Positions 1 to 64,000 of a stretch of DNA of 64,000 nt are shown one piece after another (the first letter of the stretch is position 1; every line of letters begins with the position of its first letter). The translations under genes were made by a program, and so were the position numbers. The stretch covers positions 248,001-312,000 of the forward strand of contig NZ_CP091456.1 in the NCBI RefSeq assembly GCF_023611925.1. The letters run 5' to 3'. The notes under the pieces were generated by a model. It was not told the DNA's origin. It ran no database searches and saw nothing but the letters and a program-made list of their open reading frames with translations. This DNA comes from Avibacterium sp. 20-132. GTDB lineage: Bacteria; Pseudomonadota; Gammaproteobacteria; Enterobacterales; Pasteurellaceae.

Positions 1-2
1 AA

Positions 3-800
3 AAAGCCCGCAACGCAGTCGATGAATTAGTCGGTAAAGGAGGATTTGCTCAGCTAAACGCACATCTACAAAGTAATTTCAACGCCCTTGCACAAGCGTT
101 AAATCAAGCACAATCACCCTTATGCCAAGAAAAACACTTATGTAATTTAGACCAAGAACCTAATACCCTCACCTTCACTCAAGGAAAACAACCGAAAACC
201 ACAGGTGCATTACGCGATGGAACAGGGGCAGCAGATAGCTTCCTACTGCAATATTACGAAGGCTTTCCTGCTAAAGATGTGGCTTGGGGTCGCATTAATA
301 ATCAGCAAGATTGGAAAAAAATTGTTGATATCAAAGAACGCTACAACCAATTATTATTCGGCACGCAAGTAATGGCAAAAGAAGCTGCCACGCCGCTGCT
401 CACCTTTATTCAAAACAGTTTTAAAGACTACGGTTACCAACACCCTTACATTGAAAACGCACGCAATGCCAAGGTCGTATTGTTGGTCGGACACGATTCT
501 AATGTTGGTTCGCTCTTACCATTATTAAAAGTAAAACCTTACCACCTGCCCGATCAACTGGAAACGACACCAATTAGTGGCAAAGTTGCCTTTGAAAAAT
601 GGGTCGCGCCAAGTGGCGAAGCCTTTATGAAAGTAGAATACGTTTATCAAACCATTGACCAATTACGTAATGGCACGAAACTCACTTTGACTAATCCACC
701 AAATCGTATTACCTTACAGCTAGAAGATTGCCCAACCAATGCGCAAGGTTTATGTAAAATGGCTGATTTTTATCAAGCCGTTGAAAATGCGTTAAAATAA
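3..800 (+). CDS. agp: Histidine acid phosphatase (glucose-1-phosphatase-like), 3' part
   Basis: The reading frame is open to the left edge of the window, so the N-terminus with the RHGxRxP catalytic motif lies outside it. The visible 265 residues contain the C-terminal proton-donor motif of the family, seen as GHDSN at about residue 166 of the visible part. Family members are periplasmic phosphomonoesterases; the Agp branch releases phosphate from glucose-1-phosphate. The ATG at 279 is internal, because homology-like sequence with paired cysteines continues upstream of it. A hairpin with a T-run follows the stop. Assignment to Agp rather than another histidine phosphatase is by overall resemblance only. 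Confidence 0.75.
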   Translation, partial: KARNAVDELVGKGGFAQLNAHLQSNFNALAQALNQAQSPLCQEKHLCNLDQEPNTLTFTQGKQPKTTGALRDGTGAADSFLLQYYEGFPAKDVAWGRINNQQDWKKIVDIKERYNQLLFGTQVMAKEAATPLLTFIQNSFKDYGYQHPYIENARNAKVVLLVGHDSNVGSLLPLLKVKPYHLPDQLETTPISGKVAFEKWVAPSGEAFMKVEYVYQTIDQLRNGTKLTLTNPPNRITLQLEDCPTNAQGLCKMADFYQAVENALK

Positions 801-843
801 TACCACACTTTTATCTGTGTAAATTAAGGTAAAATTGACTGAG

Positions 844-878
844 AAGCCTCTCTGATCGCCAAAGTGAGGCTTTTATTT
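844..878 (+). terminator. Rho-independent terminator after the phosphatase gene
   Basis: AAGCCTC at 844-850 pairs with GAGGCTT at 866-872, followed by TTTTATTT. The hairpin covers a possible GTG start at 864 of the next gene, which argues that the next gene starts further downstream. Confidence 0.7.
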
Positions 879-893
879 CATAAAGACAGAAAA

Positions 894-1982
894 ATGAAAA
901 AAGATAATTCCGTATTCAATTTAAAATCTAGCGAAAAATTGTTATTACGCCTTATTCGCCAATATGCCCCTTCACGCAAGGAACTCAGTACATTATCAGG
1001 CTTAACCGCCGGGGCAGTAACACAATATTGTCGCAAACTCTTGTTTCTTGGCTTAATCAAAGAAACGGAAAAAATGGTAAAAAAACGGGGAACGCCTTCT
1101 TTTCATTTAACCTTAAATCCCAACGCCTGCTGCTCTATTGGGGTTACTTTTTCTGATCACGCATTTCAGCTGGCGATTGTGGATTTTGTTGGTAATAAAA
1201 TTGCGAATGAACGCTATGTATATAACAACATCGTACAATTTGATGAATTATGCCAAAAAATTCATAGCGCTGTTACGCAATTGCTTGAAAAGAAATTTTT
1301 GTCTGAAGCCAAAATCCTTGGTATTGGTTTCTCGCTTTCTGGCTATCTCTTGGAAGACAAATCGATTTCCTCCCCTTGGTTTCCTTTATTACAAAATATT
1401 CCTAATTTAGCCACAGTATTGAGCGAAAAATTGGGCTACCCTTGTTATATTGAAAACAACATCAACACCGTAGCCTTAGGTGAATATTATTCAGGTTTAT
1501 GGAATGATATTGACGATATGGTAGTTATCAGCCTTGATTTTGGTATTGGCGCAGGCATTATTTCACAAGGTAAACTGATCCGTGGTGGGTTTGGTAACGC
1601 GGGAGAAATCGGCTTATTATTCCCCTATAACTCGCCTAGACCAAGTTGGAAAGATCTCACCGAAAAACTTGGCGAAGATAATCATAAAACAAACTTATTA
1701 GACAACACCGCGGTAAAAACTTGGCTAGCACATAGCCAGCCCCAAGTGCTATCTCTCATTCTCTCCGCCATTGCGTGGCTTGATCCCAAAGTCATCGCCC
1801 TAACCGGAATGTTGCCTCAAACCTTAATCAATCAACTAATTGATTACGTTAAAAATTCAGAACAACTACAAAACATCAACCGCACCTCAGCGCAACTGAG
1901 CGCATCAAAGATAAAATTTGAAGATATTTCCATTGGTGCCGCTATTGTACCAATTTATCATTTCTTGCAAGATGATGAATAA
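894..1982 (+). CDS. ROK-family transcriptional regulator (NagC/Mlc-like)
   Basis: The protein is about 362 residues and has the two-part layout of ROK repressors. An N-terminal winged helix-turn-helix (about residues 20-65) is followed by a sugar-kinase-like domain with the glycine-rich stretch DFGIGAG and the GNAGEIG block. Family members sense sugars or sugar phosphates and repress uptake and catabolic operons. The usual zinc-site cysteines of the ROK signature are not visible, so ligand and regulon cannot be inferred. The frame also opens at a GTG at 864, but that lies inside the terminator hairpin of the preceding gene, so I prefer the ATG at 894. It is flanked by its own strong terminator and appears monocistronic. 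Confidence 0.75.
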   Translation: MKKDNSVFNLKSSEKLLLRLIRQYAPSRKELSTLSGLTAGAVTQYCRKLLFLGLIKETEKMVKKRGTPSFHLTLNPNACCSIGVTFSDHAFQLAIVDFVGNKIANERYVYNNIVQFDELCQKIHSAVTQLLEKKFLSEAKILGIGFSLSGYLLEDKSISSPWFPLLQNIPNLATVLSEKLGYPCYIENNINTVALGEYYSGLWNDIDDMVVISLDFGIGAGIISQGKLIRGGFGNAGEIGLLFPYNSPRPSWKDLTEKLGEDNHKTNLLDNTAVKTWLAHSQPQVLSLILSAIAWLDPKVIALTGMLPQTLINQLIDYVKNSEQLQNINRTSAQLSASKIKFEDISIGAAIVPIYHFLQDDE

Positions 1983-1985
1983 ATA

Positions 1986-2030
1986 CGAAAGTGCGGTGCA
2001 AAAATCAGAAAAATTTGCACCGCACTTTCG
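1986..2030 (+). terminator. Terminator built from an inverted pair of uptake sequences
   Basis: A 17-bp perfect stem (1986-2002 with 2014-2030) contains AAAGTGCGGT and its complement. It lies 3 bp after the ROK gene stop. This is the typical dual use of uptake sequences as terminators in Pasteurellaceae. Confidence 0.75.
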
Positions 2031-2046
2031 TTAATAAGTTATATAT

Positions 2047-2076
2047 AAACAAAAAGCCGTCAATCATAACGGCTTT
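2047..2076 (-). terminator. Terminator of efp
   Basis: On the minus strand AAAGCCGT (2069-2076) pairs with ACGGCTTT (2053-2060), followed by a T-rich tail. It lies just past the efp stop codon. Confidence 0.7.
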
Positions 2077-2095
2077 CAATCATTCAATTTTGTGA

Positions 2096-2662
2096 TTACT
2101 TCACACGCGAAACATATTCACCTGAACGGGTATCTACTTTGATGACTTCGCCTGTTTGTACGAATAATGGAACACGCACTACTGCACCGGTGCTTAATGT
2201 GGCTGGTTTACCGCCTGTACCTGCTGTATCGCCTTTTAAGCCTGGATCTGTTTCTACAATTTCTAATTCAACGAAGTTTGGTGGGGTAACAGAAATTGGC
2301 GCACCGTTCCATAAAGTAACGATACAATCTGCTTGATCTAATAACCATTTTTCTGCATCACCGACTGCTTTTGCATCGGCAGAATATTGTTCAAATGTTT
2401 CTGGGTGCATAAAATACCAGAACGCATCATCTTTGTAAGAATAGGTTAAGTTAAGATCCATCACATCTGCAGCTTCTACAGAAGTACCCGATTTAAAGTT
2501 GACATCTAACACTTTACCTGAAATTAATTTACGAATACGAGTGCGAGTAAATGCCTGACCTTTACCCGGTTTTACAAATTCATTTTCAACAATAACGCAA
2601 GGTTCACCATCTTGCATAAATTTTAGACCTGGTTTGAAGTCAGTGGTAGTATATGTAGCCAT
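2096..2662 (-). CDS. efp: Translation elongation factor P
   Basis: The 188-residue protein has the length and three beta-domain organisation of EF-P. It binds between the ribosomal P and E sites and rescues ribosomes stalled on polyproline. The modification loop is visible as VKPGKGQAF, placing the modifiable lysine at residue 34 as in E. coli. The C-terminal signature [10 protein letters not shown] and the ending GEYVSRVK are conserved. The frame extends upstream to 2725, but MATYTTTDF at 2662 matches the family start. It is transcribed divergently from epmB, whose product takes part in modifying this lysine. Confidence 0.97.
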
Positions 2663-2696
2663 ATTATCCTCAAATAAAAAGAGATTGTTTTTAAAA

Positions 2697-3710
2697 GTGT
2701 GTATTTTAACCCGAAATATCCCCATTAGAGAAGTAGAAAATTGGGCTGATCATCTCGCCAATGCCATTTCAGATCCAAAAATCTTGTTGGAACAATTAAA
2801 CCTTCCTCTTTCTCTTTTTGAAAAAGATTTTGCCGCACGCAAGCTGTTTCCTTTGCGTGTTCCGTTGCCTTTTGTAGCGCGAATGGAAAAAGGTAACCCA
2901 AACGATCCGCTCTTTTTACAGGCGATGACTTCCCATTTAGAATTTGTGCAGGCAGAAGGGTTTAGCAAAGATCCATTAGATGAACAGCATACACCCGCGT
3001 CCAATATTTTGCATAAATACCATAATCGTTTGTTATTTATGGTAAAAAATAGCTGTGCAATTAATTGTCGCTATTGTTTTCGCCGCCACTTTCCTTATGC
3101 TGAAAACAAGGGAGATAAAAAAAATTGGCAAAAAGCCCTAGATTATATTGCGCAACATTCAGAAATTGATGAGGTGATTTTTTCAGGTGGCGATCCACTT
3201 ATGGCGAAAGATCACGAGCTAGAATGGCTCATAAAACAATTAGAAAAAATTCCGCACTTACAACGTTTACGTATTCATAGTCGCTTGCCGGTGGTTATTC
3301 CACAGCGGATCACCACCACACTTTGTGCGTTGCTGGCACAATCTCGCTTACAAACGGTGCTGGTTACCCACATCAATCACCCCAATGAAATTGATGAAAA
3401 TTTAGCACAAGCAATGGCGAAGCTGAAAAAATCCGGTATTACTTTGCTTAACCAAGCGGTCATACTGAAAAAGATTAATGACAACGCCCACACTCTTAAA
3501 ACCTTAGGTGAGCAACTTTTTCGCATTGGTATTTTGCCTTATTACTTACATTTGTTTGATAAAGTGGAAGGGGCAAGCCATTTTTATCTTGATGATGAAA
3601 GTGCGGTAAAAATTTACAAAGAATTACAAACACTCACGTCAGGCTATTTAGTGCCTAAATTAGCACGCGAAATTGCCAATGAACCAAATAAAACATTATA
3701 TTCCGCGTAA
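2697..3710 (+). CDS. epmB: EF-P (R)-beta-lysylation protein, lysine 2,3-aminomutase family
   Basis: This radical-SAM, PLP-dependent aminomutase converts alpha-lysine to beta-lysine, which EpmA attaches to EF-P Lys34. The radical SAM cluster motif CxxxCxxC is visible as CAINCRYC, followed by RRHFPY and the FSGGDPLM glycine-rich segment. The C-terminus keeps YYLHLFDKV and the closing VPKLAREI region. The frame opens at 2634 inside the efp start region. A GTG at 2697 gives 337 residues, close to the Haemophilus homologue, so I choose it with moderate certainty. The divergent pairing with efp is functional: enzyme and substrate are encoded side by side. Confidence 0.92.
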
Positions 3711-3804
3711 TTCGGCATAGAACAATGACAAAATATCCTTTAAAATAAGCGAAATTTACACCGCACTTACGCTAAGTGCTTTTAATTAATATTAAGGAAT
3801 CACT

Positions 3805-5004
3805 GTGACTGAACAACATAAACCTCAAAATAACACAGATAGCACGGCTCAAAATGAATTAAATTTAGAATTTAATCAAATGGAGCCTATCACGCCAAAA
3901 AAACACATTACTCACGAACCCTCTTTACTTGATAAAGCCAAAGCACTAATGGAAGGGTTAGGAAAAAAAGAACAAGCAACAGAACAGGCTGAACCCGTGA
4001 TTGCGGAAACAACCACAGGCAACGAGCAGAATAATGTTGAAGAAAGTCTTGCAGAAGAAAACACCCAAACACAAAATGAACCAGCTCCTATTAGCAAAAT
4101 AAACAAACCTGAACGTTGGGCAATTTTAGGCTTTATTCCAGCAAAATACCGCCGTATTTTTATTGTTTTATTGCTTGCGGTGATCATTTTATTGATTATC
4201 TCTTGGCTAAAACCAAGTGCGGATACCGTAAATGCTTTTGAACAGCCATCAAACAGCATTCCAACCCAGTTCCAATCACTTAATCAAGAACAACCTTTAG
4301 AAAATAATGTGTTGGATAACTTAAACCAAGGGCAACAACCGGCACAGCAAGCAGATGCACAAAACACACAAAGCAACAATGAGAATGCCCAAACGGCAAC
4401 AACGGCAAGTGCAGAAAATAATGCAGACAATGCTCAAAGCAATCCATCTACAAGCCCTGAACCAGTTGCGCAACCAAGCGCTCAAACAGAGCAACCTGTG
4501 CCAGCGGTGAAACCACAACCAACCTCCGTTGAGCCAAAACCAGTGGTAGATACAGCAAAAACCGCAAGCAAACCAGCTACACAAACCACACCAAAAGCAC
4601 AGCCTAAACCGGTGGTAAAAGCAACAACACAAACAACCAATACCGCTAAGCCAAAAGCGGAAAACAAAGCACAAACCGTGAAAAAAGTGGAAGCGAAAGT
4701 GGAGAAAAAAGTGCCTGTGGTTGAAGCAAAACCAGCGACAAGCAAAACAGTTGGCACGAGCAAAACCCTGACCATTCCACAAGGCGTATCGCTTATGCAG
4801 GTATTCCGTGATAACAACCTGAATATTTCAGATGTGAATGCGATGACAAAAGCAAATGGCGCTGGCAATGCCTTAAGTAGCTTTAAACCTGGTGATAAAG
4901 TACAGATTTCAGTCAATTCACAAGGGCGTGTGGAACAACTTCGCTTAGCAAATGGCAGCACCTTTATTCGTCAGGCTAATGGGACTTATCAATATAAGAA
5001 ATAA
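3805..5004 (+). CDS. oapA: Opacity-associated protein A (OapA-like)
   Basis: The 399-residue protein has a single transmembrane segment at about residues 117-135, preceded by the PERWAILGFIP block. A long low-complexity linker rich in Ala, Gln, Pro, Lys and Thr spans about 140-315. The C-terminal OapA/LysM-like domain (about 320-399) contains LTIPQGVSLMQVFRDN. In Haemophilus influenzae OapA affects colony opacity and adherence; the C-terminal domain is related to peptidoglycan-binding domains. The GTG start at 3805 is supported by AAGGA eight bases upstream. Location next to epmB matches H. influenzae gene order as I recall it. The linker is the part expected to vary between strains. Confidence 0.85.
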   Translation: MTEQHKPQNNTDSTAQNELNLEFNQMEPITPKKHITHEPSLLDKAKALMEGLGKKEQATEQAEPVIAETTTGNEQNNVEESLAEENTQTQNEPAPISKINKPERWAILGFIPAKYRRIFIVLLLAVIILLIISWLKPSADTVNAFEQPSNSIPTQFQSLNQEQPLENNVLDNLNQGQQPAQQADAQNTQSNNENAQTATTASAENNADNAQSNPSTSPEPVAQPSAQTEQPVPAVKPQPTSVEPKPVVDTAKTASKPATQTTPKAQPKPVVKATTQTTNTAKPKAENKAQTVKKVEAKVEKKVPVVEAKPATSKTVGTSKTLTIPQGVSLMQVFRDNNLNISDVNAMTKANGAGNALSSFKPGDKVQISVNSQGRVEQLRLANGSTFIRQANGTYQYKK

Positions 5005-5026
5005 GCTGTAAGCTGTTAAAAGAAAA

Positions 5027-5055
5027 AAATGGCGGAATCTGATGTTCCGCCATTT
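5027..5055. terminator. Bidirectional terminator between oapA and rdgC
   Basis: AAATGGCGGAA (5027-5037) pairs with TTCCGCCATTT (5045-5055). A- and T-runs on both sides allow it to end the two convergent transcripts. Confidence 0.75.
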
Positions 5056-5085
5056 TGCTTTTATCCATTACAAAAAAGAATAAAA

Positions 5086-5997
5086 TTACAACCGCTCTTT
5101 TTCACCACCAAACTCATCAAGTAGATTTTCTGTCAGCTTGGCTAAAATACCGGTCATTAATACAAAATCAGCGTCAAAACGTTGTGCGACATCTTCTTTC
5201 AAAATATCGTCATTTTTTTCCCGCACTTCATCGGCAAACTTCAAACGTTTTAAGGTGCCATCTTCATTGAGTACAAACATAAGATGAGCCTCCCATTCTA
5301 AAGCCAGCTTTGTAATCACTTTACCTGATTGTAAAAGCGACAAAATTTCCTGTGCATCTAATGCTTGTTGTTTGCAACGAATGACGGCATTATCTTGATC
5401 GCCCCGTAATTCTGCATCTTCTAAAGGAATTAACCATTCTGGCGTATTTTCCTCGCTCACCCATTTACTCATTACTGCACTTGGCTCATAAGCAAAAGCA
5501 AGTGGCACAACAGGCAAAGAACCGAGAGATTTTCGCAATAAAGCTAAGGCATCTTCTGCTCTTTTGCTGGAGGCTGCATCGACATAAATTAGCTGATTTT
5601 CACTATCCACCCAAATCGCCGTTTCCTGATACTTGCTAAAAGCACGCGGCAACAACATTGCTACCACATCATCTTTTAGCGCTTGCTTTTCTACTTTCTT
5701 TAATTTGCGATTTTCTTTTTGCTCAAGTTCATTTATACGTTGCGCTAATTCGCGTTTTATCACTTGCGCAGGGAGCATTTTTTCTTCTTTACGTGCAACG
5801 AATAAAATCTGTTTTCCCACAGAGAAATGCAACAATTCACTGGTTTTTAATGGAGAAATCCAACCAAACTTTTGCATATCTCCCTGTCCACAAGGATGAA
5901 ACTCACATTGCGCAAGCTGGGCTTGTAAATATTCAGCTGACCAATCTAATTCTTTTGTTAAACGATAGGTCATAACGTTCTTAAACCACATAGGCAT
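5086..5997 (-). CDS. rdgC: Recombination-associated protein RdgC
   Basis: At 303 residues this matches the family length. RdgC forms a ring dimer that binds double-stranded DNA without sequence preference and limits RecA filament activity. Conserved blocks include WFKNVMTYRL at the N-terminus, LLRKSLGSLPVVPL in the middle, and AQRFDADFVLMTG near the C-terminus. The second methionine at codon 3 is an alternative start matching E. coli more closely. It is divergent from proC. Confidence 0.95.
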   Translation of the reverse strand: MPMWFKNVMTYRLTKELDWSAEYLQAQLAQCEFHPCGQGDMQKFGWISPLKTSELLHFSVGKQILFVARKEEKMLPAQVIKRELAQRINELEQKENRKLKKVEKQALKDDVVAMLLPRAFSKYQETAIWVDSENQLIYVDAASSKRAEDALALLRKSLGSLPVVPLAFAYEPSAVMSKWVSEENTPEWLIPLEDAELRGDQDNAVIRCKQQALDAQEILSLLQSGKVITKLALEWEAHLMFVLNEDGTLKRLKFADEVREKNDDILKEDVAQRFDADFVLMTGILAKLTENLLDEFGGEKERL

Positions 5998-6060
5998 TCC
6001 TTACTTATTCAGGTAAAATGAGCAGATAAAAACTTATTGTAACTGATCTAAGGCAAAAAT

Positions 6061-6876
6061 ATGCAACAGAAATTGATTACATTTATCGGTGGCGGAAATA
6101 TGGCACAAGCAATTGTGTTTGGTTTACTGAAAAATGGCTATCCTGCGGATAAAATTACCGTGAGCGATCCTAACGCAGATAAACTGGCATTGTTTGCTGA
6201 GCGCCAAGTCAATATTTCGCAAAATAATCTACAAGCCATACAAAATGCGGAAGTCGTGGTGCTAGCCGTGAAACCACAAGCCCTTGCGGAAGTGTGCCAA
6301 CCCTTAAGTGCGGTGGATTTTGGCGAAAAATTAGTGATTTCTATTGCGGCAGCGATTTCCGTGCAAAAACTGACCGCACTTTTACCTTCTGCACAGCATA
6401 TTATTCGTGTAATGCCGAATACGCCGGCGCTCGTTTCTGAAGGAATGGCAGGCTTATTTGCAGACAAGAACGTTCCTACCCCTTTCAAAACCTTTGCTCA
6501 GGATCTGATGAATGCGGTGGGGAAATCTTGCTGGGTAGAAGATGAAGCACAAATGCATCTTGTTACCGCAGGTTCTGGGAGTAGCCCCGCTTATTTTTTT
6601 CTGTTTATGGAAGCAATGGAACACGCCTTAAAAAACTTAGGGTTAGAAGCGCAAACCGCTCGCCTATTGATACAACAATCGGCATTGGGCGCGGCAAAAA
6701 TGGTGCAACAACAGCCTGATATGGCAATTTCGACCTTACGGGAAAATGTTACCTCAAAAGGTGGCACAACGGCAGCGGCACTAAATGTCTTCCAGCAACA
6801 GCAATTATCGCACACGGTGCAACAAGCCATTGAAGCGTGCGTGCAACGCTCACAAGAAATGGAAAAATTATTTTAA
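6061..6876 (+). CDS. proC: Pyrroline-5-carboxylate reductase
   Basis: This enzyme makes the last step of proline synthesis, reducing 1-pyrroline-5-carboxylate with NAD(P)H. The 271-residue protein starts with the Rossmann motif [11 protein letters not shown]. It carries VLAVKPQ, the [10 protein letters not shown] block, and the C-terminal signature region [10 protein letters not shown]. The stop codon overlaps the start of the next gene by one base, so translation of the transporter downstream is probably coupled. Confidence 0.96.
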
Positions 6877-8039
6877 TGAAAATTAGCCCTTTTAATTGGT
6901 TAGCCTTGAGCTTTTTTGGCTATTACTGTGCCTATGGCGTGTTTGTGCCATTTTTTCCTGCGTGGTTAAAATCTCAATCTTACAACGAGGAAATTATTGG
7001 CTTTATTATTGCCAGCTCTTATGTCTTCCGCTTTTTAGGCGGGATCGGCTTTTCCGCAATGATTAAAAAAGCAGGACATTTGCTCAATGCCTTACGTTAT
7101 CTCGCTTGGGCAAGTTGTGGCGTAATGCTTTATATAAGCTTTGTGGCGGAAAGTTTCCCTTTGCTCTGCCTTGGCATTGCCTTATTTGCAATGATTAATG
7201 CGGCGGGAATGCCATTAAGTGATACCCTTGCAACCACTTGGCAACAGCAAATCAATCTAGATTACGGCAAAGCACGATTGATCGGCTCAGCCGCCTTTGT
7301 CGTAGGCGTAACATTGTTTGGTAATCTCATTGGCTTTATTGGTGAACATTCTACGGTATGGATTTTAACCGCACTTTTAGCCCTTTATGCCATAATGCAA
7401 ATACCAACGCCTAAGATTTTGCCACAAGATACCCAAGCAAGTACGGTGGAAAATTCCGTTGGATTTTTACAATTATTAAAGAATAAATGCACGCTACGTC
7501 TAATTATTGCCATTTCGCTCATTCAAGGATCACACGCGGCTTATTATGCATATAGCGTGCTGTATTGGCAAAGCATCGGCATTTCTGTGCAAACAACCAG
7601 TTTGCTATGGGGCTTAAGTGTCGTCGCAGAAATTTTGCTCTTTTTCTTTTCGACCAAATTATTCCGTTTCTGGAAAGTCAGTACACTGTTTTACTGCGCA
7701 GCCATCGCCTGCGTGGTGCGTTGGGGCGTGTTAGGAAATGCGACAAGCCTTTGGTTAATTGCCTTAGTGCAATTATTGCACAGCTTAACCTATGCGCTCG
7801 GACATTATGCTATGGTGCGTTACATCACCACACAGCCACAAAATACGATGGCTAAATTACAAGGGCTTTATAATGGTATTTCAGGTTCGGCGGTGATCGC
7901 CTTGCTCACCGCGCTAGCTGGCGTGTTATACCCGATTTCGCCACAAATAGCCTTTACTTCAATGATGATTTTTGCCTTGCTCGCGTTGCCGATTATTCCG
8001 CGTAAAGTAGAAGCCTTTTTAGTGCGAAGAGTAGAATAG
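6876..8039 (+). CDS. MFS transporter, 3-phenylpropionate (HcaT)-like
   Basis: The protein is about 387 residues with around 12 hydrophobic segments, fitting a major facilitator transporter of the inner membrane. The N-terminus, [26 protein letters not shown], is typical in pattern of the HcaT / nucleoside-H+-symporter-like branch. The frame is open from 6837 inside proC, but the ATG at 6876 overlaps the proC stop as TAATG and begins just before the first membrane helix, so I take it. The substrate is unknown; the HcaT name reflects similarity and does not show phenylpropionate transport. Confidence 0.8.
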
Positions 8040-8047
8040 GATTCGTA

Positions 8048-8941
8048 ATGAAAGACAGTGCATTAATCGATCTTTTTCTTAACGAACAATGGCTAGAGAA
8101 AGGGCTTTCGGAGAATACCATTCAATCCTACCGCTTAGATCTTAGTGCGGTAGCAAATTGGCTGGAAAAACAAAATCTCACCTTTGAAAGCTTAGACGCC
8201 ATTGATTTACAAGGTTTTCTTGGAGAGCGATTGGAAGCGGGTTACAAAGCCACAAGCACCGCACGATTATTGAGTGCATTGCGGAAATTCTTTCAATATT
8301 TATATCGAGAAAAATACCGTGCGGACGATCCAAGTGTCCTCTTAACTTCACCAAAATTACCGAGCCGATTACCCAAATACTTAACGGAACAACAGGTTAC
8401 GGATTTACTTAACACCCCTTGTGTGGAAGTCCCCTTAGAATTACGTGATAAAGCGATGTTAGAATTGCTTTATGCCACAGGTTTACGGGTTACCGAGCTG
8501 GTTTCACTGACCCTTGATAACATCAGCGTACAACAAGGCGTTGTGCGTGTTATTGGTAAAGGTAACAAGGAACGCATTGTCCCCATCGGCGAAGAAGCAA
8601 CCTATTGGGTAAAACAATTTATCCTTTATGGCAGAATGGCATTACTTGATGGATTACGCTCAGATGTGTTATTCCCTAGCCGACGAGGTACACAAATGAC
8701 AAGGCAAACATTCTGGCATCGCATTAAACATTATGCAATTTTAGCGAATATCGACAGCGAAGCCCTCTCCCCACACGTCTTACGCCACGCTTTCGCCACA
8801 CACTTAGTGAATCACGGTGCCGATCTGCGTGTCGTACAAATGCTATTAGGTCACAGCGATCTCTCCACAACACAAATCTACACCCACGTTGCCAAAGAAC
8901 GTTTAAAACACTTACACGAAAGATATCACCCAAGAGGATAA
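8048..8941 (+). CDS. xerD: Site-specific tyrosine recombinase XerD
   Basis: With XerC this recombinase resolves chromosome dimers at dif. The 297-residue protein has the N-terminal SAM-like core-binding domain (about 1-95) and the catalytic domain. All six catalytic residues can be placed: Arg147, Lys171, His243, Arg246, His269 and the nucleophile Tyr278 in TQIYTHV. These are one position off the E. coli XerD numbering. It starts nine bases after the transporter gene and probably shares its transcript with proC. Confidence 0.96.
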   Translation: MKDSALIDLFLNEQWLEKGLSENTIQSYRLDLSAVANWLEKQNLTFESLDAIDLQGFLGERLEAGYKATSTARLLSALRKFFQYLYREKYRADDPSVLLTSPKLPSRLPKYLTEQQVTDLLNTPCVEVPLELRDKAMLELLYATGLRVTELVSLTLDNISVQQGVVRVIGKGNKERIVPIGEEATYWVKQFILYGRMALLDGLRSDVLFPSRRGTQMTRQTFWHRIKHYAILANIDSEALSPHVLRHAFATHLVNHGADLRVVQMLLGHSDLSTTQIYTHVAKERLKHLHERYHPRG

Positions 8942-8954
8942 AATTTGTAAAAAC

Positions 8955-8986
8955 CCACCGCACTTTAGAAAGAGCGGTGGTTTTTT
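8955..8986 (+). terminator. Terminator after xerD, uptake-sequence type
   Basis: CCACCGC (8955-8961) pairs with GCGGTGG (8974-8980), followed by six T. The left arm runs into an uptake sequence. Confidence 0.7.
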
Positions 8987-9003
8987 ATAAGATTTTTATT
9001 CAA

Positions 9004-9363
9004 TTAAAAACTTAATTCAGCGACTAATTCAGGTCGTTTTTCTAGTAATCGAAGCAATGTTTCTGCAGCACCACTAGGTTTGCGTACACCTTGCTCCCAA
9101 GATCGCAATGTATTTACTGAAATACCTAATGTATTAGCAAATTTATCTTGTGTAAGTCCTGATTTTATTCGGGTTTCAACAATGGAAGATAAGTTTATTT
9201 TTCTCTCTCTCGCTATATAGCCTTTCTTAGTCTGCTCCAATGCGTCCGTTAAACTATCCTTAATTACCACAGCTTCTGGGTCATCAGCAATGACCGCATT
9301 TACAATTTCATCAACATTCCAACCTTTTGTTGCAAACGCAATTTTTTCTTGAATATCACTCAT
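9004..9363 (-). CDS. HTH-type antitoxin (HigA/XRE family)
   Basis: The 119-residue protein has a C-terminal XRE-type helix-turn-helix around residues 72-100, with GLTQDKFANTLGISVNTLRSWEQG visible in that span. The N-terminal part includes an acidic stretch. It resembles antitoxins that follow RelE/HigB-type toxins. The start codon overlaps the stop of the upstream toxin frame as ATGA, the normal toxin-first arrangement of higBA. Here the toxin is disrupted, so the gene may persist only as an autonomous repressor. The exact antitoxin subfamily is uncertain. Confidence 0.8.
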   Translation of the reverse strand: MSDIQEKIAFATKGWNVDEIVNAVIADDPEAVVIKDSLTDALEQTKKGYIARERKINLSSIVETRIKSGLTQDKFANTLGISVNTLRSWEQGVRKPSGAAETLLRLLEKRPELVAELSF

Positions 9364-9680
9364 TTTCTTCCTCGCTTTAATTTGCCTAATTCAGCTTGAG
9401 AAACATTTTCCTTTGTATTCTTAGCATACATATCAAGCATAACAATGATACCATCATTTAAGAGGTTAAAATAAATTACTCTTAATCCTCCTCGCTTACC
9501 TCTTCCTAAAATACGCCAACGAATTTTGCGTAAACCGTTAGTATTAGGAATAACATCACCAGCTAATGGATTGTTAGCGATAAAAGTAAAAAATATCGAT
9601 CTTTCTTCTTCACTCCATAGCTATTCTGCTTTTTTCTTAAAGCTTTCTTGCTCAATAATTGTATATATATCAAATTTTAC
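9360..9680 (-). pseudogene. Disrupted RelE/HigB-type toxin gene
   Basis: Reading the minus strand upstream of the antitoxin gives a continuous frame of toxin-like sequence. It includes LWSEEERSIFFTFIANNP, then LAGDVIPNTNGLRKIRW, then GKRGGLRVIYFN. These blocks are typical of the RelE/HigB/ParE superfamily (DUF1044-like). An in-frame TAG at 9621-9623 interrupts it after KKKAE. An in-frame TAA lies at 9681-9683, and no ATG, GTG or TTG occurs between that stop and the TAG. The gene therefore lacks both a normal start and an intact N-terminus. The remainder runs without further stops to an ATGA overlap with the antitoxin. Confidence 0.8.
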
Positions 9681-9779
9681 TTAGGGCCTATAACAATAAA
9701 ATCATATATCATACAATGTACGATTAAAAGAGAAAGAATATTTAACTTCCTTCCCGTCAACTTTGATAGCCTCATATCG

Positions 9780-11012
9780 CTATCCACCAATTTTTTCTTC
9801 AGGCAAAATAACTTTATTGTAAAAGCTGCCGTTAAGTTGGGTTTTATGTAAATGGTAAAGATGATAAGCTTGGAATGCCTCTGCATCAGGTTTTTGCGGA
9901 TTATGCCAAAATTCTTCCAATGAGCCTTGATGAGTGATATCAGGAATGTCGTAATGAGCACGTCCGAGTGTAAGCACGGGCATATTATGGATTAACGCTG
10001 ATAAACCACTTGTGCTGTTGAGTGTTACCATACCTTTCCCGTGGCGAAGTAACACGGGCATTGGAATATCATAGACATAAAACAACCGCTCTTTTAATTC
10101 GGGGTATTTAGAGAGATAACGTGTAATAATATGCTTATAACTGATAAATCCCCTATCCATCGGATGATGTTTTACAATCAACGTGAGTGAATGAGGGGCG
10201 TACTTTACAAAAGAATCTAATACGTAAATTAAAAACTGCTCCACACTTTCAAAATCACAATGTACTTTTACTTGGCTATCATCATACACTTGCAGCGGTA
10301 AAATATAAAAATCACCTAATTTATTTTGGTCAATTTTACGGATAAAAAATTTTTCTTTTGTAGCATAATAAATATGCTTTATTCCTGAAATAAGCCATAA
10401 CTTTATATAATAATTAAGATTATAAATACGATGGTGTTTATAGTGAGGGAAGTAGTTTGCTTTATTTCTTGCGACAACATAATATTTTGTAGCAAGTTTC
10501 GCCATTGGGAAAAACCCGTTTGCAACAGGAATAGGTTGAGGATTTTGGGATAAATCTTTAACTTGTTGTAAAAAGAATTGTTTATCTCGTGGCAATGATG
10601 AATAGGCATTTACGCCTTCTTTTTCTAAGGTAACATAATGTGGACGAAAATACCCTTCTTCAAACACCCAAAAGGCACATCCTAATTTTTTAGTTACTGC
10701 CTTTGCGATACGATGGTAACGGCGATTATCTCCAAAACACACTATTGTATCAATGTTATGCTCTTTGCAAAACTGCAATAAAAATGCATCAAAGTGCTCT
10801 AATGTGTTGTTATAGTCAAAAATAAATTGATTTTTAAGTGCGGTGGAAAAAAAGAATTTATCCCCTGCATTAAAATTTAATTTATATACTGTTTTTTGCT
10901 GTATTTCCGATAACCAATCAGCAAACTCTTTAAAAAAATGTCCAACAGGTCCTTGTAATAATAAAATCCGTTTTGAGCTTACCACTAATTCGTTTAAATT
11001 ATTTACAACCAT
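9780..11012 (-). CDS. kpsS: Capsule polysaccharide beta-Kdo transferase, KpsS/PhyB/LipB family
   Basis: KpsS adds the first beta-Kdo to lysophosphatidylglycerol, starting the poly-Kdo linker that anchors and allows export of group 2-type capsules. The 410-residue protein shows family features: LLLQGPVGHFF near the N-terminus, FEEGYFRPHYVTLE, a VKHHPMDRG block and TLNSTSGLSAL. It is the last gene of the leftward capsule operon, directly after kpsC, the standard pairing. The frame carries a further 25 codons beyond the TAG stop (see findings). Confidence 0.87.
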   Translation of the reverse strand: MVVNNLNELVVSSKRILLLQGPVGHFFKEFADWLSEIQQKTVYKLNFNAGDKFFFSTALKNQFIFDYNNTLEHFDAFLLQFCKEHNIDTIVCFGDNRRYHRIAKAVTKKLGCAFWVFEEGYFRPHYVTLEKEGVNAYSSLPRDKQFFLQQVKDLSQNPQPIPVANGFFPMAKLATKYYVVARNKANYFPHYKHHRIYNLNYYIKLWLISGIKHIYYATKEKFFIRKIDQNKLGDFYILPLQVYDDSQVKVHCDFESVEQFLIYVLDSFVKYAPHSLTLIVKHHPMDRGFISYKHIITRYLSKYPELKERLFYVYDIPMPVLLRHGKGMVTLNSTSGLSALIHNMPVLTLGRAHYDIPDITHQGSLEEFWHNPQKPDAEAFQAYHLYHLHKTQLNGSFYNKVILPEEKIGG

Positions 11013-11036
11013 TGTGTTCCCTTAGGTATAAAATAG

Positions 11037-13067
11037 CTATTTCAGCCAAAATGTGCGTAAAAAGTAACAATATTTCCCTATTTTTTTGCTTAACCAACTC
11101 TTATATAAGCCCGTATCTTTCAATTGATTTTTTTGTTCAAACAATATCTTAACTGCGGTGCTTGCATTGGTTAATTGCATTGTATTAGGGTTAAGGTAAA
11201 GTGGATAGTATAACAGAGTTCCAGCGATTAACTGCGTTAATGTTAATTTTCTTTTTCTGCGCGGTAACGTATAAGCATCAATGGTTAATCCCCAATGGGC
11301 ATAAAAAGGTGAACCGTAACAATATACCGTTTTACCCCGCAATAGCGCTTCAAAACCGGCTAAGGACGTCATTGTATGTACTTCATCGACCGCTTGAATA
11401 CAATCTAAAATATTCGCATCAGTAACAATTTGATCAGCATAGGTTAATGCTTGTTCTTGTGTGACATTACCTTTTCGGTTTCCACTTAATACATCTGGAT
11501 GTGGTTTATAAATAATATAAGCATCAGAATGAGCTTTTCTAACCTGTTGTAATAAGGTGAGATTTGATTGACATTTTGGTGAACCAAAACGAATAGAGGC
11601 ATCATCTTCTACTTGCCCTGGCACTAAAAGGATTTTTTTCTCCGTATTTGGACGTGCAAAGCCAGTAGAACCTACATTATATTTACCGATATTCGCTTGG
11701 ATTAATTGTTGCTGTATTTCTCGTGCTACATATTCATCTTTTTCTGAAAAATCTGCATTTTGCAAAATAGATTCTAATTGCGAAGGTTGTTGCGGATTAA
11801 AATAAATCCCCAAAGGATCCACCACTAAAGAAAGTGGTGCAACAAGGTTAGAACCCAGTCCAACGGAACGAATAAAGCCATCTTCCATTCGCCAAATTGG
11901 AATATTATTTTGTTCAGCGTAGGTAATAAATTCATCTTTACCTTGTCCCCATAACAATAATTTTGCATTTTCACCCAGCGAGATTTTCTTAAATTTAGAA
12001 AACGAACGGACGAAATGCAATTGACAATTTGGCAAGTGAAAAAAAGGTTTTAATACCGTTTTTTTCCACAAAGAAAGTCCAATACAATAAAAATCGCCTA
12101 CTAATACAGATTGCCAATGCTTAACCCAACTTAGATAATGAATGACATCAAAAATATCGCCAGTTTCACCCGTAAACGGATTAATATAGCGGCTATACTG
12201 AAAATAAGCGGCATAAAACACTTCATTTAACGCACGCGAGTTGCGGCGTTGTTGTGTGATCAGTTCAGCAACAAAAGGGTGTCGATCATCGGTTAATCCC
12301 CAGCCGGCAAACCAAGGCACACCAAAGGTTACGACTTCTTTGCCTTGTAGTAATGCTTCAAATCCCATTTGGGATGTAACGCAATACACTTTATCTACCT
12401 GCGATAACAAGGTTGGTGGATTGATGTCTTGGCTAATAATTCTCACACGCGGTTGATCTAATAAATCAGTTAGATATCCACGTTTCTTTCCTGCAATCAC
12501 ATCAGGATGGGTTTTCACCCAAATCTCAGCACTGGGGTTTTCTTGTAAAGCTGATTGCAACATCTGACGGAAACTATTCCCATCAGCCAAACCATATTGC
12601 ACCGCCATATCACCAAATGTTTGATCAATAACTAATACAATGTGATTTTTAGGCTCTGTAGCTATTGGCTCACAAGGTGCGTGATTATATTTGGATAATT
12701 GCCATTCACGAATCAATGCCATTGCTTGATGAGACTGCTCGACTTGCTCATCATTTAAGTTGCAATCAGCAATTAACTTTTCCAGCCGTGAAGGCTTTTC
12801 TGCCGCATAGTAAATACCCACATCATCCACAACCAAAGAAAATGGTGGGTATCCTTCAACCCCTAATCCGGTAGAACGCAGAAAGCCGTCTTCAATTAAT
12901 ATACATGTATAATTAAAGAAATTCCCTAGCCACTTAGCTCTTTTTCCAGAAAATTTTAATCCCCAACCAATAATATATTTCTTTTCAGTTAAATACTTTT
13001 CCTTTTCTAAAAAAGTAAATAGCTTCGGAATTTTCTTTATGGCAAAAGAAGGGATTAATAGGCTCAT
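11037..13067 (-). CDS. kpsC: Capsule polysaccharide beta-Kdo transferase, KpsC/PhyA/LipA family
   Basis: KpsC carries two related Kdo-transferase modules that extend the poly-beta-Kdo linker of capsule. The duplication is visible. Each half has a GWG/LWGQG-type start, an EDGF(L/I)RS(T/V)GLG motif, a LSLVVDxxGIY block and a KTHPDV or KPHPDV motif. Length, about 676 residues, fits full-length family members. The frame can start with TTG at 13082, inside the end of the preceding gene. The ATG at 13067 gives MSLLIPSF and is preferred. Confidence 0.9.
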   Translation of the reverse strand: MSLLIPSFAIKKIPKLFTFLEKEKYLTEKKYIIGWGLKFSGKRAKWLGNFFNYTCILIEDGFLRSTGLGVEGYPPFSLVVDDVGIYYAAEKPSRLEKLIADCNLNDEQVEQSHQAMALIREWQLSKYNHAPCEPIATEPKNHIVLVIDQTFGDMAVQYGLADGNSFRQMLQSALQENPSAEIWVKTHPDVIAGKKRGYLTDLLDQPRVRIISQDINPPTLLSQVDKVYCVTSQMGFEALLQGKEVVTFGVPWFAGWGLTDDRHPFVAELITQQRRNSRALNEVFYAAYFQYSRYINPFTGETGDIFDVIHYLSWVKHWQSVLVGDFYCIGLSLWKKTVLKPFFHLPNCQLHFVRSFSKFKKISLGENAKLLLWGQGKDEFITYAEQNNIPIWRMEDGFIRSVGLGSNLVAPLSLVVDPLGIYFNPQQPSQLESILQNADFSEKDEYVAREIQQQLIQANIGKYNVGSTGFARPNTEKKILLVPGQVEDDASIRFGSPKCQSNLTLLQQVRKAHSDAYIIYKPHPDVLSGNRKGNVTQEQALTYADQIVTDANILDCIQAVDEVHTMTSLAGFEALLRGKTVYCYGSPFYAHWGLTIDAYTLPRRKRKLTLTQLIAGTLLYYPLYLNPNTMQLTNASTAVKILFEQKNQLKDTGLYKSWLSKKIGKYCYFLRTFWLK

Positions 13068-13068
13068 A

Positions 13069-14064
13069 TTATGACAATCCAATTACATTTAAAATTTGTT
13101 GGATTCTATGCTCCCAAGTATGGTTTGCTAAAACGTAATCAGAGCCAGCTTTTGCTCTTTCTAGATCCTCTTTATTTGGCCCATATTTTAAGCGAGCAAA
13201 TAGTTCTTTCATTTCATCAGGATTATTTACTATGTAGCAATAATCGGAAAAGAGACGTTGCACAGATAGAGCAGGTGTGGTTATGGCAATACCTCCACAA
13301 GCTAAAATTTCCACTAATCTGCGAGAAAACATAGTAGCTGAGTCAGTAATTGTATTTACGTTCAACGATACTAGATAATCTTTATAAACTTGAGCTGTTT
13401 GTTGATATTCCAGTGCAGGGAAAATATCCATATTAGGTAATATAGGGTAACGATAGTTAGGTGATTTTCGATCGGAATTACGATCAAATATAGTTAAGCC
13501 AAGACCAGTTTCAGATGCTGAATGAAATAATTGATTTTGCCATTCTCTACGTAAGGAGTGGATGTGATGGCTATAGCTTCCCACAAAATTAGCTCGGTTA
13601 TATTTAAAATTAAAACCGGTAAATGAGTGAAATTTAGGTTGTACAGCAAACATTAATGTATGTACTGAGGCATTTTCACCCATAATAGCCTTATATCTGG
13701 GAATACAATTTTCATCTACAGTAAACACATGATCAAAATGTTTAGCAGAATCAATAAAACGATCAAAATGAACACTGTCTTCTTTATTCCAGAAGACAGT
13801 AGGAATTCCTTTATCCTTTGCTCTTTCAACTAAACGTCGTAATGCATCATTATTGCGTTTAGGATGATCTGGATAAGAAGCTATCTTATATTTCCAACGA
13901 TTTTTATAGCCTTGCCAGGCGGACTCAACTAGTAAAAAATCAATATTTTTCATACTCTGGTAAGCGCTCAAAATATTACTATTAATATACTGAGTTATCA
14001 CTGAGTTAGAAATTAACAAAGATGAGCTAGTCAACTTATCCGAAATCAATAAAATATTAATCAT
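13069..14064 (-). CDS. CgeB-like glycosyltransferase (capsule locus)
   Basis: The 331-residue protein resembles the CgeB/GT-B type glycosyltransferases. It has a DUF3880-like N-terminal half with VFWNKEDSVHFDRF at about 95-108. The C-terminal half contains LNVNTITDSATMFSRRLVE and a CGG turn. It is clearly paralogous to the first glycosyltransferase domain of the gene at 16781-18976. Donor and acceptor are unknown; in this operon it is expected to act on the capsule repeat unit in the cytoplasm. It overlaps the upstream gene by eight bases and ends just before kpsC. Confidence 0.75.
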   Translation of the reverse strand: MINILLISDKLTSSSLLISNSVITQYINSNILSAYQSMKNIDFLLVESAWQGYKNRWKYKIASYPDHPKRNNDALRRLVERAKDKGIPTVFWNKEDSVHFDRFIDSAKHFDHVFTVDENCIPRYKAIMGENASVHTLMFAVQPKFHSFTGFNFKYNRANFVGSYSHHIHSLRREWQNQLFHSASETGLGLTIFDRNSDRKSPNYRYPILPNMDIFPALEYQQTAQVYKDYLVSLNVNTITDSATMFSRRLVEILACGGIAITTPALSVQRLFSDYCYIVNNPDEMKELFARLKYGPNKEDLERAKAGSDYVLANHTWEHRIQQILNVIGLS

Positions 14065-16780
14065 TAATATAGAGGACCTCTGTGGACATATTATTTTTGA
14101 GATTCTCTATATTAGAGAATAGCATGAAATTGGTAAAAATGACTCTAGCTGCTTTGCCCCAATTCCATTTTTCAACATTCTTCAATGCGGTGAGACTATA
14201 ATCAATTCTTATTTCATCTTGAATATTTTCATTTTTTAAATTATACACAACATTAACATTTTTATATTTGTTTAATGGGATATGTACTTGCTGCCCATTA
14301 ATAGATAATTTTAATGAAAAACGTTTTTCTAGCTCTTCGCTAAAATGCGGAACCTTTATTATAAATGAAAGTGCTTTTTGAGATGCTTTTCTAGGAATAG
14401 TAAAGTGTAAATCATAACCATCATTAACATACATAGGATTTTTAGAAATATAAATATCTATGGCTTTTGTAGTAATATTCTTTATTATTTCAATATTTTT
14501 TAAACTTCCTAAAGTAATGATTTCAGCCATTTCAATAAAAGTATAAAGACCATTAGAAACTTTCTTTCTCTCGCTGAATTGGTTATTAGTCAATAGTGAG
14601 AAAAATTTATTCTGAGATAGATCTGGAGTGTAATAATTAATATTGGGTTCATTGTTGATATCAAACGTCATAATTTGATTACCCGCATGTTTCTTCCTTG
14701 GATAATCACTAACAGTAATTTTCTGATTAATAAGTATTGATAAAGTTGAGTCTTGCAATTCAACAGGATAAATATTTTTTAATACACTAGGATAAAAACA
14801 GTCTTCTGACTGAACACTATGATCAGAAAAATAATCTATTAGTCTTTGAAAATTTTGCTTTGCAGTAACAGAATTAAATTGAATATTTCTTTTAGATAAT
14901 TGAGTTATCACAAATTTAAATGAATCAAAATGAAGCATAAAAGTTATACCAGGAAAAAATGCTCCTTTTTTAGGCGAATTCTCAATTTTATCAAGTATTT
15001 TTTTTACCCAGCCAGAATAACTAAAAAACTCATCAATATTAATTTCATTTTGATCTAATTCATAAAACATTGAAAACAATACAAATTCAGCACATTTAGT
15101 ACAGGAACAGCACCATTTTGTGTTTATATCAGTTGTTGATTCACACATAACGAGCATTTTATAAAAATTAGGATTGCTCTTTGCTAAATATCCAAATCCA
15201 GATAATTCTGTCATATGTTGATTAGCATTAAAGATAGTTAATCTTCTATTAGAAATATATGTTGAATAAAATGAAGATATTGCCTTGATGTAATTACTTT
15301 GAGAACGTTTAAACCCAAAAGTTTCTTTGTTATCTAAACTATTATAATAGTGACAAAACTCATAACTAAAGGTCAAATAATCAAAACAATTCAGCCATGC
15401 TAAAACGCCCAGGGGGGCAAAATATAATTCTAAATGATAGTCAGGAATAGCAGAACGAGCATTTGTCTTTATTTTAATAACATCAACATTAAATTTATTT
15501 AAAATAGGATTAAGAATTAATTTATCTCTTCTTTTTTCTAGTTCTTCTACATTATTGTGTTCCGCAGGTATCACAAAAGAAATTAACTTTATGTTTTTTA
15601 TTTCAGGATTTTTTGAAAATATATCTAATGCAGAATAGGAATCTTTTCCTCCACCATATAAGATGCCAATTGTACTTTCATCTTTAAGGAAGTGAGATTT
15701 TATTATTGTATTATTATGTAAATTTGCAAAATAAGTATTTTTGAGGTCATGATAGCTCAGCCAAAATGATGCAATCTCAGTTGAGATAGGAGCTTCTGTA
15801 ATTATAATATTTGTAGTTTTTAGATTTTTCAGTTTATTTAATAATAATCCAATTACAGTGTTATAATGAATGTCAATTGGAACTTGTGAAATATCTATAT
15901 CATAGTAATCAACAAAAAAGTTATCAGCCATATAATTGGCTTCATAAGTAATAGTCCAAGAGAAAAAAACTTGGTTACCAATTACTTCTGGTGTTTTTAT
16001 GTAGATAAAATTTGAGAATTCTGTAGAAATTGTAGTAGCTGGATTCATCTCTTTTTCCTTAATGCTATATAAACTTTTTAAAGTTGATATTGTATTTAAA
16101 TATAATTCATCTGTATAGTGAAAAGGACTTAATCCCCAAGTATGTTGTCTTTTGGCAATAAATTTATCATGTATAATTATACTACCATATTGTTGAATAG
16201 CCTTTTCTATTACTATATACTGTTTGTTAAGGAAAATATTTGCTTTTTCTATTCTATTTTTAATTTCAATGTCTTTTCCTTCATCAACTTTTGATGTCCA
16301 AAATACCTTATTTAGAATAATTTTTGATAAAAAATTATATTTTTTCGCAACCTGAATAAATTCATCAAAACCTTTTTTCCATTCTTCAAACCAAGTATCA
16401 GTCCACGCTTCAATAGTGTTACCTTTATCTTTATTAACTTTTAAAAAATTAGTGTTTTTAAGTTCATCAGATAAAAGAACTTTCTCACCTGAGAAAAATT
16501 TAAAGATATCAAATCTATCATCAATTAAATCTAATATAAGATAGTCAAATGTTTGTGTTGAGATAACTTTTTTAAATTCTTTCGAAAAATCAGCTCCAAC
16601 AATTTTTTTCTGAAAAGGAGAAGTAAGAGCCGATGTATAATTATCTTCTATTTCGTTTGAATCAAAAGCTGTTGCAAGGCTACTTCTTGCAAAATATCTT
16701 ATTAAGTTAAAAGAATCACTTTCATTAGCAAATGTGAATGCATCTCTAGTTACACAACTACCAAAAATAATAATATTCAT
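14057..16780 (-). CDS. Fusion of SGNH-type (DUF6270-like) and PP-loop ATPase-like domains, capsule locus
   Basis: I do not recognise this 907-residue protein as a named enzyme. Residues 1-240 begin IIFGSCVTRDAF, with Gly7-Ser8 placed as in block I of SGNH hydrolases. They contain HTWGLSPFHY with His221 as a possible catalytic histidine; this resembles DUF6270 proteins of capsule loci. Residues about 370-600 carry a PP-loop motif, YGGGKDS at 375-381, and a cysteine cluster (Cys546, 557, 558, 560, 563) before AEFVLF, as in QueC- or MurL-like PP-loop enzymes. Residues about 690-907 look beta-rich. It starts one base after the upstream gene stop. Predicted cytoplasmic: no signal peptide or membrane segment. 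A modification role on the polysaccharide or its precursor is inference. Confidence 0.65.
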   Translation of the reverse strand: MNIIIFGSCVTRDAFTFANESDSFNLIRYFARSSLATAFDSNEIEDNYTSALTSPFQKKIVGADFSKEFKKVISTQTFDYLILDLIDDRFDIFKFFSGEKVLLSDELKNTNFLKVNKDKGNTIEAWTDTWFEEWKKGFDEFIQVAKKYNFLSKIILNKVFWTSKVDEGKDIEIKNRIEKANIFLNKQYIVIEKAIQQYGSIIIHDKFIAKRQHTWGLSPFHYTDELYLNTISTLKSLYSIKEKEMNPATTISTEFSNFIYIKTPEVIGNQVFFSWTITYEANYMADNFFVDYYDIDISQVPIDIHYNTVIGLLLNKLKNLKTTNIIITEAPISTEIASFWLSYHDLKNTYFANLHNNTIIKSHFLKDESTIGILYGGGKDSYSALDIFSKNPEIKNIKLISFVIPAEHNNVEELEKRRDKLILNPILNKFNVDVIKIKTNARSAIPDYHLELYFAPLGVLAWLNCFDYLTFSYEFCHYYNSLDNKETFGFKRSQSNYIKAISSFYSTYISNRRLTIFNANQHMTELSGFGYLAKSNPNFYKMLVMCESTTDINTKWCCSCTKCAEFVLFSMFYELDQNEINIDEFFSYSGWVKKILDKIENSPKKGAFFPGITFMLHFDSFKFVITQLSKRNIQFNSVTAKQNFQRLIDYFSDHSVQSEDCFYPSVLKNIYPVELQDSTLSILINQKITVSDYPRKKHAGNQIMTFDINNEPNINYYTPDLSQNKFFSLLTNNQFSERKKVSNGLYTFIEMAEIITLGSLKNIEIIKNITTKAIDIYISKNPMYVNDGYDLHFTIPRKASQKALSFIIKVPHFSEELEKRFSLKLSINGQQVHIPLNKYKNVNVVYNLKNENIQDEIRIDYSLTALKNVEKWNWGKAARVIFTNFMLFSNIENLKNNMSTEVLYIND

Positions 16781-18976
16781 TTAAACTACCGTAATCTCTC
16801 TTGCTAATTCATTTCCAATAAACTCACCTTTTTCTGTAAAAAAGTTATCGCTTACTTGCCAAGTATGATTATTGATATCTTTTGCTCGATATACAATAAA
16901 ATTAAACGGATCAGCTACATACATTTTTATCCCTAATTTATTTGCTTGTTCTAATATATTGGAGTCCTCTCCTCTATTTAGATTACCAAATTTTAGTTTA
17001 TCTAATGCTTTTCTAGAAAAAACTAATGTTGCTCCTGTTAAGAAATTAGTCTCTAGGTGATGCTGGCCTTTAAATCGTACATAAGTTTTATCAAGCGATT
17101 CTAAATAGATAAATATTTCTTTCTTACCTACTATACCATAGTCTCCAAACTTGAATGGTATTAGCATATCCTGAAGATAATGAGGAAAATAAAAATCATC
17201 ATCATCAAATTTTGCAACATATTCACCTGTTGTAAGATGAATTGCTTGATTTAATCGATTTCCAAGAGTATCATCGCTGTCATTTTTAATGATATGAACA
17301 TTGATAAATTTCTTATCTGATTTATTAATTTTAGATTTTAATTCACCGATTTGTTCATCTGAATAATTCTGTGCGATGATAATAAGTTCGATATTAGGAT
17401 AAACTTGCTGTGTGACATTCTCGACAATTCTATCAATAAATTTGGGGCGATTAGATGCCATTACAATACTAGCTAAAGGTTGATATTGCTCTATCTTTTG
17501 CCCAAGAGCATTAACAATTTGTATTGCTCTTTGCTCATAAGTATGATAGAGCATCACTTCTCTATATCCTCTATGTGATAATCTTAGCCATTCCCATTCA
17601 TTATTGAGCAAACGATCAGCAATTTTTTTCGCCTCCTTTCCTGTTCTAGCTATTTGAACAATCCCTTTAAATTGTTTTTCTATTGCTAATGAAGGAGTTG
17701 AAATCACGGGTGTTCCACAAGCTAATAACTCATATACTCGACGCGACATCATCGTAGGAGAGTCTGTTATTGTATTAACATTCAAAAAAATCTTAAATTT
17801 ACGATATACATTTACTATTTCTTTAAATGGAACTGCTGGACGAATATATTTTCTATATTTTCTAGGATAGGCATAGCGTTTATTATCAAGTTGAGACATT
17901 CTATCATAAATAACCCCCTTGCAGCTTTTAATAGCTGGTAGTAATGCATCCATTTGTTTCTTACGATCATCATGACCAACGCTATAGTATGAACCGGCAA
18001 AACAAATATTTTCTTGTTCAGTTCTAAATCTATTAGCAGGATTACAAATATTAATATTAGCTGCAAATAGCAATGCCTCTACTTTAGCATTAGGGACATC
18101 TCGTTGATAATCCGCTACTTTGTTACTATCTGTAGTGAATATAAAATCACATTTTTTGGCTATAGGAAGAAATTTATCATAATGCATAGGATCTTCTTTA
18201 TTCCAAAATATAACTGGGAAATTCCTATTTTTTGAAATTTCAAGTGCTTTAAGAAGTGCTTGTGCATTATTATGTTGTAAGTTAGGTGATGTAAATGCAT
18301 ACTCCCACGCTCCAAAGTTACCTTTCCAGCAACTTTCAATAAAGAAACCTAATGAGCTTGAACCTTTTATTTGCTGTTCATAAGATGCTTTATTAAGTGG
18401 AAAAAGTCTAAACTCGCTCCCGAATGACACATGTGAAATTTCATCTAAAATTGAAATAAATCTGAATCCATATTGTTTTTTAAATTTCCCTTCTATAACA
18501 CTAAAATCTGGGAGAGTTTTAGATGAGGATATAGTTTTAGGCGAATCCTTTCGTTTCTTAGCTAACTTTCTTATATTCCAAAGTGTTGTAGGTAAATTAT
18601 AAAAATTACTCCATGATTTTGTACTATGGATAAGAGCATAACCTAACTTAAAAGAGAGTGTATTTTCAACATTCTTTTTAGCTTGAGCTATTTTTTCTGC
18701 TGTATTAGCTAAATCTTTTTTTAATTTAATGATAGTATGTTCTTGTTCAGAATTAGCTTTTTGTAAGGTTTCTAATTTTAACTGAAGTGATTTTATTGTA
18801 GAAAGTTCATCAAAATGTTGATTCTGTTTTTTAATTATAAAATTAAAAGATTGAATAGACTCTTGATGTAAATCAGATACAGCCTTCTTAATTAGGTTTA
18901 AGTCTTCAGCAAGATTTAAATTATCGGAAGATTGTTTTTCTTGTATAAATTTATTTCTTTTTTTAGTCTTTTTCAT
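16781..18976 (-). CDS. Two-domain glycosyltransferase (CgeB-like GT-B plus GT2), probable capsule polymerase
   Basis: The 731-residue protein has a predicted coiled coil at about 50-105. A CgeB-like transferase domain follows (about 165-495, with FWNKEDPMHYDKF and VNTITDSPTMMSRR). The last part is a GT2-type GT-A domain (about 500-715). The GT2 domain shows SIVMASNRP, the metal-binding DDDD at 591-594 and a catalytic-type ED at 670-671. Two transferase domains in one chain are characteristic of capsule polymerases that alternate two sugars. Together with wecB and wecC, one domain probably transfers ManNAcA; the second sugar is unknown. The gene follows wecC with a short gap. Base composition is very AT-rich compared with the flanks. 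Confidence 0.75.
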   Translation of the reverse strand: MKKTKKRNKFIQEKQSSDNLNLAEDLNLIKKAVSDLHQESIQSFNFIIKKQNQHFDELSTIKSLQLKLETLQKANSEQEHTIIKLKKDLANTAEKIAQAKKNVENTLSFKLGYALIHSTKSWSNFYNLPTTLWNIRKLAKKRKDSPKTISSSKTLPDFSVIEGKFKKQYGFRFISILDEISHVSFGSEFRLFPLNKASYEQQIKGSSSLGFFIESCWKGNFGAWEYAFTSPNLQHNNAQALLKALEISKNRNFPVIFWNKEDPMHYDKFLPIAKKCDFIFTTDSNKVADYQRDVPNAKVEALLFAANINICNPANRFRTEQENICFAGSYYSVGHDDRKKQMDALLPAIKSCKGVIYDRMSQLDNKRYAYPRKYRKYIRPAVPFKEIVNVYRKFKIFLNVNTITDSPTMMSRRVYELLACGTPVISTPSLAIEKQFKGIVQIARTGKEAKKIADRLLNNEWEWLRLSHRGYREVMLYHTYEQRAIQIVNALGQKIEQYQPLASIVMASNRPKFIDRIVENVTQQVYPNIELIIIAQNYSDEQIGELKSKINKSDKKFINVHIIKNDSDDTLGNRLNQAIHLTTGEYVAKFDDDDFYFPHYLQDMLIPFKFGDYGIVGKKEIFIYLESLDKTYVRFKGQHHLETNFLTGATLVFSRKALDKLKFGNLNRGEDSNILEQANKLGIKMYVADPFNFIVYRAKDINNHTWQVSDNFFTEKGEFIGNELAREITVV

Positions 18977-19001
18977 AAAGCTTTACCTAGATATAAATTA
19001 T

Positions 19002-20270
19002 TTAAGCCCAAATTCCTTTTGTATCTATAATAGCCACATCATTAGAGAAATCAGGCTTATTCTCCATAAATTCTTTATGATTAACCAATAGTACTGCTAC
19101 ATCTGCAATTTCTTGACTCTCTATATAATCGACTAGATTGATTTCTTTTTTACCATGATGTTCTATGTCTTTGTAGTAGTTAGGTTCTACTGCATAGACT
19201 TGGTTCGGGTAAAGATCCATGAGCTTTTCAGTAATCATTAAGGCTGGGCTTTCGCGTAAATCATCAATATCTGGTTTGAATGCCAAGCCATAGCATACGA
19301 TTTTTAAATCATGAATGGATTTACTCGTTTGCTTTGCCACTTTTGTAGCCGCATTTTTTACTTGTTCAATCACCCATTCAGGTTTACTATCGTTTACTTC
19401 ACGAGCAGATCTTACAATTTTTGCTAGATCTGGTGTTTTATCAACAATAAACCAAGGATCTACAGCAATGCAATGTCCGCCCACTCCACAACCAGGCTGT
19501 AAAATATTAACTCTAGGGTGGCGATTTGCTAAAGAAATTAGTTCCCATACATTGATATTTAAGCGGTCTGAAATTAAAGAAAGTTCATTTGCAAAGGCAA
19601 TATTTACATCGCGAAAAGCATTTTCTGTTAATTTACTCATTTCTGCGGTTCTGGCGTTAGTTTTTACTAATTCGCCTTGGACAAAGATTTTGTAAATTTC
19701 AATCGCTTTTTCTGAACAAATGTCTGTAATACCACCAATGATTCGATCATTTTCTACAAGCTCTTTAATCACTTGTCCTGGTAATACACGTTCAGGACAA
19801 TAAGCCACATAGATATCAGGCTCACCATTATCTGATTCATGGGGGAATTTTAATTCAGGTCGAGCTTCCGATAGCCAATTAACTAGCTGTTCAGTTGTGC
19901 CTACTGGAGAAGTTGATTCTAAAATAATAGTATCTCCTTTCTTTAAGACGGGAGCTAATGCTTTAGAAACTGCTTCAATATAGCTTAGATCGGGTTCATG
20001 ATCGCCTTTAAAGGGGGTAGGCACTGCAATAACAAATGCATCAGCAGGTTCCGGTTTAATAGTTGCATATAATTGCCCACTAGCCACTGCTTCGGAGACA
20101 ATCTCTTGTAATCCTGGTTCTACGATATGAATTTGTCCCTGGTTAATTGTATCAACCGCATATTGATTAACATCGACTCCAATTACTTTCGCACCATTAG
20201 TTGCAAACATAGCAGCGGCAGGTAATCCAATATAACCTAAACCAATAACAGAAATAATTTTTTGACTCAT
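19002..20270 (-). CDS. wecC: UDP-N-acetyl-D-mannosamine dehydrogenase
   Basis: This NAD-dependent enzyme oxidises UDP-ManNAc at C6 in two steps to UDP-ManNAcA. The 422-residue protein has the N-terminal Rossmann motif GLGYIGLPAAAMFA and the LESTSPVGTTE block. The catalytic cysteine region is QPGCGVGGHCIAVDPWF. The C-terminal domain contains YGLAFKPDIDDLRESP. It follows wecB by nine bases. In this operon the product is expected to feed the capsule rather than enterobacterial common antigen, since no other ECA genes are present. Confidence 0.94.
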   Translation of the reverse strand: MSQKIISVIGLGYIGLPAAAMFATNGAKVIGVDVNQYAVDTINQGQIHIVEPGLQEIVSEAVASGQLYATIKPEPADAFVIAVPTPFKGDHEPDLSYIEAVSKALAPVLKKGDTIILESTSPVGTTEQLVNWLSEARPELKFPHESDNGEPDIYVAYCPERVLPGQVIKELVENDRIIGGITDICSEKAIEIYKIFVQGELVKTNARTAEMSKLTENAFRDVNIAFANELSLISDRLNINVWELISLANRHPRVNILQPGCGVGGHCIAVDPWFIVDKTPDLAKIVRSAREVNDSKPEWVIEQVKNAATKVAKQTSKSIHDLKIVCYGLAFKPDIDDLRESPALMITEKLMDLYPNQVYAVEPNYYKDIEHHGKKEINLVDYIESQEIADVAVLLVNHKEFMENKPDFSNDVAIIDTKGIWA

Positions 20271-20279
20271 ATTTTTCCC

Positions 20280-21404
20280 TTAATATTGTAACAATGTATT
20301 AACAATTTGCTTTGCCGATGTACCATCACCATATGGATTTTTTGCTTCTGACATACTTTGGTATTCTTTAGGATTATCCATTAGCTTAGAGAACTCTTCA
20401 ACAATGGAATCAATATTTGTTCCTACAAGCCTTACCGTGCCAGCTTCCACTGCGGCAGGACGTTCAGTAGTATCACGTAATACTAAAACTGGTTTTCCTA
20501 ATGTAGGCGCTTCTTCTTGGATTCCACCTGAATCACTCAAGATAATATGAGCATTTGACATTAGATAAGTGAAAGGTAAATACTCTTGAGGTTCAATAAG
20601 ATGAATGTTTGGATGATTCGATAAAAATTCCTCAAAGGTATTACGTACAGCAGGATTTAAGTGTAGTGGTAGTACGAATTGTAGTTGTGGATATTTATCA
20701 GCTAATAGGTGAATCGCTTTAGCTATGTTTTTAATTCCATTACCATGATTTTCACGACGATGAGCTGTGATTAAAATCAACTTAGATTGTTCATCATTCT
20801 TATTAACAAACGGAAACAAAGACTCCATTTGTGCTTTGATGTTTACATCATTCAATTTTTCTCTAACTTCTAGTAATGCATCTATAACAGTATTACCTGT
20901 AACAAAGATTTTATTTTCATCAATGTTTTCCTTAAGGAGATTATTTTTGGAACCAACAGTTGGTGAAAAATGGAGAGTTGACAATACCGAAGTCAAACAG
21001 CGATTAGCTTCTTCTGGCCAAGGAGAGTATAAATTGCCAGTTCTTAGCCCTGCTTCAACATGACCAATTTTTATTCTTTTATAGAATGCCGCGAGGCTTG
21101 TTGCAAAAGTTGTTGTTGTATCTCCATGAACAAGAACAAAATCAGGTCTAAAGTCCTCCAATATCGGAGATAATCCTTCAATGATAGATGTAGTGATTTG
21201 TTCTAATGTTTGCTTTTTCTGCATGACATCCAAATCATAATCGGGCTGGATATCAAATAAGTTCAGCACCTGATCTAACATTTCTCTATGCTGTGCGGTT
21301 ACACAAACTTTAGAAATGATATTTGCATGGCGCTTTAATTCATGCACCAATGGAGCCATTTTTATCGCTTCAGGCCTAGTTCCAAAGACTGTTAATACTT
21401 TCAT
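20280..21404 (-). CDS. wecB: UDP-N-acetylglucosamine 2-epimerase (non-hydrolysing)
   Basis: It interconverts UDP-GlcNAc and UDP-ManNAc, supplying the substrate of WecC. The 374-residue protein starts [17 protein letters not shown]. It includes [34 protein letters not shown] and the [11 protein letters not shown] block that binds the UDP. It is the first gene of the leftward capsule operon. A good promoter lies about 25 bases upstream of its start. Confidence 0.95.
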
Positions 21405-21436
21405 ATACTATTACCATCCAATAATTTAAATTTTTT

Positions 21437-21465
21437 ATCGTATCGTAGTATAATTATTTTGTCAA
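21437..21465 (-). promoter_or_regulatory. Promoter of the leftward capsule operon (wecB)
   Basis: On the minus strand a consensus -35 TTGACA (21460-21465) is followed by a 17-base spacer and -10 TACGAT (21437-21442). The predicted transcript start is about 25 bases upstream of wecB. No JUMPstart/ops element was seen. Confidence 0.6.
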
Positions 21466-21553
21466 TTTATGATTAATATTTTTACTCAAGACTAAGTAGC
21501 CTATCTAATATTAAGTACCAAGTGACTATTCCAATTCCAATCTTTTTTTTGTT

Positions 21554-21581
21554 TTGCGCTAAACTAATGCAATTTTATTAT
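21554..21581 (+). promoter_or_regulatory. Candidate promoter of the rightward capsule export operon
   Basis: TTGCGC (21554-21559), a 16-base spacer and TATTAT (21576-21581) lie upstream of the small frame at 21597 and of bexD. The match is moderate and the region is generally AT-rich. Confidence 0.4.
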
Positions 21582-21596
21582 TGATAAGTAAGAAAA

Positions 21597-21695
21597 ATGA
21601 GCCATAAATCATATTTATGTATTATACTATTGCCGATCCTTTTTATTTCTCCTATCATCTATTGGATAATTTATGATGGAAAATACATTATATAA
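21597..21695 (+). CDS. Possible 32-residue hydrophobic peptide upstream of bexD
   Basis: An ATG frame encodes a short peptide starting MSHKSYLCIILLPILF and ending with charged residues. It would form one membrane helix. It lies between the candidate promoter and bexD, ending 18 bases before the bexD start, so it would be the first frame on the export transcript. The ribosome-binding site is weak (AAGAAAA). It may be a chance frame in AT-rich leader DNA. I recognise no family. Confidence 0.25.
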   Translation: MSHKSYLCIILLPILFISPIIYWIIYDGKYII

Positions 21696-21713
21696 AAATT
21701 CTAAGGAAAACCT

Positions 21714-22865
21714 ATGCACAAATCTCTCATTACAATCACTTGCTGTTTACTTGTATCCTGCGCAAATTTGCCCGCATCAGGACCAAATAAAGGCAGCATT
21801 GAAAAAGTAGAACAGCAAAATGCCAATATTCCTGCTGTCCAGTTAATTGAGTTAGATGATAAAGTTGTAAAAACTAATTCTTTCCAAACTCAATCTTTTA
21901 AACAGCTATCTCCTTCTAAGCAAAGTTATCAGGGCGTGGTAAGCTCAGGTGATTTACTTGATATTACCCTGTGGGAAGCACCTCCTGCCATTTTATTTGG
22001 TAGCGTGTTAAATGAAAGTGGTATATCATCTAGCCAAAGTACGCATTTGCCCGAGCAAATGGTCAGCAATAATGGACGCATTACCATTCCATTTGTTGGT
22101 TCTTTGCGTGTGGCAGGAAAAACGCCAGAGCAAATTCAAACTGACATTGTTAATCGTTTACAGTCTATCGCAAATCAGCCGCAAGCGATTGTGCGCGTTG
22201 TAAAAAATAATTCTGCGAATGTAACTGTATTAACTAAATCATCAGCTGTGCGTATGCCATTAACAACTTATGGTGAACGTGTGCTAGATGCGGTAACCGC
22301 AGCAGGTGGAACAAGCGGAGAATTACAAGATATTGCAGTGCAACTTACTCGCAGTCATCAAGTAAGAACCATTTCTTTAGCAAAATTAGCACGGGATCCA
22401 CAAGAAAATATCCTTTTACGTTCCGGTGATGTCCTAAGTTTAATAAATAATCCACTTTCATTCACGGCAATGGGTGCGGTAGGAAATAGTAAAGAAATTC
22501 GTTTTTCAGCAGAAGGTTTAAGCTTAGCAGAGGCAATAGGTCGTCTTGGCGGTTTGAATGATAATCGTGCCGATCCAAGAGGTGTATTTATCTTCCGTTA
22601 TGTTCCATTTGAAGAGATGTCATTAAATAAACAAAATGAATGGGAAGCCAAGGGATATCACAACGGAATGAAAATTCCAACAGTATATCAAGCAAATTTA
22701 CTTGAACCTCAATCAATGTTTTGGATTCAACAATTTCCAATTAAAGATAAAGATATTGTTTATGTATCTAATGCACCATTAGCTGAATACCAAAAATTTA
22801 TTCGTATGATCTTTGGAACAGTAAACCCAGCATTATCAACGATCAATAGCATTAATAGAATGTAG
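21714..22865 (+). CDS. bexD: Capsule export outer-membrane lipoprotein (Wza-like; BexD/HexD/CtrA)
   Basis: This is the outer-membrane polysaccharide export channel of the capsule exporter. The 383-residue precursor has a signal peptide with a lipobox at VSC-A (cysteine about residue 16). It carries a polysaccharide-export domain around GVVSSGDLLDITLWEAP and repeated SLBB-like segments such as GGTSGELQDIAV. AAGGA precedes the ATG at a good distance. It heads a bexDCBA-order operon as in H. influenzae and P. multocida hexDCBA. Confidence 0.9.
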   Translation: MHKSLITITCCLLVSCANLPASGPNKGSIEKVEQQNANIPAVQLIELDDKVVKTNSFQTQSFKQLSPSKQSYQGVVSSGDLLDITLWEAPPAILFGSVLNESGISSSQSTHLPEQMVSNNGRITIPFVGSLRVAGKTPEQIQTDIVNRLQSIANQPQAIVRVVKNNSANVTVLTKSSAVRMPLTTYGERVLDAVTAAGGTSGELQDIAVQLTRSHQVRTISLAKLARDPQENILLRSGDVLSLINNPLSFTAMGAVGNSKEIRFSAEGLSLAEAIGRLGGLNDNRADPRGVFIFRYVPFEEMSLNKQNEWEAKGYHNGMKIPTVYQANLLEPQSMFWIQQFPIKDKDIVYVSNAPLAEYQKFIRMIFGTVNPALSTINSINRM

Positions 22866-22876
22866 GTATATAAAGA

Positions 22877-24010
22877 ATGGAACAAAATATTGATCAACCC
22901 ATTACAAAACGTAAGAAAAAATTGAATTTAAAGAAAATTAATCCACTATTGTGGATAACAGTGATCATTCCTACTTTCTGCTCAATTTTTTATTTTTCTA
23001 TCTGGGCTTCAGATGTCTATATTTCTGAATCTAGCTTTATTGTGCGTTCATCGCGTAGTCAAGCGAGTTTAGGCGGAATGGGGGCATTATTACAAAGCAT
23101 CGGCTTTGCACGCTCTCAAGATGATACTTTTACAGTGCAGGAATTTATGCGTTCTCGCAATGCCTTAAGCACCTTAGAAAATGATTTGCCACTTAGAAAA
23201 TATTATAACGAAGGGGATTTCTTTAGTCGTTTTGATCCGCTAGGGTTATTCAATTCCAAAGAGGCTTTTTATCAATATTTCCGTAATCACTTATCCATCA
23301 GTATTGATTCATTATCTGGCATTGCAACCTTGAGGGTGCGTACTTTTGATGCAACCTCAGCGCAACAAATAAACAATGCTTTACTTAATTTAGCAGAAAA
23401 ATTAGTAAATCAACTGAATGATCGTGCACGTAGAGATACCATTAAATTTGCAGAGCAATCGGTTAATGAGGCAGAAAATCACTTAACTCAAACCTCTGTC
23501 GCATTAAGTCAATATCGTGTTAAAAATGCAATCTTTGATGTAGCGAGCCAATCAGAATCTGTTTTAACGTTGGTACAGAAATTACAAAATGAATTAATTT
23601 CAATTCAAACTCAACTTGATCAAGTAAGAGCATTATCGCCGAATAACCCGCAAGTCAAAGTGTTACAAGCGAGACAAAAAAGTATTCGTGAAGAATTATC
23701 ACAGCAGTTAGATGTGGTATTTGAAGGGAAAAAATCTTTAACCACACAATCTGCCGAGTATCAGCGTTTGATTTTAGATGATACTTTAGCGAAGCAACAA
23801 TTAACTGCAGCGATATCAGCATTGCAAAGTGCAAAAGAAGAAGCAGGCAGACAGCAATTATATTTGGAAATTATTGCTAAACCTAATCATCCTGATTTGG
23901 CTTTAGAGCCACATCGTTTATACAATATTTTAGCAACATTGATTCTTGGCTTAGTGCTTTATGGTGTATTAACACTATTATTAGCAGGTGTGAGAGAGCA
24001 TAAAAACTAA
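22877..24010 (+). CDS. bexC: Capsule export inner-membrane/periplasmic protein (BexC/HexC/KpsE)
   Basis: This polysaccharide co-polymerase-type adaptor links the ABC transporter to the outer-membrane channel. The 377-residue protein has an N-terminal membrane segment (about 28-48) and a large periplasmic part with coiled-coil stretches (about 180-320). A second membrane segment lies near the C-terminus (about 350-370). The ESSFIVRSSRSQASLGGMG motif is typical of the family. Its stop overlaps the next start by one base. Confidence 0.9.
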   Translation: MEQNIDQPITKRKKKLNLKKINPLLWITVIIPTFCSIFYFSIWASDVYISESSFIVRSSRSQASLGGMGALLQSIGFARSQDDTFTVQEFMRSRNALSTLENDLPLRKYYNEGDFFSRFDPLGLFNSKEAFYQYFRNHLSISIDSLSGIATLRVRTFDATSAQQINNALLNLAEKLVNQLNDRARRDTIKFAEQSVNEAENHLTQTSVALSQYRVKNAIFDVASQSESVLTLVQKLQNELISIQTQLDQVRALSPNNPQVKVLQARQKSIREELSQQLDVVFEGKKSLTTQSAEYQRLILDDTLAKQQLTAAISALQSAKEEAGRQQLYLEIIAKPNHPDLALEPHRLYNILATLILGLVLYGVLTLLLAGVREHKN

Positions 24011-24807
24011 TGCAGTATGGTGAACAAACTTCATTACGAGAATCATTTCAGATTCAATGGCGAGTGTTAAAAGCATTATTGCTACGTGAAATTATTACTC
24101 GTTATGGGCGTAAAAATTTAGGGTTCTTATGGCTATTTGTCGAACCCTTTATGATGACCCTTGTGATTGTATTAATGTGGCACTTTTTTAGGGCTGATAG
24201 ATTTTCTACGCTAAATATTGTTGCTTTTGCTATCACAGGCTATCCATTATTAATGATGTGGCGTAATGCGTCTAATAGAGCTATTGGTGCAATTGATGCG
24301 AATATGGCCTTATTATATCACCGTAATGTTCGTCCTTTAGATACGCTTTTTTCCAGAATGACGTTGGAAATTATGGGGGCCACCGTTGCACAGATTTTGA
24401 TGCTTGCTTTTCTTGTAATGATTGGTTGGATTGAAATGCCAAACGATGTGCTATATATGCTTTTCGCTTGGTTTTTAATGGCGCTGTTTGCGATTGGTCT
24501 AGGTTTAATCATTTGTTCGCTAGCTTATTATTTAGAAGTTTTTGGTAAGATCTGGGGAACATTGACCTTTTTGATGTTTCCTATTTCAGGCGCATTCTTT
24601 TTAGTAAGCAGTTTACCTAGCAATGCTCAATCTATGTTGCTATGGTTTCCAATGATTCACGGTACAGAAATGTTTAGGCACGGCTATTTTGGCTCAAGCA
24701 TTGTGACAATGGAATCACCTAGTTACCTTCTTGCCTGTGATTTAGTCATGCTTTTAATTGGATTATTAATGGTACGCAGTTTTAGTAATAGGATTAATGC
24801 AAGATGA
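24010..24807 (+). CDS. bexB: Capsule ABC exporter permease (BexB/HexB/KpsM)
   Basis: The 265-residue protein is the membrane subunit of the capsule ABC-2 type exporter, with about six hydrophobic segments. Family blocks include [19 protein letters not shown] near the N-terminus and [17 protein letters not shown] near the C-terminus. It overlaps bexA by an ATGA junction, fitting equal production of the two exporter subunits. Confidence 0.93.
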
Positions 24808-25451
24808 TCAGTGTAGAAAATGTTTACAAGAAATATCACACAAGAACAGGCTCTGTCACAGTTTTAAACAATATTAATTTTAAACTGGAGAAAGGCGAAA
24901 AAGTAGGGATTTTAGGACGGAATGGTGCAGGTAAATCAACTCTAATTCGTTTAATGAGCGGGGTTGAAGCGCCAACAGCAGGTATTATTCGCCGTGAAAT
25001 GAGCATATCTTGGCCACTCGCTTTTAGTGGGGCATTCCAAGGGAGCTTAACGGGAATGGATAATTTGCGTTTTATTTGCCGAATTTATAATGCTGATATT
25101 GACTATGTAACAGCATTTACCGAAGCGTTCTCAGAATTAGGTAACTATCTTTATGAACCTGTAAGAAGTTATTCATCGGGAATGAAAGCGCGTTTAGCCT
25201 TTGCATTATCTTTATCCGTAGAGTTTGACTGCTATCTTATTGATGAAGTAATTGCCGTTGGGGATTCTCGCTTTAGTGCAAAATGTCGTTATGAGCTTTT
25301 TGAAAAACGCAAAGATCGTTCTATTATTCTGGTTTCTCACAGTCCTTCTGCAATTCGTGAATATTGTGATAATGCTAAGGTATTAGAAAAAGGAAAATTA
25401 TTAGATTTTCCTTCCATTGATGAAGCATATCAATATTACAACCAACAATAA
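24804..25451 (+). CDS. bexA: Capsule ABC exporter ATPase (BexA/HexA/KpsT)
   Basis: This is the nucleotide-binding subunit of the capsule exporter. The 215-residue protein has Walker [10 protein letters not shown], the signature YSSGMKARL, Walker [11 protein letters not shown] and the H-loop LVSHS. Length and the [18 protein letters not shown] block match KpsT-type ATPases. It is the last gene of the export operon, followed by a strong terminator. Confidence 0.95.
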
Positions 25452-25469
25452 TTAAAACTCGTTAAAAAA

Positions 25470-25503
25470 CCACCGCACTTTCTAAAGTGCGGTGGCTTTT
25501 TCT
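25470..25503 (+). terminator. Terminator of the capsule export operon, inverted uptake-sequence pair
   Basis: CCACCGCACTTT (25470-25481) pairs with AAAGTGCGGTGG (25484-25495), followed by a T-rich run. It marks the right edge of the capsule locus. Confidence 0.8.
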
Positions 25504-25509
25504 TAGATT

Positions 25510-26136
25510 TTATTCAATCCCAATCAGCTTATGTGTTTGAAGACTTAATTGCCATTTTGGTTTATTCGGGCGTTGGTTTAGTAAGCCTAATTGGGTAATT
25601 GTGTGGAGCAAATTCATTTCGCCATTGGTTTCGCAAGGTGAAAGGTAATAATGCTCTGCCTCAATTTGCTTTTCAATGAATGCACAAAATGCTTGTACAT
25701 CTGCATCTGCCACAATGCGAACTTCATTGGCTTGAGCAATACAGCGTTGGCGGTATTTCTCAACATAAGCACGCTTAGGGCTGGTGGCGATATAATCAAT
25801 TTGTGCGGGAATCGGTTTTAATCCATTGGTTTCAATGGCAAGAAAATAACCGTCCGCCTTAAGTTGCTCAAGCAATAAGCTAAGTTGCGGTTGAATCGTC
25901 GGCTCTCCTCCTGTGATAATAATATTTTTCGCAGAAAACAACCGCACTTTCGCTAAGATTTGCTGTAACGACCACGGCTCAAAATCATTGTAGGGCGTAT
26001 CGCACCAAGGACAAGTTAAATTACACTTTCCAAAGCGGATAAAAATACAAGGCATTCCCGTATTCGCCCCTTCGCCTTGCAAACTCTGGAAAATTTCTAC
26101 AATGGGATAGCTTGGATTAGAGATCAATTCCACCAT
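25510..26136 (-). CDS. queE: 7-carboxy-7-deazaguanine synthase
   Basis: This radical-SAM enzyme converts 6-carboxytetrahydropterin to 7-carboxy-7-deazaguanine in queuosine synthesis. The 208-residue protein starts with the substrate-binding FQSLQGEG motif. The cluster motif is CNLTCPWC, followed by ITGGEPT. Its start overlaps the queD stop by one base (TAATG). It is the third gene of the queC-queD-queE operon. Confidence 0.93.
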   Translation of the reverse strand: MVELISNPSYPIVEIFQSLQGEGANTGMPCIFIRFGKCNLTCPWCDTPYNDFEPWSLQQILAKVRLFSAKNIIITGGEPTIQPQLSLLLEQLKADGYFLAIETNGLKPIPAQIDYIATSPKRAYVEKYRQRCIAQANEVRIVADADVQAFCAFIEKQIEAEHYYLSPCETNGEMNLLHTITQLGLLNQRPNKPKWQLSLQTHKLIGIE

Positions 26137-26558
26137 TACTCTTCCCGATATTCACAAAATGAAGTGGGCGTTTCCCACAAGCGAATGGCACTAATCGGCA
26201 AGTGTATACTTAATCGTTGGAAAATAAAGCGTGCCATTTCTTCTGCGGTGGTACGGGTTGGCATAGCAAAGGTTTTGGAATTAAGATCTTGTAACAATCG
26301 TGCAATTTTGCTTTCTCGTTCGCTCGTTTCATCATAAATAAAGGCGTGATCCATTGGGCTAAGAATCTGTTCTTTTACGATCTGTTTTAGATCAGAAAAA
26401 TCCATCACCATTCCTTTTTTTGCCCCGCTGGCGTGTAGCTCCCCCTGCACTTCCACTTGCAATTTATAAGTATGTCCGTGCAGATTTTGACATTTGCCAT
26501 CGTGTCCATCTAACAAATGTGCCATATCAAAACTGAATTCTTTAGAAACTTTAAACAT
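26136..26558 (-). CDS. queD: 6-carboxy-5,6,7,8-tetrahydropterin synthase
   Basis: QueD makes 6-carboxytetrahydropterin from dihydroneopterin triphosphate. The protein is about 140 residues and has zinc-ligand histidines in [12 protein letters not shown] and NLHGHTYKL, plus MDFSDLK and the late LWETPTS block. The frame also opens at a GTG at 26570, inside an uptake-like sequence, but [10 protein letters not shown] at 26558 fits the family start. It overlaps queC by eight bases. Confidence 0.93.
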
Positions 26559-27234
26559 TTTGCCCCGCACTTTTTTGTTGTAAATATTCGCTTAAGCCTT
26601 TATTACGCAATACACAGCTCGGGCATTCACCACAACCACCTTCTACGCCCATATAACAGGTGTGAGTATGATTGCGAACATAATCCAACGCACCTAGGCT
26701 ATCTGCCAATGCCCAAGTTTGGGCTTTGGTAAGATACATCAACGGTGTGCGAAGATTAAAATGGTAATCCATCGCTAAGTTAAGCGTTACATTCATCGAC
26801 TTAATAAATACATCACGGCAATCAGGATAACCACTGAAATCGGTTTCACACACGCCCGTGATAATGTCAGAAATGCCTTGTCCTTTTGCATAAATGGCGG
26901 TGTAAAGCAGAAATAATGCGTTGCGTCCATCTACAAAGGTGTTGGGCAGTTGATCTTTTTCTTGCTTGATTTCTGCGTCTTTGTTCATTAATGCATTTGT
27001 TGTGATCGCTTTAATCACGGAGGTATCAATGAAGGTTTGTTTTACACCAAGATCTTGTGCGATCCATTTCGCCTTTTCTAACTCTATGGCGTGGCGTTGT
27101 CCGTAGTGGAAAGTAACTGTTTCCACATTTTCAACACCATAATCTGCAATAGCTTGAATTAAACAGGTGGTGGAATCTTGCCCACCAGAAAAGATAACAA
27201 CCGCTTTACGGTTGTGATTTTTGAATGTTGTCAT
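26551..27234 (-). CDS. queC: 7-cyano-7-deazaguanine (preQ0) synthase
   Basis: This ATP-dependent PP-loop enzyme converts 7-carboxy-7-deazaguanine to preQ0. The 227-residue protein has the PP-loop SGGQDSTT near residue 17. The zinc site uses the cysteines of GGCGECPSC plus an upstream cysteine in HTCYMG. It is the first gene of the queuosine operon and is preceded by a compact structured leader (27242-27303). Confidence 0.95.
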
Positions 27235-27241
27235 AAAATTT

Positions 27242-27303
27242 CCTAGTTTTTTTGCGTGGGAGGGTTGCGAACCACGGGTACAGCTAGATTTTATCCAGCC
27301 ACG
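27242..27303 (-). ncRNA. Candidate preQ1-type riboswitch / structured leader of queC
   Basis: In the minus-strand RNA an outer helix CGUGG/CCACG (27299-27303 with 27255-27259) encloses CUGGAU-AAA-AUCUAG and a small GGUU/AACC hairpin. An A-rich tail ending CUAGGA follows, which contains the ribosome-binding site. The loop UCUAGCUGUACCC resembles the preQ1-I loop UCUAGCUACACCC, and the tail AAAAAAACUAGG resembles the preQ1-I tail. CUAG in the loop can pair with CUAG of the tail, masking the AGGA. The extra internal hairpin is not canonical, so the class is uncertain. Confidence 0.45.
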
Positions 27304-27314
27304 AAATAAGGGCG

Positions 27315-27320
27315 ATATTG
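27315..27320 (-). promoter_or_regulatory. Candidate -10 of the queC promoter
   Basis: TACAAT on the minus strand lies just upstream of the structured leader, so that the predicted RNA would begin only a few bases before the outer helix. The -35 match is weak (TTTGCC). Confidence 0.4.
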
Positions 27321-27345
27321 TACAACAAAGGGGAAATGAGGCAAA

Positions 27346-27370
27346 GAAAAAGCCCGCAAAAGTGCGGGCT
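27346..27370 (-). terminator. Terminator of raiA
   Basis: AGCCCGCA (27363-27370 on the minus strand) pairs with TGCGGGCT (27351-27358), followed by a T-run. It separates raiA from the queC promoter. Confidence 0.75.
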
Positions 27371-27385
27371 AAAATAGAAAAGTTT

Positions 27386-27706
27386 TTAATTAAACGAATC
27401 TTTTAAACGTTCCTCTGCACGGCGAGATTCATTTTTATGTTGTAATTTATTCAGCTGACGTTCAAGTTTCTCTTCCACTTCATTAATCGCCTTATACATA
27501 TCATCAGCTTCACTACTTGCAAATAAATCACCAAATGGTGTGCCGATAGAGGCTTCCACCGCAAAGCCTTTTGGTACTTTATTCAAAATAAAATGAGGAT
27601 TAATCAGTTGAGTTTGCCATTTTCCTAATTTAGCAAGTCTTTCTTCAATATGAGCGCGGATTGCTGGGGTGATGTCCATTTGTTTACTTGTGATATTTAG
27701 AGTCAT
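27386..27706 (-). CDS. raiA: Ribosome-associated inhibitor A (hibernation factor, YfiA family)
   Basis: This small protein binds the 30S decoding region in stationary phase or cold shock and blocks translation. The 106-residue sequence starts [15 protein letters not shown] and contains [13 protein letters not shown] and [11 protein letters not shown]. These are closer to E. coli RaiA than to Hpf. AGAGG lies nine bases before the ATG. It is monocistronic, with its own terminator. Confidence 0.93.
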
Positions 27707-28063
27707 AGCATTTACCTCTCTTTTGATTGTAAGTATTTCTACTTGTGTGAAATCTCATACCTACAACATAGTCCTGTTAGCAGAACTTTTCAAGGGCTTT
27801 ATTTAAGAATAAAAAAGAAAAATGTAAATTTATGATCTAAGTAGAAGATTTCAAAAAAGAGACTTTCATTTTATGGAAAAGTTGTTATTATTCCTAGGTT
27901 CATATTCATAAATAGCTTCTCTTTTAAGTGTCAATTCGCTAAATAAACGTTGAACAATGTGTTCAATCAATTTCCGGTTCTCTCTTTCAAAATAGCAAAA
28001 AGCACAGTAAAAGGCGATTTTCTACTGTGCTTCAATGAATGACCAATGTTTATTTAACGTTTT
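27707..28063. other. Intergenic region upstream of raiA
   Basis: It holds the raiA leader and, at its far end, the terminator of the symporter gene. A minus-strand frame from TTG 27970 to the stop at 27866 encodes a 34-residue peptide (IEHIVQRLFSELTLKREAIY). It looks protein-like but has no ATG and no recognised family. No RNA gene was seen. Confidence 0.4.
28000..28032 (-). terminator. Terminator of the alanine/glycine symporter gene
   Basis: AAGCACAGTA (28023-28032 on the minus strand) pairs with TACTGTGCTT (28000-28009), followed by TTTTGC. It lies 30-60 bases past the symporter stop codon. Confidence 0.7.
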
Positions 28064-29431
28064 CTAATCGTCTGCATCTTGATGTGCAATGCTTAAACGT
28101 TCAAAATAGCTTCTTGTTTCGTCAAGTACGACTTTGCGTAAACCAATTAACGCAATAAGATTTGGGAATGCCATTAGTCCGTTTACAATATCTGCCAAAA
28201 TCCAAATGGTTTCAAGATGAATAAACGCCCCACAAGCCACCATAATAATAAAGATAAAACGGTACGCTTTTACCCCTTTAACACCAGCAAGATACACAAA
28301 ACAACGCTCACCATAATAACACCAGCCTAAAATCGTGGTGAATGCAAAGAATAATAATCCAAGGGTTACAATCGTGCCACCTGCTGCTGTTCCCAGACCT
28401 TCCGAAAAGGCAAGATTGGTTACTGCCGCACCGGCTTCTGGTGATTGCCAAGCACCTGTTAGCACAATGACAATGCCCGTCATCGTACAAACGATAAGGG
28501 TATCTAAGAATGTTCCCGTCATTGAAATCAAACCTTGACGCGCAGGTTCTTTGGTTTGTGCCGCAGCGGCTGCAATTGGCGCACTTCCTAAGCCTGATTC
28601 ATTTGAGAAAATGCCTCGTGCCACACCCGATTGAATCGCTTTCATTACGGTATAGCCTAATGCTCCCCCTAAGGCGGATTGTGGATTGAACGCACTTTCA
28701 ATAATTAATCCTACTGCGGTAGGGACTTGCTGCCAGTTCAAGGTGATAATGACGATAGAAATCGCGACATAAAGCACGGCCATAAAAGGCACAATGATGG
28801 CCGCCACAGAAGAAATGCGTTTAATGCCGCCTAAAATGATCGCGGCAACCAATAACGTGATAATTGGCGCCATTATTTCCACAGGAATATGAAAGCTATT
28901 CTGCATTGCGTGCGTAATGGCTTGCACCTGCGGAAACGTCCCAATACCGAAAAAGGCCACCAAAATACCACAAATTGCAAACATTTTTGCAAGCCATTTT
29001 ATACCTAGACCACGTTCAATGTAGTACATCGGGCCACCGGCAACAAAACCACGTTTATCAATAATGCGATATTTCACCGCCAGTAAACATTCGGCGTATT
29101 TCGTTGCCATACCAAACAATGCCACTAACCACATCCAAAAAATTGCGCCGGGACCACCAGCCTGCACGGCAGTTGCTACCCCAACAATATTTCCCGTTCC
29201 AATGGTAGCCGCTAATGCCGTACTTAAAGCTGCGAAGGCGGAAACATCACCTTTTCCTTTTTGCGCCCCTTTTTCACGTTTAAATAAATAACTTAACGCT
29301 CTCGGCAATTGAAAGACTTGAATAAACCCTAAGCGAAAGGTGAAATAAAGCCCTACGCCAGACAATAAAATTAATAAGGGCGGTCCCCAAATAAAGGCGT
29401 TAATTGATGATAATAATTGTGTCATTGACAT
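28064..29431 (-). CDS. Sodium:alanine/glycine symporter (AGCS family)
   Basis: The 455-residue inner-membrane protein has about eleven hydrophobic segments. It carries the AGCS signatures GTGNIVGVATAVQAGGPGAIFWMW and FSNESGLGSAPIAAAAA. Family members take up alanine or glycine with sodium. Start at 29431 is supported by GAGGAA seven bases upstream. A tandem glycine riboswitch in the leader implies regulation by glycine, so glycine is a likely substrate. The gene is flanked by its own terminator. Confidence 0.9.
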   Translation of the reverse strand: MSMTQLLSSINAFIWGPPLLILLSGVGLYFTFRLGFIQVFQLPRALSYLFKREKGAQKGKGDVSAFAALSTALAATIGTGNIVGVATAVQAGGPGAIFWMWLVALFGMATKYAECLLAVKYRIIDKRGFVAGGPMYYIERGLGIKWLAKMFAICGILVAFFGIGTFPQVQAITHAMQNSFHIPVEIMAPIITLLVAAIILGGIKRISSVAAIIVPFMAVLYVAISIVIITLNWQQVPTAVGLIIESAFNPQSALGGALGYTVMKAIQSGVARGIFSNESGLGSAPIAAAAAQTKEPARQGLISMTGTFLDTLIVCTMTGIVIVLTGAWQSPEAGAAVTNLAFSEGLGTAAGGTIVTLGLLFFAFTTILGWCYYGERCFVYLAGVKGVKAYRFIFIIMVACGAFIHLETIWILADIVNGLMAFPNLIALIGLRKVVLDETRSYFERLSIAHQDADD

Positions 29432-29440
29432 TGAATGTTC

Positions 29441-29470
29441 CTCGTAAAAAAATTGCGGTTTACAAGGAGG
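29441..29470 (-). promoter_or_regulatory. Possible Shine-Dalgarno-masking hairpin of the symporter leader
   Basis: In the minus-strand RNA CCUC (29467-29470) and GUAA (29460-29463) can pair with UUAC (29445-29448) and GAGG (29441-29444). The last of these is the ribosome-binding site. It could be the expression platform of the glycine riboswitch. A weaker hairpin before a T-run lies between the two elements, so transcription control is not excluded. Confidence 0.4.
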
Positions 29471-29532
29471 CGAAAAGAGTTTGGCGAATAGAAAAAAGAC
29501 AACACAAAGCCTTGCGTTATATCACCTGAAAT

Positions 29533-29736
29533 AATCTCTTGCCCCTGTCCTTTTGCCTGAGCGTTTGAAAAACGATGAAAATTTACACCGCTCTTTTGCG
29601 CCTTCGGCGTCCATTTGCCTATGCAATGGATCTCTCCAAGGGTTCGTCCAGTAACAGTCCTCGCTAACTTAATAGCACCTGAAAGATTTTTCCTCGTCGG
29701 TGCAGGGTTAATTCCCTACTCTCCAGCTACCTTCGT
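29533..29736 (-). ncRNA. Tandem glycine riboswitch
   Basis: Two aptamers are visible on the minus strand. The first has GGAGAG (about 29720), then CACCGACGAGGAAAAAUC and UUUCAGGUGC. The second has GGAGAG at about 29634, then GCCGAAGGCGCAAAAGAGC and GCUCAGGCAAAAGGACAGG. These are the conserved blocks of the glycine riboswitch. A short linker joins the aptamers. The element lies upstream of an AGCS symporter gene, a known context for this class. Confidence 0.92.
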
Positions 29737-29747
29737 CCGAACATACT

Positions 29748-29777
29748 TTTATAAAAAAGTGCGGTGGATTTTAACAA
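29748..29777 (-). promoter_or_regulatory. Candidate promoter for the glycine riboswitch transcript
   Basis: On the minus strand TTGTTA (29772-29777) and TATAAA (29748-29753) are 18 bases apart, just upstream of the first aptamer. An uptake sequence lies in the spacer. Confidence 0.45.
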
Positions 29778-29833
29778 GATAATTTTCATTTCTCAATCCC
29801 TTTACGAGAATTGACGGCAATGTATAGAAAATG

Positions 29834-29868
29834 GTAGTAATGCTGTTTTAATAAAACACTATTACTAC
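29834..29868. repeat. AT-rich near-perfect palindrome
   Basis: GTAGTAAT and TGTTTTA on the left pair with TAAAACA and ATTACTAC on the right, interrupted by one two-base mismatch and a one-base centre. It lies 45 bases after the stop of the small acetyltransferase gene. It may be a weak terminator or a protein-binding site. Confidence 0.5.
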
Positions 29869-29913
29869 GCAAAATAGATGAATTTCCAGTGAAAATTTGG
29901 AGAGGGTAAGGAA

Positions 29914-30180
29914 TTAACGGGTTTCACGCAGCCATTTTCTTTCGATATAGCTACAACTTGGTACTAAATTTAATTGATGTTCTCGCACAAATTGCACTAA
30001 CGCTTGATAAAGTTTATCTGCCACCCCTTGCCCACGTAAACGCTCCGATACATACGTGTGATTGGCATTAATGCTATGGGCATCAATAAAGTAATAAGTG
30101 AGTTTTGCCACTTTCTGCCCTTGATCATCAAGCACAAAAAACTCGCCATCTTGTTCATTTTGTTGATGTTGAATATTCAT
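29914..30180 (-). CDS. Small GNAT-type N-acetyltransferase
   Basis: The 88-residue protein resembles the short YjdJ/GNAT domain proteins. It has VAKLTYYF, HTYVSERLRGQGVADKLYQALVQF and PSCSYI, the last being typical of this small branch. The RGQGVA segment matches the acetyl-CoA-binding R/QxxGxG/A motif. The substrate is unknown. It follows yacG by 28 bases and may be cotranscribed with it. Confidence 0.8.
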   Translation of the reverse strand: MNIQHQQNEQDGEFFVLDDQGQKVAKLTYYFIDAHSINANHTYVSERLRGQGVADKLYQALVQFVREHQLNLVPSCSYIERKWLRETR

Positions 30181-30208
30181 TTTTTTCCTTATTTGCTATA
30201 TTTTTTAA

Positions 30209-31040
<832 letters not shown>

Positions 31041-31081
31041 CTACCTTTGTCTTATTTTGCTTAAATCATACGCGCTCTTGT

Positions 31082-31771
31082 TTACTGAAGCAATAAGAGG
31101 CTGAATGCCGAAAGACTTAAAAAAGGCGCAAAAGGAATTTGTTGATAATCACGCTTACGTAATTTTTGTATGCTACAAAAAAGAAGCCCATAAAAAGAAG
31201 CAAGAAAAACAAAGTGGGGCAATTGTGGTAAGGCTATTCCCGCTCCAAGCGCAAAAGCAAGCCAAGCATCGCCTTCGCCTAACATTGTTTTATGCAACAT
31301 TATTTGGCTTATGCCACAAATTCCATAAAAAATAAGCAAAATTATCACCGCACTTGTTAAACCTTGCGCTAACGATACAGATACAATTTGCCAATGTACG
31401 CCTAGCAAGCTCCATAAGAACAGCCAAATACATAACAACGGAGAAATTAATCGGTAAAGCCAATCAATAATACTGATTAAAATAACAAAACTGAGCCAAA
31501 TTGCCCACCATAATGCGATATAAGGATCAGTATTTAGCTTGCAACACAATACAAATAGTCCCGCAAAGGCAAAAATATAATACAAAAAACCACCGCACTT
31601 TTTATTTTGCCACAAGGAATGTGGCATAGGCATTTCTTTTTGCTGTGGTTGGAAAAGTGTACAATAATCGTGCCACACGCTTTGCTTTAATCGTTGAGCA
31701 AATGTAGCAACAAATATAAAAATCAGTAGCCCCACTAATCCACCAAACAAAAATGTCGCAACATCTATCAT
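31082..31771 (-). CDS. pilD: Type 4 prepilin peptidase PilD (short form)
   Basis: PilD cleaves prepilin leader peptides in the inner membrane for type IV pili and DNA uptake. The 229-residue protein has several membrane segments. Its two catalytic aspartates can be placed at Asp103 (SIIDWLYRLIS) and Asp168 (GEGDAWLA). The cytoplasmic cysteine tetrad of classical PilD, linked to the methylase domain, is not visible, so N-methylation may be lost. It overlaps pilC by an ATGA junction. Confidence 0.87.
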   Translation of the reverse strand: MIDVATFLFGGLVGLLIFIFVATFAQRLKQSVWHDYCTLFQPQQKEMPMPHSLWQNKKCGGFLYYIFAFAGLFVLCCKLNTDPYIALWWAIWLSFVILISIIDWLYRLISPLLCIWLFLWSLLGVHWQIVSVSLAQGLTSAVIILLIFYGICGISQIMLHKTMLGEGDAWLAFALGAGIALPQLPHFVFLASFYGLLFCSIQKLRKRDYQQIPFAPFLSLSAFSLLLLQ

Positions 31772-32982
31772 TGAATCATTGATCCCATATTGAAAATTGG
31801 TAAATACATTCCGAGTAAAACAGCCCCGATCAGGCCACCAATAATCAGCATCAAAAGTGGTTCAAGCAATTGAGAGAGGAGATCCACTTGGTGATTGAGA
31901 TCTTGCTGATATTTATCAGCAATATGTTGTAGCATTTGGGCGACCTGTCCGCTTTCTTCACCAATTTTTAGCATTTGTTGCGCAGTCATTGGAAAAAAAT
32001 CACTGGCTACGCTGTCAGAAAGTTTATAGCCCTGATTAAGCCAATATAACGCCGTTTCTACGGCTTGATTTAACACCTGATCTGCCACATCATTTTTTTC
32101 TACTTGCCAACTTTGCCGTTTTGGCAAAAAAGATTGTAGTGCCACATTTAACGGCACACCGGAACGCAACATTAACGCAAGCGCTTGACTAAAGCGAATC
32201 AGGCGCGCTAATTGCGTGATCTTGCCTAAAATTGGCATTTTACTGAGACATTGATTTTTCCATTTGATCAACATTGACGAGTGTTTTAAACGAAAACGAA
32301 TAAAGACCAAAGTAAGTATAAACAAACAACCTAGCTGCCAAAAGTGTTGTTGTAGCCCTTCTGAAAGATGCAATAAAAACGCGGTAAATACAGGCAAACT
32401 GGCACTATTATTCGCGTACATCTCGGCAAATTGTGGCACGATAAAAATTAGCAGTAACAACGTTAAAAGCAGGGAAATACCTAGCACCAGCATTGGGTAA
32501 AGTAAAATTTTTTGGATTTTTCGTTGCAAAATTAAAGAGCGCTGACGATGTTGGGCGATTTGCTCGCACACCTGTGCGAGCTTGCCTGTCATTTCGCCAA
32601 CTTGAATGAGTTGCTGTTCTTGCTGTGAAAAATATTTTCCTTGTTTTTCAATCCCTTGTGAAAAACTTAATCCACTTTCAAGATCATTAATCAATTGCCC
32701 AAGCCAAAGATTTAAGGAAATGACCGTACAATTCTGTGCTAATAACTGCAAACTTTGCTTCATCGGCACAGCAGATTTTAGCAATAATGCGAGCTGGTTA
32801 ATCAATTCATATAACTCATTTGCTTTTGGCTTGCGCGGCAATTGCCAGTTGCGCTGCAATTTGATATTTTGCAACTGGCGTTGAAACAAAGCTTGTCGTG
32901 CCATTTCAACATTCTCAGCCACGATCATTCCTTGTTGTTTTTGTTGTAAAAAATTATAGGCTTGCCAATTAAACAGTTTCAT
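31768..32982 (-). CDS. pilC: Type IV pilus inner-membrane platform protein PilC
   Basis: PilC (HofC) is the inner-membrane core of the type IV pilus machine used for DNA uptake in Haemophilus. The 404-residue protein has the two duplicated T2SF domains (about 55-180 and 255-385), each followed by membrane segments. KIGEESGQVAQML and VGEMTGKLAQVCEQI are typical. The frame opens at 32997, but the ATG at 32982 has a strong GAAGGA site and matches the family start MKLFNW. No pilA or pilB lies upstream. Confidence 0.9.
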   Translation of the reverse strand: MKLFNWQAYNFLQQKQQGMIVAENVEMARQALFQRQLQNIKLQRNWQLPRKPKANELYELINQLALLLKSAVPMKQSLQLLAQNCTVISLNLWLGQLINDLESGLSFSQGIEKQGKYFSQQEQQLIQVGEMTGKLAQVCEQIAQHRQRSLILQRKIQKILLYPMLVLGISLLLTLLLLIFIVPQFAEMYANNSASLPVFTAFLLHLSEGLQQHFWQLGCLFILTLVFIRFRLKHSSMLIKWKNQCLSKMPILGKITQLARLIRFSQALALMLRSGVPLNVALQSFLPKRQSWQVEKNDVADQVLNQAVETALYWLNQGYKLSDSVASDFFPMTAQQMLKIGEESGQVAQMLQHIADKYQQDLNHQVDLLSQLLEPLLMLIIGGLIGAVLLGMYLPIFNMGSMIQ

Positions 32983-33055
32983 TATTCCTTCGTTCATTTA
33001 TCCGCAGTCGCTATGTTTAGCCTATCCCAAAAAATCCACAAAAAAACCACCGCAC

Positions 33056-33087
33056 TTTATTTTTACGATCAAGATCGCAAAAATAAA
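33056..33087 (-). promoter_or_regulatory. CRP-S (competence, Sxy-dependent) site upstream of pilC
   Basis: The palindrome has half-sites TACGA and TCGCA around TCAAGA within long A/T arms (TTTATTTTT and AAAAATAAA). It is one base away from the CRP-S consensus TGCGA-N6-TCGCA. It is centred about 90 bases upstream of the pilC start. Confidence 0.7.
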
Positions 33088-33282
33088 TAGTCATCTTGCA
33101 TATTAAAAATATTCTGCTACTTTATTGAGCATTTTTTGTTGAAAAAATTCAATAAGATAAGAATTTATAAAATTTCACTCCAAAAAGTATTGAAATAATT
33201 CATCAAAAAAAGTGTGTTTTTTAACCACATAATAAAAAAGATGAGATGAATCACAATTTTTATTTAATACAGTGCAAAATCC

Positions 33283-33298
33283 GTGATCTTCATCACAT
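33283..33298 (+). promoter_or_regulatory. CRP site of the mannose PTS operon
   Basis: CGTGA-TCTTCA-TCACA matches the classical CRP consensus in nine of ten half-site positions. A -10 TAGAAT follows at 33319-33324. That puts the site centre near -41, a class II arrangement. Confidence 0.7.
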
Positions 33299-33377
33299 TA
33301 TTTTGGAGCATTTTAGTTTAGAATGCGCGCCTAATTTTATAGTACTTAAACCATAACCACTTGTATAAGGAGTCCTT

Positions 33378-34361
33378 ATGGCTATTGCGATCATCATCGC
33401 AACACACGGCGTAGCGGCAGAACAACTGCTCAAAACGACCGAAATGTTGATTGGTGAACAAGAAAATGTTGCCACAATTGATTTTGTTCCCGGCGAAAAT
33501 GCAGAAACGATTATGGCAAAATATCAGGAAAAACTCAGCACAACGCTTGCGCATTGTGATGAAGTGTTATTCCTTGTCGATACTTGGGGTGGTAGTCCGT
33601 TTAATGCGGCAAACCGAGTATCAGAAGGAAAAGACAATATGGATATTGTTACTGGGGTAAACGTGCCAATGTTGGTAGAAACCTTTATGGCTCGCGATGA
33701 TGGCCCTAGTTTGCAAGAATTGGTGGCAATCGCCTTAGAAACAGGACGAACCGGTGTCCGTGCCTTAAGATATGTGGAAGAAGAGCCAGAGCAAGCGCCA
33801 CAAGCCGTTGCTCAAGCCGCACCTGCATCAAGCCAACCAGAAGTCGTAACGCCAAATAAAGAGGGACATCTCGTTATTGGGCTTGCGCGTATTGATGACC
33901 GATTAATTCACGGTCAAGTTGCCACTCGCTGGACAAAAGAAAGCAAGGTTTCTCGCATTGTTGTCGTCAATGACGATGTAGCAAAAGATAGCGTTCGTGC
34001 CACAATGCTGAAAAGCGTTGCCCCTCCCGGGGTAACAGCACACGTTGTAGGCGTAGAAAAAATGATCCGCGTTTATAATAACCCAGAATATGCTGGCGAG
34101 CGTATGATGCTGTTATTTACTAATCCAACCGATGTGCTAAAACTGCTTGAAGCAGGATTTGATATGAAATCGATCAATATTGGCGGTATGGCATACAAAG
34201 ATGGTAAAAAAATGATTACCAGTGCCGTATCCGTTGATGATAAAGATATTGACGCATTCAAAGCCATTGACGCAATGGGTGTGGAACTTGATGTGCGTAA
34301 AGTATCAAATGATAGCCGTCAATATATGATGGATTTATTAAAGAAAAACAATCTTGTATAA
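33378..34361 (+). CDS. manX: Mannose PTS EIIAB component
   Basis: The cytoplasmic EIIA and EIIB domains are joined by an Ala/Pro/Gln-rich linker (about 135-158). The EIIA phosphorylation site is His10 in ATHGVAAE. The EIIB site is His178 in DDRLIHGQVATRW. At 327 residues it matches E. coli ManX. The operon manXYZ-yobD-manA imports mannose and related sugars as 6-phosphates and converts mannose-6-phosphate. A CRP site and promoter precede it. Confidence 0.96.
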   Translation: MAIAIIIATHGVAAEQLLKTTEMLIGEQENVATIDFVPGENAETIMAKYQEKLSTTLAHCDEVLFLVDTWGGSPFNAANRVSEGKDNMDIVTGVNVPMLVETFMARDDGPSLQELVAIALETGRTGVRALRYVEEEPEQAPQAVAQAAPASSQPEVVTPNKEGHLVIGLARIDDRLIHGQVATRWTKESKVSRIVVVNDDVAKDSVRATMLKSVAPPGVTAHVVGVEKMIRVYNNPEYAGERMMLLFTNPTDVLKLLEAGFDMKSINIGGMAYKDGKKMITSAVSVDDKDIDAFKAIDAMGVELDVRKVSNDSRQYMMDLLKKNNLV

Positions 34362-34373
34362 GGGATGACTATA

Positions 34374-35177
34374 ATGGAAATTTCAACACTACAAATTATT
34401 CTTGTCTTTATTGTTGCCTGTATTTCAGGTATGGGATCAATCCTTGATGAATTCCAAACTCACCGCCCATTAATTGCTTGTACGCTTGTTGGTTTAGTCC
34501 TCGGTGATATTAAAACAGGGATTATCGTTGGTGGTTCGTTAGAATTACTCGCTCTGGGTTGGATGAATATTGGTGCAGCACTTGCGCCAGATGCCGCCCT
34601 TGCTTCCGTCGTTTCTACGATCCTTGTGATTGTTGGCGGTCAAGAAATTACCACCGCAATTGCCTTGGCTATCCCACTTGCAGCCGCAGGTCAAGTGCTA
34701 ACTTATGTTGTGCGTGCAATCACCGTTGGTTTCCAACACGCTGCCGATAAATCCATTGAAGATGGTAATTTAAACCGCTTAGACTGGATTCATTGCAGTG
34801 CCTTAATTTTACAAGCAATGCGTATCGCTATTCCAGCCTTGATTGTTGCCTTAACCGCAGGAACAGACGCTGTACAATCAATGCTAAATGCGATTCCAGC
34901 AGTAGTTACAACAGGTCTAAAAATTGCCGGTGGAATTATCGCCGTGGTAGGTTATGCAATGGTGATTAATATGATGCGTGCAGGGCATTTAATGCCATTT
35001 TTCTACGCAGGTTTTGTGGTTGCCGCCTTTACGAATTTTAACCTTGTTGCCTTAGGTGTGCTAGGTGCAATTATGGCAGCACTTTATATCCAACTTCACC
35101 CAAAATACAACCAAAGTAAACAAGTGGTGCAAGTGGTTTCTAATGGTAACAATGATCTTGATAACAGATTAGATTAA
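34374..35177 (+). CDS. manY: Mannose PTS EIIC component
   Basis: This is the sugar-translocating membrane subunit. The 267-residue protein begins MEISTLQIILVFIVACISGMGS. It contains the family block GGSLELLALGWMNIGAALAPDAALAS and ends with NNDLDNRLD as in E. coli. The frame also has an ATG at 34365, but AGGGA sits correctly for the ATG at 34374. Confidence 0.95.
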   Translation: MEISTLQIILVFIVACISGMGSILDEFQTHRPLIACTLVGLVLGDIKTGIIVGGSLELLALGWMNIGAALAPDAALASVVSTILVIVGGQEITTAIALAIPLAAAGQVLTYVVRAITVGFQHAADKSIEDGNLNRLDWIHCSALILQAMRIAIPALIVALTAGTDAVQSMLNAIPAVVTTGLKIAGGIIAVVGYAMVINMMRAGHLMPFFYAGFVVAAFTNFNLVALGVLGAIMAALYIQLHPKYNQSKQVVQVVSNGNNDLDNRLD

Positions 35178-35190
35178 TGGGGTAAGAAAA

Positions 35191-36027
35191 ATGACAATAG
35201 AAATGAAAAAAGTAACCCAAAGTGATTTAAATAAAGTCGTAATGCGTTCTAACCTTTTCCAAGGCTCTTGGAACTTTGAACGTATGCAAGCGCTCGGTTT
35301 TGCTTATTCAATGGTTCCCGTGATTAAACGCTTATACCCTGATGCGAATTCACAAGAACGTAAAGATGCAATCAAACGCCATTTAGAATTTTTCAATACT
35401 CAACCCTTTGTTGCTGCACCTGTTCTTGGTGTAACCATTGCGATGGAAGAAGAGCGAGCCAATGGGAAAGAAATTGATGATGCGGCAATCAACGGGATTA
35501 AAGTAGGGCTAATGGGGCCTCTAGCTGGTGTGGGTGATCCGATTTTCTGGGGAACAGCACGCCCTGTATTTGCTGCACTCGGCGCAGGTTTAGCACTAAG
35601 TGGAAGCATTCTTGGCCCATTATTATTCTTCTTTTTATTTAACCTTGTACGTTTAGCAACCCGCTATTACGGTGTGGTTTATGGCTATAAGAAAGGGCTT
35701 GATGTTGTACAAGATATGAGTGGCGGATTATTGCAAAAACTGACCGAAGGTGCATCTATTCTCGGTCTCTTTATAATGGGGGCGTTGGTACAAAAATGGA
35801 CAAGCATTAATGTACCTCTGGTGGTTTCTACCATTGAAAAACAAGATGGTACGATTGAGGTTACCACCGTGCAATCTATCCTCGATAGCTTGATGCCGGG
35901 TTTACTGCCATTGCTATTTACCTTTGCTTGTATGTGGCTATTACGCAATCGTGTCAATGCGTTATGGATTATCGTGGGTATTTTTGTCATCGGTATCATC
36001 GGTGCAGCAACAGGTATTCTCGCTTAA
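35191..36027 (+). CDS. manZ: Mannose PTS EIID component
   Basis: EIID partners EIIC in mannose-family permeases. The 278-residue protein has SNLFQGSWNFERMQALGFAY, the GLMGPLAGVGDPIFWGT block and a hydrophobic C-terminal third. It starts 13 bases after manY. Confidence 0.95.
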   Translation: MTIEMKKVTQSDLNKVVMRSNLFQGSWNFERMQALGFAYSMVPVIKRLYPDANSQERKDAIKRHLEFFNTQPFVAAPVLGVTIAMEEERANGKEIDDAAINGIKVGLMGPLAGVGDPIFWGTARPVFAALGAGLALSGSILGPLLFFFLFNLVRLATRYYGVVYGYKKGLDVVQDMSGGLLQKLTEGASILGLFIMGALVQKWTSINVPLVVSTIEKQDGTIEVTTVQSILDSLMPGLLPLLFTFACMWLLRNRVNALWIIVGIFVIGIIGAATGILA

Positions 36028-36059
36028 TCGTTACTTAAAGACAGAATAATGATAAAATT

Positions 36060-36096
36060 AAACTCTCCTCGAACTTTCGTGGAGAGTTTATTTTTT
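36060..36096 (+). terminator. Terminator after manXYZ
   Basis: AAACTCTCC (36060-36068) pairs with GGAGAGTTT (36081-36089), followed by a run of T. It may be partial, since related genes follow in the same direction. Confidence 0.7.
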
Positions 36097-36121
36097 ACAT
36101 AATCAGAATACGGACGTTGTT

Positions 36122-36664
36122 ATGATCAATACCGCTTTATTAGTCTTTATCATTCTTTATTTTTTATATGCTTTCTACGATCAATTCCTTATGGAAAAAC
36201 GCTTTGGTGAAACGGTCTTAAATGTGCGTTTACGTCGTAAATCAAAAATTGAAGGCATTATTATGCTTGCGCTAGTTGGTATCGCGATTTATCAAGCCTT
36301 ACCACAAGGCATTGAACCTTACACAATGTTTTTATTGGTAATGTTTGGCATTTTAATGATTTATCATTTCTTTATCCGCTACCCTGTCTTTATTTTGAAA
36401 AAAGAAGGCTTTTTCTTAAATAATCTTTATTTGCAATATGCTTACATTAATACCATTAATATTGGTGAAAATGGTTTCTTGCAGTTAGTGCTAAAAAATG
36501 GAAAAGCGGTATCTTTAGCCGCACAAAATCCTAAAGATGTGGAAAAAATTTTGCAATATCTCACTGATAGCGGACGCATTTCACAAGCTCAAAATGCTGT
36601 AGAGCAAGCAAAACAAAAATCTACCGCACACCACAGCGAAAAACAAAATAAAAAAGGAAAATAA
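36122..36664 (+). CDS. DUF986 inner-membrane protein (YobD family)
   Basis: The 180-residue protein has three hydrophobic segments near the N-terminal half, a MEKRFGETVLNVRLRRKSK loop and a charged C-terminal tail. DUF986/YobD genes follow manXYZ in E. coli as well, so a link to mannose PTS function is likely. The biochemical role is unknown. The stop is two bases before manA. Confidence 0.85.
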   Translation: MINTALLVFIILYFLYAFYDQFLMEKRFGETVLNVRLRRKSKIEGIIMLALVGIAIYQALPQGIEPYTMFLLVMFGILMIYHFFIRYPVFILKKEGFFLNNLYLQYAYINTINIGENGFLQLVLKNGKAVSLAAQNPKDVEKILQYLTDSGRISQAQNAVEQAKQKSTAHHSEKQNKKGK

Positions 36665-36666
36665 CT

Positions 36667-37875
36667 ATGCTTTACCCATTAAACGGCAAGCTTCAACATT
36701 ATGTTTGGGGCGGACAGCAATTTTTACCAGAATTTCTGGGCATTCCTGCGCAAAAAAATCAATATTACGCCGAATGGTGGTTAGGCGATCACAATTCTGC
36801 GCCATCGCTCATTGAAGAAAATGGTACATCACAACCATTAAACGCATTTTTAGCCAAAAATCCCACCGCACTTGGGGAAGCAAGCCAAGCTCAATTTGGT
36901 CGCAGCTTACCTTATTTACTCAAAATTTTAGATGTAAAACAGCCCCTCTCAATTCAGCTTCACCCAACAAAAGCACAAGCAGAAGCGGGTTTTGCTAAAG
37001 AAAATGCCCTCGGTATTGCACTTAATGATCCAACGCGAACTTATAAAGATAATAATCATAAGCCGGAAATGATGATCGCGCTGTCCAATTTTTGGCTCTT
37101 ACACGGCTTCAAAACCAAGCAAGCAATTATCAAAACACTACAAGCTCGCCCGTCTCTTGTACCGCTTGCTGAAAAACTTGCACAACAATCTTTAGCGGAT
37201 TTTTATGCTGATCTGATGCAAGCAGAGCAACAAGCACTCGCTATGTGGCTTAATCCGATTATTCAAGCTAATCAAACGGCTTATTCACAACAGCAACTTA
37301 GCCTTGATAATCCTGATTATTGGGTACTTTACACGATGGAAGCGATGCAAATTCCACCTGAAAAACTTGATGTAGGACTGATTTGCTTCTACTTATTTAA
37401 TATTGTCGAAGTAAAAAAAGGTGAAGGTATTTTCCAAGATGCGGGGATTCCACACGCCTATTTACGCGGTCAAAATATTGAATTAATGGCTTGCTCCGAC
37501 AATGTTATTCGTGGTGGTTTAACCCCAAAACACGTTGATATTGCTGAATTGTTGAAAGTTATTGACTACCGAGAAGTCATACCGCAAATTATCCCTATTG
37601 CACCAAAAAATGAGCCAGTTTTTACTTACCAAACACCCGCAAAAGACTTTGCCCTCACTCAAGTGAGCTATCAACAAGGTGAACAACATCGTTTACATTC
37701 ACAAAGTGCAGAAATTTTATTAGTAATGCGTGGCGAATTAAAAATTAGCGAAAATTCCACCGCACTTCACTTAAAACAAGGTCAATCCACCTTTATCAGC
37801 GCAAACTCAGAATATTCAATAACAGGAATTGAAGAGGGCTACGCTGTGATTGCGAGGTTACCAACACAATTATAA
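36667..37875 (+). CDS. manA: Mannose-6-phosphate isomerase, class I
   Basis: This zinc enzyme interconverts mannose-6-phosphate and fructose-6-phosphate, linking the PTS upstream to glycolysis. The 402-residue cupin protein shows QHYVWGG, AEWWLGDH, the zinc-ligand region QPLSIQLHPTKAQAE and KPEMMIAL. The late block is IPHAYLRGQNIELMACSDNVIRGG. It is the last gene of the mannose cluster. Confidence 0.95.
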   Translation: MLYPLNGKLQHYVWGGQQFLPEFLGIPAQKNQYYAEWWLGDHNSAPSLIEENGTSQPLNAFLAKNPTALGEASQAQFGRSLPYLLKILDVKQPLSIQLHPTKAQAEAGFAKENALGIALNDPTRTYKDNNHKPEMMIALSNFWLLHGFKTKQAIIKTLQARPSLVPLAEKLAQQSLADFYADLMQAEQQALAMWLNPIIQANQTAYSQQQLSLDNPDYWVLYTMEAMQIPPEKLDVGLICFYLFNIVEVKKGEGIFQDAGIPHAYLRGQNIELMACSDNVIRGGLTPKHVDIAELLKVIDYREVIPQIIPIAPKNEPVFTYQTPAKDFALTQVSYQQGEQHRLHSQSAEILLVMRGELKISENSTALHLKQGQSTFISANSEYSITGIEEGYAVIARLPTQL

Positions 37876-37904
37876 CGCTCCTTACATAGCTATCACATCA
37901 AGAA

Positions 37905-37932
37905 AAAGCGGTGAACTTTCCTTCACCGCTTT
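37905..37932. terminator. Bidirectional terminator between manA and rnhA
   Basis: AAAGCGGTGAA (37905-37915) pairs with TTCACCGCTTT (37922-37932), with A- and T-rich flanks on both strands. Confidence 0.75.
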
Positions 37933-37938
37933 ATACTT

Positions 37939-38400
37939 TTAAGATTCATAGCCCACATCTTCCAACGTTGGATTTTCTGCACCTTGTTTTGCAAGTTGAT
38001 CACAAATTTCATTTTCTCGATGTCCACTATGTCCTTTCACCCACTGCCAATGAATTTGGTGTCGTTGTGTTTCATTATCGAGCAATAGCCATAAATCTTG
38101 ATTTTTCACAGGTTTACCCGTGCTAGATTTCCAATTATTTTTTTTCCAATTAAAAATCCACTTAGTCATACCATTTTTCATATATTGACTATCACTATGT
38201 AGCGTTACCTGACAAGGCTCTTTTAAGCTCGCTAAAGCCGCTATGACGGCTCGCAGTTCCATTCGGTTATTTGTTGTTTTGAAATAACCTTGTGAAATTT
38301 GTTTTTCGTGCTGTTTGTAGCGCAATAGAATACCAATGCCCCCCCTGCCGGGATTGCCTAAACACGAACCATCAGTGAAAACGTCAATATGCTTTAACAT
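37939..38400 (-). CDS. rnhA: Ribonuclease HI
   Basis: RNase HI cleaves the RNA strand of RNA-DNA hybrids. The 153-residue protein has all carboxylates in place: Asp in [11 protein letters not shown], Glu in [11 protein letters not shown], Asp in LHSDSQYM, and Asp in the late [12 protein letters not shown]. It is divergent from dnaQ, the classical arrangement. Confidence 0.96.
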
Positions 38401-38480
38401 AAATTCAAATAAATTTAGCTATAATTTTTTTTCAAATGGGGCGATAATACCGCAAAATTGAGTAAAGAGATAGGAAAACT

Positions 38481-39248
38481 ATGACAACGCCACTTCTTCC
38501 TGAACGTCAAATTGTACTGGATACCGAAACTACGGGGATGAACCAATTTGGTGCGCACTATGAAGGACATTGCATTATTGAGATTGGTGCGGTTGAATTA
38601 ATCAATCGCAAATACACAGGGCGAAAACTGCATTTATACATCAAACCAGATCGCCCCGTTGATCCCGAGGCAATTAAAGTTCACGGGATTACCGATGAAA
38701 TGTTGGCTGATAAACCAAATTTTTCTGAAATTGCGCAGGAATTTATTGATTTTATCCAAGGGGCTGAATTGCTTATTCATAACGCGCCCTTCGATGTCGG
38801 GTTTATGGATTATGAATTTCAAAAGCATAAATGCAATGTGAAAACCAGCGATATTTGTACCGTTACCGATACCTTACAAATGGCTCGCCAACAATATCCC
38901 GGCAAACGCAATAGCTTAGATGCCCTTTGTGATCGCCTTCACATTGATAATAGCAAACGTACCTTACACGGGGCGTTGCTTGATGCGGAGATCCTGGGTG
39001 ATGTCTATTTAGCCATGACCGGTGGGCAAACGAGTTTATTTGACGAAGCAGAAACCGAAGAGCCAATACAACAAATTGAGGAAGAGGTACAAATTGAAAG
39101 TGCGGTGCTTTTTTCGCAAGATTTCACGGTGATTACCCCTGACGATGCAGAAGAGCAAGCACATTTAGATTATTTAAAATTGATTAACAAAAAAAGCAAA
39201 GATAATTGCCTATGGATGAAGCGAACTGAGGACGAAACCTTACATTAA
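38481..39248 (+). CDS. dnaQ: DNA polymerase III epsilon subunit (proofreading exonuclease)
   Basis: Epsilon is the 3'-5' exonuclease of the replicative polymerase core. The 255-residue protein has the ExoI motif LDTETTGMN, ExoII HNAPFDVGFMD and the ExoIII region HGALLDAEILGDVYL. The C-terminal TGGQTSLF region precedes the part that binds alpha. It is divergent from rnhA and followed by tRNA-Asp genes. Confidence 0.96.
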   Translation: MTTPLLPERQIVLDTETTGMNQFGAHYEGHCIIEIGAVELINRKYTGRKLHLYIKPDRPVDPEAIKVHGITDEMLADKPNFSEIAQEFIDFIQGAELLIHNAPFDVGFMDYEFQKHKCNVKTSDICTVTDTLQMARQQYPGKRNSLDALCDRLHIDNSKRTLHGALLDAEILGDVYLAMTGGQTSLFDEAETEEPIQQIEEEVQIESAVLFSQDFTVITPDDAEEQAHLDYLKLINKKSKDNCLWMKRTEDETLH

Positions 39249-39291
39249 CGCTCATTCATTAATCAGTTAAACAGTGAGGCATAAAAATTGC

Positions 39292-39320
39292 TTGACGAAC
39301 TTTTCGTTCACTATTATTAT
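39292..39320 (+). promoter_or_regulatory. Promoter of the tRNA-Asp genes
   Basis: TTGACG (39292-39297), a 17-base spacer and TATTAT (39315-39320) are followed by a GC-rich discriminator (GCCTCTCGC), typical of stable-RNA promoters. Confidence 0.75.
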
Positions 39321-39335
39321 GCCTCTCGCTAATGC

Positions 39336-39412
39336 GGAGTGGTAGTTCAGCTGGTTAGAATACCTGCCTGTCACGCAGGGGGTCGCGGGTTCGAGTCCCG
39401 TCCATTCCGCCA
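39336..39412 (+). tRNA. tRNA-Asp (anticodon GTC), copy 1
   Basis: The 77-base gene folds as a full cloverleaf with encoded CCA. The anticodon stem CCTGC/GCAGG encloses CTGTCAC. It differs from copy 2 by T5-A68 in the acceptor stem. Confidence 0.97.
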
Positions 39413-39430
39413 ATTTAGCATCCTAGATTC

Positions 39431-39507
39431 GGAGCGGTAGTTCAGCTGGTTAGAATACCTGCCTGTCACGCAGGGGGTCGCGGGTTCGAGTCCCGTCCGT
39501 TCCGCCA
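39431..39507 (+). tRNA. tRNA-Asp (anticodon GTC), copy 2
   Basis: This is the same cloverleaf as copy 1, with C5-G68 in place of T5-A68. It begins 18 bases after copy 1 and is presumably on the same transcript. Confidence 0.97.
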
Positions 39508-39936
39508 ATCTTTTTACCATTTCAATAAATATTTCTCAATTTTCAAGTTATATTCCCTTATATCAAGACCTAGTAAGTAGGTTAAATATAGCTATAAATA
39601 ATAGCTACGAGGTTTTATCTATACATAAATAAAATGAATAAAAAATAACTGACCAAAAATCAATCATAAAAAAATTGCTAAGAAAATAAAAATAAACTAA
39701 ATTTAACAAAACTCTCCGCCAGCTCACATATTGCCTTATTTACATTTTTATCGCTTATTTTTAGCCAGCCTAAGTAATAAAAAGCACTACTACACTGATC
39801 TGACCCAAAGCACTTGTTGTTTGAAACTTTAAGTATATTTCGTCATAAAAAATCTGCACCTTAATCAGTTAGTTGTTTAGTCCAACTTTTGGGGTGCAGA
39901 TCACACATCATTGCAATAGCGCTTTTTCAGACTATC
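39508..39936. other. Intergenic region between tRNA-Asp and metK
   Basis: AT-rich and without a credible gene. Its right part holds a 108-bp insertion-element remnant (39796-39903). No further structured RNA was recognised. Confidence 0.5.
39796..39903. mobile_element. Short internally deleted IS3-family-like remnant (MITE-like)
   Basis: The left end reads TGATCTGACCCAAAG. The right end, on the complement, reads TGATCTGCACCCCAAAAG followed by TTGGACT, which looks like IS3/IS150-group termini. The ends are inverted relative to each other, about 108 bp apart, and flanked by a direct CAC on both sides (39793-39795 and 39904-39906). That is consistent with a 3-bp target duplication. No transposase sequence remains. 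Confidence 0.5.
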
Positions 39937-41091
39937 TTAATTTATGCCTGCAGCAACTCTCAATTCTTCAGCACGATCCGTTTTTTCCCAAGGGAATTGC
40001 TCACGTCCAAAATGCCCATAAGCTGCGGTTTGGCGGTAGATTGGTTGAATGAGATCAAGCATTTTAATTAATCCATAAGGGCGTAAATCAAAAAACTCAC
40101 GCACTAAATTTACCAATAATGCATTGCTCACTTTGCCCGTGCCAAAGGTTTCCACCATAATGGAAGTCGGCTCAGCCACACCGATGGCATAAGAAAGCTG
40201 AATTTCACAACGATCAGCTAAACCGGCGGCAACAATATTTTTTGCTACATAACGTGCGGCATAAGCGGCAGAGCGATCCACTTTTGAAGGATCTTTGCCC
40301 GAAAATGCCCCACCACCGTGACGAGCAGCGCCACCATAGGTATCAACAATGATCTTACGTCCAGTTAGCCCACAATCTCCCATTGGACCACCAATTACAA
40401 AACGCCCTGTTGGGTTAATGAAATACTTGGTATCTTTGCCAAACCATTCAGTTGGTAAGACTGGTTTAATAATTTCTTCCATTACACCGTCATAGATGTC
40501 TTGTTGGCTCACGCTATCTGCGTGTTGAGTAGAAAGCACCACTGCATCAATGCCAACAATTTTATCATTTTCATATTTTAGGGTAACTTGGCTTTTCGCA
40601 TCTGGACGTAACCAAGGCAAGGTGCCGTCTTTACGTACTTGTGCTTGGCGTTCCATTAAGCGATGTGCATAAGTAATCGCTGCCGGCATTAATACATCAG
40701 TTTCATTGGTGGCATAGCCAAACATAATACCTTGGTCGCCTGCACCTTGATCTAATGGGCTTTCACGATCCACCCCTTGATTAATGTCGGAAGATTGTTT
40801 TCCAATAGCATTTAACACCGCACAAGAATGGCCATCAAACCCCATATCAGAATGTTTGTAACCAATATCACAAATTACTTGGCGTGTTAGATTTTCAATA
40901 TCCACCCAAGCAGAGGTGGTGATTTCCCCCCCTACAAGTGCCATACCTGTTTTCACATAGGTCTCACACGCCACACGAGCTTTGGGATCTTGTTTGAGAA
41001 TTTCGTCTAATACCGCATCAGAAATTTGGTCAGCAATTTTATCTGGATGCCCTTCTGACACTGATTCGGAAGTAAATAAATAAGATGACAT
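39937..41091 (-). CDS. metK: S-adenosylmethionine synthetase
   Basis: MetK makes S-adenosylmethionine from methionine and ATP. The 384-residue protein has [23 protein letters not shown], the [12 protein letters not shown] signature and [17 protein letters not shown] promoter and three contiguous met boxes lie just upstream, pointing to MetJ repression. It is monocistronic. Confidence 0.97.
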
Positions 41092-41122
41092 AGCTTTCCT
41101 TAAAAGATTAAAATTAAATTTT

Positions 41123-41146
41123 AGATGTTTTTGCGTCTAGACGGCT
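41123..41146 (-). promoter_or_regulatory. MetJ operator: three tandem met boxes before metK
   Basis: Contiguous 8-mers on the minus strand read AGCCGTCT, AGACGCAA and AAACATCT. They match the met box AGACGTCT at 7, 6 and 6 of 8 positions. They directly follow the -10 element, so bound MetJ would block the transcript start. Confidence 0.75.
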
Positions 41147-41174
41147 ATAATACGCTTTTTCGTTTAGAAAGCAA
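41147..41174 (-). promoter_or_regulatory. Promoter of metK
   Basis: TTGCTT (41169-41174), a 16-base spacer and TATTAT (41147-41152) on the minus strand, directly upstream of the met boxes. Confidence 0.65.
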
Positions 41175-41226
41175 GCATTAATTCACTTGCTCACTTTCTT
41201 TTACCAAAGGAAAAAATCCGTTAAAT

Positions 41227-42765
41227 TTACACCGCTGTTCGTTTTAGTATTCGCCATAATAATAGGTTCACGCCACGCAATAGCATTAGTAAAAAGCATA
41301 AGAAATACAAAGGCATATCACCTAATTGAGCATAAGGCGTTTTACCTACTGTTGGTGCAATACGTTGTGTTAAAGTGGTTTCCACAAACTGTGGAGCTTG
41401 AGCGATCACCTCACCTTTCGCATTAATAAAGGCGGTGATTCCAGTATTGGTGGCGCGAATTTCAGGTTTCCCCAATTCTAAAGCACGCATTCTTGCCATT
41501 TGTAAATGTTGCCAAGGACCGATGCTGTTGCCAAACCACGCGTCATTGGAAATGGTCAGCAAGAAATCGGTTTCCACGTTCAGATTTTTCTGCACTTGTG
41601 AACCAAAAATAATTTCATAGCAAATTGCTGGGGTAAATTTCCGTTGTTTAGCTAAAAATGGCTTTTGTACTTCTTCCCCTGATTGGAATGCCGACATCGG
41701 TAAATTAAACACCGAACCCAGCGGACGCAAGAGGTTTTCCAATGGCACATATTCACCAAATGGGACAAGATGATGTTTATTATAGCGGTTGTGGGTTTGC
41801 TCGCTATAAGGTAAATCAGGATCACCTAAGTTTATGATAGAATTAAATAATTTTCCTTTTTGCCAATCTTGATAAATGGTTCCAATCATCACTTGCGTCC
41901 CTGTATCTTTGGTTGCTTGCTGTAAGGAAAGTAAAAATCGCTGAATATCATTTTCTAAAGTTGGTAATGCGGCCTCAGGCAAAATGATAAGATCTGTTTT
42001 ACCTAAATACTGAGCAATAAGACGCCCATAAATTCCTAAGGTTTGGCTAAGATAATGTGGTTCCCACTTCAAGTTTTGTTCAATATTCCCTTGCACAAGG
42101 GTGATGGTTAAAGCTTTTTCTGGCTTTTCCTGCACATAATTCGCGGAAGATGACCACATTGCTAAACCGCCAATAATCAGACATAACACCGATTGTGAAG
42201 CAATCATTAACCATTTTTTATCTTTCTGTAATAAGTGAGAAATCAGTGAAAAAAGCACCGCACTTACCCACATAACAAAGAAAGTTAACCCCTGCACACC
42301 AAAAATTGGCGCAAGTCCTGAAAATGGACTGTCAATTTGTGTGTAACCCAATTGTAGCCACGGAAAACCGGTAAATAACCAACCGCGTAAAAACTCTGTG
42401 AATGTCCAAAGCACAGGATACAGTGCGAGATTATTCACCTTAAAGCGTTGAATAAAATAGGCAAACAGTGTTGGAAATAAGGCAAGATACGCCGCCAGCA
42501 ATACCACTAACACATAGCTGAGCCACAACGGTGAGCCTCCAAATTGGTGAATGCTCACGTGTAGCCAATTCACGCCAAAGCTAAAAAAGCTCAGGCCCCA
42601 TAAAAATGCACCACAAAGTGCGGTGCTTTTTTTCGCTGTTTTTGCCACCCATAATAACCCTAATAGGGAAAGATAGGCGACGCCCCAAAAATCAAAAGGA
42701 GAAAAAGCAAAAACACCTAATCCCCCAGATAATAAAGCAATAAGATAAATTAATTGTGATTTCAT
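41227..42765 (-). CDS. lnt: Apolipoprotein N-acyltransferase
   Basis: Lnt adds the third acyl chain to lipoproteins in the inner membrane. The 512-residue protein has about six N-terminal membrane segments, a periplasmic nitrilase-like domain (about 220-480) and a final helix. The catalytic triad is placed at Glu264 (LPEAALP), Lys330 ([13 protein letters not shown]) and Cys382 (ICYEIIFG). Its start overlaps the corC stop (ATGA), the usual gene pair. Confidence 0.95.
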
Positions 42766-43664
42766 TGCGCGCTATTGTAATTTTCTTCGTGAGTTGCTAT
42801 TTCTTCCAAACATTCATCAGGCACGGTAACACGCAACTGAATAATGCGACGACTGTCTGCGGAAGTCACTTTAAAGTGTAAGTTTTCAAGGGTAATCTCT
42901 TCCCCCCGTTTTGGTAAATGACCGAAGGCTTGCATTACCACACCACCCACCGTATCCACTTCTTCATCCGTAAAATGCGTGTGGAATTGCTGGTTGAAAT
43001 CTTCAATATCCGTTAATGCACGCACAGCGTAAGTATGACGAGAAAGCTGACGAATATCTGCCACATCTTCTTCATCAAATTCATCTTCAATATCACCAAC
43101 AATTTGCTCTAAAATATCTTCAATAGTTACTAATCCTGACACCGCGCCAAATTCATCAACCACAATCGCCATATGAAAGCGCTCAGAACGGAAATCTTTT
43201 AACATTCTATCTACACGCTTACTTTCCGGCACGATGACCACTGGGCGAAGCAGAGAAAGTAAATCAAATTCTTCCGCATTAGAACGCAAAAATTTTAGTA
43301 AGTCTTTCGCGTGTAAAATCCCAGCGATATTGTCTTTTTCATCGGTAATCACAGGAAAACGTGAATGCGCACTTTCAATAATGGTTTCCAAGCAAGCATC
43401 CAGATCCTGATCGGCTTCAATAAACACAATTTGCGAACGCGGGATCATAATATCACGCACGCGTAATTCAGCGATTTCCATTACCCCTTCAATCATTTCA
43501 CGGGTATCTTGATCGATTAATTCATTTTGTTCGGAATCACGGATCACTTCCACTAATTCCTCACGGTTTTTCAGCTCGCCTTGGAAAAATCGCCCAAATA
43601 GGGATTGCAAAAAATTCTTTTTATTTGTGGTTTCTAAGCCAGTATTTTGGCTATCATCGGTCAT
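42762..43664 (-). CDS. corC: CorC/YbeX-type CBS-domain protein (magnesium and cobalt efflux)
   Basis: The 300-residue cytoplasmic protein has two CBS domains (about 65-195, with [14 protein letters not shown] and [21 protein letters not shown]). A C-terminal CorC_HlyC domain follows (about 205-290, with [19 protein letters not shown]). It is linked to magnesium/cobalt homeostasis. The gene sits directly before lnt. Confidence 0.92.
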
Positions 43665-43810
43665 TTTGTTCTCTCTTATCGTTAATTGAGGGAGGTTTAA
43701 TCAAAATATGTTCGCGCTATCATATCAAAACTTAACTACGGGGCAAGCGATTATGAAGATTTTCCTTACCCTCAAAAAATGAAATACGACAAAAAAGTAC
43801 CGCACTTTGT

Positions 43811-45763
43811 TTATTGCTCTTTTACAGGAGATTCTGGGCGATACAGCTTTTGTTTATAGGCATAACTACCCCATAATGCATAAGCTAAGGCTTCTTTTTT
43901 GATTAATTCAGGAATCTCTGTAGGGGTTAATTTACCAGCTTGCGTATCATAATGAAAACCTTGAATGGGTTGATTTTGCTGTAAAATTGCAACATCGTTA
44001 CCTTTGCGATACGCCATTGTACGGTCAAATTGCATTAACGCACGATTAGGATCTTGCGGTTGGGTTAAATCATAACCTAACATTGGATAATTACCACTTG
44101 CACCAATTAAAGAAAGCAAGGTAGTAGGCATATCAATTTGGCTCACTAAACGGTTATCACGGCGCGGTGTAATCCCCTCTCCTAAAATTAGAGCTGGAAT
44201 ATGGAAATGCTTGATTGGCACTAAGGCACTCCCATTTACCCTCGAATCGTGATCTGCAATCACTAAAAACACGGTATCTTGCCAATAATTAGATTTTTTC
44301 GCTAATTGGAAAAAATAACCCAACGCATAATCAGCATATTTCGCCGCATTGTTACGGGTTTGTTTTGGTTGCTCATAAAGTTCAATTTTGCCATCTGGAA
44401 ATTCAAAAGGATCGTGATTGCTGGAACTAAACACAAGGCTGAAAAATGGCTTTCCGCTTTCTTGCCATCGGGTAAATTGTTCATTGGCTTTGGCAAAAAG
44501 ATCTTCATCGCTTACCCCCCAAGTCGCAGTAAAGTGGGGGTGTTTATAATCTTTTTCATCAATAATGGTTTCAAAACCATTACCATAGAAAAAGCTCGCC
44601 ATATTGTCGAAATGTTTTTCTCCACCATAGATGAAAGAGGTGTGATAGCCTTGTTTCTTAAGAAAATCTGCAATGGTAAAGAAATTATTTTGTGAACCTG
44701 ATAATTTCACCACCGAGCGCGCGGGTGTTGGCGTAAAACCTGCCGTTATTGCTTCAATACCACGCACAGAACGTGTCCCTGTGGCATAAAGATTCTCAAA
44801 TAGCCAGCCTTCTTTCGCCAATTCATCAAAATAAGGGGAAAGTGGTTTACCCCCTAAGGTTTGGACAAATTGCGCCCCAAAACTTTCTTCCAAAATAATG
44901 ACTAAATTTTTTGCTTTACCTTGATAACTCGCCACATTGTGTGTCATTGTTGGCAAAATATCAGAAATATAGTCACTTGCTGGTCGTCCTCTCGCCTGTT
45001 TAAGGATTGCCACAACTTCATCTAACGGCATTTTGCCGTAAATTTCTGAAGAATGATCTTCATCTTTCATTTGTTGAACGGCAAATAGCACGGAATAACT
45101 GGAATTCAATACCAAAGAATTCACCAAAGGATCGGAAGAAAATGCTACCATTGCTGGGTTAATACCGCGGTGCTGAAAGCTCGATCTTGCTCCGATAAAG
45201 GTCATTGCCTCAATAAGCAAGAAAACGACAGGACGCCAATACCATTTAGGATAAGATAAATTTTTCCATAAATTCACAGACAAACGCCAAAAGCTATAAG
45301 CAAAAAGTGCGGTCAAAATTAGCGTTAAAATTAACACCACAAAATGCCCGTTTGCCAGCATTGTAAACACTTCTTTCGGATGAACTAAATATTCCACAAA
45401 CAAACGATTTGGACGAAAATCATAGGTTTCAATAAAAGCTGGCGTAACAATTTCCATAAAAATAATAAACACACTACTTAGCACAAGCCATAAACGCACA
45501 AATCCGTTTACTACTCGCCCAATCAAACAGTTGCCAGCAAAAAAACAAGTAAGCAAAATAGGAAAAGAAAATAACCAGCATAGACTTGCAACATCAATCC
45601 TAACGCCTTGTAAGAATAACGAAAACCAGCCATTAACGGCAGAAATTCGATCGGCTTGCCATATCCCAAGAGCGACTCGGCTAATAGATAAGATAATGAG
45701 ATTAATACAGAAAAAAATAAAAATGGGAAAAAATGCACTAAGCTGTTTTTTAAGACTGTTCAT
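43811..45763 (-). CDS. LtaS-like membrane sulfatase/phosphotransferase
   Basis: The 650-residue protein has five N-terminal membrane segments (about 10-190) and a C-terminal alkaline-phosphatase-superfamily domain. The domain shows NLVIILEESFGAQFV and TRSVRGIEAITAGF, where a threonine in GTRS is the likely nucleophile. Metal-ligand regions are FIYGGEKHFDN and VIADHDSRV. Family members transfer phosphoglycerol or phosphoethanolamine to envelope glycans or lipids. In a Gram-negative the acceptor is unknown. H. influenzae has a similar protein. Confidence 0.8.
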   Translation of the reverse strand: MNSLKKQLSAFFPIFIFFCINLIILSISRVALGIWQADRISAVNGWFSLFLQGVRIDVASLCWLFSFPILLTCFFAGNCLIGRVVNGFVRLWLVLSSVFIIFMEIVTPAFIETYDFRPNRLFVEYLVHPKEVFTMLANGHFVVLILTLILTALFAYSFWRLSVNLWKNLSYPKWYWRPVVFLLIEAMTFIGARSSFQHRGINPAMVAFSSDPLVNSLVLNSSYSVLFAVQQMKDEDHSSEIYGKMPLDEVVAILKQARGRPASDYISDILPTMTHNVASYQGKAKNLVIILEESFGAQFVQTLGGKPLSPYFDELAKEGWLFENLYATGTRSVRGIEAITAGFTPTPARSVVKLSGSQNNFFTIADFLKKQGYHTSFIYGGEKHFDNMASFFYGNGFETIIDEKDYKHPHFTATWGVSDEDLFAKANEQFTRWQESGKPFFSLVFSSSNHDPFEFPDGKIELYEQPKQTRNNAAKYADYALGYFFQLAKKSNYWQDTVFLVIADHDSRVNGSALVPIKHFHIPALILGEGITPRRDNRLVSQIDMPTTLLSLIGASGNYPMLGYDLTQPQDPNRALMQFDRTMAYRKGNDVAILQQNQPIQGFHYDTQAGKLTPTEIPELIKKEALAYALWGSYAYKQKLYRPESPVKEQ

Positions 45764-46015
45764 AATAGCCCTTAAAAAGAAAAAGTATGTGCTTGTTAGA
45801 ATAGCAATAACCCAGAAAGTTCTTGTAATTTCTTGATTTTTTTTTATTTAAAACAAAAAAATAAATTTCATTAAACAATAACATTGGTGCTTTCTTTAAC
45901 AACTCTTCTAAACGCACAAATACTTTCCCTTTTATATAGCGTAAAAACCGATATTCAGGTACAATCGACCAGTTAAATTTTGTCAAATTTTAGAGTTTAG
46001 TTTATTTAGAATAAT

Positions 46016-47809
46016 ATGAAGAACATTCGTAACTTTTCAATCATTGCGCATATTGACCACGGGAAATCAACCCTTTCAGATCGTTTAATTCAGACCTGTG
46101 GGGGGCTGTCTGACCGTGAAATGGCAGAGCAAGTGTTAGATTCAATGGATTTAGAGCGTGAACGTGGGATCACCATTAAAGCGCAAAGCGTCACGCTCAA
46201 TTATAAAGCGAAAGATGGCGAAACCTATCAGCTGAATTTTATCGATACGCCGGGACACGTGGATTTTTCTTACGAGGTATCGCGTTCTCTTGCGGCTTGT
46301 GAAGGGGCATTGTTAGTGGTCGATGCGGGACAAGGCGTGGAAGCCCAAACCTTGGCAAACTGTTATACCGCCATTGAAATGGATTTGGAAGTCGTGCCAA
46401 TCCTCAATAAGATTGACTTGCCTGCGGCTGAGCCAGAGCGTGTTGCGGAAGAGATTGAAGATATTGTTGGTATTGATGCGCTGGATGCGGTACGTTGTTC
46501 TGCCAAAACCGGGCAAGGCATTGAAGATGTACTAGAAGAAATCGTAAAAAAAATCCCCGCACCTGAAGGCGATCCTAATGCCCCACTACAAGCCTTAATT
46601 ATTGATTCTTGGTTCGATAATTACCTTGGCGTGGTTTCTCTTGTACGTATAAAAAATGGTACCTTACGCAAAGGTGATAAGATTAAAGTGATGTCCACAG
46701 GACAATCTTACAATGTAGATCGCTTAGGCATTTTCACCCCGAAACAAGTGGATACTCAAGTATTAAATTGTGGTGAAGTTGGTTGGGTTGTGTGTGCGAT
46801 TAAAGATATTTTAGGCGCGCCAGTAGGGGATACCTTAACCCTACATAATAATCCAGCAAGCACCGCGTTACCGGGCTTTAAAAAAGTCAAACCGCAAGTT
46901 TATGCGGGCTTATTCCCAATTAGTTCAGATGATTATGAAGCATTCCGTGATGCCTTAGGCAAATTGAGCCTAAATGATGCCTCTCTATTCTATGAGCCAG
47001 AAAATTCTACCGCTCTGGGCTTTGGTTTCCGTTGTGGATTCTTAGGCTTATTGCATATGGAAATTATTCAAGAGCGTTTAGAACGTGAATATAATCTTGA
47101 TTTAATTACCACTGCCCCAACAGTAGTGTATGAAGTGTTGCAAACCAACGGTGAAGTAATTTATGTGGATAGTCCATCAAAATTGCCACCACTTAATAAT
47201 ATTAGTGAAATTCGTGAGCCGATTGCAGAATGTAATATGCTCTTGCCACAAACTTATTTAGGTAATGTCATCACGCTCTGTGTTGAAAAACGAGGTGTGC
47301 AGACCAATATGGTCTATCACGGCAACCAAGTGGCGCTGACTTATGAAATCCCAATGGGAGAAGTGGTACTTGATTTCTTTGATCGTCTTAAATCCACTTC
47401 TCGTGGCTATGCATCATTAGATTATGGTTTCAAACGTTTCCAAGCCTCAGAAATGGTACGTGTGGATATTATGATCAATGGTGAGCGTGTTGATGCCCTT
47501 GCGTTAATTGTACACAAAGATAACGCCCCTTATCGTGGTCGTGAATTGGTTGAAAAAATGCGCGAACTCATTCCACGTCAGCAATTTGATATTGCCATTC
47601 AAGCGGCTATTGGTAACCACATTATTGCGCGTTCAACGGTGAAACAATTACGTAAAAACGTCCTAGCTAAATGTTACGGTGGCGATGTCAGTCGTAAGAA
47701 AAAATTGTTGCAGAAACAAAAAGAAGGTAAAAAACGAATGAAGTCTTTAGGTAACGTTGAAGTGCCACAAGAAGCATTTTTAGCTATCTTACATGTTGGT
47801 AAAGACTAA
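46016..47809 (+). CDS. lepA: Elongation factor 4 (LepA)
   Basis: This ribosomal GTPase is implicated in translation initiation/30S maturation. The 597-residue protein has G1 AHIDHGKST, the G3 motif DTPGHVDF, G4 NKID and the LepA-specific C-terminal domain with the [14 protein letters not shown] basic segment. It is first in lepA-lepB-rnc-era. Confidence 0.97.
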
Positions 47810-47821
47810 TAAGGAAGCATT

Positions 47822-48853
47822 ATGTCAAAATCAAATTTATTTTTTGTGCTACTTGTCGCAGTCGGTTATGGTATTTGGCGATATTTAGAACATTTAGCCT
47901 TACCGAATACGTTCACTATTGTACTTATTTTATTCACCGCTGTTTGCGGGATCTTATGGTGCTATTACCGTTTTGCTGTTTTACCAAAACGTCACCGCCA
48001 AATTACCCGTGCAGAGCAACGTAGTGGAAAACCTTTAACTGAGGAAGAAAAAGCCAGCATTGAACCGATTTCAGAAGGCGGTGAATTTTTAGCTTCACTT
48101 TTTCCAGTACTCGCATTTGTCTTAATTTTACGCTCTTTCTTATTTGAGCCATTCCAAATTCCATCGGGTTCTATGGAGCCGACTTTACGAGTTGGCGATT
48201 TTCTACTGGTAGAAAAATATGCTTACGGCATTAAAGATCCTGTTTTTCAAAACACCTTGATTGAAACAGGCAAGCCACAACGTGGTGATATTATCGTGTT
48301 TAAAGCCCCGCCAGAGCCGAGCGTAGATTACATTAAACGCATTGTTGGCATTCCCGGGGATCGCATTAAATATAATGAAGTCGATCGCCATATCACAATT
48401 ACTTATGGCAAAGATGGCAAAGAATGTACAGAAAATTGTGTAACAAAAGAATTTACCTATAACGAACCGCAGCCCGATACAGATTTCAACATTATTATTG
48501 GGCAAGACCGTCAAGGTAAACCGATATATAGCGATATGCATCCATTGAAAGTAACCGAAACAGGCGATGTTACACATCAAATTCATTGGGATCCACAGCC
48601 ACCGAATGCGACTTATTTATATCAAGGCTATGACAAGCAACAAAATTACATTACCGAATGGGTTGTGCCACAAGGCGAATATTTTGTAATGGGAGATAAC
48701 CGTAATCACAGTGCAGACAGCCGTTTTTGGGGTTTTGTGCCAGAAAAAAATATTGTAGGCAAGGCGAAATATATTTGGTTAAGCCTTGATAAAAAACAAG
48801 GCGAATGGCCAACAGGTCTGCGTTTTGACAGAATGTTTAGCACAATTAAATAA
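47822..48853 (+). CDS. lepB: Signal peptidase I
   Basis: LepB removes signal peptides in the periplasm. The 343-residue protein has two N-terminal membrane segments with a cytoplasmic loop. The catalytic Ser117 lies in PSGSMEP and Lys172 in DYIKRIVGIPGD. The late block GDNRNHSADSRFWG is conserved. It starts 12 bases after lepA. Confidence 0.96.
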   Translation: MSKSNLFFVLLVAVGYGIWRYLEHLALPNTFTIVLILFTAVCGILWCYYRFAVLPKRHRQITRAEQRSGKPLTEEEKASIEPISEGGEFLASLFPVLAFVLILRSFLFEPFQIPSGSMEPTLRVGDFLLVEKYAYGIKDPVFQNTLIETGKPQRGDIIVFKAPPEPSVDYIKRIVGIPGDRIKYNEVDRHITITYGKDGKECTENCVTKEFTYNEPQPDTDFNIIIGQDRQGKPIYSDMHPLKVTETGDVTHQIHWDPQPPNATYLYQGYDKQQNYITEWVVPQGEYFVMGDNRNHSADSRFWGFVPEKNIVGKAKYIWLSLDKKQGEWPTGLRFDRMFSTIK

Positions 48854-48873
48854 AAAATTGAATAATCAACACA

Positions 48874-49560
48874 ATGACAAAAAACTTAGATCGCTTACAG
48901 CGTAACATCGGCTATCAATTCCAAGATATCAATTGGCTCAAACAAGCACTAACTCACCGAAGTGCCGCAAAAAACCATAATGAACGCTTGGAATTTTTAG
49001 GTGATGCAATTTTGAACTACACTATCGCCAATGCTTTATATCAACAGTTTCCTCAATGCAATGAAGGCGAACTCACACGTATGCGTGCAACTCTTGTGCG
49101 TGAACCAACGTTGGCTCAACTCGCCAAAGAATTTGAATTAGGCGAGTATATGCTATTAGGCTCTGGCGAGTTAAAAAGCGGCGGTTTTCGTCGAGCCTCT
49201 ATCCTTGCTGATTGTATGGAAGCGATTATTGGGGCAATTTCACTCGATCGCGATCTTGCCACAAGCACCGAAGTAACACATTTATGGTATCAACGATTAT
49301 TACGCGAGATTAAGCCGGGTGAAAATCAGAAAGATCCAAAAACTCGCTTACAAGAATATTTGCAAGCAGATCATCTGCCACTTCCTAGCTACAATGTCGT
49401 CAATATCAGAGGTGAAGCACATAATCAAACTTTCACCGTTGAATGCCGTGTGGAAAACGTAAAAAAAATTGACCGCACTTTTATTGGCGTTGGTTCTAGC
49501 CGTCGCAAAGCCGAACAAGCTGCCGCACAACAAATCTTAAAAATATTGGATATAAAATGA
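48874..49560 (+). CDS. rnc: Ribonuclease III
   Basis: RNase III cleaves double-stranded RNA and processes rRNA precursors. The 228-residue protein has the signature [12 protein letters not shown], the second acidic pair in [10 protein letters not shown], and a C-terminal dsRNA-binding domain (about 155-225) ending [13 protein letters not shown]. It overlaps era by four bases. Confidence 0.96.
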
Positions 49561-50480
49561 CACAAACAACAGAACATCAGCACGAACATCCCACTTATTG
49601 TGGATTTATTGCTATCGTAGGGCGTCCAAATGTTGGAAAATCAACCTTATTAAATAAAATCTTAGGGCAAAAGATTTCCATTACTTCAAGAAAAGCACAA
49701 ACAACACGTCATCGTATTGTGGGAATTCACACTGAAGGCGCTTATCAAGCTATCTATGTTGATACCCCCGGATTACATATTGAAGAAAAACGTGCAATTA
49801 ACCGCTTAATGAACCGAGCAGCAAGCAGTGCAATTGGCGATGTGGATTTAATTATCTTTGTGGTAGATGGCACGCACTGGAACGACGATGATGAAATGGT
49901 ATTGAATAAACTTCGCCGAGCTAAAGCGCCAGTGGTGTTAGCGATAAACAAAATTGACAACATCAAAGATAAAGAAGCCTTGTTGCCTTTCATTACAGAA
50001 ATCAGCCAAAAATTTGACTTTAAAGCCATTATTCCTATTTCTGCACAACGTGGCAATAACGTACAAGAACTAGAGAAAATTGTACGCCAATCATTACGTC
50101 AAGGAGTTCATCACTTCCCTGAAGATTACGTTACCGACCGCTCGCAACGCTTTATGGCATCAGAAATCATTCGTGAAAAATTAATGCGCTTTATGGGCGA
50201 AGAACTTCCTTATTCGGTTACAGTAGAAATTGAACAATTCAAAACAAATGAACGTGGCACTTATGAAATCAATGGACTCATCCTCGTTGAGCGAGAAGGT
50301 CAGAAAAAAATGGTGATTGGAAATAAGGGACAAAAAATCAAAGTCATTGGCACAGAAGCGCGTGCTGATATGGAACGTTTATTTGACAACAAAGTGCATC
50401 TAGAACTTTGGGTGAAAGTAAAATCCGGCTGGGCTGATGATGAAAGAGCATTGCGTAGTCTAGGATATATGGAAGAGTAA
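49557..50480 (+). CDS. era: GTPase Era
   Basis: Era binds 16S rRNA and assists 30S assembly. The 307-residue protein has G1 GRPNVGKST, the G3 motif DTPGLH, G4 NKID and a C-terminal KH domain with [11 protein letters not shown]. It is the last gene of the lepA operon, followed by a terminator hairpin. Confidence 0.97.
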
Positions 50481-50540
50481 GTTAAAATATAAAATTTTCC
50501 CTTATATATGACTTTTCTTTTTCCTCTGCACCAAGATCAT

Positions 50541-50567
50541 AATCCACATCTAACTGATGTGGATTTT
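50541..50567 (+). terminator. Terminator of the lepA-era operon
   Basis: AATCCACATC (50541-50550) pairs with GATGTGGATT (50556-50565), followed by TT. The T-run is short. Confidence 0.55.
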
Positions 50568-50664
50568 CAGCTTTCCCACAATCCTATAAACATTAAACGC
50601 TAAATACTGCTCATCCACTAATAATGGCTTATTTATCACTTTAGCCATCAGACTACTCATTCAT

Positions 50665-50772
50665 TATAGTCGTTTAAAATGAAAATAACACAAGGCAACA
50701 ATAACAACGGTGTACAAGTAATACATAAGGGATCTGATAAGACCGTATTATTTTTTATTTGAAATGGCTATA
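50665..50772. mobile_element. MITE-like element with terminal inverted repeats
   Basis: TATAGTCGTTTAAAATGA at the left end matches the complement of the right end (TATAGCCATTTCAAATAA) at 14 of 18 positions, about 108 bp apart. No coding capacity. The terminal sequence resembles small elements seen near IS1016/IS1595-type transposases in Haemophilus and Neisseria, from memory only. Confidence 0.35.
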
Positions 50773-50878
50773 TATAGCGGGAAATATAGGGAATATTTTT
50801 CTTTGTATCGTTCTATTGTGTTGATTCCATACACATTACATACACTTTTAATATTTGGCAAAAGTTAGCTATAAGAAA

Positions 50879-50901
50879 AAGGCTTGCACTTGGCAAGCCT
50901 T
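50879..50901 (-). terminator. Terminator of the rlmN-to-yfgM cluster
   Basis: AAGGCTTGC (50893-50901 on the minus strand) pairs with GCAAGCCTT (50879-50887), followed by a T-run. It lies just past the yfgM stop. Confidence 0.75.
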
Positions 50902-50908
50902 GAAAAGA

Positions 50909-51520
50909 TTATAGATTATTTAACCGCACTTGGATTAAATCTGTTTCCACTGGGCTGGCATTTTTTAGCCCTTGTTCAAAACTGGCTTTGGCGTTTTGTT
51001 TATCGCCTTTAGCGAGTTGAATATCCCCTTTTAATAAGAAAGCTGCGCTGTTCCACGCCTCTCCTTTAATGAGATCAAGCGAGGCTAACGCATTATCGAA
51101 TTGCTGTTGTTGGAATTGTACTGCCGCCAAACGTAATGCACTCACAGAACGCAAAATGTCATCATTGGCATTAGTTACCGCTTGTTTTAATAAATTTTCT
51201 GCTTGAGCATAATCCTGTTTTTGCACAGAAACATTTGCTGCATCCAATAAAGCAAACACGGCATAAGCGGTTTTATCATTACTTTGTGCAAATTGTTCTA
51301 CACTATCCACGTTCACTTTATCTGCTTGGAATTGGCTGGCAAGTTGCTCATATTGCACTGAACGTTGTTGATTTTGCGCAATTTGATGAGATTGCCAATA
51401 ACGCCAGCCAAAAACTCCAGCGAGCGTTAGTACAAAAATAGCCACAGCCAATTTGCCATTTTCTTTCCACCAATTTTTTATTTCATTCAGTTCTTGTTCT
51501 TCTTCAATGGTATAAGCCAT
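50909..51520 (-). CDS. yfgM: YfgM, ancillary SecYEG translocon subunit
   Basis: The 203-residue protein has one N-terminal membrane segment (about 22-42) and periplasmic TPR-like repeats. In E. coli YfgM associates with SecYEG and PpiD. It starts MAYTIEEEQELNEIKNWWKENG, typical of the family. It follows hisS by 12 bases. Confidence 0.92.
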   Translation of the reverse strand: MAYTIEEEQELNEIKNWWKENGKLAVAIFVLTLAGVFGWRYWQSHQIAQNQQRSVQYEQLASQFQADKVNVDSVEQFAQSNDKTAYAVFALLDAANVSVQKQDYAQAENLLKQAVTNANDDILRSVSALRLAAVQFQQQQFDNALASLDLIKGEAWNSAAFLLKGDIQLAKGDKQNAKASFEQGLKNASPVETDLIQVRLNNL

Positions 51521-51532
51521 AATGTTTCCTTA

Positions 51533-52801
51533 TTAAAATGCTTTGTGTAAATAATCTACGACATTATCTAATGATAAGACTTGTTGAGTTCCCGCAAGCA
51601 GATCTTTCACCACAACTTGCTGAGCTGCTGCCTCAGTTTCACCAATCACAAGGGCAAAGTTTGCACCGACTTTATCAGCACGCTTAAATTGCTTTTTAAA
51701 ATTCCCCCCACTGCAATGGGTCATAATACGTAAGTGCGGTAAATTTTTACGCAGTTTTTCAGCTAATTGAAACGCGGGTAAGGTTGTACCTTCTCCTGAG
51801 TAAACCATATAAATATCCACCGCTCTTGGTAATGCAATTTGATGATTCACCTCCTGCACTAATAGCACTAAGCGTTCTAAGCCCATTGCAAAACCAACAC
51901 CCGTTGTTGCGTGTCCGCCAAGCTGTTCAACTAAACCATCATAACGACCACCACCACATACTGTGCCTTGCGCTCCCAGTGCGTTCGTTACCCATTCAAA
52001 TACGGTTTTGTTGTAATAATCCAAACCACGTACTAATTTTGGATTAACCTCATAAGCAATGCCCATTTGATCTAGCAAAGTACAAAGCTGAGCAAAATGT
52101 ACACGGCTTTCTTCATCTAAATAATCGAGTAATTTTGGTGCGCCATTAAGCACCTCTTGCAACGCTTGATTTTTGCTGTCCAAAATCCGTAATGGATTTT
52201 TTTCTAACCGCTCTTTTTCTTCATCACTTAATAAATCAATATGTTGTTGCAAAAATTCAACCAAAGCAGAACGATAATTTTTGCGCGCTTCTAACGAGCC
52301 AATGGAATTAAGCTGTAAGCTGACGTGCTGTTCGATACCTAATTCTTTCCATAAACGTGCAGTGAGCAAAATTAATTCGGCATCAATTTCAGGGTTAGCA
52401 ATACCAAATATTTCTACCCCGGCTTGATGAAACTGACGATAACGCCCTTTTTGTGGGCGTTCGTGGCGGAACATTGGCCCCATATACCACAAACGTTGTT
52501 CGTTATTATAAATCCAGCCGTGTTCAATGGCTGCACGTACACAACCAGCCGTTCCTTCAGGACGAAGCGTAAGCTGTTCATCATTATCCCAAAAAGTGTA
52601 CATTTCTTTTGAAACAACATCGGTTACTTCGCCAATTGCTCGTGCGAAAAGTGGCGTACTTTCCACGATCGGCATACGTACTTCAGAATATCCATAACTT
52701 TGTAGAACGTTGCGTACTTTGCTTTCCACCCATTGCCACAAAGGGCTTTCCGTTGGGGAGCAATCATTCATTCCGCGAATTGCTTGAATTGTTTTTGCCA
52801 C
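51533..52801 (-). CDS. hisS: Histidyl-tRNA synthetase
   Basis: This class II synthetase charges tRNA-His. The 422-residue protein has motif 2 around [20 protein letters not shown]. The histidine-specific region is [16 protein letters not shown] and motif 3 is [14 protein letters not shown]. The frame is open upstream to 52855, but a GTG at 52801 begins [13 protein letters not shown] and is preceded by AAGGAAAA. That fixes the start. Confidence 0.95.
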
Positions 52802-52811
52802 AATATTTTCC

Positions 52812-53918
52812 TTAAATAATTCGATTTTTGGGATCTTGCTGTGCAACTTTGGCACGGATCTTTGCTTCTAATTGGTTAATTAAATCTTCGTTATCAAAAC
52901 GTTCTTTTTGGCGTTCACCATCAACATAATAACCGCTTTTCTTATTACCGCCAGTTACGCCCAAATCAGACACAAGCGCCTCCCCCGGTCCATTAACCAC
53001 ACAGCCAATAATAGACACGTCCATTGGCGTAATAATATCTTCAAGGCGTTGTTCAAGGGCATTTACTGTGCCAATAACGTCAAATTCTTGACGGGAACAG
53101 GTTGGGCAAGCAATAAAATTAATACCACGTGAACGAATACGTAAGGACTTCAAAATATCAAATCCGACTTTAATTTCTTCTACTGGATCAGCGGCTAAAG
53201 AAACGCGCAACGTATCACCAATGCCTTCCGCCAAGAGCATTCCCAATCCTACTGCTGATTTTACTGCGCCAGCTCTCGCGCCACCCGCTTCAGTGATCCC
53301 TAAATGTAATGGTTGCTTGATGGCTTTCGCTAGTAAGCGATAGCTTTCCACGGCAAGGAATACATCGGATGCTTTAACGCTCACCTTGAACTGATCAAAA
53401 TTCAGACGATCTAGAATTTCAACGTGACGTAACGCACTTTCAAGCAACGCTTCAGGCGTAGGCTCGCCAAATTTCTCTTGAATATCACGTTCTAATGAGC
53501 CTGCGTTCACCCCGATACGAATTGGAATATTTTTATCTTTTGCACAGTCCACTACCGCACGAATGCGATCTTCGCGTCCAATATTACCCGGGTTAATACG
53601 CAAACAATCCACGCCATATTCTGCTACTTTTAAGGCAATACGATAATCAAAATGAATATCCGCCACTAATGGCACATTCACTTGTTGCTTAATCAATTTG
53701 AAGGCTTCGGCTGCATCCATTGTTGGCACAGAAACACGCACGATATCTGCGCCTACACGTTCAAGCGCTTTGATTTGTGCTACCGTAGCCTCTACATCGG
53801 TGGTGCGCGTATTAGTCATAGACTGCACAGCAATCGGCGCATCGCCCCCTACTGGCACATTACCCACATAAATTTTTGTCGATTGACGACGTTTAATATT
53901 CGGTTTAAATGACGACAT
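52812..53918 (-). CDS. ispG: 4-hydroxy-3-methylbut-2-enyl diphosphate synthase
   Basis: IspG is the 4Fe-4S enzyme of the non-mevalonate isoprenoid pathway. The 368-residue protein has the cluster cysteines in [11 protein letters not shown] and a third in [13 protein letters not shown]. The N-terminal block is [18 protein letters not shown]. It lies between rodZ and hisS, as in E. coli and Haemophilus. Confidence 0.96.
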
Positions 53919-53932
53919 TGTAATCTCTTTGC

Positions 53933-54991
53933 TTATTGCAATTTGAATTTAGCGACACGACCATCCACTTTAAGCGGATAAACCGCGCCTTTATAAGTAA
54001 TTTTTACGTTGCTTGGTGCGCCAATTGTCAGATCATAAGCGGTATTTTGATCAAAATTCAACACTTCACCTTGTTTGTAAAGTTTTTCAGCTAGCACCTT
54101 GCGATTGGCATCACGTACCCGAACCCAACAGCTCGCACCCGTAATTTCAATACGCAGTACAGCATCACTAGTTGGTATAGAAACAGCGGGATTTTCCACC
54201 GCACTTTCCATTGTACTGCGATTTTCACCCGCATTAATTTTATTCATTTCTGATTGTAATAGCTGCGCTGAAGTTTCAGATTGCACTTGGCGATAAGTAT
54301 TTTCTGCACTCACAGATTGAACTGCTGCCACCTGTGGCTGCGCATTTTCTACGCTCGCTTTTGCATTTGTGTTATTTTCTTCCACTGGCGCAATTTGCTC
54401 TACCGTAACAGGTTGAGAAAGTGCGGTAGAATTTTGCGCTGTTTTTTCAGCATCAATCGCTTTAGGTGTAAGCGCAATCACGTTTTCTTGTGAAGTTGCA
54501 CTATTTTGCGTACTGTTTTCTTGCTGTGTTTCCACATAGTTTTGCACTAAATCATCACGCTCTGCATTCGATTTTTGATAGTTTTCCCACCACCAAAGTG
54601 CCGTTACAGCTAATAAAGCGATAACCACAACCGCTGATACCCAGCCGATCCAACGATTATGTGAAGAATATTCATTCACTGCTTGAGTTGCACGCACCCC
54701 ACGAGTTAAATCATTTTTTGTTGTTTCCTCAAGGGAATTTACCACGGACGACCAAAGACTTTCAGGTAAACGTAAATATTTTGCATAATTGCGGATATAG
54801 CCTTTGATGTAAGTTGCTGAAATAGAACTATGTGTAAACTCATTATTTTCCAAACGTTGTAAAATTGAAGGACGTAAATTGAGTTGTTTAGAGACATCAT
54901 CTAACGATAAATTTAATGCTTCTCGCGCTTGGCGAAAATGTTCACCTAAACTTTGTTGAATGGTTTCTTGGTTCTCATTTGAGGTTGCCAT
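53933..54991 (-). CDS. rodZ: Cytoskeletal protein RodZ
   Basis: RodZ links MreB to the wall-elongation machinery. The 352-residue protein has an N-terminal helix-turn-helix domain (about 15-85), one membrane segment (about 115-135), a Gln/Asn/Ser/Thr-rich periplasmic linker and a C-terminal beta domain (about 275-352, with [16 protein letters not shown]). The linker is the variable part. Confidence 0.93.
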
Positions 54992-55219
54992 AAGGAATTC
55001 TCTTAAAATTTAATTGTAGGATTTCACTCAGCGCGACACTTTAGCAAAATGCGAAAATCAAGGCACTCAGCGTTAAAATTCAAAAGCTAAAGTTTAAAGT
55101 TGTCATCTCGGTTTTGCAACCATTAATCAATGAATTTCTGACGAATTAACAAAGAAAATCAGCCTATTCAACTCATCAAGGAAAAATGCCTTCAATTTTC
55201 ACAATTTGAAAAGAAAACG

Positions 55220-55768
55220 TTAGTGTTGCATTACGTTTGCGGGCAGTGAATTGGCACGTGTTGGTGCAACTTTTTCTAATAAGTCCCGATACTGCTGATA
55301 AAGTGCGCTGTTTTTTTCAGCCAAAGCACAAAGGGCAAGATTTTCGTAGGTATCCGCTTGTTGATAATAATTAGGTGAATTTAAGGCTTGTTGGAATTGT
55401 TGATAGGCTTGCGCAAAACGCCCTTGCTCACATAGAAAGACCGCGTAATTATTCAACAGGTCGCCTTGTTTAGCCTCTAATTTTAAGGCGTTTAAATAGG
55501 CATTTTCCGCACGCTCAGTATCGCCTTGTAATTGATAAAAATAGGCTAATGCAGAATGGACTAAATAATCGTTGGGTGCATAAGCCAAAGCCTTATCTAG
55601 ATTTTGTTTGGCTAAACGGAGTTCTCGCTGTTCTAAATAGCCAATCGCAAGCTCTACCCTCGCTTTCGCGGCTTGTTGCTTATCGAAATCCTCTTGGTTT
55701 GTCTGCGAGGAAACGCAAGCACACAGCAAGAGAGAAAAAAGCGTAACCAGACAATAACGTATTTTCAT
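55220..55768 (-). CDS. pilW: Type IV pilus biogenesis lipoprotein PilW/PilF (PilF2-like)
   Basis: The 182-residue precursor has a lipoprotein signal peptide (LLCAC-VSS) and three or four TPR repeats. PilW/PilF helps the secretin PilQ assemble. In H. influenzae the homologue next to rlmN (pilF2) is part of the Sxy/CRP competence regulon. It lies 41 bases downstream of rlmN here and should share the CRP-S-controlled transcript. Confidence 0.88.
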   Translation of the reverse strand: MKIRYCLVTLFSLLLCACVSSQTNQEDFDKQQAAKARVELAIGYLEQRELRLAKQNLDKALAYAPNDYLVHSALAYFYQLQGDTERAENAYLNALKLEAKQGDLLNNYAVFLCEQGRFAQAYQQFQQALNSPNYYQQADTYENLALCALAEKNSALYQQYRDLLEKVAPTRANSLPANVMQH

Positions 55769-55809
55769 TTTTTCTCTCCTTTTTTGCTGATACGATTGAT
55801 TATTTTTGT

Positions 55810-56979
55810 TTATTGTACTTGCACCGCGTTGATTTGTTCACCAAAACGCTTTTTCTGTGCCGTACGTTTAGTACGGTCAATCACGTCCCCCGCTAACTGT
55901 CCACAGGCGGCATCAATATCATCACCACGGGTCTTGCGAACTATCACCGTAAAACCATATTCCATCAAGGTTTTTTGGAAGCGATCAATACGTGTGTTAG
56001 AACTTTTCGCATAAGGCGCTTCAGGGAACGGATTCCAAGGGATCAAATTGATCTTACAAGGCGTATTTTTTAACACATCTGCTAACTGATGAGCGTGTTC
56101 TACACTGTCATTAACGTGATCCAGCATCACATACTCAATGGTAACCTTACCGTGATTGGCATTAGAAACCGATAAGTAACGATTCACTGAATCAATTAGC
56201 GTTTTGATATTATATTTTTTGTTTAATGGCACAATTTCATCACGTAATTCATCATTTGGCGCGTGCAAAGAAATCGCTAATGCCACATCAATCATTTCAC
56301 TTAATTTATCCAATGCTGGCACAACCCCAGAAGTAGATAGAGTTACACGGCGTTTTGATAAGCCATAAGCAAAATCATCGAGCATAATTTCCATTGCTGG
56401 TACTACATTTGCCACATTGAGCAAAGGCTCGCCCATTCCCATCATCACCACATTCGTGATAGGGCGTACACCCGTTACCCCAAAATTCCCAATAATTTTT
56501 GAGGCACGCCACACTTGTCCGATAATTTCAGACACGATTAAATTGCGGTTAAACCCTTGTTGTGCGGTGGAACAAAAAGTACAAGCCAACGCACAGCCCA
56601 CTTGGGAAGACACACAAAGGGTCGCACGATCAGCTTCGGGAATATACACGGTTTCAACCTGCTGATCACCCACTTGCATCGCCCATTTGATCGTGCCGTC
56701 TGCGGAACGTTGCTCTACCGCTACTTCTGGTGCTTTAATTTCTGCTACCGCTTTTAGTTTTTCGCGTAACTTCTTGTTAATATTCGTCATATTGTCAAAA
56801 TTATCTTCACCAAAATGGTAAATCCATTTGACTAATTGATCCGCACGAAACGGTTTTTCCCCTAATTCTTGAAAAAATTCACGCATTTGTTGGCGTGTTA
56901 AATTCATTAAATTAATTTTCTTCTTAGGTTCTACTGAAAGCTGGTTGCCTTCTTGTTGAATTGTATTCTGTTCTAACAT
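55810..56979 (-). CDS. rlmN: Dual-specificity 23S rRNA/tRNA adenine-C2 methyltransferase
   Basis: RlmN methylates A2503 of 23S rRNA and A37 of some tRNAs. The 389-residue radical-SAM protein has the cluster motif [16 protein letters not shown], and the C-terminal catalytic cysteine in [15 protein letters not shown] precedes the ATG. The gene begins about 220 bases downstream of a perfect CRP-S site. Confidence 0.96.
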
Positions 56980-57178
56980 AAAGCCTCGTTGTTACACATT
57001 ACGGCATTGATATAGCTAAACTTTTTTCTTTTTCAGTATAAGTTTGTAAGCTATAAATTAAGAAAATTTCTACCGCTTAAAAAATGAGTTGCGATTGTAC
57101 AGAGTTATGTTTGATTAATCTAGCAATTTCAGCCTAACCTGAACGCTATTTTAGCTAACAGAAAAATAAAAGAAAAAA

Positions 57179-57253
57179 CCACCGCACTTTTTTGCGATCA
57201 AGATCGCAAAAATTTTAGAGAATACAGAAAATCCAAAAAGCAAAGTGCGGTGG
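57179..57253 (-). terminator. Long-loop terminator from an inverted uptake-sequence pair
   Basis: CCACCGCACTTT and AAAGTGCGGTGG (57179-57190 and 57242-57253) pair across a loop of about 50 bases that contains the CRP-S palindrome. On the minus strand a T-run follows, ending transcripts of the repeat gene upstream. Confidence 0.5.
57189..57212 (-). promoter_or_regulatory. Perfect CRP-S (competence) site upstream of rlmN-pilW
   Basis: TTTTTGCGATC-AA-GATCGCAAAAA is a perfect palindrome with TGCGA-N6-TCGCA half-sites, the Haemophilus competence consensus. A -10 TAAAAT lies at 57148-57153 on the minus strand. That puts the site centre near -60, a class I position. Confidence 0.8.
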
Positions 57254-57276
57254 GATTTTTGGGAATTTTTCACTGT

Positions 57277-59505
57277 TTACTTTTGTCTGAATGGGTTTTC
57301 TGAAAGGACAACTTTTCTATGATCGCCTAATTTTCTAATGAAAAAATGTTCTTTATCTCTAGCACCAATAGAAAGATAAACTTTTTCCACGGCATCTCTA
57401 ACGCTAATAGGATATTCTATATACATAGAATTAAACTGTTCATCAACGTTTATTCTCTGATCTTTTGTTAAAGAACGTATGCTTACCATTCTACATTCTT
57501 GTTCTTCTTCAAAAGCATAATGCTTAACTAAATACTGTAGAGGCATTAATATATCATGTAATAAGCCTTTAACTATATCATCACTAGCATCAATCTCTTT
57601 CACAGTTTCCTTAATTGATTCAAATTCTTCCCTTACCTTATCTTCTATATTTTTTAAAGCAATTTTATATTTTTTCCATTCATTTCGCCCATCCTTATAC
57701 TGCCTAAAGAAAGTAATCTTACTTCTTTTAGCAATAGATAGATAATTACTTTTAGGATCAATATAAATACAACGATAAAGAAGTAACTTATTTTCTTCAG
57801 GAATATCATTTCTAGCTTCTAAATTCTTATTCAGTGTTAAAAAAGATGAAAATCTATCTAAATATTCAGAGCTAAAAAATTTATTCACATAAAAAACCAA
57901 ACTAACGCCTGATGCTTCTCTATTATTTTCTTTACCATAAAGCCTAAACTGATTAAGGCTATCATGATTAAAAGTAAAACAGCTAATAAAAGAAATAAAC
58001 TCTCGCTGCTCACTGAGATTATCTAAATTTAAATATTCAGATAGTAGCACTCCTTCTTTTGGATCATTTACCCCTCTAATTGAATTTAATCGAAAATGAC
58101 TAACTTTTTCCTTATCTCTTTCCAATAAAAGAAGTGCTGTCGAAGCACGAGTATAATGAGCAACTTCTGAACAATCTGCTAACCCCCTATTTGGATATAC
58201 AAACAAATTTTGAAGTATCGAATCTATTTTTTCAAATAAGTCTTTCAGGTTCTTTTTATTATTACTAGAACTTATTTCTAGAACTCTTAAAAGTATATTA
58301 GCTTGATAAATAAACGCACTATTCCCAAGTTTAATTACATTTTTATAACATTTTTTTGCTTTTTTATATTTCTTATTTTCTTGATATAGTTTCCCAAGAT
58401 AGAATTGAGCTCTAATATAAGCCTCTTGGTAGTCATCACAATTTATGTTTTTCCAAGCCCTTATTGCTTCATCTTTTTCATTAGTTTCTTTATATAAATT
58501 ACCTAAATAAAAACGACTCACTGCATAAGCTTTCTTATCATCTTTACGAGTGATACTTGACCAAGTCTCTATTGCTTTTTTATTCTCATTATTATTTTTA
58601 TATAAATCCCCTAAATAAAAAAGACTCATTGCATAAGCTTCCTTATCATCTTTACGAGTGATACTTGACCAAGTCTCTATTGCTTTTTTATTCTCATTAT
58701 TATTTTTATATAAATCCCCTAAATAAAAACGACTCACTGCATAAGCTTCCTTATCATCTTTACGAGTGATACTTGACCAAGCCTTTATTGCTTCATCTTT
58801 TTTATTAGTTTCTTTATTTAATTTACCTAAATAAAAACGACTCCTCGCGAATATTTTCTTATCATCTTCACGAGTGATACTTGACCAAGCCTTTATTGCT
58901 TCATCTTTTTTATTAGTTTCTTTATATAATTTACCTAAATAAAAACGACTCCTCGCGAATATTTGCTTATCATCTTCACGAGTGATACTTGACCAAGCCT
59001 TTATTGCTTCATCTTTTTCATTAGTTTCTTTATATAAATTACCTAAATTAAAACGACTCCTTGCATAAGCTTCCTTATCATCTTCACGAGTGATACTTGA
59101 CCAAGTCTCTATTGCTTTTTTATTCTCATTATTATTTTTATATAAAGCCCCTAAATTAAAACGACTCATTGCATAAGCTTCCTTATCATCTTCACGAGTG
59201 ATACTTGACCAAGCCTTTATTGCTTCATCTTTGTCATTAGTTTCTTTATATAAATTACCTAAATTAAAACGACTCCATGCATAAGCTTCCTTATCATCTT
59301 CACGAGTGATACTTGACCAAGCCTTTATTGCTTCATCTTTTTCATTAGTTTCTTGATATAAATTACCTAAATTAAAACGACTCAGTGCATAAGCTTCCTT
59401 ATCATCTCCACGAGTGATACTTGACCAAGTATCTATTGCAGCTTCTAAATTTTTATTTTTATAAAAATTTAATCCTTTATTAAAAATTTTCTTAGCATCA
59501 TTCAT
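57277..59505 (-). CDS. Tandem 36-residue TPR-like repeat protein with DUF2971-like C-terminus
   Basis: The 742-residue protein begins with a half-repeat (1-33), then ten 36-residue TPR-like repeats (34-393), each around DDKEAYAxSRFNLGNLYKE. They come in two alternating cassette types, KETNEKDEAIKAW and KNNNENKKAIETW. The C-terminal part (about 430-742) has HYTRASTALLLLE, RLNSIRGVNDPKEG, FISCFTFNHDSLNQFRLYG and EEEQECRMV, as in DUF2971 proteins of unknown biochemistry. No signal peptide. It lies between conserved rlmN and a permease gene and contains no uptake sequence. Function unknown; an immune or toxin-like role is speculation. Confidence 0.7.
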   Translation of the reverse strand: MNDAKKIFNKGLNFYKNKNLEAAIDTWSSITRGDDKEAYALSRFNLGNLYQETNEKDEAIKAWSSITREDDKEAYAWSRFNLGNLYKETNDKDEAIKAWSSITREDDKEAYAMSRFNLGALYKNNNENKKAIETWSSITREDDKEAYARSRFNLGNLYKETNEKDEAIKAWSSITREDDKQIFARSRFYLGKLYKETNKKDEAIKAWSSITREDDKKIFARSRFYLGKLNKETNKKDEAIKAWSSITRKDDKEAYAVSRFYLGDLYKNNNENKKAIETWSSITRKDDKEAYAMSLFYLGDLYKNNNENKKAIETWSSITRKDDKKAYAVSRFYLGNLYKETNEKDEAIRAWKNINCDDYQEAYIRAQFYLGKLYQENKKYKKAKKCYKNVIKLGNSAFIYQANILLRVLEISSSNNKKNLKDLFEKIDSILQNLFVYPNRGLADCSEVAHYTRASTALLLLERDKEKVSHFRLNSIRGVNDPKEGVLLSEYLNLDNLSEQREFISFISCFTFNHDSLNQFRLYGKENNREASGVSLVFYVNKFFSSEYLDRFSSFLTLNKNLEARNDIPEENKLLLYRCIYIDPKSNYLSIAKRSKITFFRQYKDGRNEWKKYKIALKNIEDKVREEFESIKETVKEIDASDDIVKGLLHDILMPLQYLVKHYAFEEEQECRMVSIRSLTKDQRINVDEQFNSMYIEYPISVRDAVEKVYLSIGARDKEHFFIRKLGDHRKVVLSENPFRQK
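58327..59406 (-). repeat. Ten tandem 108-bp repeats inside the DUF2971-like gene
   Basis: The repeats are in frame and highly similar at the DNA level, with recurring blocks such as TTATCATCTTCACGAGTGAT on the plus strand. Copy number could change by recombination or slippage without breaking the frame. Confidence 0.85.
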
Positions 59506-59534
59506 ATTGATAACCTATAAAATATTTAGTCAAA

Positions 59535-60568
59535 TTACTTCGTTTCCCCAAGTAATGCAGCATATTTGACTGTATCTGGGCTGGCTTCGAGGGCGATTTT
59601 TAGTACCATTGTGAGGGGAACAGAAAGAAACATTCCCACTGAGCCGAGCAACCAGCCCCAGAATAAAAGGGAGAGAAACACGACAAGAGTAGAAAGTCCG
59701 AGAGTTTTTCCCATCATTCTTGGTTCAAGCACATTGCCGATGATCATATTTAGGCTGATAACCCCAATGGTAACGCCAATTCCCGTGAAAAAGCCATTGA
59801 GTAATAACGCTTGTATAATAATGGGAATGGCTGCAATAATTGAGCCAATATTTGGCACATAATTAAGTAGAAAGCTGAGTGTTGCCCACAAAATGACATA
59901 TTGCACGCCAAAAATTTTCAGCAAAATAAATACGCTTAAGCCCGTTAAAAAGCTGGTAAAGGTTTTCACACCAAGATAATCCATTACGCCTTGCAAAATG
60001 CGATCAATATAACCTTCGTATTGTGCCACTTGGTTAGGTTTGCTAAATGCCACCGCAAATTTATGTTTAGCCGTGGGGGCTTCTAACAACATAAACAGTA
60101 CCACTAAAAATAGCACAAATACGTTGGTTACTACACCTGAGAAACTCAGCAAAAATCCGCTGGCAAAGTTCATTATCATTGCGGGATCAAAATGATCCAT
60201 AATTTGTTGCTGTAAATCTCTCACGGGTAAATGTAAACCTTGCGTGATTGTCGCAAGATCGTTGAGTCGTTGTGAAAGTAATAAGCGGTATTGAGGGATC
60301 GATTGGGTAAATTCTCTCGCTGTACTATTAATTAAGCTAACAAGAAAGAAAAATACCGTCAAAATCATTAAAAACAGTAAACTTAGCGCCAACCAATGTG
60401 GTAGTTTACGTTTGGTCATAAACTTCACCACAGGTGAGCAAATAATGGCGATAAATAAGGAAAGTAAAAATGGGACAACAATTTCCCCTGCCAATTTCAC
60501 CCCAGCCAGAATGACTACCAAGGCAGACAATGCCATTAATAATTGGCTGATCGGCAAACGCTTATCCA

Positions 60569-60569
<1 letters not shown>
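59535..60569 (-). CDS. tqsA: AI-2E family transporter (TqsA/PerM-like permease)
   Basis: The 344-residue membrane protein has about seven or eight hydrophobic segments. The family block LNYVPNIGSIIAAIPIIIQ is followed by GNVLEPRMMGKTLGLSTLVVFLSLLFWGWLLG. Length and C-terminus closely resemble E. coli TqsA, linked to autoinducer-2 export, although several members of this family act as ion antiporters. Its start overlaps the glnB stop (TAATG). Confidence 0.82.
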
Positions 60570-60910
<341 letters not shown>

Positions 60911-60925
60911 TTACCTCACTTAATA

Positions 60926-61510
60926 TTATTTTTCGCGTCGTGCGGATTTAGGTCTAAAACTGGTAATAATTTCAGGTTTTGTCTCAATATAAATACCATC
61001 AATTAATTGTAAACAATATGGCACTGCGGAAAAAATGCCTTTCACTAATACATTACCTTGCTCATCTTTCACTCCCTCAAGGGTTTCTTTGATGGCTTTC
61101 GGTTGCCCTGGCAAGTTTAAAATTAAACTATTTTTACGAATTACGCCAACTTGTCGCGATAAAATTGCGGTCGGGACAAAATGCAAGCTCACTTGGCGCA
61201 TTTGTTCACCAAATCCCGGCATTTCACGATCGGCTATTGCCAATGTAGCATCAGGGGTAACATCACGTTTAGCAGGGCCGGTTCCCCCTGTGGTTAATAC
61301 AAGATGACAATGATGCTTATCCACTAATTCACATAATGTCTGTTCAATAATAGGCTGTTCATCAGGAATTAAACGGGTTTCCACCTCAAAAGGCTCAACC
61401 AATGCTTGCTCTAGCCATTTCTTTAATTCAGGAATACCTTGATCCGTATAAACCCCTTGCGATGCTCGGTCAGAGACGGAGACTAAACCAATTTTTAAAA
61501 GTGCGGTCAT
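60926..61510 (-). CDS. mog: Molybdopterin adenylyltransferase
   Basis: Mog adenylates molybdopterin before metal insertion. The 194-residue protein has GLVSVSDRASQGVYTDQGI, the TTGGTGPAKRDVTPDAT motif, and the LPGQPKAIKE block. It lies between a CdsA-like gene and glnB. Confidence 0.93.
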   Translation of the reverse strand: MTALLKIGLVSVSDRASQGVYTDQGIPELKKWLEQALVEPFEVETRLIPDEQPIIEQTLCELVDKHHCHLVLTTGGTGPAKRDVTPDATLAIADREMPGFGEQMRQVSLHFVPTAILSRQVGVIRKNSLILNLPGQPKAIKETLEGVKDEQGNVLVKGIFSAVPYCLQLIDGIYIETKPEIITSFRPKSARREK

Positions 61511-61531
61511 TTTTTCCTCTTTTTTCTTTTA

Positions 61532-62461
61532 TTAAATCCAATAATATCTCACAATATGGAAAAAGACAGGGGCTGCAAAACAAAGGCTATCCATACGATC
61601 CAACATTCCGCCGTGTCCACTAATCATATTTCCCCAGTCCTTCACGCCCATACTGCGTTTCATTGCCGACATCACTAATCCACCTAAAAATCCCATTAGA
61701 CAAATAATGAAACTAATCAATACCGCTTGTACTACGGTAAATGGGGTGAGCCAAGCCAGTAAGCCACCTAAAATTGAGGCACTAAATACGCCACCCACAA
61801 AGCCTTCAACTGTTTTAGAAGGTGATAACGTGGGGGCGATTTTATGTTTACCACATAATTTTCCCCATATATATTGTAATACATCGCTGGCTTGCACAAT
61901 AAGAATTAAGAAAATCATTAACAATAAACTTTTTCCTTCAAAGCCTTCAATATTCAAGGTTAATATGGCGGGTATGTGAGAAATACAGAATATAGCAATC
62001 ATAACGGCCCATTGCACTTTACTTGAGCGGTCTAGAAATTTTGATGGTTCACCTAATAAAGCAGATAAAATCGGTAAAAATAGAAATCCATACACGGGAA
62101 TAAAAATAGTAAACATACTAAACCAGTCTATGGCAATGAAATAATATTGCAATGGTAAAATCAGATAAAAACAAGCAACTAACGCAAAATGATCACCACG
62201 CCGAATATCAATAAGGGATAAAAATTCACGTAATGCGGTAAATGAGATAAGGAAGAAGAGCAGTAAAACGGCGTAAAATCCTAAATAAGCGGCAGCAAAA
62301 ATAATTAAAATCATTACCCACCAGGCATTAATACGATGATTAAGGTTATCAATGACTGTATGGGGAGTAGAAAAACCCACTTTCCACTTCAAACTATAAC
62401 CAATTGCAGAAGCAAGAAGCAAGGTGCCTATAAGTCCCCAGAATAAATGCCACATTTCCAT
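61532..62461 (-). CDS. CdsA-family phosphatidate cytidylyltransferase (YnbB-like)
   Basis: The 309-residue membrane protein has about eight hydrophobic segments and the CdsA-type C-terminal signature, here SAMKRSMGVKDWGNMISGHGGMLDRMDSL in pattern. Enzymes of this family make CDP-diacylglycerol. It is the third gene of a module with a CDP-alcohol phosphatidyltransferase and an acyltransferase, similar to E. coli ynbA-ynbB. It is therefore probably an accessory rather than the housekeeping CdsA. GGAG precedes the first ATG. Confidence 0.85.
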   Translation of the reverse strand: MEMWHLFWGLIGTLLLASAIGYSLKWKVGFSTPHTVIDNLNHRINAWWVMILIIFAAAYLGFYAVLLLFFLISFTALREFLSLIDIRRGDHFALVACFYLILPLQYYFIAIDWFSMFTIFIPVYGFLFLPILSALLGEPSKFLDRSSKVQWAVMIAIFCISHIPAILTLNIEGFEGKSLLLMIFLILIVQASDVLQYIWGKLCGKHKIAPTLSPSKTVEGFVGGVFSASILGGLLAWLTPFTVVQAVLISFIICLMGFLGGLVMSAMKRSMGVKDWGNMISGHGGMLDRMDSLCFAAPVFFHIVRYYWI

Positions 62462-62462
62462 T

Positions 62463-63092
62463 TTATTCTCCTTGATATTTTGGGTTTAAATTAATTAATG
62501 CTTGCTCAGCACGGGCTAAAAAGTGTGTTTTATCTTCTTCTGGCTGAATATGGATAGGATCACCTAAATAAAGATCGCACAATAATGGTACTGGAACAAC
62601 AAACCCTTTAGGTAATAAATTATGTGTATTACTTATCCAAACAGGGATGAAATCTACATCAGGGTTATCTTTAGCCAAATAATATAGCCCGCTTTTAAAA
62701 GGCTGAATAAGCATATCATCATCTGTTTTTCTCGTTCCCTCAGGAAAGATAATCAGCGAATCCTTTTTTAATGCTTGGCTTATTTGCTCTGTTACTGCTT
62801 TAGGATCATTGCCATTACGTTCGATCAAGAGCATATTGAATACTTTTTTCGCCAGAAAAGAACGAATGCTCCCTTTTTGCCAATAATCAGCTCCCGCAAC
62901 TGGACGGGTGTTTTTTCTGACTTCATAAGGCAAAGAAACCCAAAATAAAATAAAATCGCCGTGGCTGTTATGGTTTGCATAATACAATCGCGGTTTACCC
63001 ACAGATTGCAGGGGAATATTCTTTGCCGGACGTACTCCGGTAAGAAATGAGGTTAAACGGCATAACAGAAAATCAATCAATTTAGCTAACAT
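62463..63092 (-). CDS. PlsC-type 1-acylglycerol-3-phosphate acyltransferase
   Basis: The 209-residue protein has acyltransferase motif I NHNSHGDF, the IERNG block and motif III FPEGTRKTDDD. These enzymes acylate lysophosphatidate or similar lipids at the inner membrane. The start at 63092 has AGGAG and overlaps the upstream gene by eleven bases. The substrate within this module is unknown. Confidence 0.87.
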   Translation of the reverse strand: MLAKLIDFLLCRLTSFLTGVRPAKNIPLQSVGKPRLYYANHNSHGDFILFWVSLPYEVRKNTRPVAGADYWQKGSIRSFLAKKVFNMLLIERNGNDPKAVTEQISQALKKDSLIIFPEGTRKTDDDMLIQPFKSGLYYLAKDNPDVDFIPVWISNTHNLLPKGFVVPVPLLCDLYLGDPIHIQPEEDKTHFLARAEQALINLNPKYQGE

Positions 63093-63774
63093 TATTGTTC
63101 TCCTGTGTTTCTACTTCGTTATTTTCTGTCGGAAATTGCACCGCACTTTCCTTTTCATCATCTTGTGTTGATTTTGCACCCTCATTAAGCCCCGCTTTTA
63201 CACGTTTCACACAGGTTAAAATTAATCCGATAACGACAAGCCAAGCAATACCATAAAACCAACTTGGTAATGTTGGCATAAAAGTATAAATCAAACCTAA
63301 TCCACCAAATAAGAATGCACGATCACTTTTGCCTAGAGGTCCATCATAACGGCGTGTTTTACCATGTATCTGCCCCAATACCCCACAAAATTCCGTGAGT
63401 GCAGCAAGCCAAATAATGATTCCAATCACAAAAGGATCAAAAGGAGAAATAAAAGCAAAGGGTAAATATAATGCGGCATCGGAAATCACATCCGTAATTT
63501 CATTCAAATACCCACCCAAACGAGATTTTTGCTGAAATTCTCTGGCTAACATTCCATCAATTGCATTAAATGCCATACGAATAAAAAGCCAAATCGGAAG
63601 CAAAATGAATAACCAATTTACGGTTGAAAGTGCGGTCAAAAATAGACCTAAAATTATTGAAATAGCACAAGCCAATAGGGTAACTTGATTTGCTGTGACG
63701 CCTTTTTGTTCCAATTTAATCACACTTGGTCGCAGTAAATTTTGAAATCGAGGCTTTAAATCATAAATACTCAT
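63082..63774 (-). CDS. CDP-alcohol phosphatidyltransferase (YnbA-like)
   Basis: The protein has about six membrane segments and the family motif DG-x2-AR-x8-G at about residue 74. The third acidic position of the motif is Asn-Glu (GGYLNEITD) rather than Asp. This enzyme class joins a CDP-activated lipid to an alcohol. A charged tail of about 35 residues ends the protein. Two ATGs occur at 63777 and 63774; AAGGAG is better spaced for the second. Confidence 0.82.
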   Translation of the reverse strand: MSIYDLKPRFQNLLRPSVIKLEQKGVTANQVTLLACAISIILGLFLTALSTVNWLFILLPIWLFIRMAFNAIDGMLAREFQQKSRLGGYLNEITDVISDAALYLPFAFISPFDPFVIGIIIWLAALTEFCGVLGQIHGKTRRYDGPLGKSDRAFLFGGLGLIYTFMPTLPSWFYGIAWLVVIGLILTCVKRVKAGLNEGAKSTQDDEKESAVQFPTENNEVETQENNNVS

Positions 63775-63786
63775 CATTTCTCCTTC

Positions 63787-64000
63787 TTAAAATGGAAATA
63801 ACAACGGAATTAAAAACACACTTGTCAGCATAATCAACAACGTAAAGGGTACACCAATTTTTACGAAATCACCAAACTTATACTTCGCTGCCCCTAATAC
63901 CATCGTATTGACGGGGGAAGAAATAGGGGTCATAAACGCGGCAGAAGAAGCAATCGCCACCGTCATTGCAAAAGGTAATGGTGAAAGCTGTAAATGCTGT
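63787..64000 (-). CDS. SLC13/DASS-type anion permease, C-terminal part
   Basis: Only the last 70 residues are in the window; the gene runs in from the right edge. The visible part has the conserved [22 protein letters not shown] segment and a final hydrophobic helix, as in SLC13-family permeases. It lies directly upstream of the phospholipid module, with a ten-base gap. The substrate (sulfate, dicarboxylate or other) cannot be told. Confidence 0.75.

Follow-up and report, generated by a model that had tools for sequence, protein, structure and literature searches.

A capsule locus around a 907-residue fusion protein

The window, i.e. the whole 64-kb stretch of DNA that was analysed, harbors a capsule locus with the following genes.

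9780..11012, minus strand: Capsule_synth protein, KpsS-like (NF050054, 341 bits, below the cut-off of 600)
11037..13082, minus strand: Capsule_synth protein, KpsC-like by its size and two domains (Pfam)
13069..14064, minus strand: 331-aa CgeB-like glycosyltransferase (Pfam), with an 8-base overlap with the 907-aa gene
14057..16780, minus strand: 907-aa fusion protein with a DUF6270, a PP-loop and a C-terminal part (open reading frame, ATG start)
16781..18976, minus strand: 731-aa two-domain glycosyltransferase (CgeB-like PF13524 and GT2; Pfam), probably the capsule polymerase
19002..20270, minus strand: wecC, UDP-ManNAc dehydrogenase, which makes UDP-ManNAcA (NF008286, 664 bits, cut-off 459)
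20280..21404, minus strand: wecB, UDP-GlcNAc 2-epimerase (TIGR00236, 520 bits, cut-off 210)
21714..25451, plus strand: capsule export genes for a Poly_export protein, BexC/CtrB/KpsE (above the cut-off of TIGR01010), a KpsM-like permease and an ABC ATPase (from its translation)

The sequence-only reading had placed the 907-aa gene in a wecB/wecC capsule locus, and the Pfam and NCBIfam family matches agree with this. The genes follow one another in the order wecB, wecC, polymerase, 907-aa gene, 331-aa gene, kpsC-like and kpsS-like, the kpsC-like gene being separated from the export genes by five genes. The ATG of the 907-aa gene immediately follows the stop codon of the 731-aa polymerase gene, and the 331-aa protein shares 35% identity over 287 residues with the CgeB-like half of the polymerase. 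The G+C content of the 907-aa gene is 26.5%, compared to 37.8% for the 64-kb window. A true queC gene is located approximately 10 kb from the 907-aa gene in the same window. A known anti-phage component was also considered and rejected, with no PADLOC match for three proteins.

Modules of the fusion protein and their relatives

Within the 907-aa protein the following parts were distinguished.

16115..16768, minus strand: DUF6270 domain, residues 5-222 (Pfam), with Ser8, His213 and His221 invariant in five proteins
14711..16033, minus strand: PP-loop module, about residues 250-690, matching free-standing homologues of 501-513 aa
15638..15655, minus strand: GGGKDS PP-loop motif, residues 376-381 (read from the translation)
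15092..15145, minus strand: CE(x)9CxxCxKC cluster, residues 546-563, a possible Zn site of the QueC type, kept in homologues
14060..14710, minus strand: C-terminal domain, residues 691-907, without relatives in the loci fetched

The fusion of a DUF6270-like and a PP-loop domain in one chain, as read from the letters, is borne out by Pfam, by the motifs and by hhalign profile scores. All residues that had been singled out are present, namely Gly7-Ser8 (in GSC from residue 7), His221, GGGKDS at 376-381 and the cluster between 546 and 563 with cysteines 546, 557, 558, 560 and 563. Beyond DUF6270, a Pfam scan of the protein gave no match at E<=1. No Pfam or NCBIfam model matches the PP-loop part, and an NCBIfam scan of residues 240-907 gave no match. 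Comparison with PDB sequences yielded chance-level matches only (best E 0.16), as it did for the C-terminal domain, for which no Pfam family match was found either. That this domain is beta-rich, as stated in the sequence-only reading, is not borne out by these comparisons. Matches to PHROGs were weak and unrelated (best E 0.054).

Residues 5-222 belong to DUF6270 (PF19786; E 2.6e-54, 184.9 bits versus a cut-off of 27.5). The SGNH superfamily is marked by a catalytic Ser in block I and a His, usually within DxxH, in block V. Among five aligned DUF6270 proteins, the invariant residues include G7, S8, C9, H213, G216, P219 and H221. Ser8 and His221, the candidate SGNH residues, are found in all five, and the Asp position is occupied by Ser in four of them. 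SGNH families were absent from the Pfam matches of the five DUF6270 members at E<=10. On the level of motifs, DUF6270 may represent an SGNH-type acyl-transfer domain. A literature search retrieved no paper with the word DUF6270.

Two homologues of the PP-loop module were found, both free-standing: L003 (the same as L015) in genome G434, and L012 in a Bacillota genome. G376-S381, C546, E547, C557, C560, K562 and C563 are kept in both despite an identity of only 26-27%, and an SNE motif reads SNEF in L003 and L012 and SYEF in the 907-aa protein. The module appears to be rare. Among close relatives it was detected in one of 149, which is the genome itself. At class level, five of 369 matched at E<=0.01. 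Two of these, the own genome and G434, are real matches; L005 and L006 were rejected due to internal stops, and L004 because its 475-aa open reading frame lacks GGGKDS. The three matches among 398 at phylum level were the own genome and two with internal stops. In the order of G434 and in the phylum of G925, relatives were restricted to G434 (1/19) and G925 (1/398) themselves. None were detected in viral contigs (searched twice), in plasmids (searched with the 907-aa and the L012 protein), in phages (searched with the L012 protein) or, for the 907-aa gene at DNA level, in E. coli. This rarity may be overstated, since the contig scan relied on two narrow peptide patterns, by which one of 80 stretches was confirmed.

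In profile comparisons with hhalign, the PP-loop module scored 46.4 against MurL, 45.4 against WbuX and 28.5 against QueC. In each case none of 150 shuffles reached the real score (maxima of 26.6, 21.6 and 22.7, respectively). The module scored at most 20.4 against seven non-PP-loop alignments, and known PP-loop families score 25.6-44.0 against one another. Unrelated profiles reached up to 26.2 against PP-loop families (CgeB versus WbuX; 12 comparisons). The scores for MurL and WbuX are well above every shuffle and every unrelated pair, which places the module in the PP-loop superfamily, whereas the score for QueC exceeds the shuffles but barely the top unrelated pair and is therefore weak when taken alone. 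The profiles did not include one MurL locus (L031), four WbuX loci (L034, L035, L036, L041) and one QueC locus (L025), in which the motif rule picked no open reading frame, nor L047-L051 and L072-L075 with partial or weak matches. Single-sequence NCBIfam matches of the homologues were weak (L003 to MurL, E 0.0034; L012 to WbuX, E 0.0032). Together, motif residues kept at such low identity and scores above all shuffles indicate a PP-loop signature beyond chance. Judged by its sequence, the module appears to be a new family whose nearest kin are MurL, WbuX and QueC, MurL and WbuX being closest and the kinship to QueC less clear. The sequence-only reading had likewise called the domain a PP-loop, naming QueC, asparagine synthetase and MurL as examples of such enzymes; the PP-loop assignment is supported.

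Each module also occurs without the other, DUF6270 in L016, L017, L018 and L023, and the PP-loop in L015 and L012. In L018 and L023 the genes are wecB, wecC, polymerase and DUF6270, and in wecB-wecC capsule loci of E. coli and Citrobacter DUF6270 alone takes the slot after the polymerase. E. coli loci occur both with DUF6270 (strain FDAARGOS_497) and without it (strain 510016). In L012, a relative of the 731-aa polymerase is followed after 15 bases by the PP-loop gene. The 907-aa protein thus fuses two modules that elsewhere each follow this polymerase type. As both are found apart from one another, in each case immediately behind a polymerase of this kind, a role as polysaccharide-tailoring enzyme, previously put forward as a possibility, is likely. 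In six of the eight species-level loci examined, the polymerase relative has a wecC-like gene nearby. Co-occurrence of homologues with wecB/wecC, which the sequence-only reading led us to look for, applies to DUF6270 (L018, L023), but to the PP-loop part in one of three cases only: neither free-standing homologue has a wecC-like sequence within 8-10 kb on each side. This goes partway toward homologues being mainly outside uronic-acid loci, a finding that the same reading had named as speaking against it. Both free-standing homologues lie near ATP-grasp genes, which could encode the amide-forming enzymes there.

A possible role in capsule tailoring

The reading that we favor is that the 907-aa protein tailors the capsule, with the PP-loop part adenylating the 6-carboxylate of ManNAcA for amide formation and the DUF6270 part adding a second modification. 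We give this reading a probability of roughly 0.4. The enzyme would be cytoplasmic and its PP-loop module would bind ATP at GGGKDS and adenylate a carboxylate. The most likely target is C6 of the ManNAcA made by WecB/WecC, either in UDP-ManNAcA or in the growing chain. Transfer of the acyl group to an amine, which could be ammonia or an amino acid, would then give an amide. The DUF6270 module would use Ser8 and His221 for a second modification, probably an ester (for example O-acetyl).

The outcome of the reaction does not follow from kinship, since MurL acts as an epimerase and the annotation of WbuX is N-acetyl sugar amidotransferase. Pasteurellaceae capsules are not known to contain L-GulNAcA, which a MurL-like epimerase would make from D-ManNAcA by adenylating the uronate carboxylate, removing the C5 proton with reprotonation from the opposite face, and hydrolysing the adenylate. 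MurL spends one ATP (to AMP) on a one-way epimerisation for which carboxyl adenylation was proposed (PMC8788868). It is the best-scoring family and the match covers the RWCGxCxKC cluster part, but the N-terminal domain of MurL is unmatched (12.7; 150 shuffles up to 15.8), and we consider epimerisation improbable. The fusion of a probable adenylating domain with a domain that carries invariant Ser and His would also suit two halves working in series: the PP-loop would adenylate an amino acid, which the serine of DUF6270 would then carry to a sugar hydroxyl as an ester. Such a transfer, otherwise conjectural, is quite unlikely given that each module is found without the other. Tight coupling to the polymerase and 331-aa transferase genes might instead point to an accessory role in polymerisation or in priming of the chain, or to a PP-loop half that is a regulatory ATP-binding remnant. 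However, the PP-loop and cysteine motifs are kept across distant homologues and the polymerase does without the PP-loop part in E. coli and Citrobacter, so a function other than tailoring has little probability. WbpG-type enzymes act with HisH/HisF-type partners, but a scan of nine genes at 9.8-24.0 kb showed no such family and the cysteine cluster is QueC/MurL-like; hence amidination of the N-acetyl group of ManNAcA with an untouched carboxylate is the least probable alternative, despite the WbuX profile score, the weak match of L012 to TIGR03573 (E 0.0032) and the membership of WbpG in the QueC superfamily (PMC13329287).

Returning to amide formation at C6, a broader proposal is that with this protein a QueC/MurL-type class that conjugates amino acids to uronic acid in surface polysaccharides is recognised for the first time. 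The same or a sister class would stand behind the amino-acid amides in the type d capsule of H. influenzae and the type B capsule of P. multocida, the Bacillota form would decorate another polysaccharide of a CgeB-GT2 polymerase, and here one chain would set both amide and ester. This proposal is doubtful as a whole.

Chemical descriptions of capsule uronic acids with amide-linked amino acids date back to the 1980s (PMC10627249, PMC13171606), and the threonine-adding gene of E. coli K54 is given as pending identification in a 2026 survey (PMC13171606). An open-licence literature search retrieved no enzyme for the type d or P. multocida B amides. With a candidate whose active site and polymerase partner are both defined, the question of the amide enzyme becomes testable. 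The candidate would extend the QueC-like superfamily by another polysaccharide branch beside WbpG and could be put to use in preparing defined capsule antigens.

Comparison with known systems

ManNAcA with amino acids amide-linked at C6 is reported for the capsules of H. influenzae d and P. multocida B (PMC10627249), in agreement with what the sequence-only reading had stated for type d. Region II of H. influenzae d comprises dcs1-5, of which dcs1, dcs2 and dcs5 resemble ecs1, ecs2 and ecs8 (PMC6790013). Region II and the locus described here, between its export genes and the kpsC-like gene, each have five genes. We take dcs1 and dcs2 to be probably epimerase and dehydrogenase.

WbpS/WbqG, of the asparagine synthase type, work by PP-loop chemistry. 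This ATP-dependent family converts uronic acids of O-antigens to their amides (PMC7468200). A uronamide synthase of the WbpS type was rejected for the 907-aa protein, in which no asparagine-synthase or glutaminase domain was found and DUF6270 is the N-terminal domain. With WbuX/WbpG it shares a PP-loop domain in surface-polysaccharide synthesis, but the WbuX match begins at the PP-loop and is limited to about 104 columns. TIGR03573 (cut-off 203.2 bits) does not match the 907-aa protein, and L012 scores 17.0 bits.

The cysteines of QueC are spaced C(x)8CxxCxxC and those of the Cap9 ligase CE(x)6CxxCxxC (PMC13329287). The PP-loop and C-terminal cysteine cluster resemble QueC/Cap9/QatC, with a spacing near-identical to QueC and Cap9 and the QueC profile score extending over the whole domain. 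The protein differs from QueC in GGGKDS versus SGGxDS and in CE(x)9CxxCxKC versus C(x)8CxxCxxC, and PF06508 does not match it at E<=10. Full MurL orthology was likewise rejected, as NF041275 (700-bit cut-off, whole length) does not match the 907-aa protein and gives 15.9 bits for L003. With MurL it nevertheless shares the GGGKDS loop, the SNE motif, an RWCGxCxKC-type cluster and the highest profile score; it differs in lacking a match to the N-terminal domain of MurL and in that its gene sits among capsule genes.

Organization and origin of the capsule locus

The 907-aa open reading frame proposed in the sequence-only reading is real. It lies in a line of genes consisting of wecB, wecC, a 731-aa glycosyltransferase (CgeB-like plus GT2), the 907-aa gene, a 331-aa glycosyltransferase and kpsC-like and kpsS-like genes. 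The features of the region are:

14057–16780, minus strand: gene of the 907-aa protein
16781–18976: 731-aa glycosyltransferase, the inferred capsule polymerase; its stop codon abuts the ATG of the 907-aa gene
13069–14064: 331-aa glycosyltransferase, in an 8-base overlap with the end of the 907-aa gene
from 21714: capsule export genes, in the opposite direction to the line from wecB to the kpsS-like gene
25510–27281: queE-queD-queC set adjoining the export genes (queE and queD named from their translations)
27237–27281: PreQ1 riboswitch, with the queE-queD-queC set
29535–29649, minus strand: glycine riboswitch aptamer, above the Rfam gathering score

The genuine QueC and the distant QueC-like domain of the 907-aa protein are thus encoded about 10 kb apart.

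The gene line from wecB to the kpsS-like gene and the export genes give the region the appearance of a group 2 type capsule locus, dependent on an ABC transporter, that should produce UDP-ManNAcA. The 331-aa transferase and the CgeB-like half of the polymerase are paralogous (35% identity over 287 aa), and counterparts of the 331-aa protein occur in the corresponding loci of E. coli and Citrobacter. As a candidate transition transferase, the 331-aa protein would prime the chain on the Kdo linker (transition transferases: PMC11666461; E. coli capsules: PMC13171606).

The G+C content of the 907-aa gene is 26.5%, compared with 37.8% for the window. Copies of AAGTGCGGT, the Haemophilus-type DNA uptake word, number 33 in the window against 0.39 expected, and ACAAGCGGT, the other uptake word of Pasteurellaceae, occurs twice against 0.36 expected, which suggests a source in the Pasteurellaceae. 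All 33 copies of AAGTGCGGT lie outside positions 10844–25472, a gap of 14.6 kb that takes in the greater part of the capsule locus. The gap and the low G+C content therefore suggest that the serotype region was imported.

The two modules of the 907-aa protein

Residues 5–222 match DUF6270 in Pfam (E 2.6e-54), and the rest of the protein has no other Pfam match at E≤1. Among others, G7, S8, C9, R12, D79, D84, H213, G216, P219 and H221 are invariant in five aligned DUF6270 members. These residues would suit an SGNH-like Ser-His enzyme, but the Asp usual before the SGNH His is Ser in four of the five members, and a Pfam search at E≤10 linked none of the five to an SGNH family; the SGNH assignment is plausible.

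Residues 240–907 match no Pfam or NCBIfam model at E≤10. Two free-standing homologues of the PP-loop module were found, L003 (513 aa, gammaproteobacterium) and L012 (501 aa, Bacillota MAG), which are 26–27% identical to it in the alignment. All three keep GGGKDS, SxEF, FxRS, CE(x)9CxxCxKC and then FFxxS. The profile of these three sequences was compared by HHalign with reference profiles of MurL (from 4 of 5 loci), WbuX (11 of 15 tried) and QueC (20 of 21 tried) and gave scores of 46.4, 45.4 and 28.5, respectively, which are relative and not calibrated database E-values. Column shuffles reached at most 26.6, 21.6 and 22.7, with 0 of 150 attaining the real score for any family. Seven unrelated alignments (wecC, wecB, CgeB, KpsC, KpsS, DUF6270 and YheCD) scored at best 20.4 against the three-sequence profile, and four of them gave at most 26.2 against the three PP-loop families (CgeB versus WbuX, 12 comparisons); the families scored 25.6–44.0 among themselves. 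Judged by these profiles, kinship with MurL and WbuX is clear and that with QueC, by score alone, weak. The PP-loop domain proposed earlier thus holds, and the 907-aa protein almost certainly contains this fold.

Gene neighbourhoods of the modules

Within the source organism's family, DUF6270 was detected in two of 140 genomes. In the second, G031, it forms a free-standing protein of 432 aa, encoded in a capsule locus (L016) together with genes of LicD and glycerophosphotransferase type. Near the DUF6270 gene, at 9949–13842 of L016, lies a gene for a 1297-aa protein in which TPR repeats are combined with glycerophosphotransferase and glycosyltransferase domains.

Each module is found alone behind relatives of the polymerase. 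In L012, the PP-loop gene starts at 9992, just behind a 603-aa relative (36% over 549 aa to the 731-aa protein) that ends at 9976; DUF6270 was not found in this locus. Behind the PP-loop gene, at 11560–15190, come a pair of ATP-grasp genes of the YheC/D type and a gene for a hexapeptide acyltransferase. On a Citrobacter plasmid (L018), the order is a 330-aa CgeB-like gene, wecB, wecC, a 920-aa polymerase relative and DUF6270, followed by a hypothetical gene, galU, another transferase and two capsule genes. E. coli locus L023 has a CgeB family protein, wecB, wecC, polymerase relative, DUF6270 and an ABC ATPase, with two capsule genes beyond on the other strand. E. coli 510016 carries the same wecB-wecC-polymerase locus with no DUF6270 behind the polymerase (L024, 5932–8890), so that the two form a natural pair as regards DUF6270. 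In Rossellomorea (L017), the polymerase relative is followed by one gene, DUF6270 and then a nucleotide-sugar dehydrogenase. Among 5426 E. coli genomes, 54 matched a DNA query made up of DUF6270 and a stretch of the polymerase gene from L018, 49 of them across 80% or more of the query length. Six of the 12 plasmid records that contain a polymerase relative supplied neighbourhoods, as did two of these 54 genomes.

Of eight species-level loci with a polymerase relative, six have a wecC-like sequence in its vicinity (L017, L018, L020, L021, L022 and L023; not L012 or L019). No such sequence was found within 8–10 kb of either free-standing PP-loop gene, at L012 or at L015 (the L003 neighbourhood). 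L015 contains heparinase II/III-type, LicD and ATP-grasp genes (10 of 32 ORFs scanned), the ATP-grasp gene about 3.5 kb from the PP-loop gene.

The 907-aa protein is a fusion of two modules, each of which elsewhere stands alone directly behind the same type of polymerase. We regard this as good evidence that both act on the product or substrate of the polymerase, and a tailoring role is probable.

Proposed chemistry and known systems

QueC works by adenylation, and C6 of ManNAcA is the obvious candidate for a free carboxylate in the capsule pathway. The best explanation, to which we tentatively give a probability of about 0.4, is that the PP-loop half would adenylate ManNAcA, that the adenylate would be converted to an amide and that DUF6270 would add an ester or similar group. 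MurL converts ATP to AMP, with carboxylate activation as adenylate proposed (PMC8788868); its N-terminal domain has no match in the window PP-loop family (score 12.7; 150 shuffles up to 15.8). QueC turns a carboxylate into an amide and then a nitrile, and Cap9 couples a carboxylate to a protein N-terminus, as proposed also for QatC (PMC13329287). WbpS belongs to enzymes that use ATP to amidate O-antigen uronic acids (PMC7468200). The cysteine spacings of QueC, C(x)8CxxCxxC, and Cap9, CE(x)6CxxCxxC, are close to that of the window family, whereas C(x)19CGxCxxRR of QatC is unlike it (PMC13329287).

No description of the DUF6270/PP-loop architecture was found in a search of open-licence papers. 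What looks new is the PP-loop family itself, together with the DUF6270 fusion and the association with CgeB-GT2 polymerases; its chemistry would belong to a known superfamily. Among known capsules, the ManNAcA carboxylate is linked to Ala, Ser or Thr in H. influenzae type d and to Gly in P. multocida B (PMC10627249). Region II genes of type d (sequence HQ424464.1; PMC6535587) reach dcs5, with dcs1/ecs1 and dcs2/ecs2 92–94% and dcs5/ecs8 87% alike (PMC6790013). Five is also the number of genes in the serotype region of the window, a parallel that serves as a lead.
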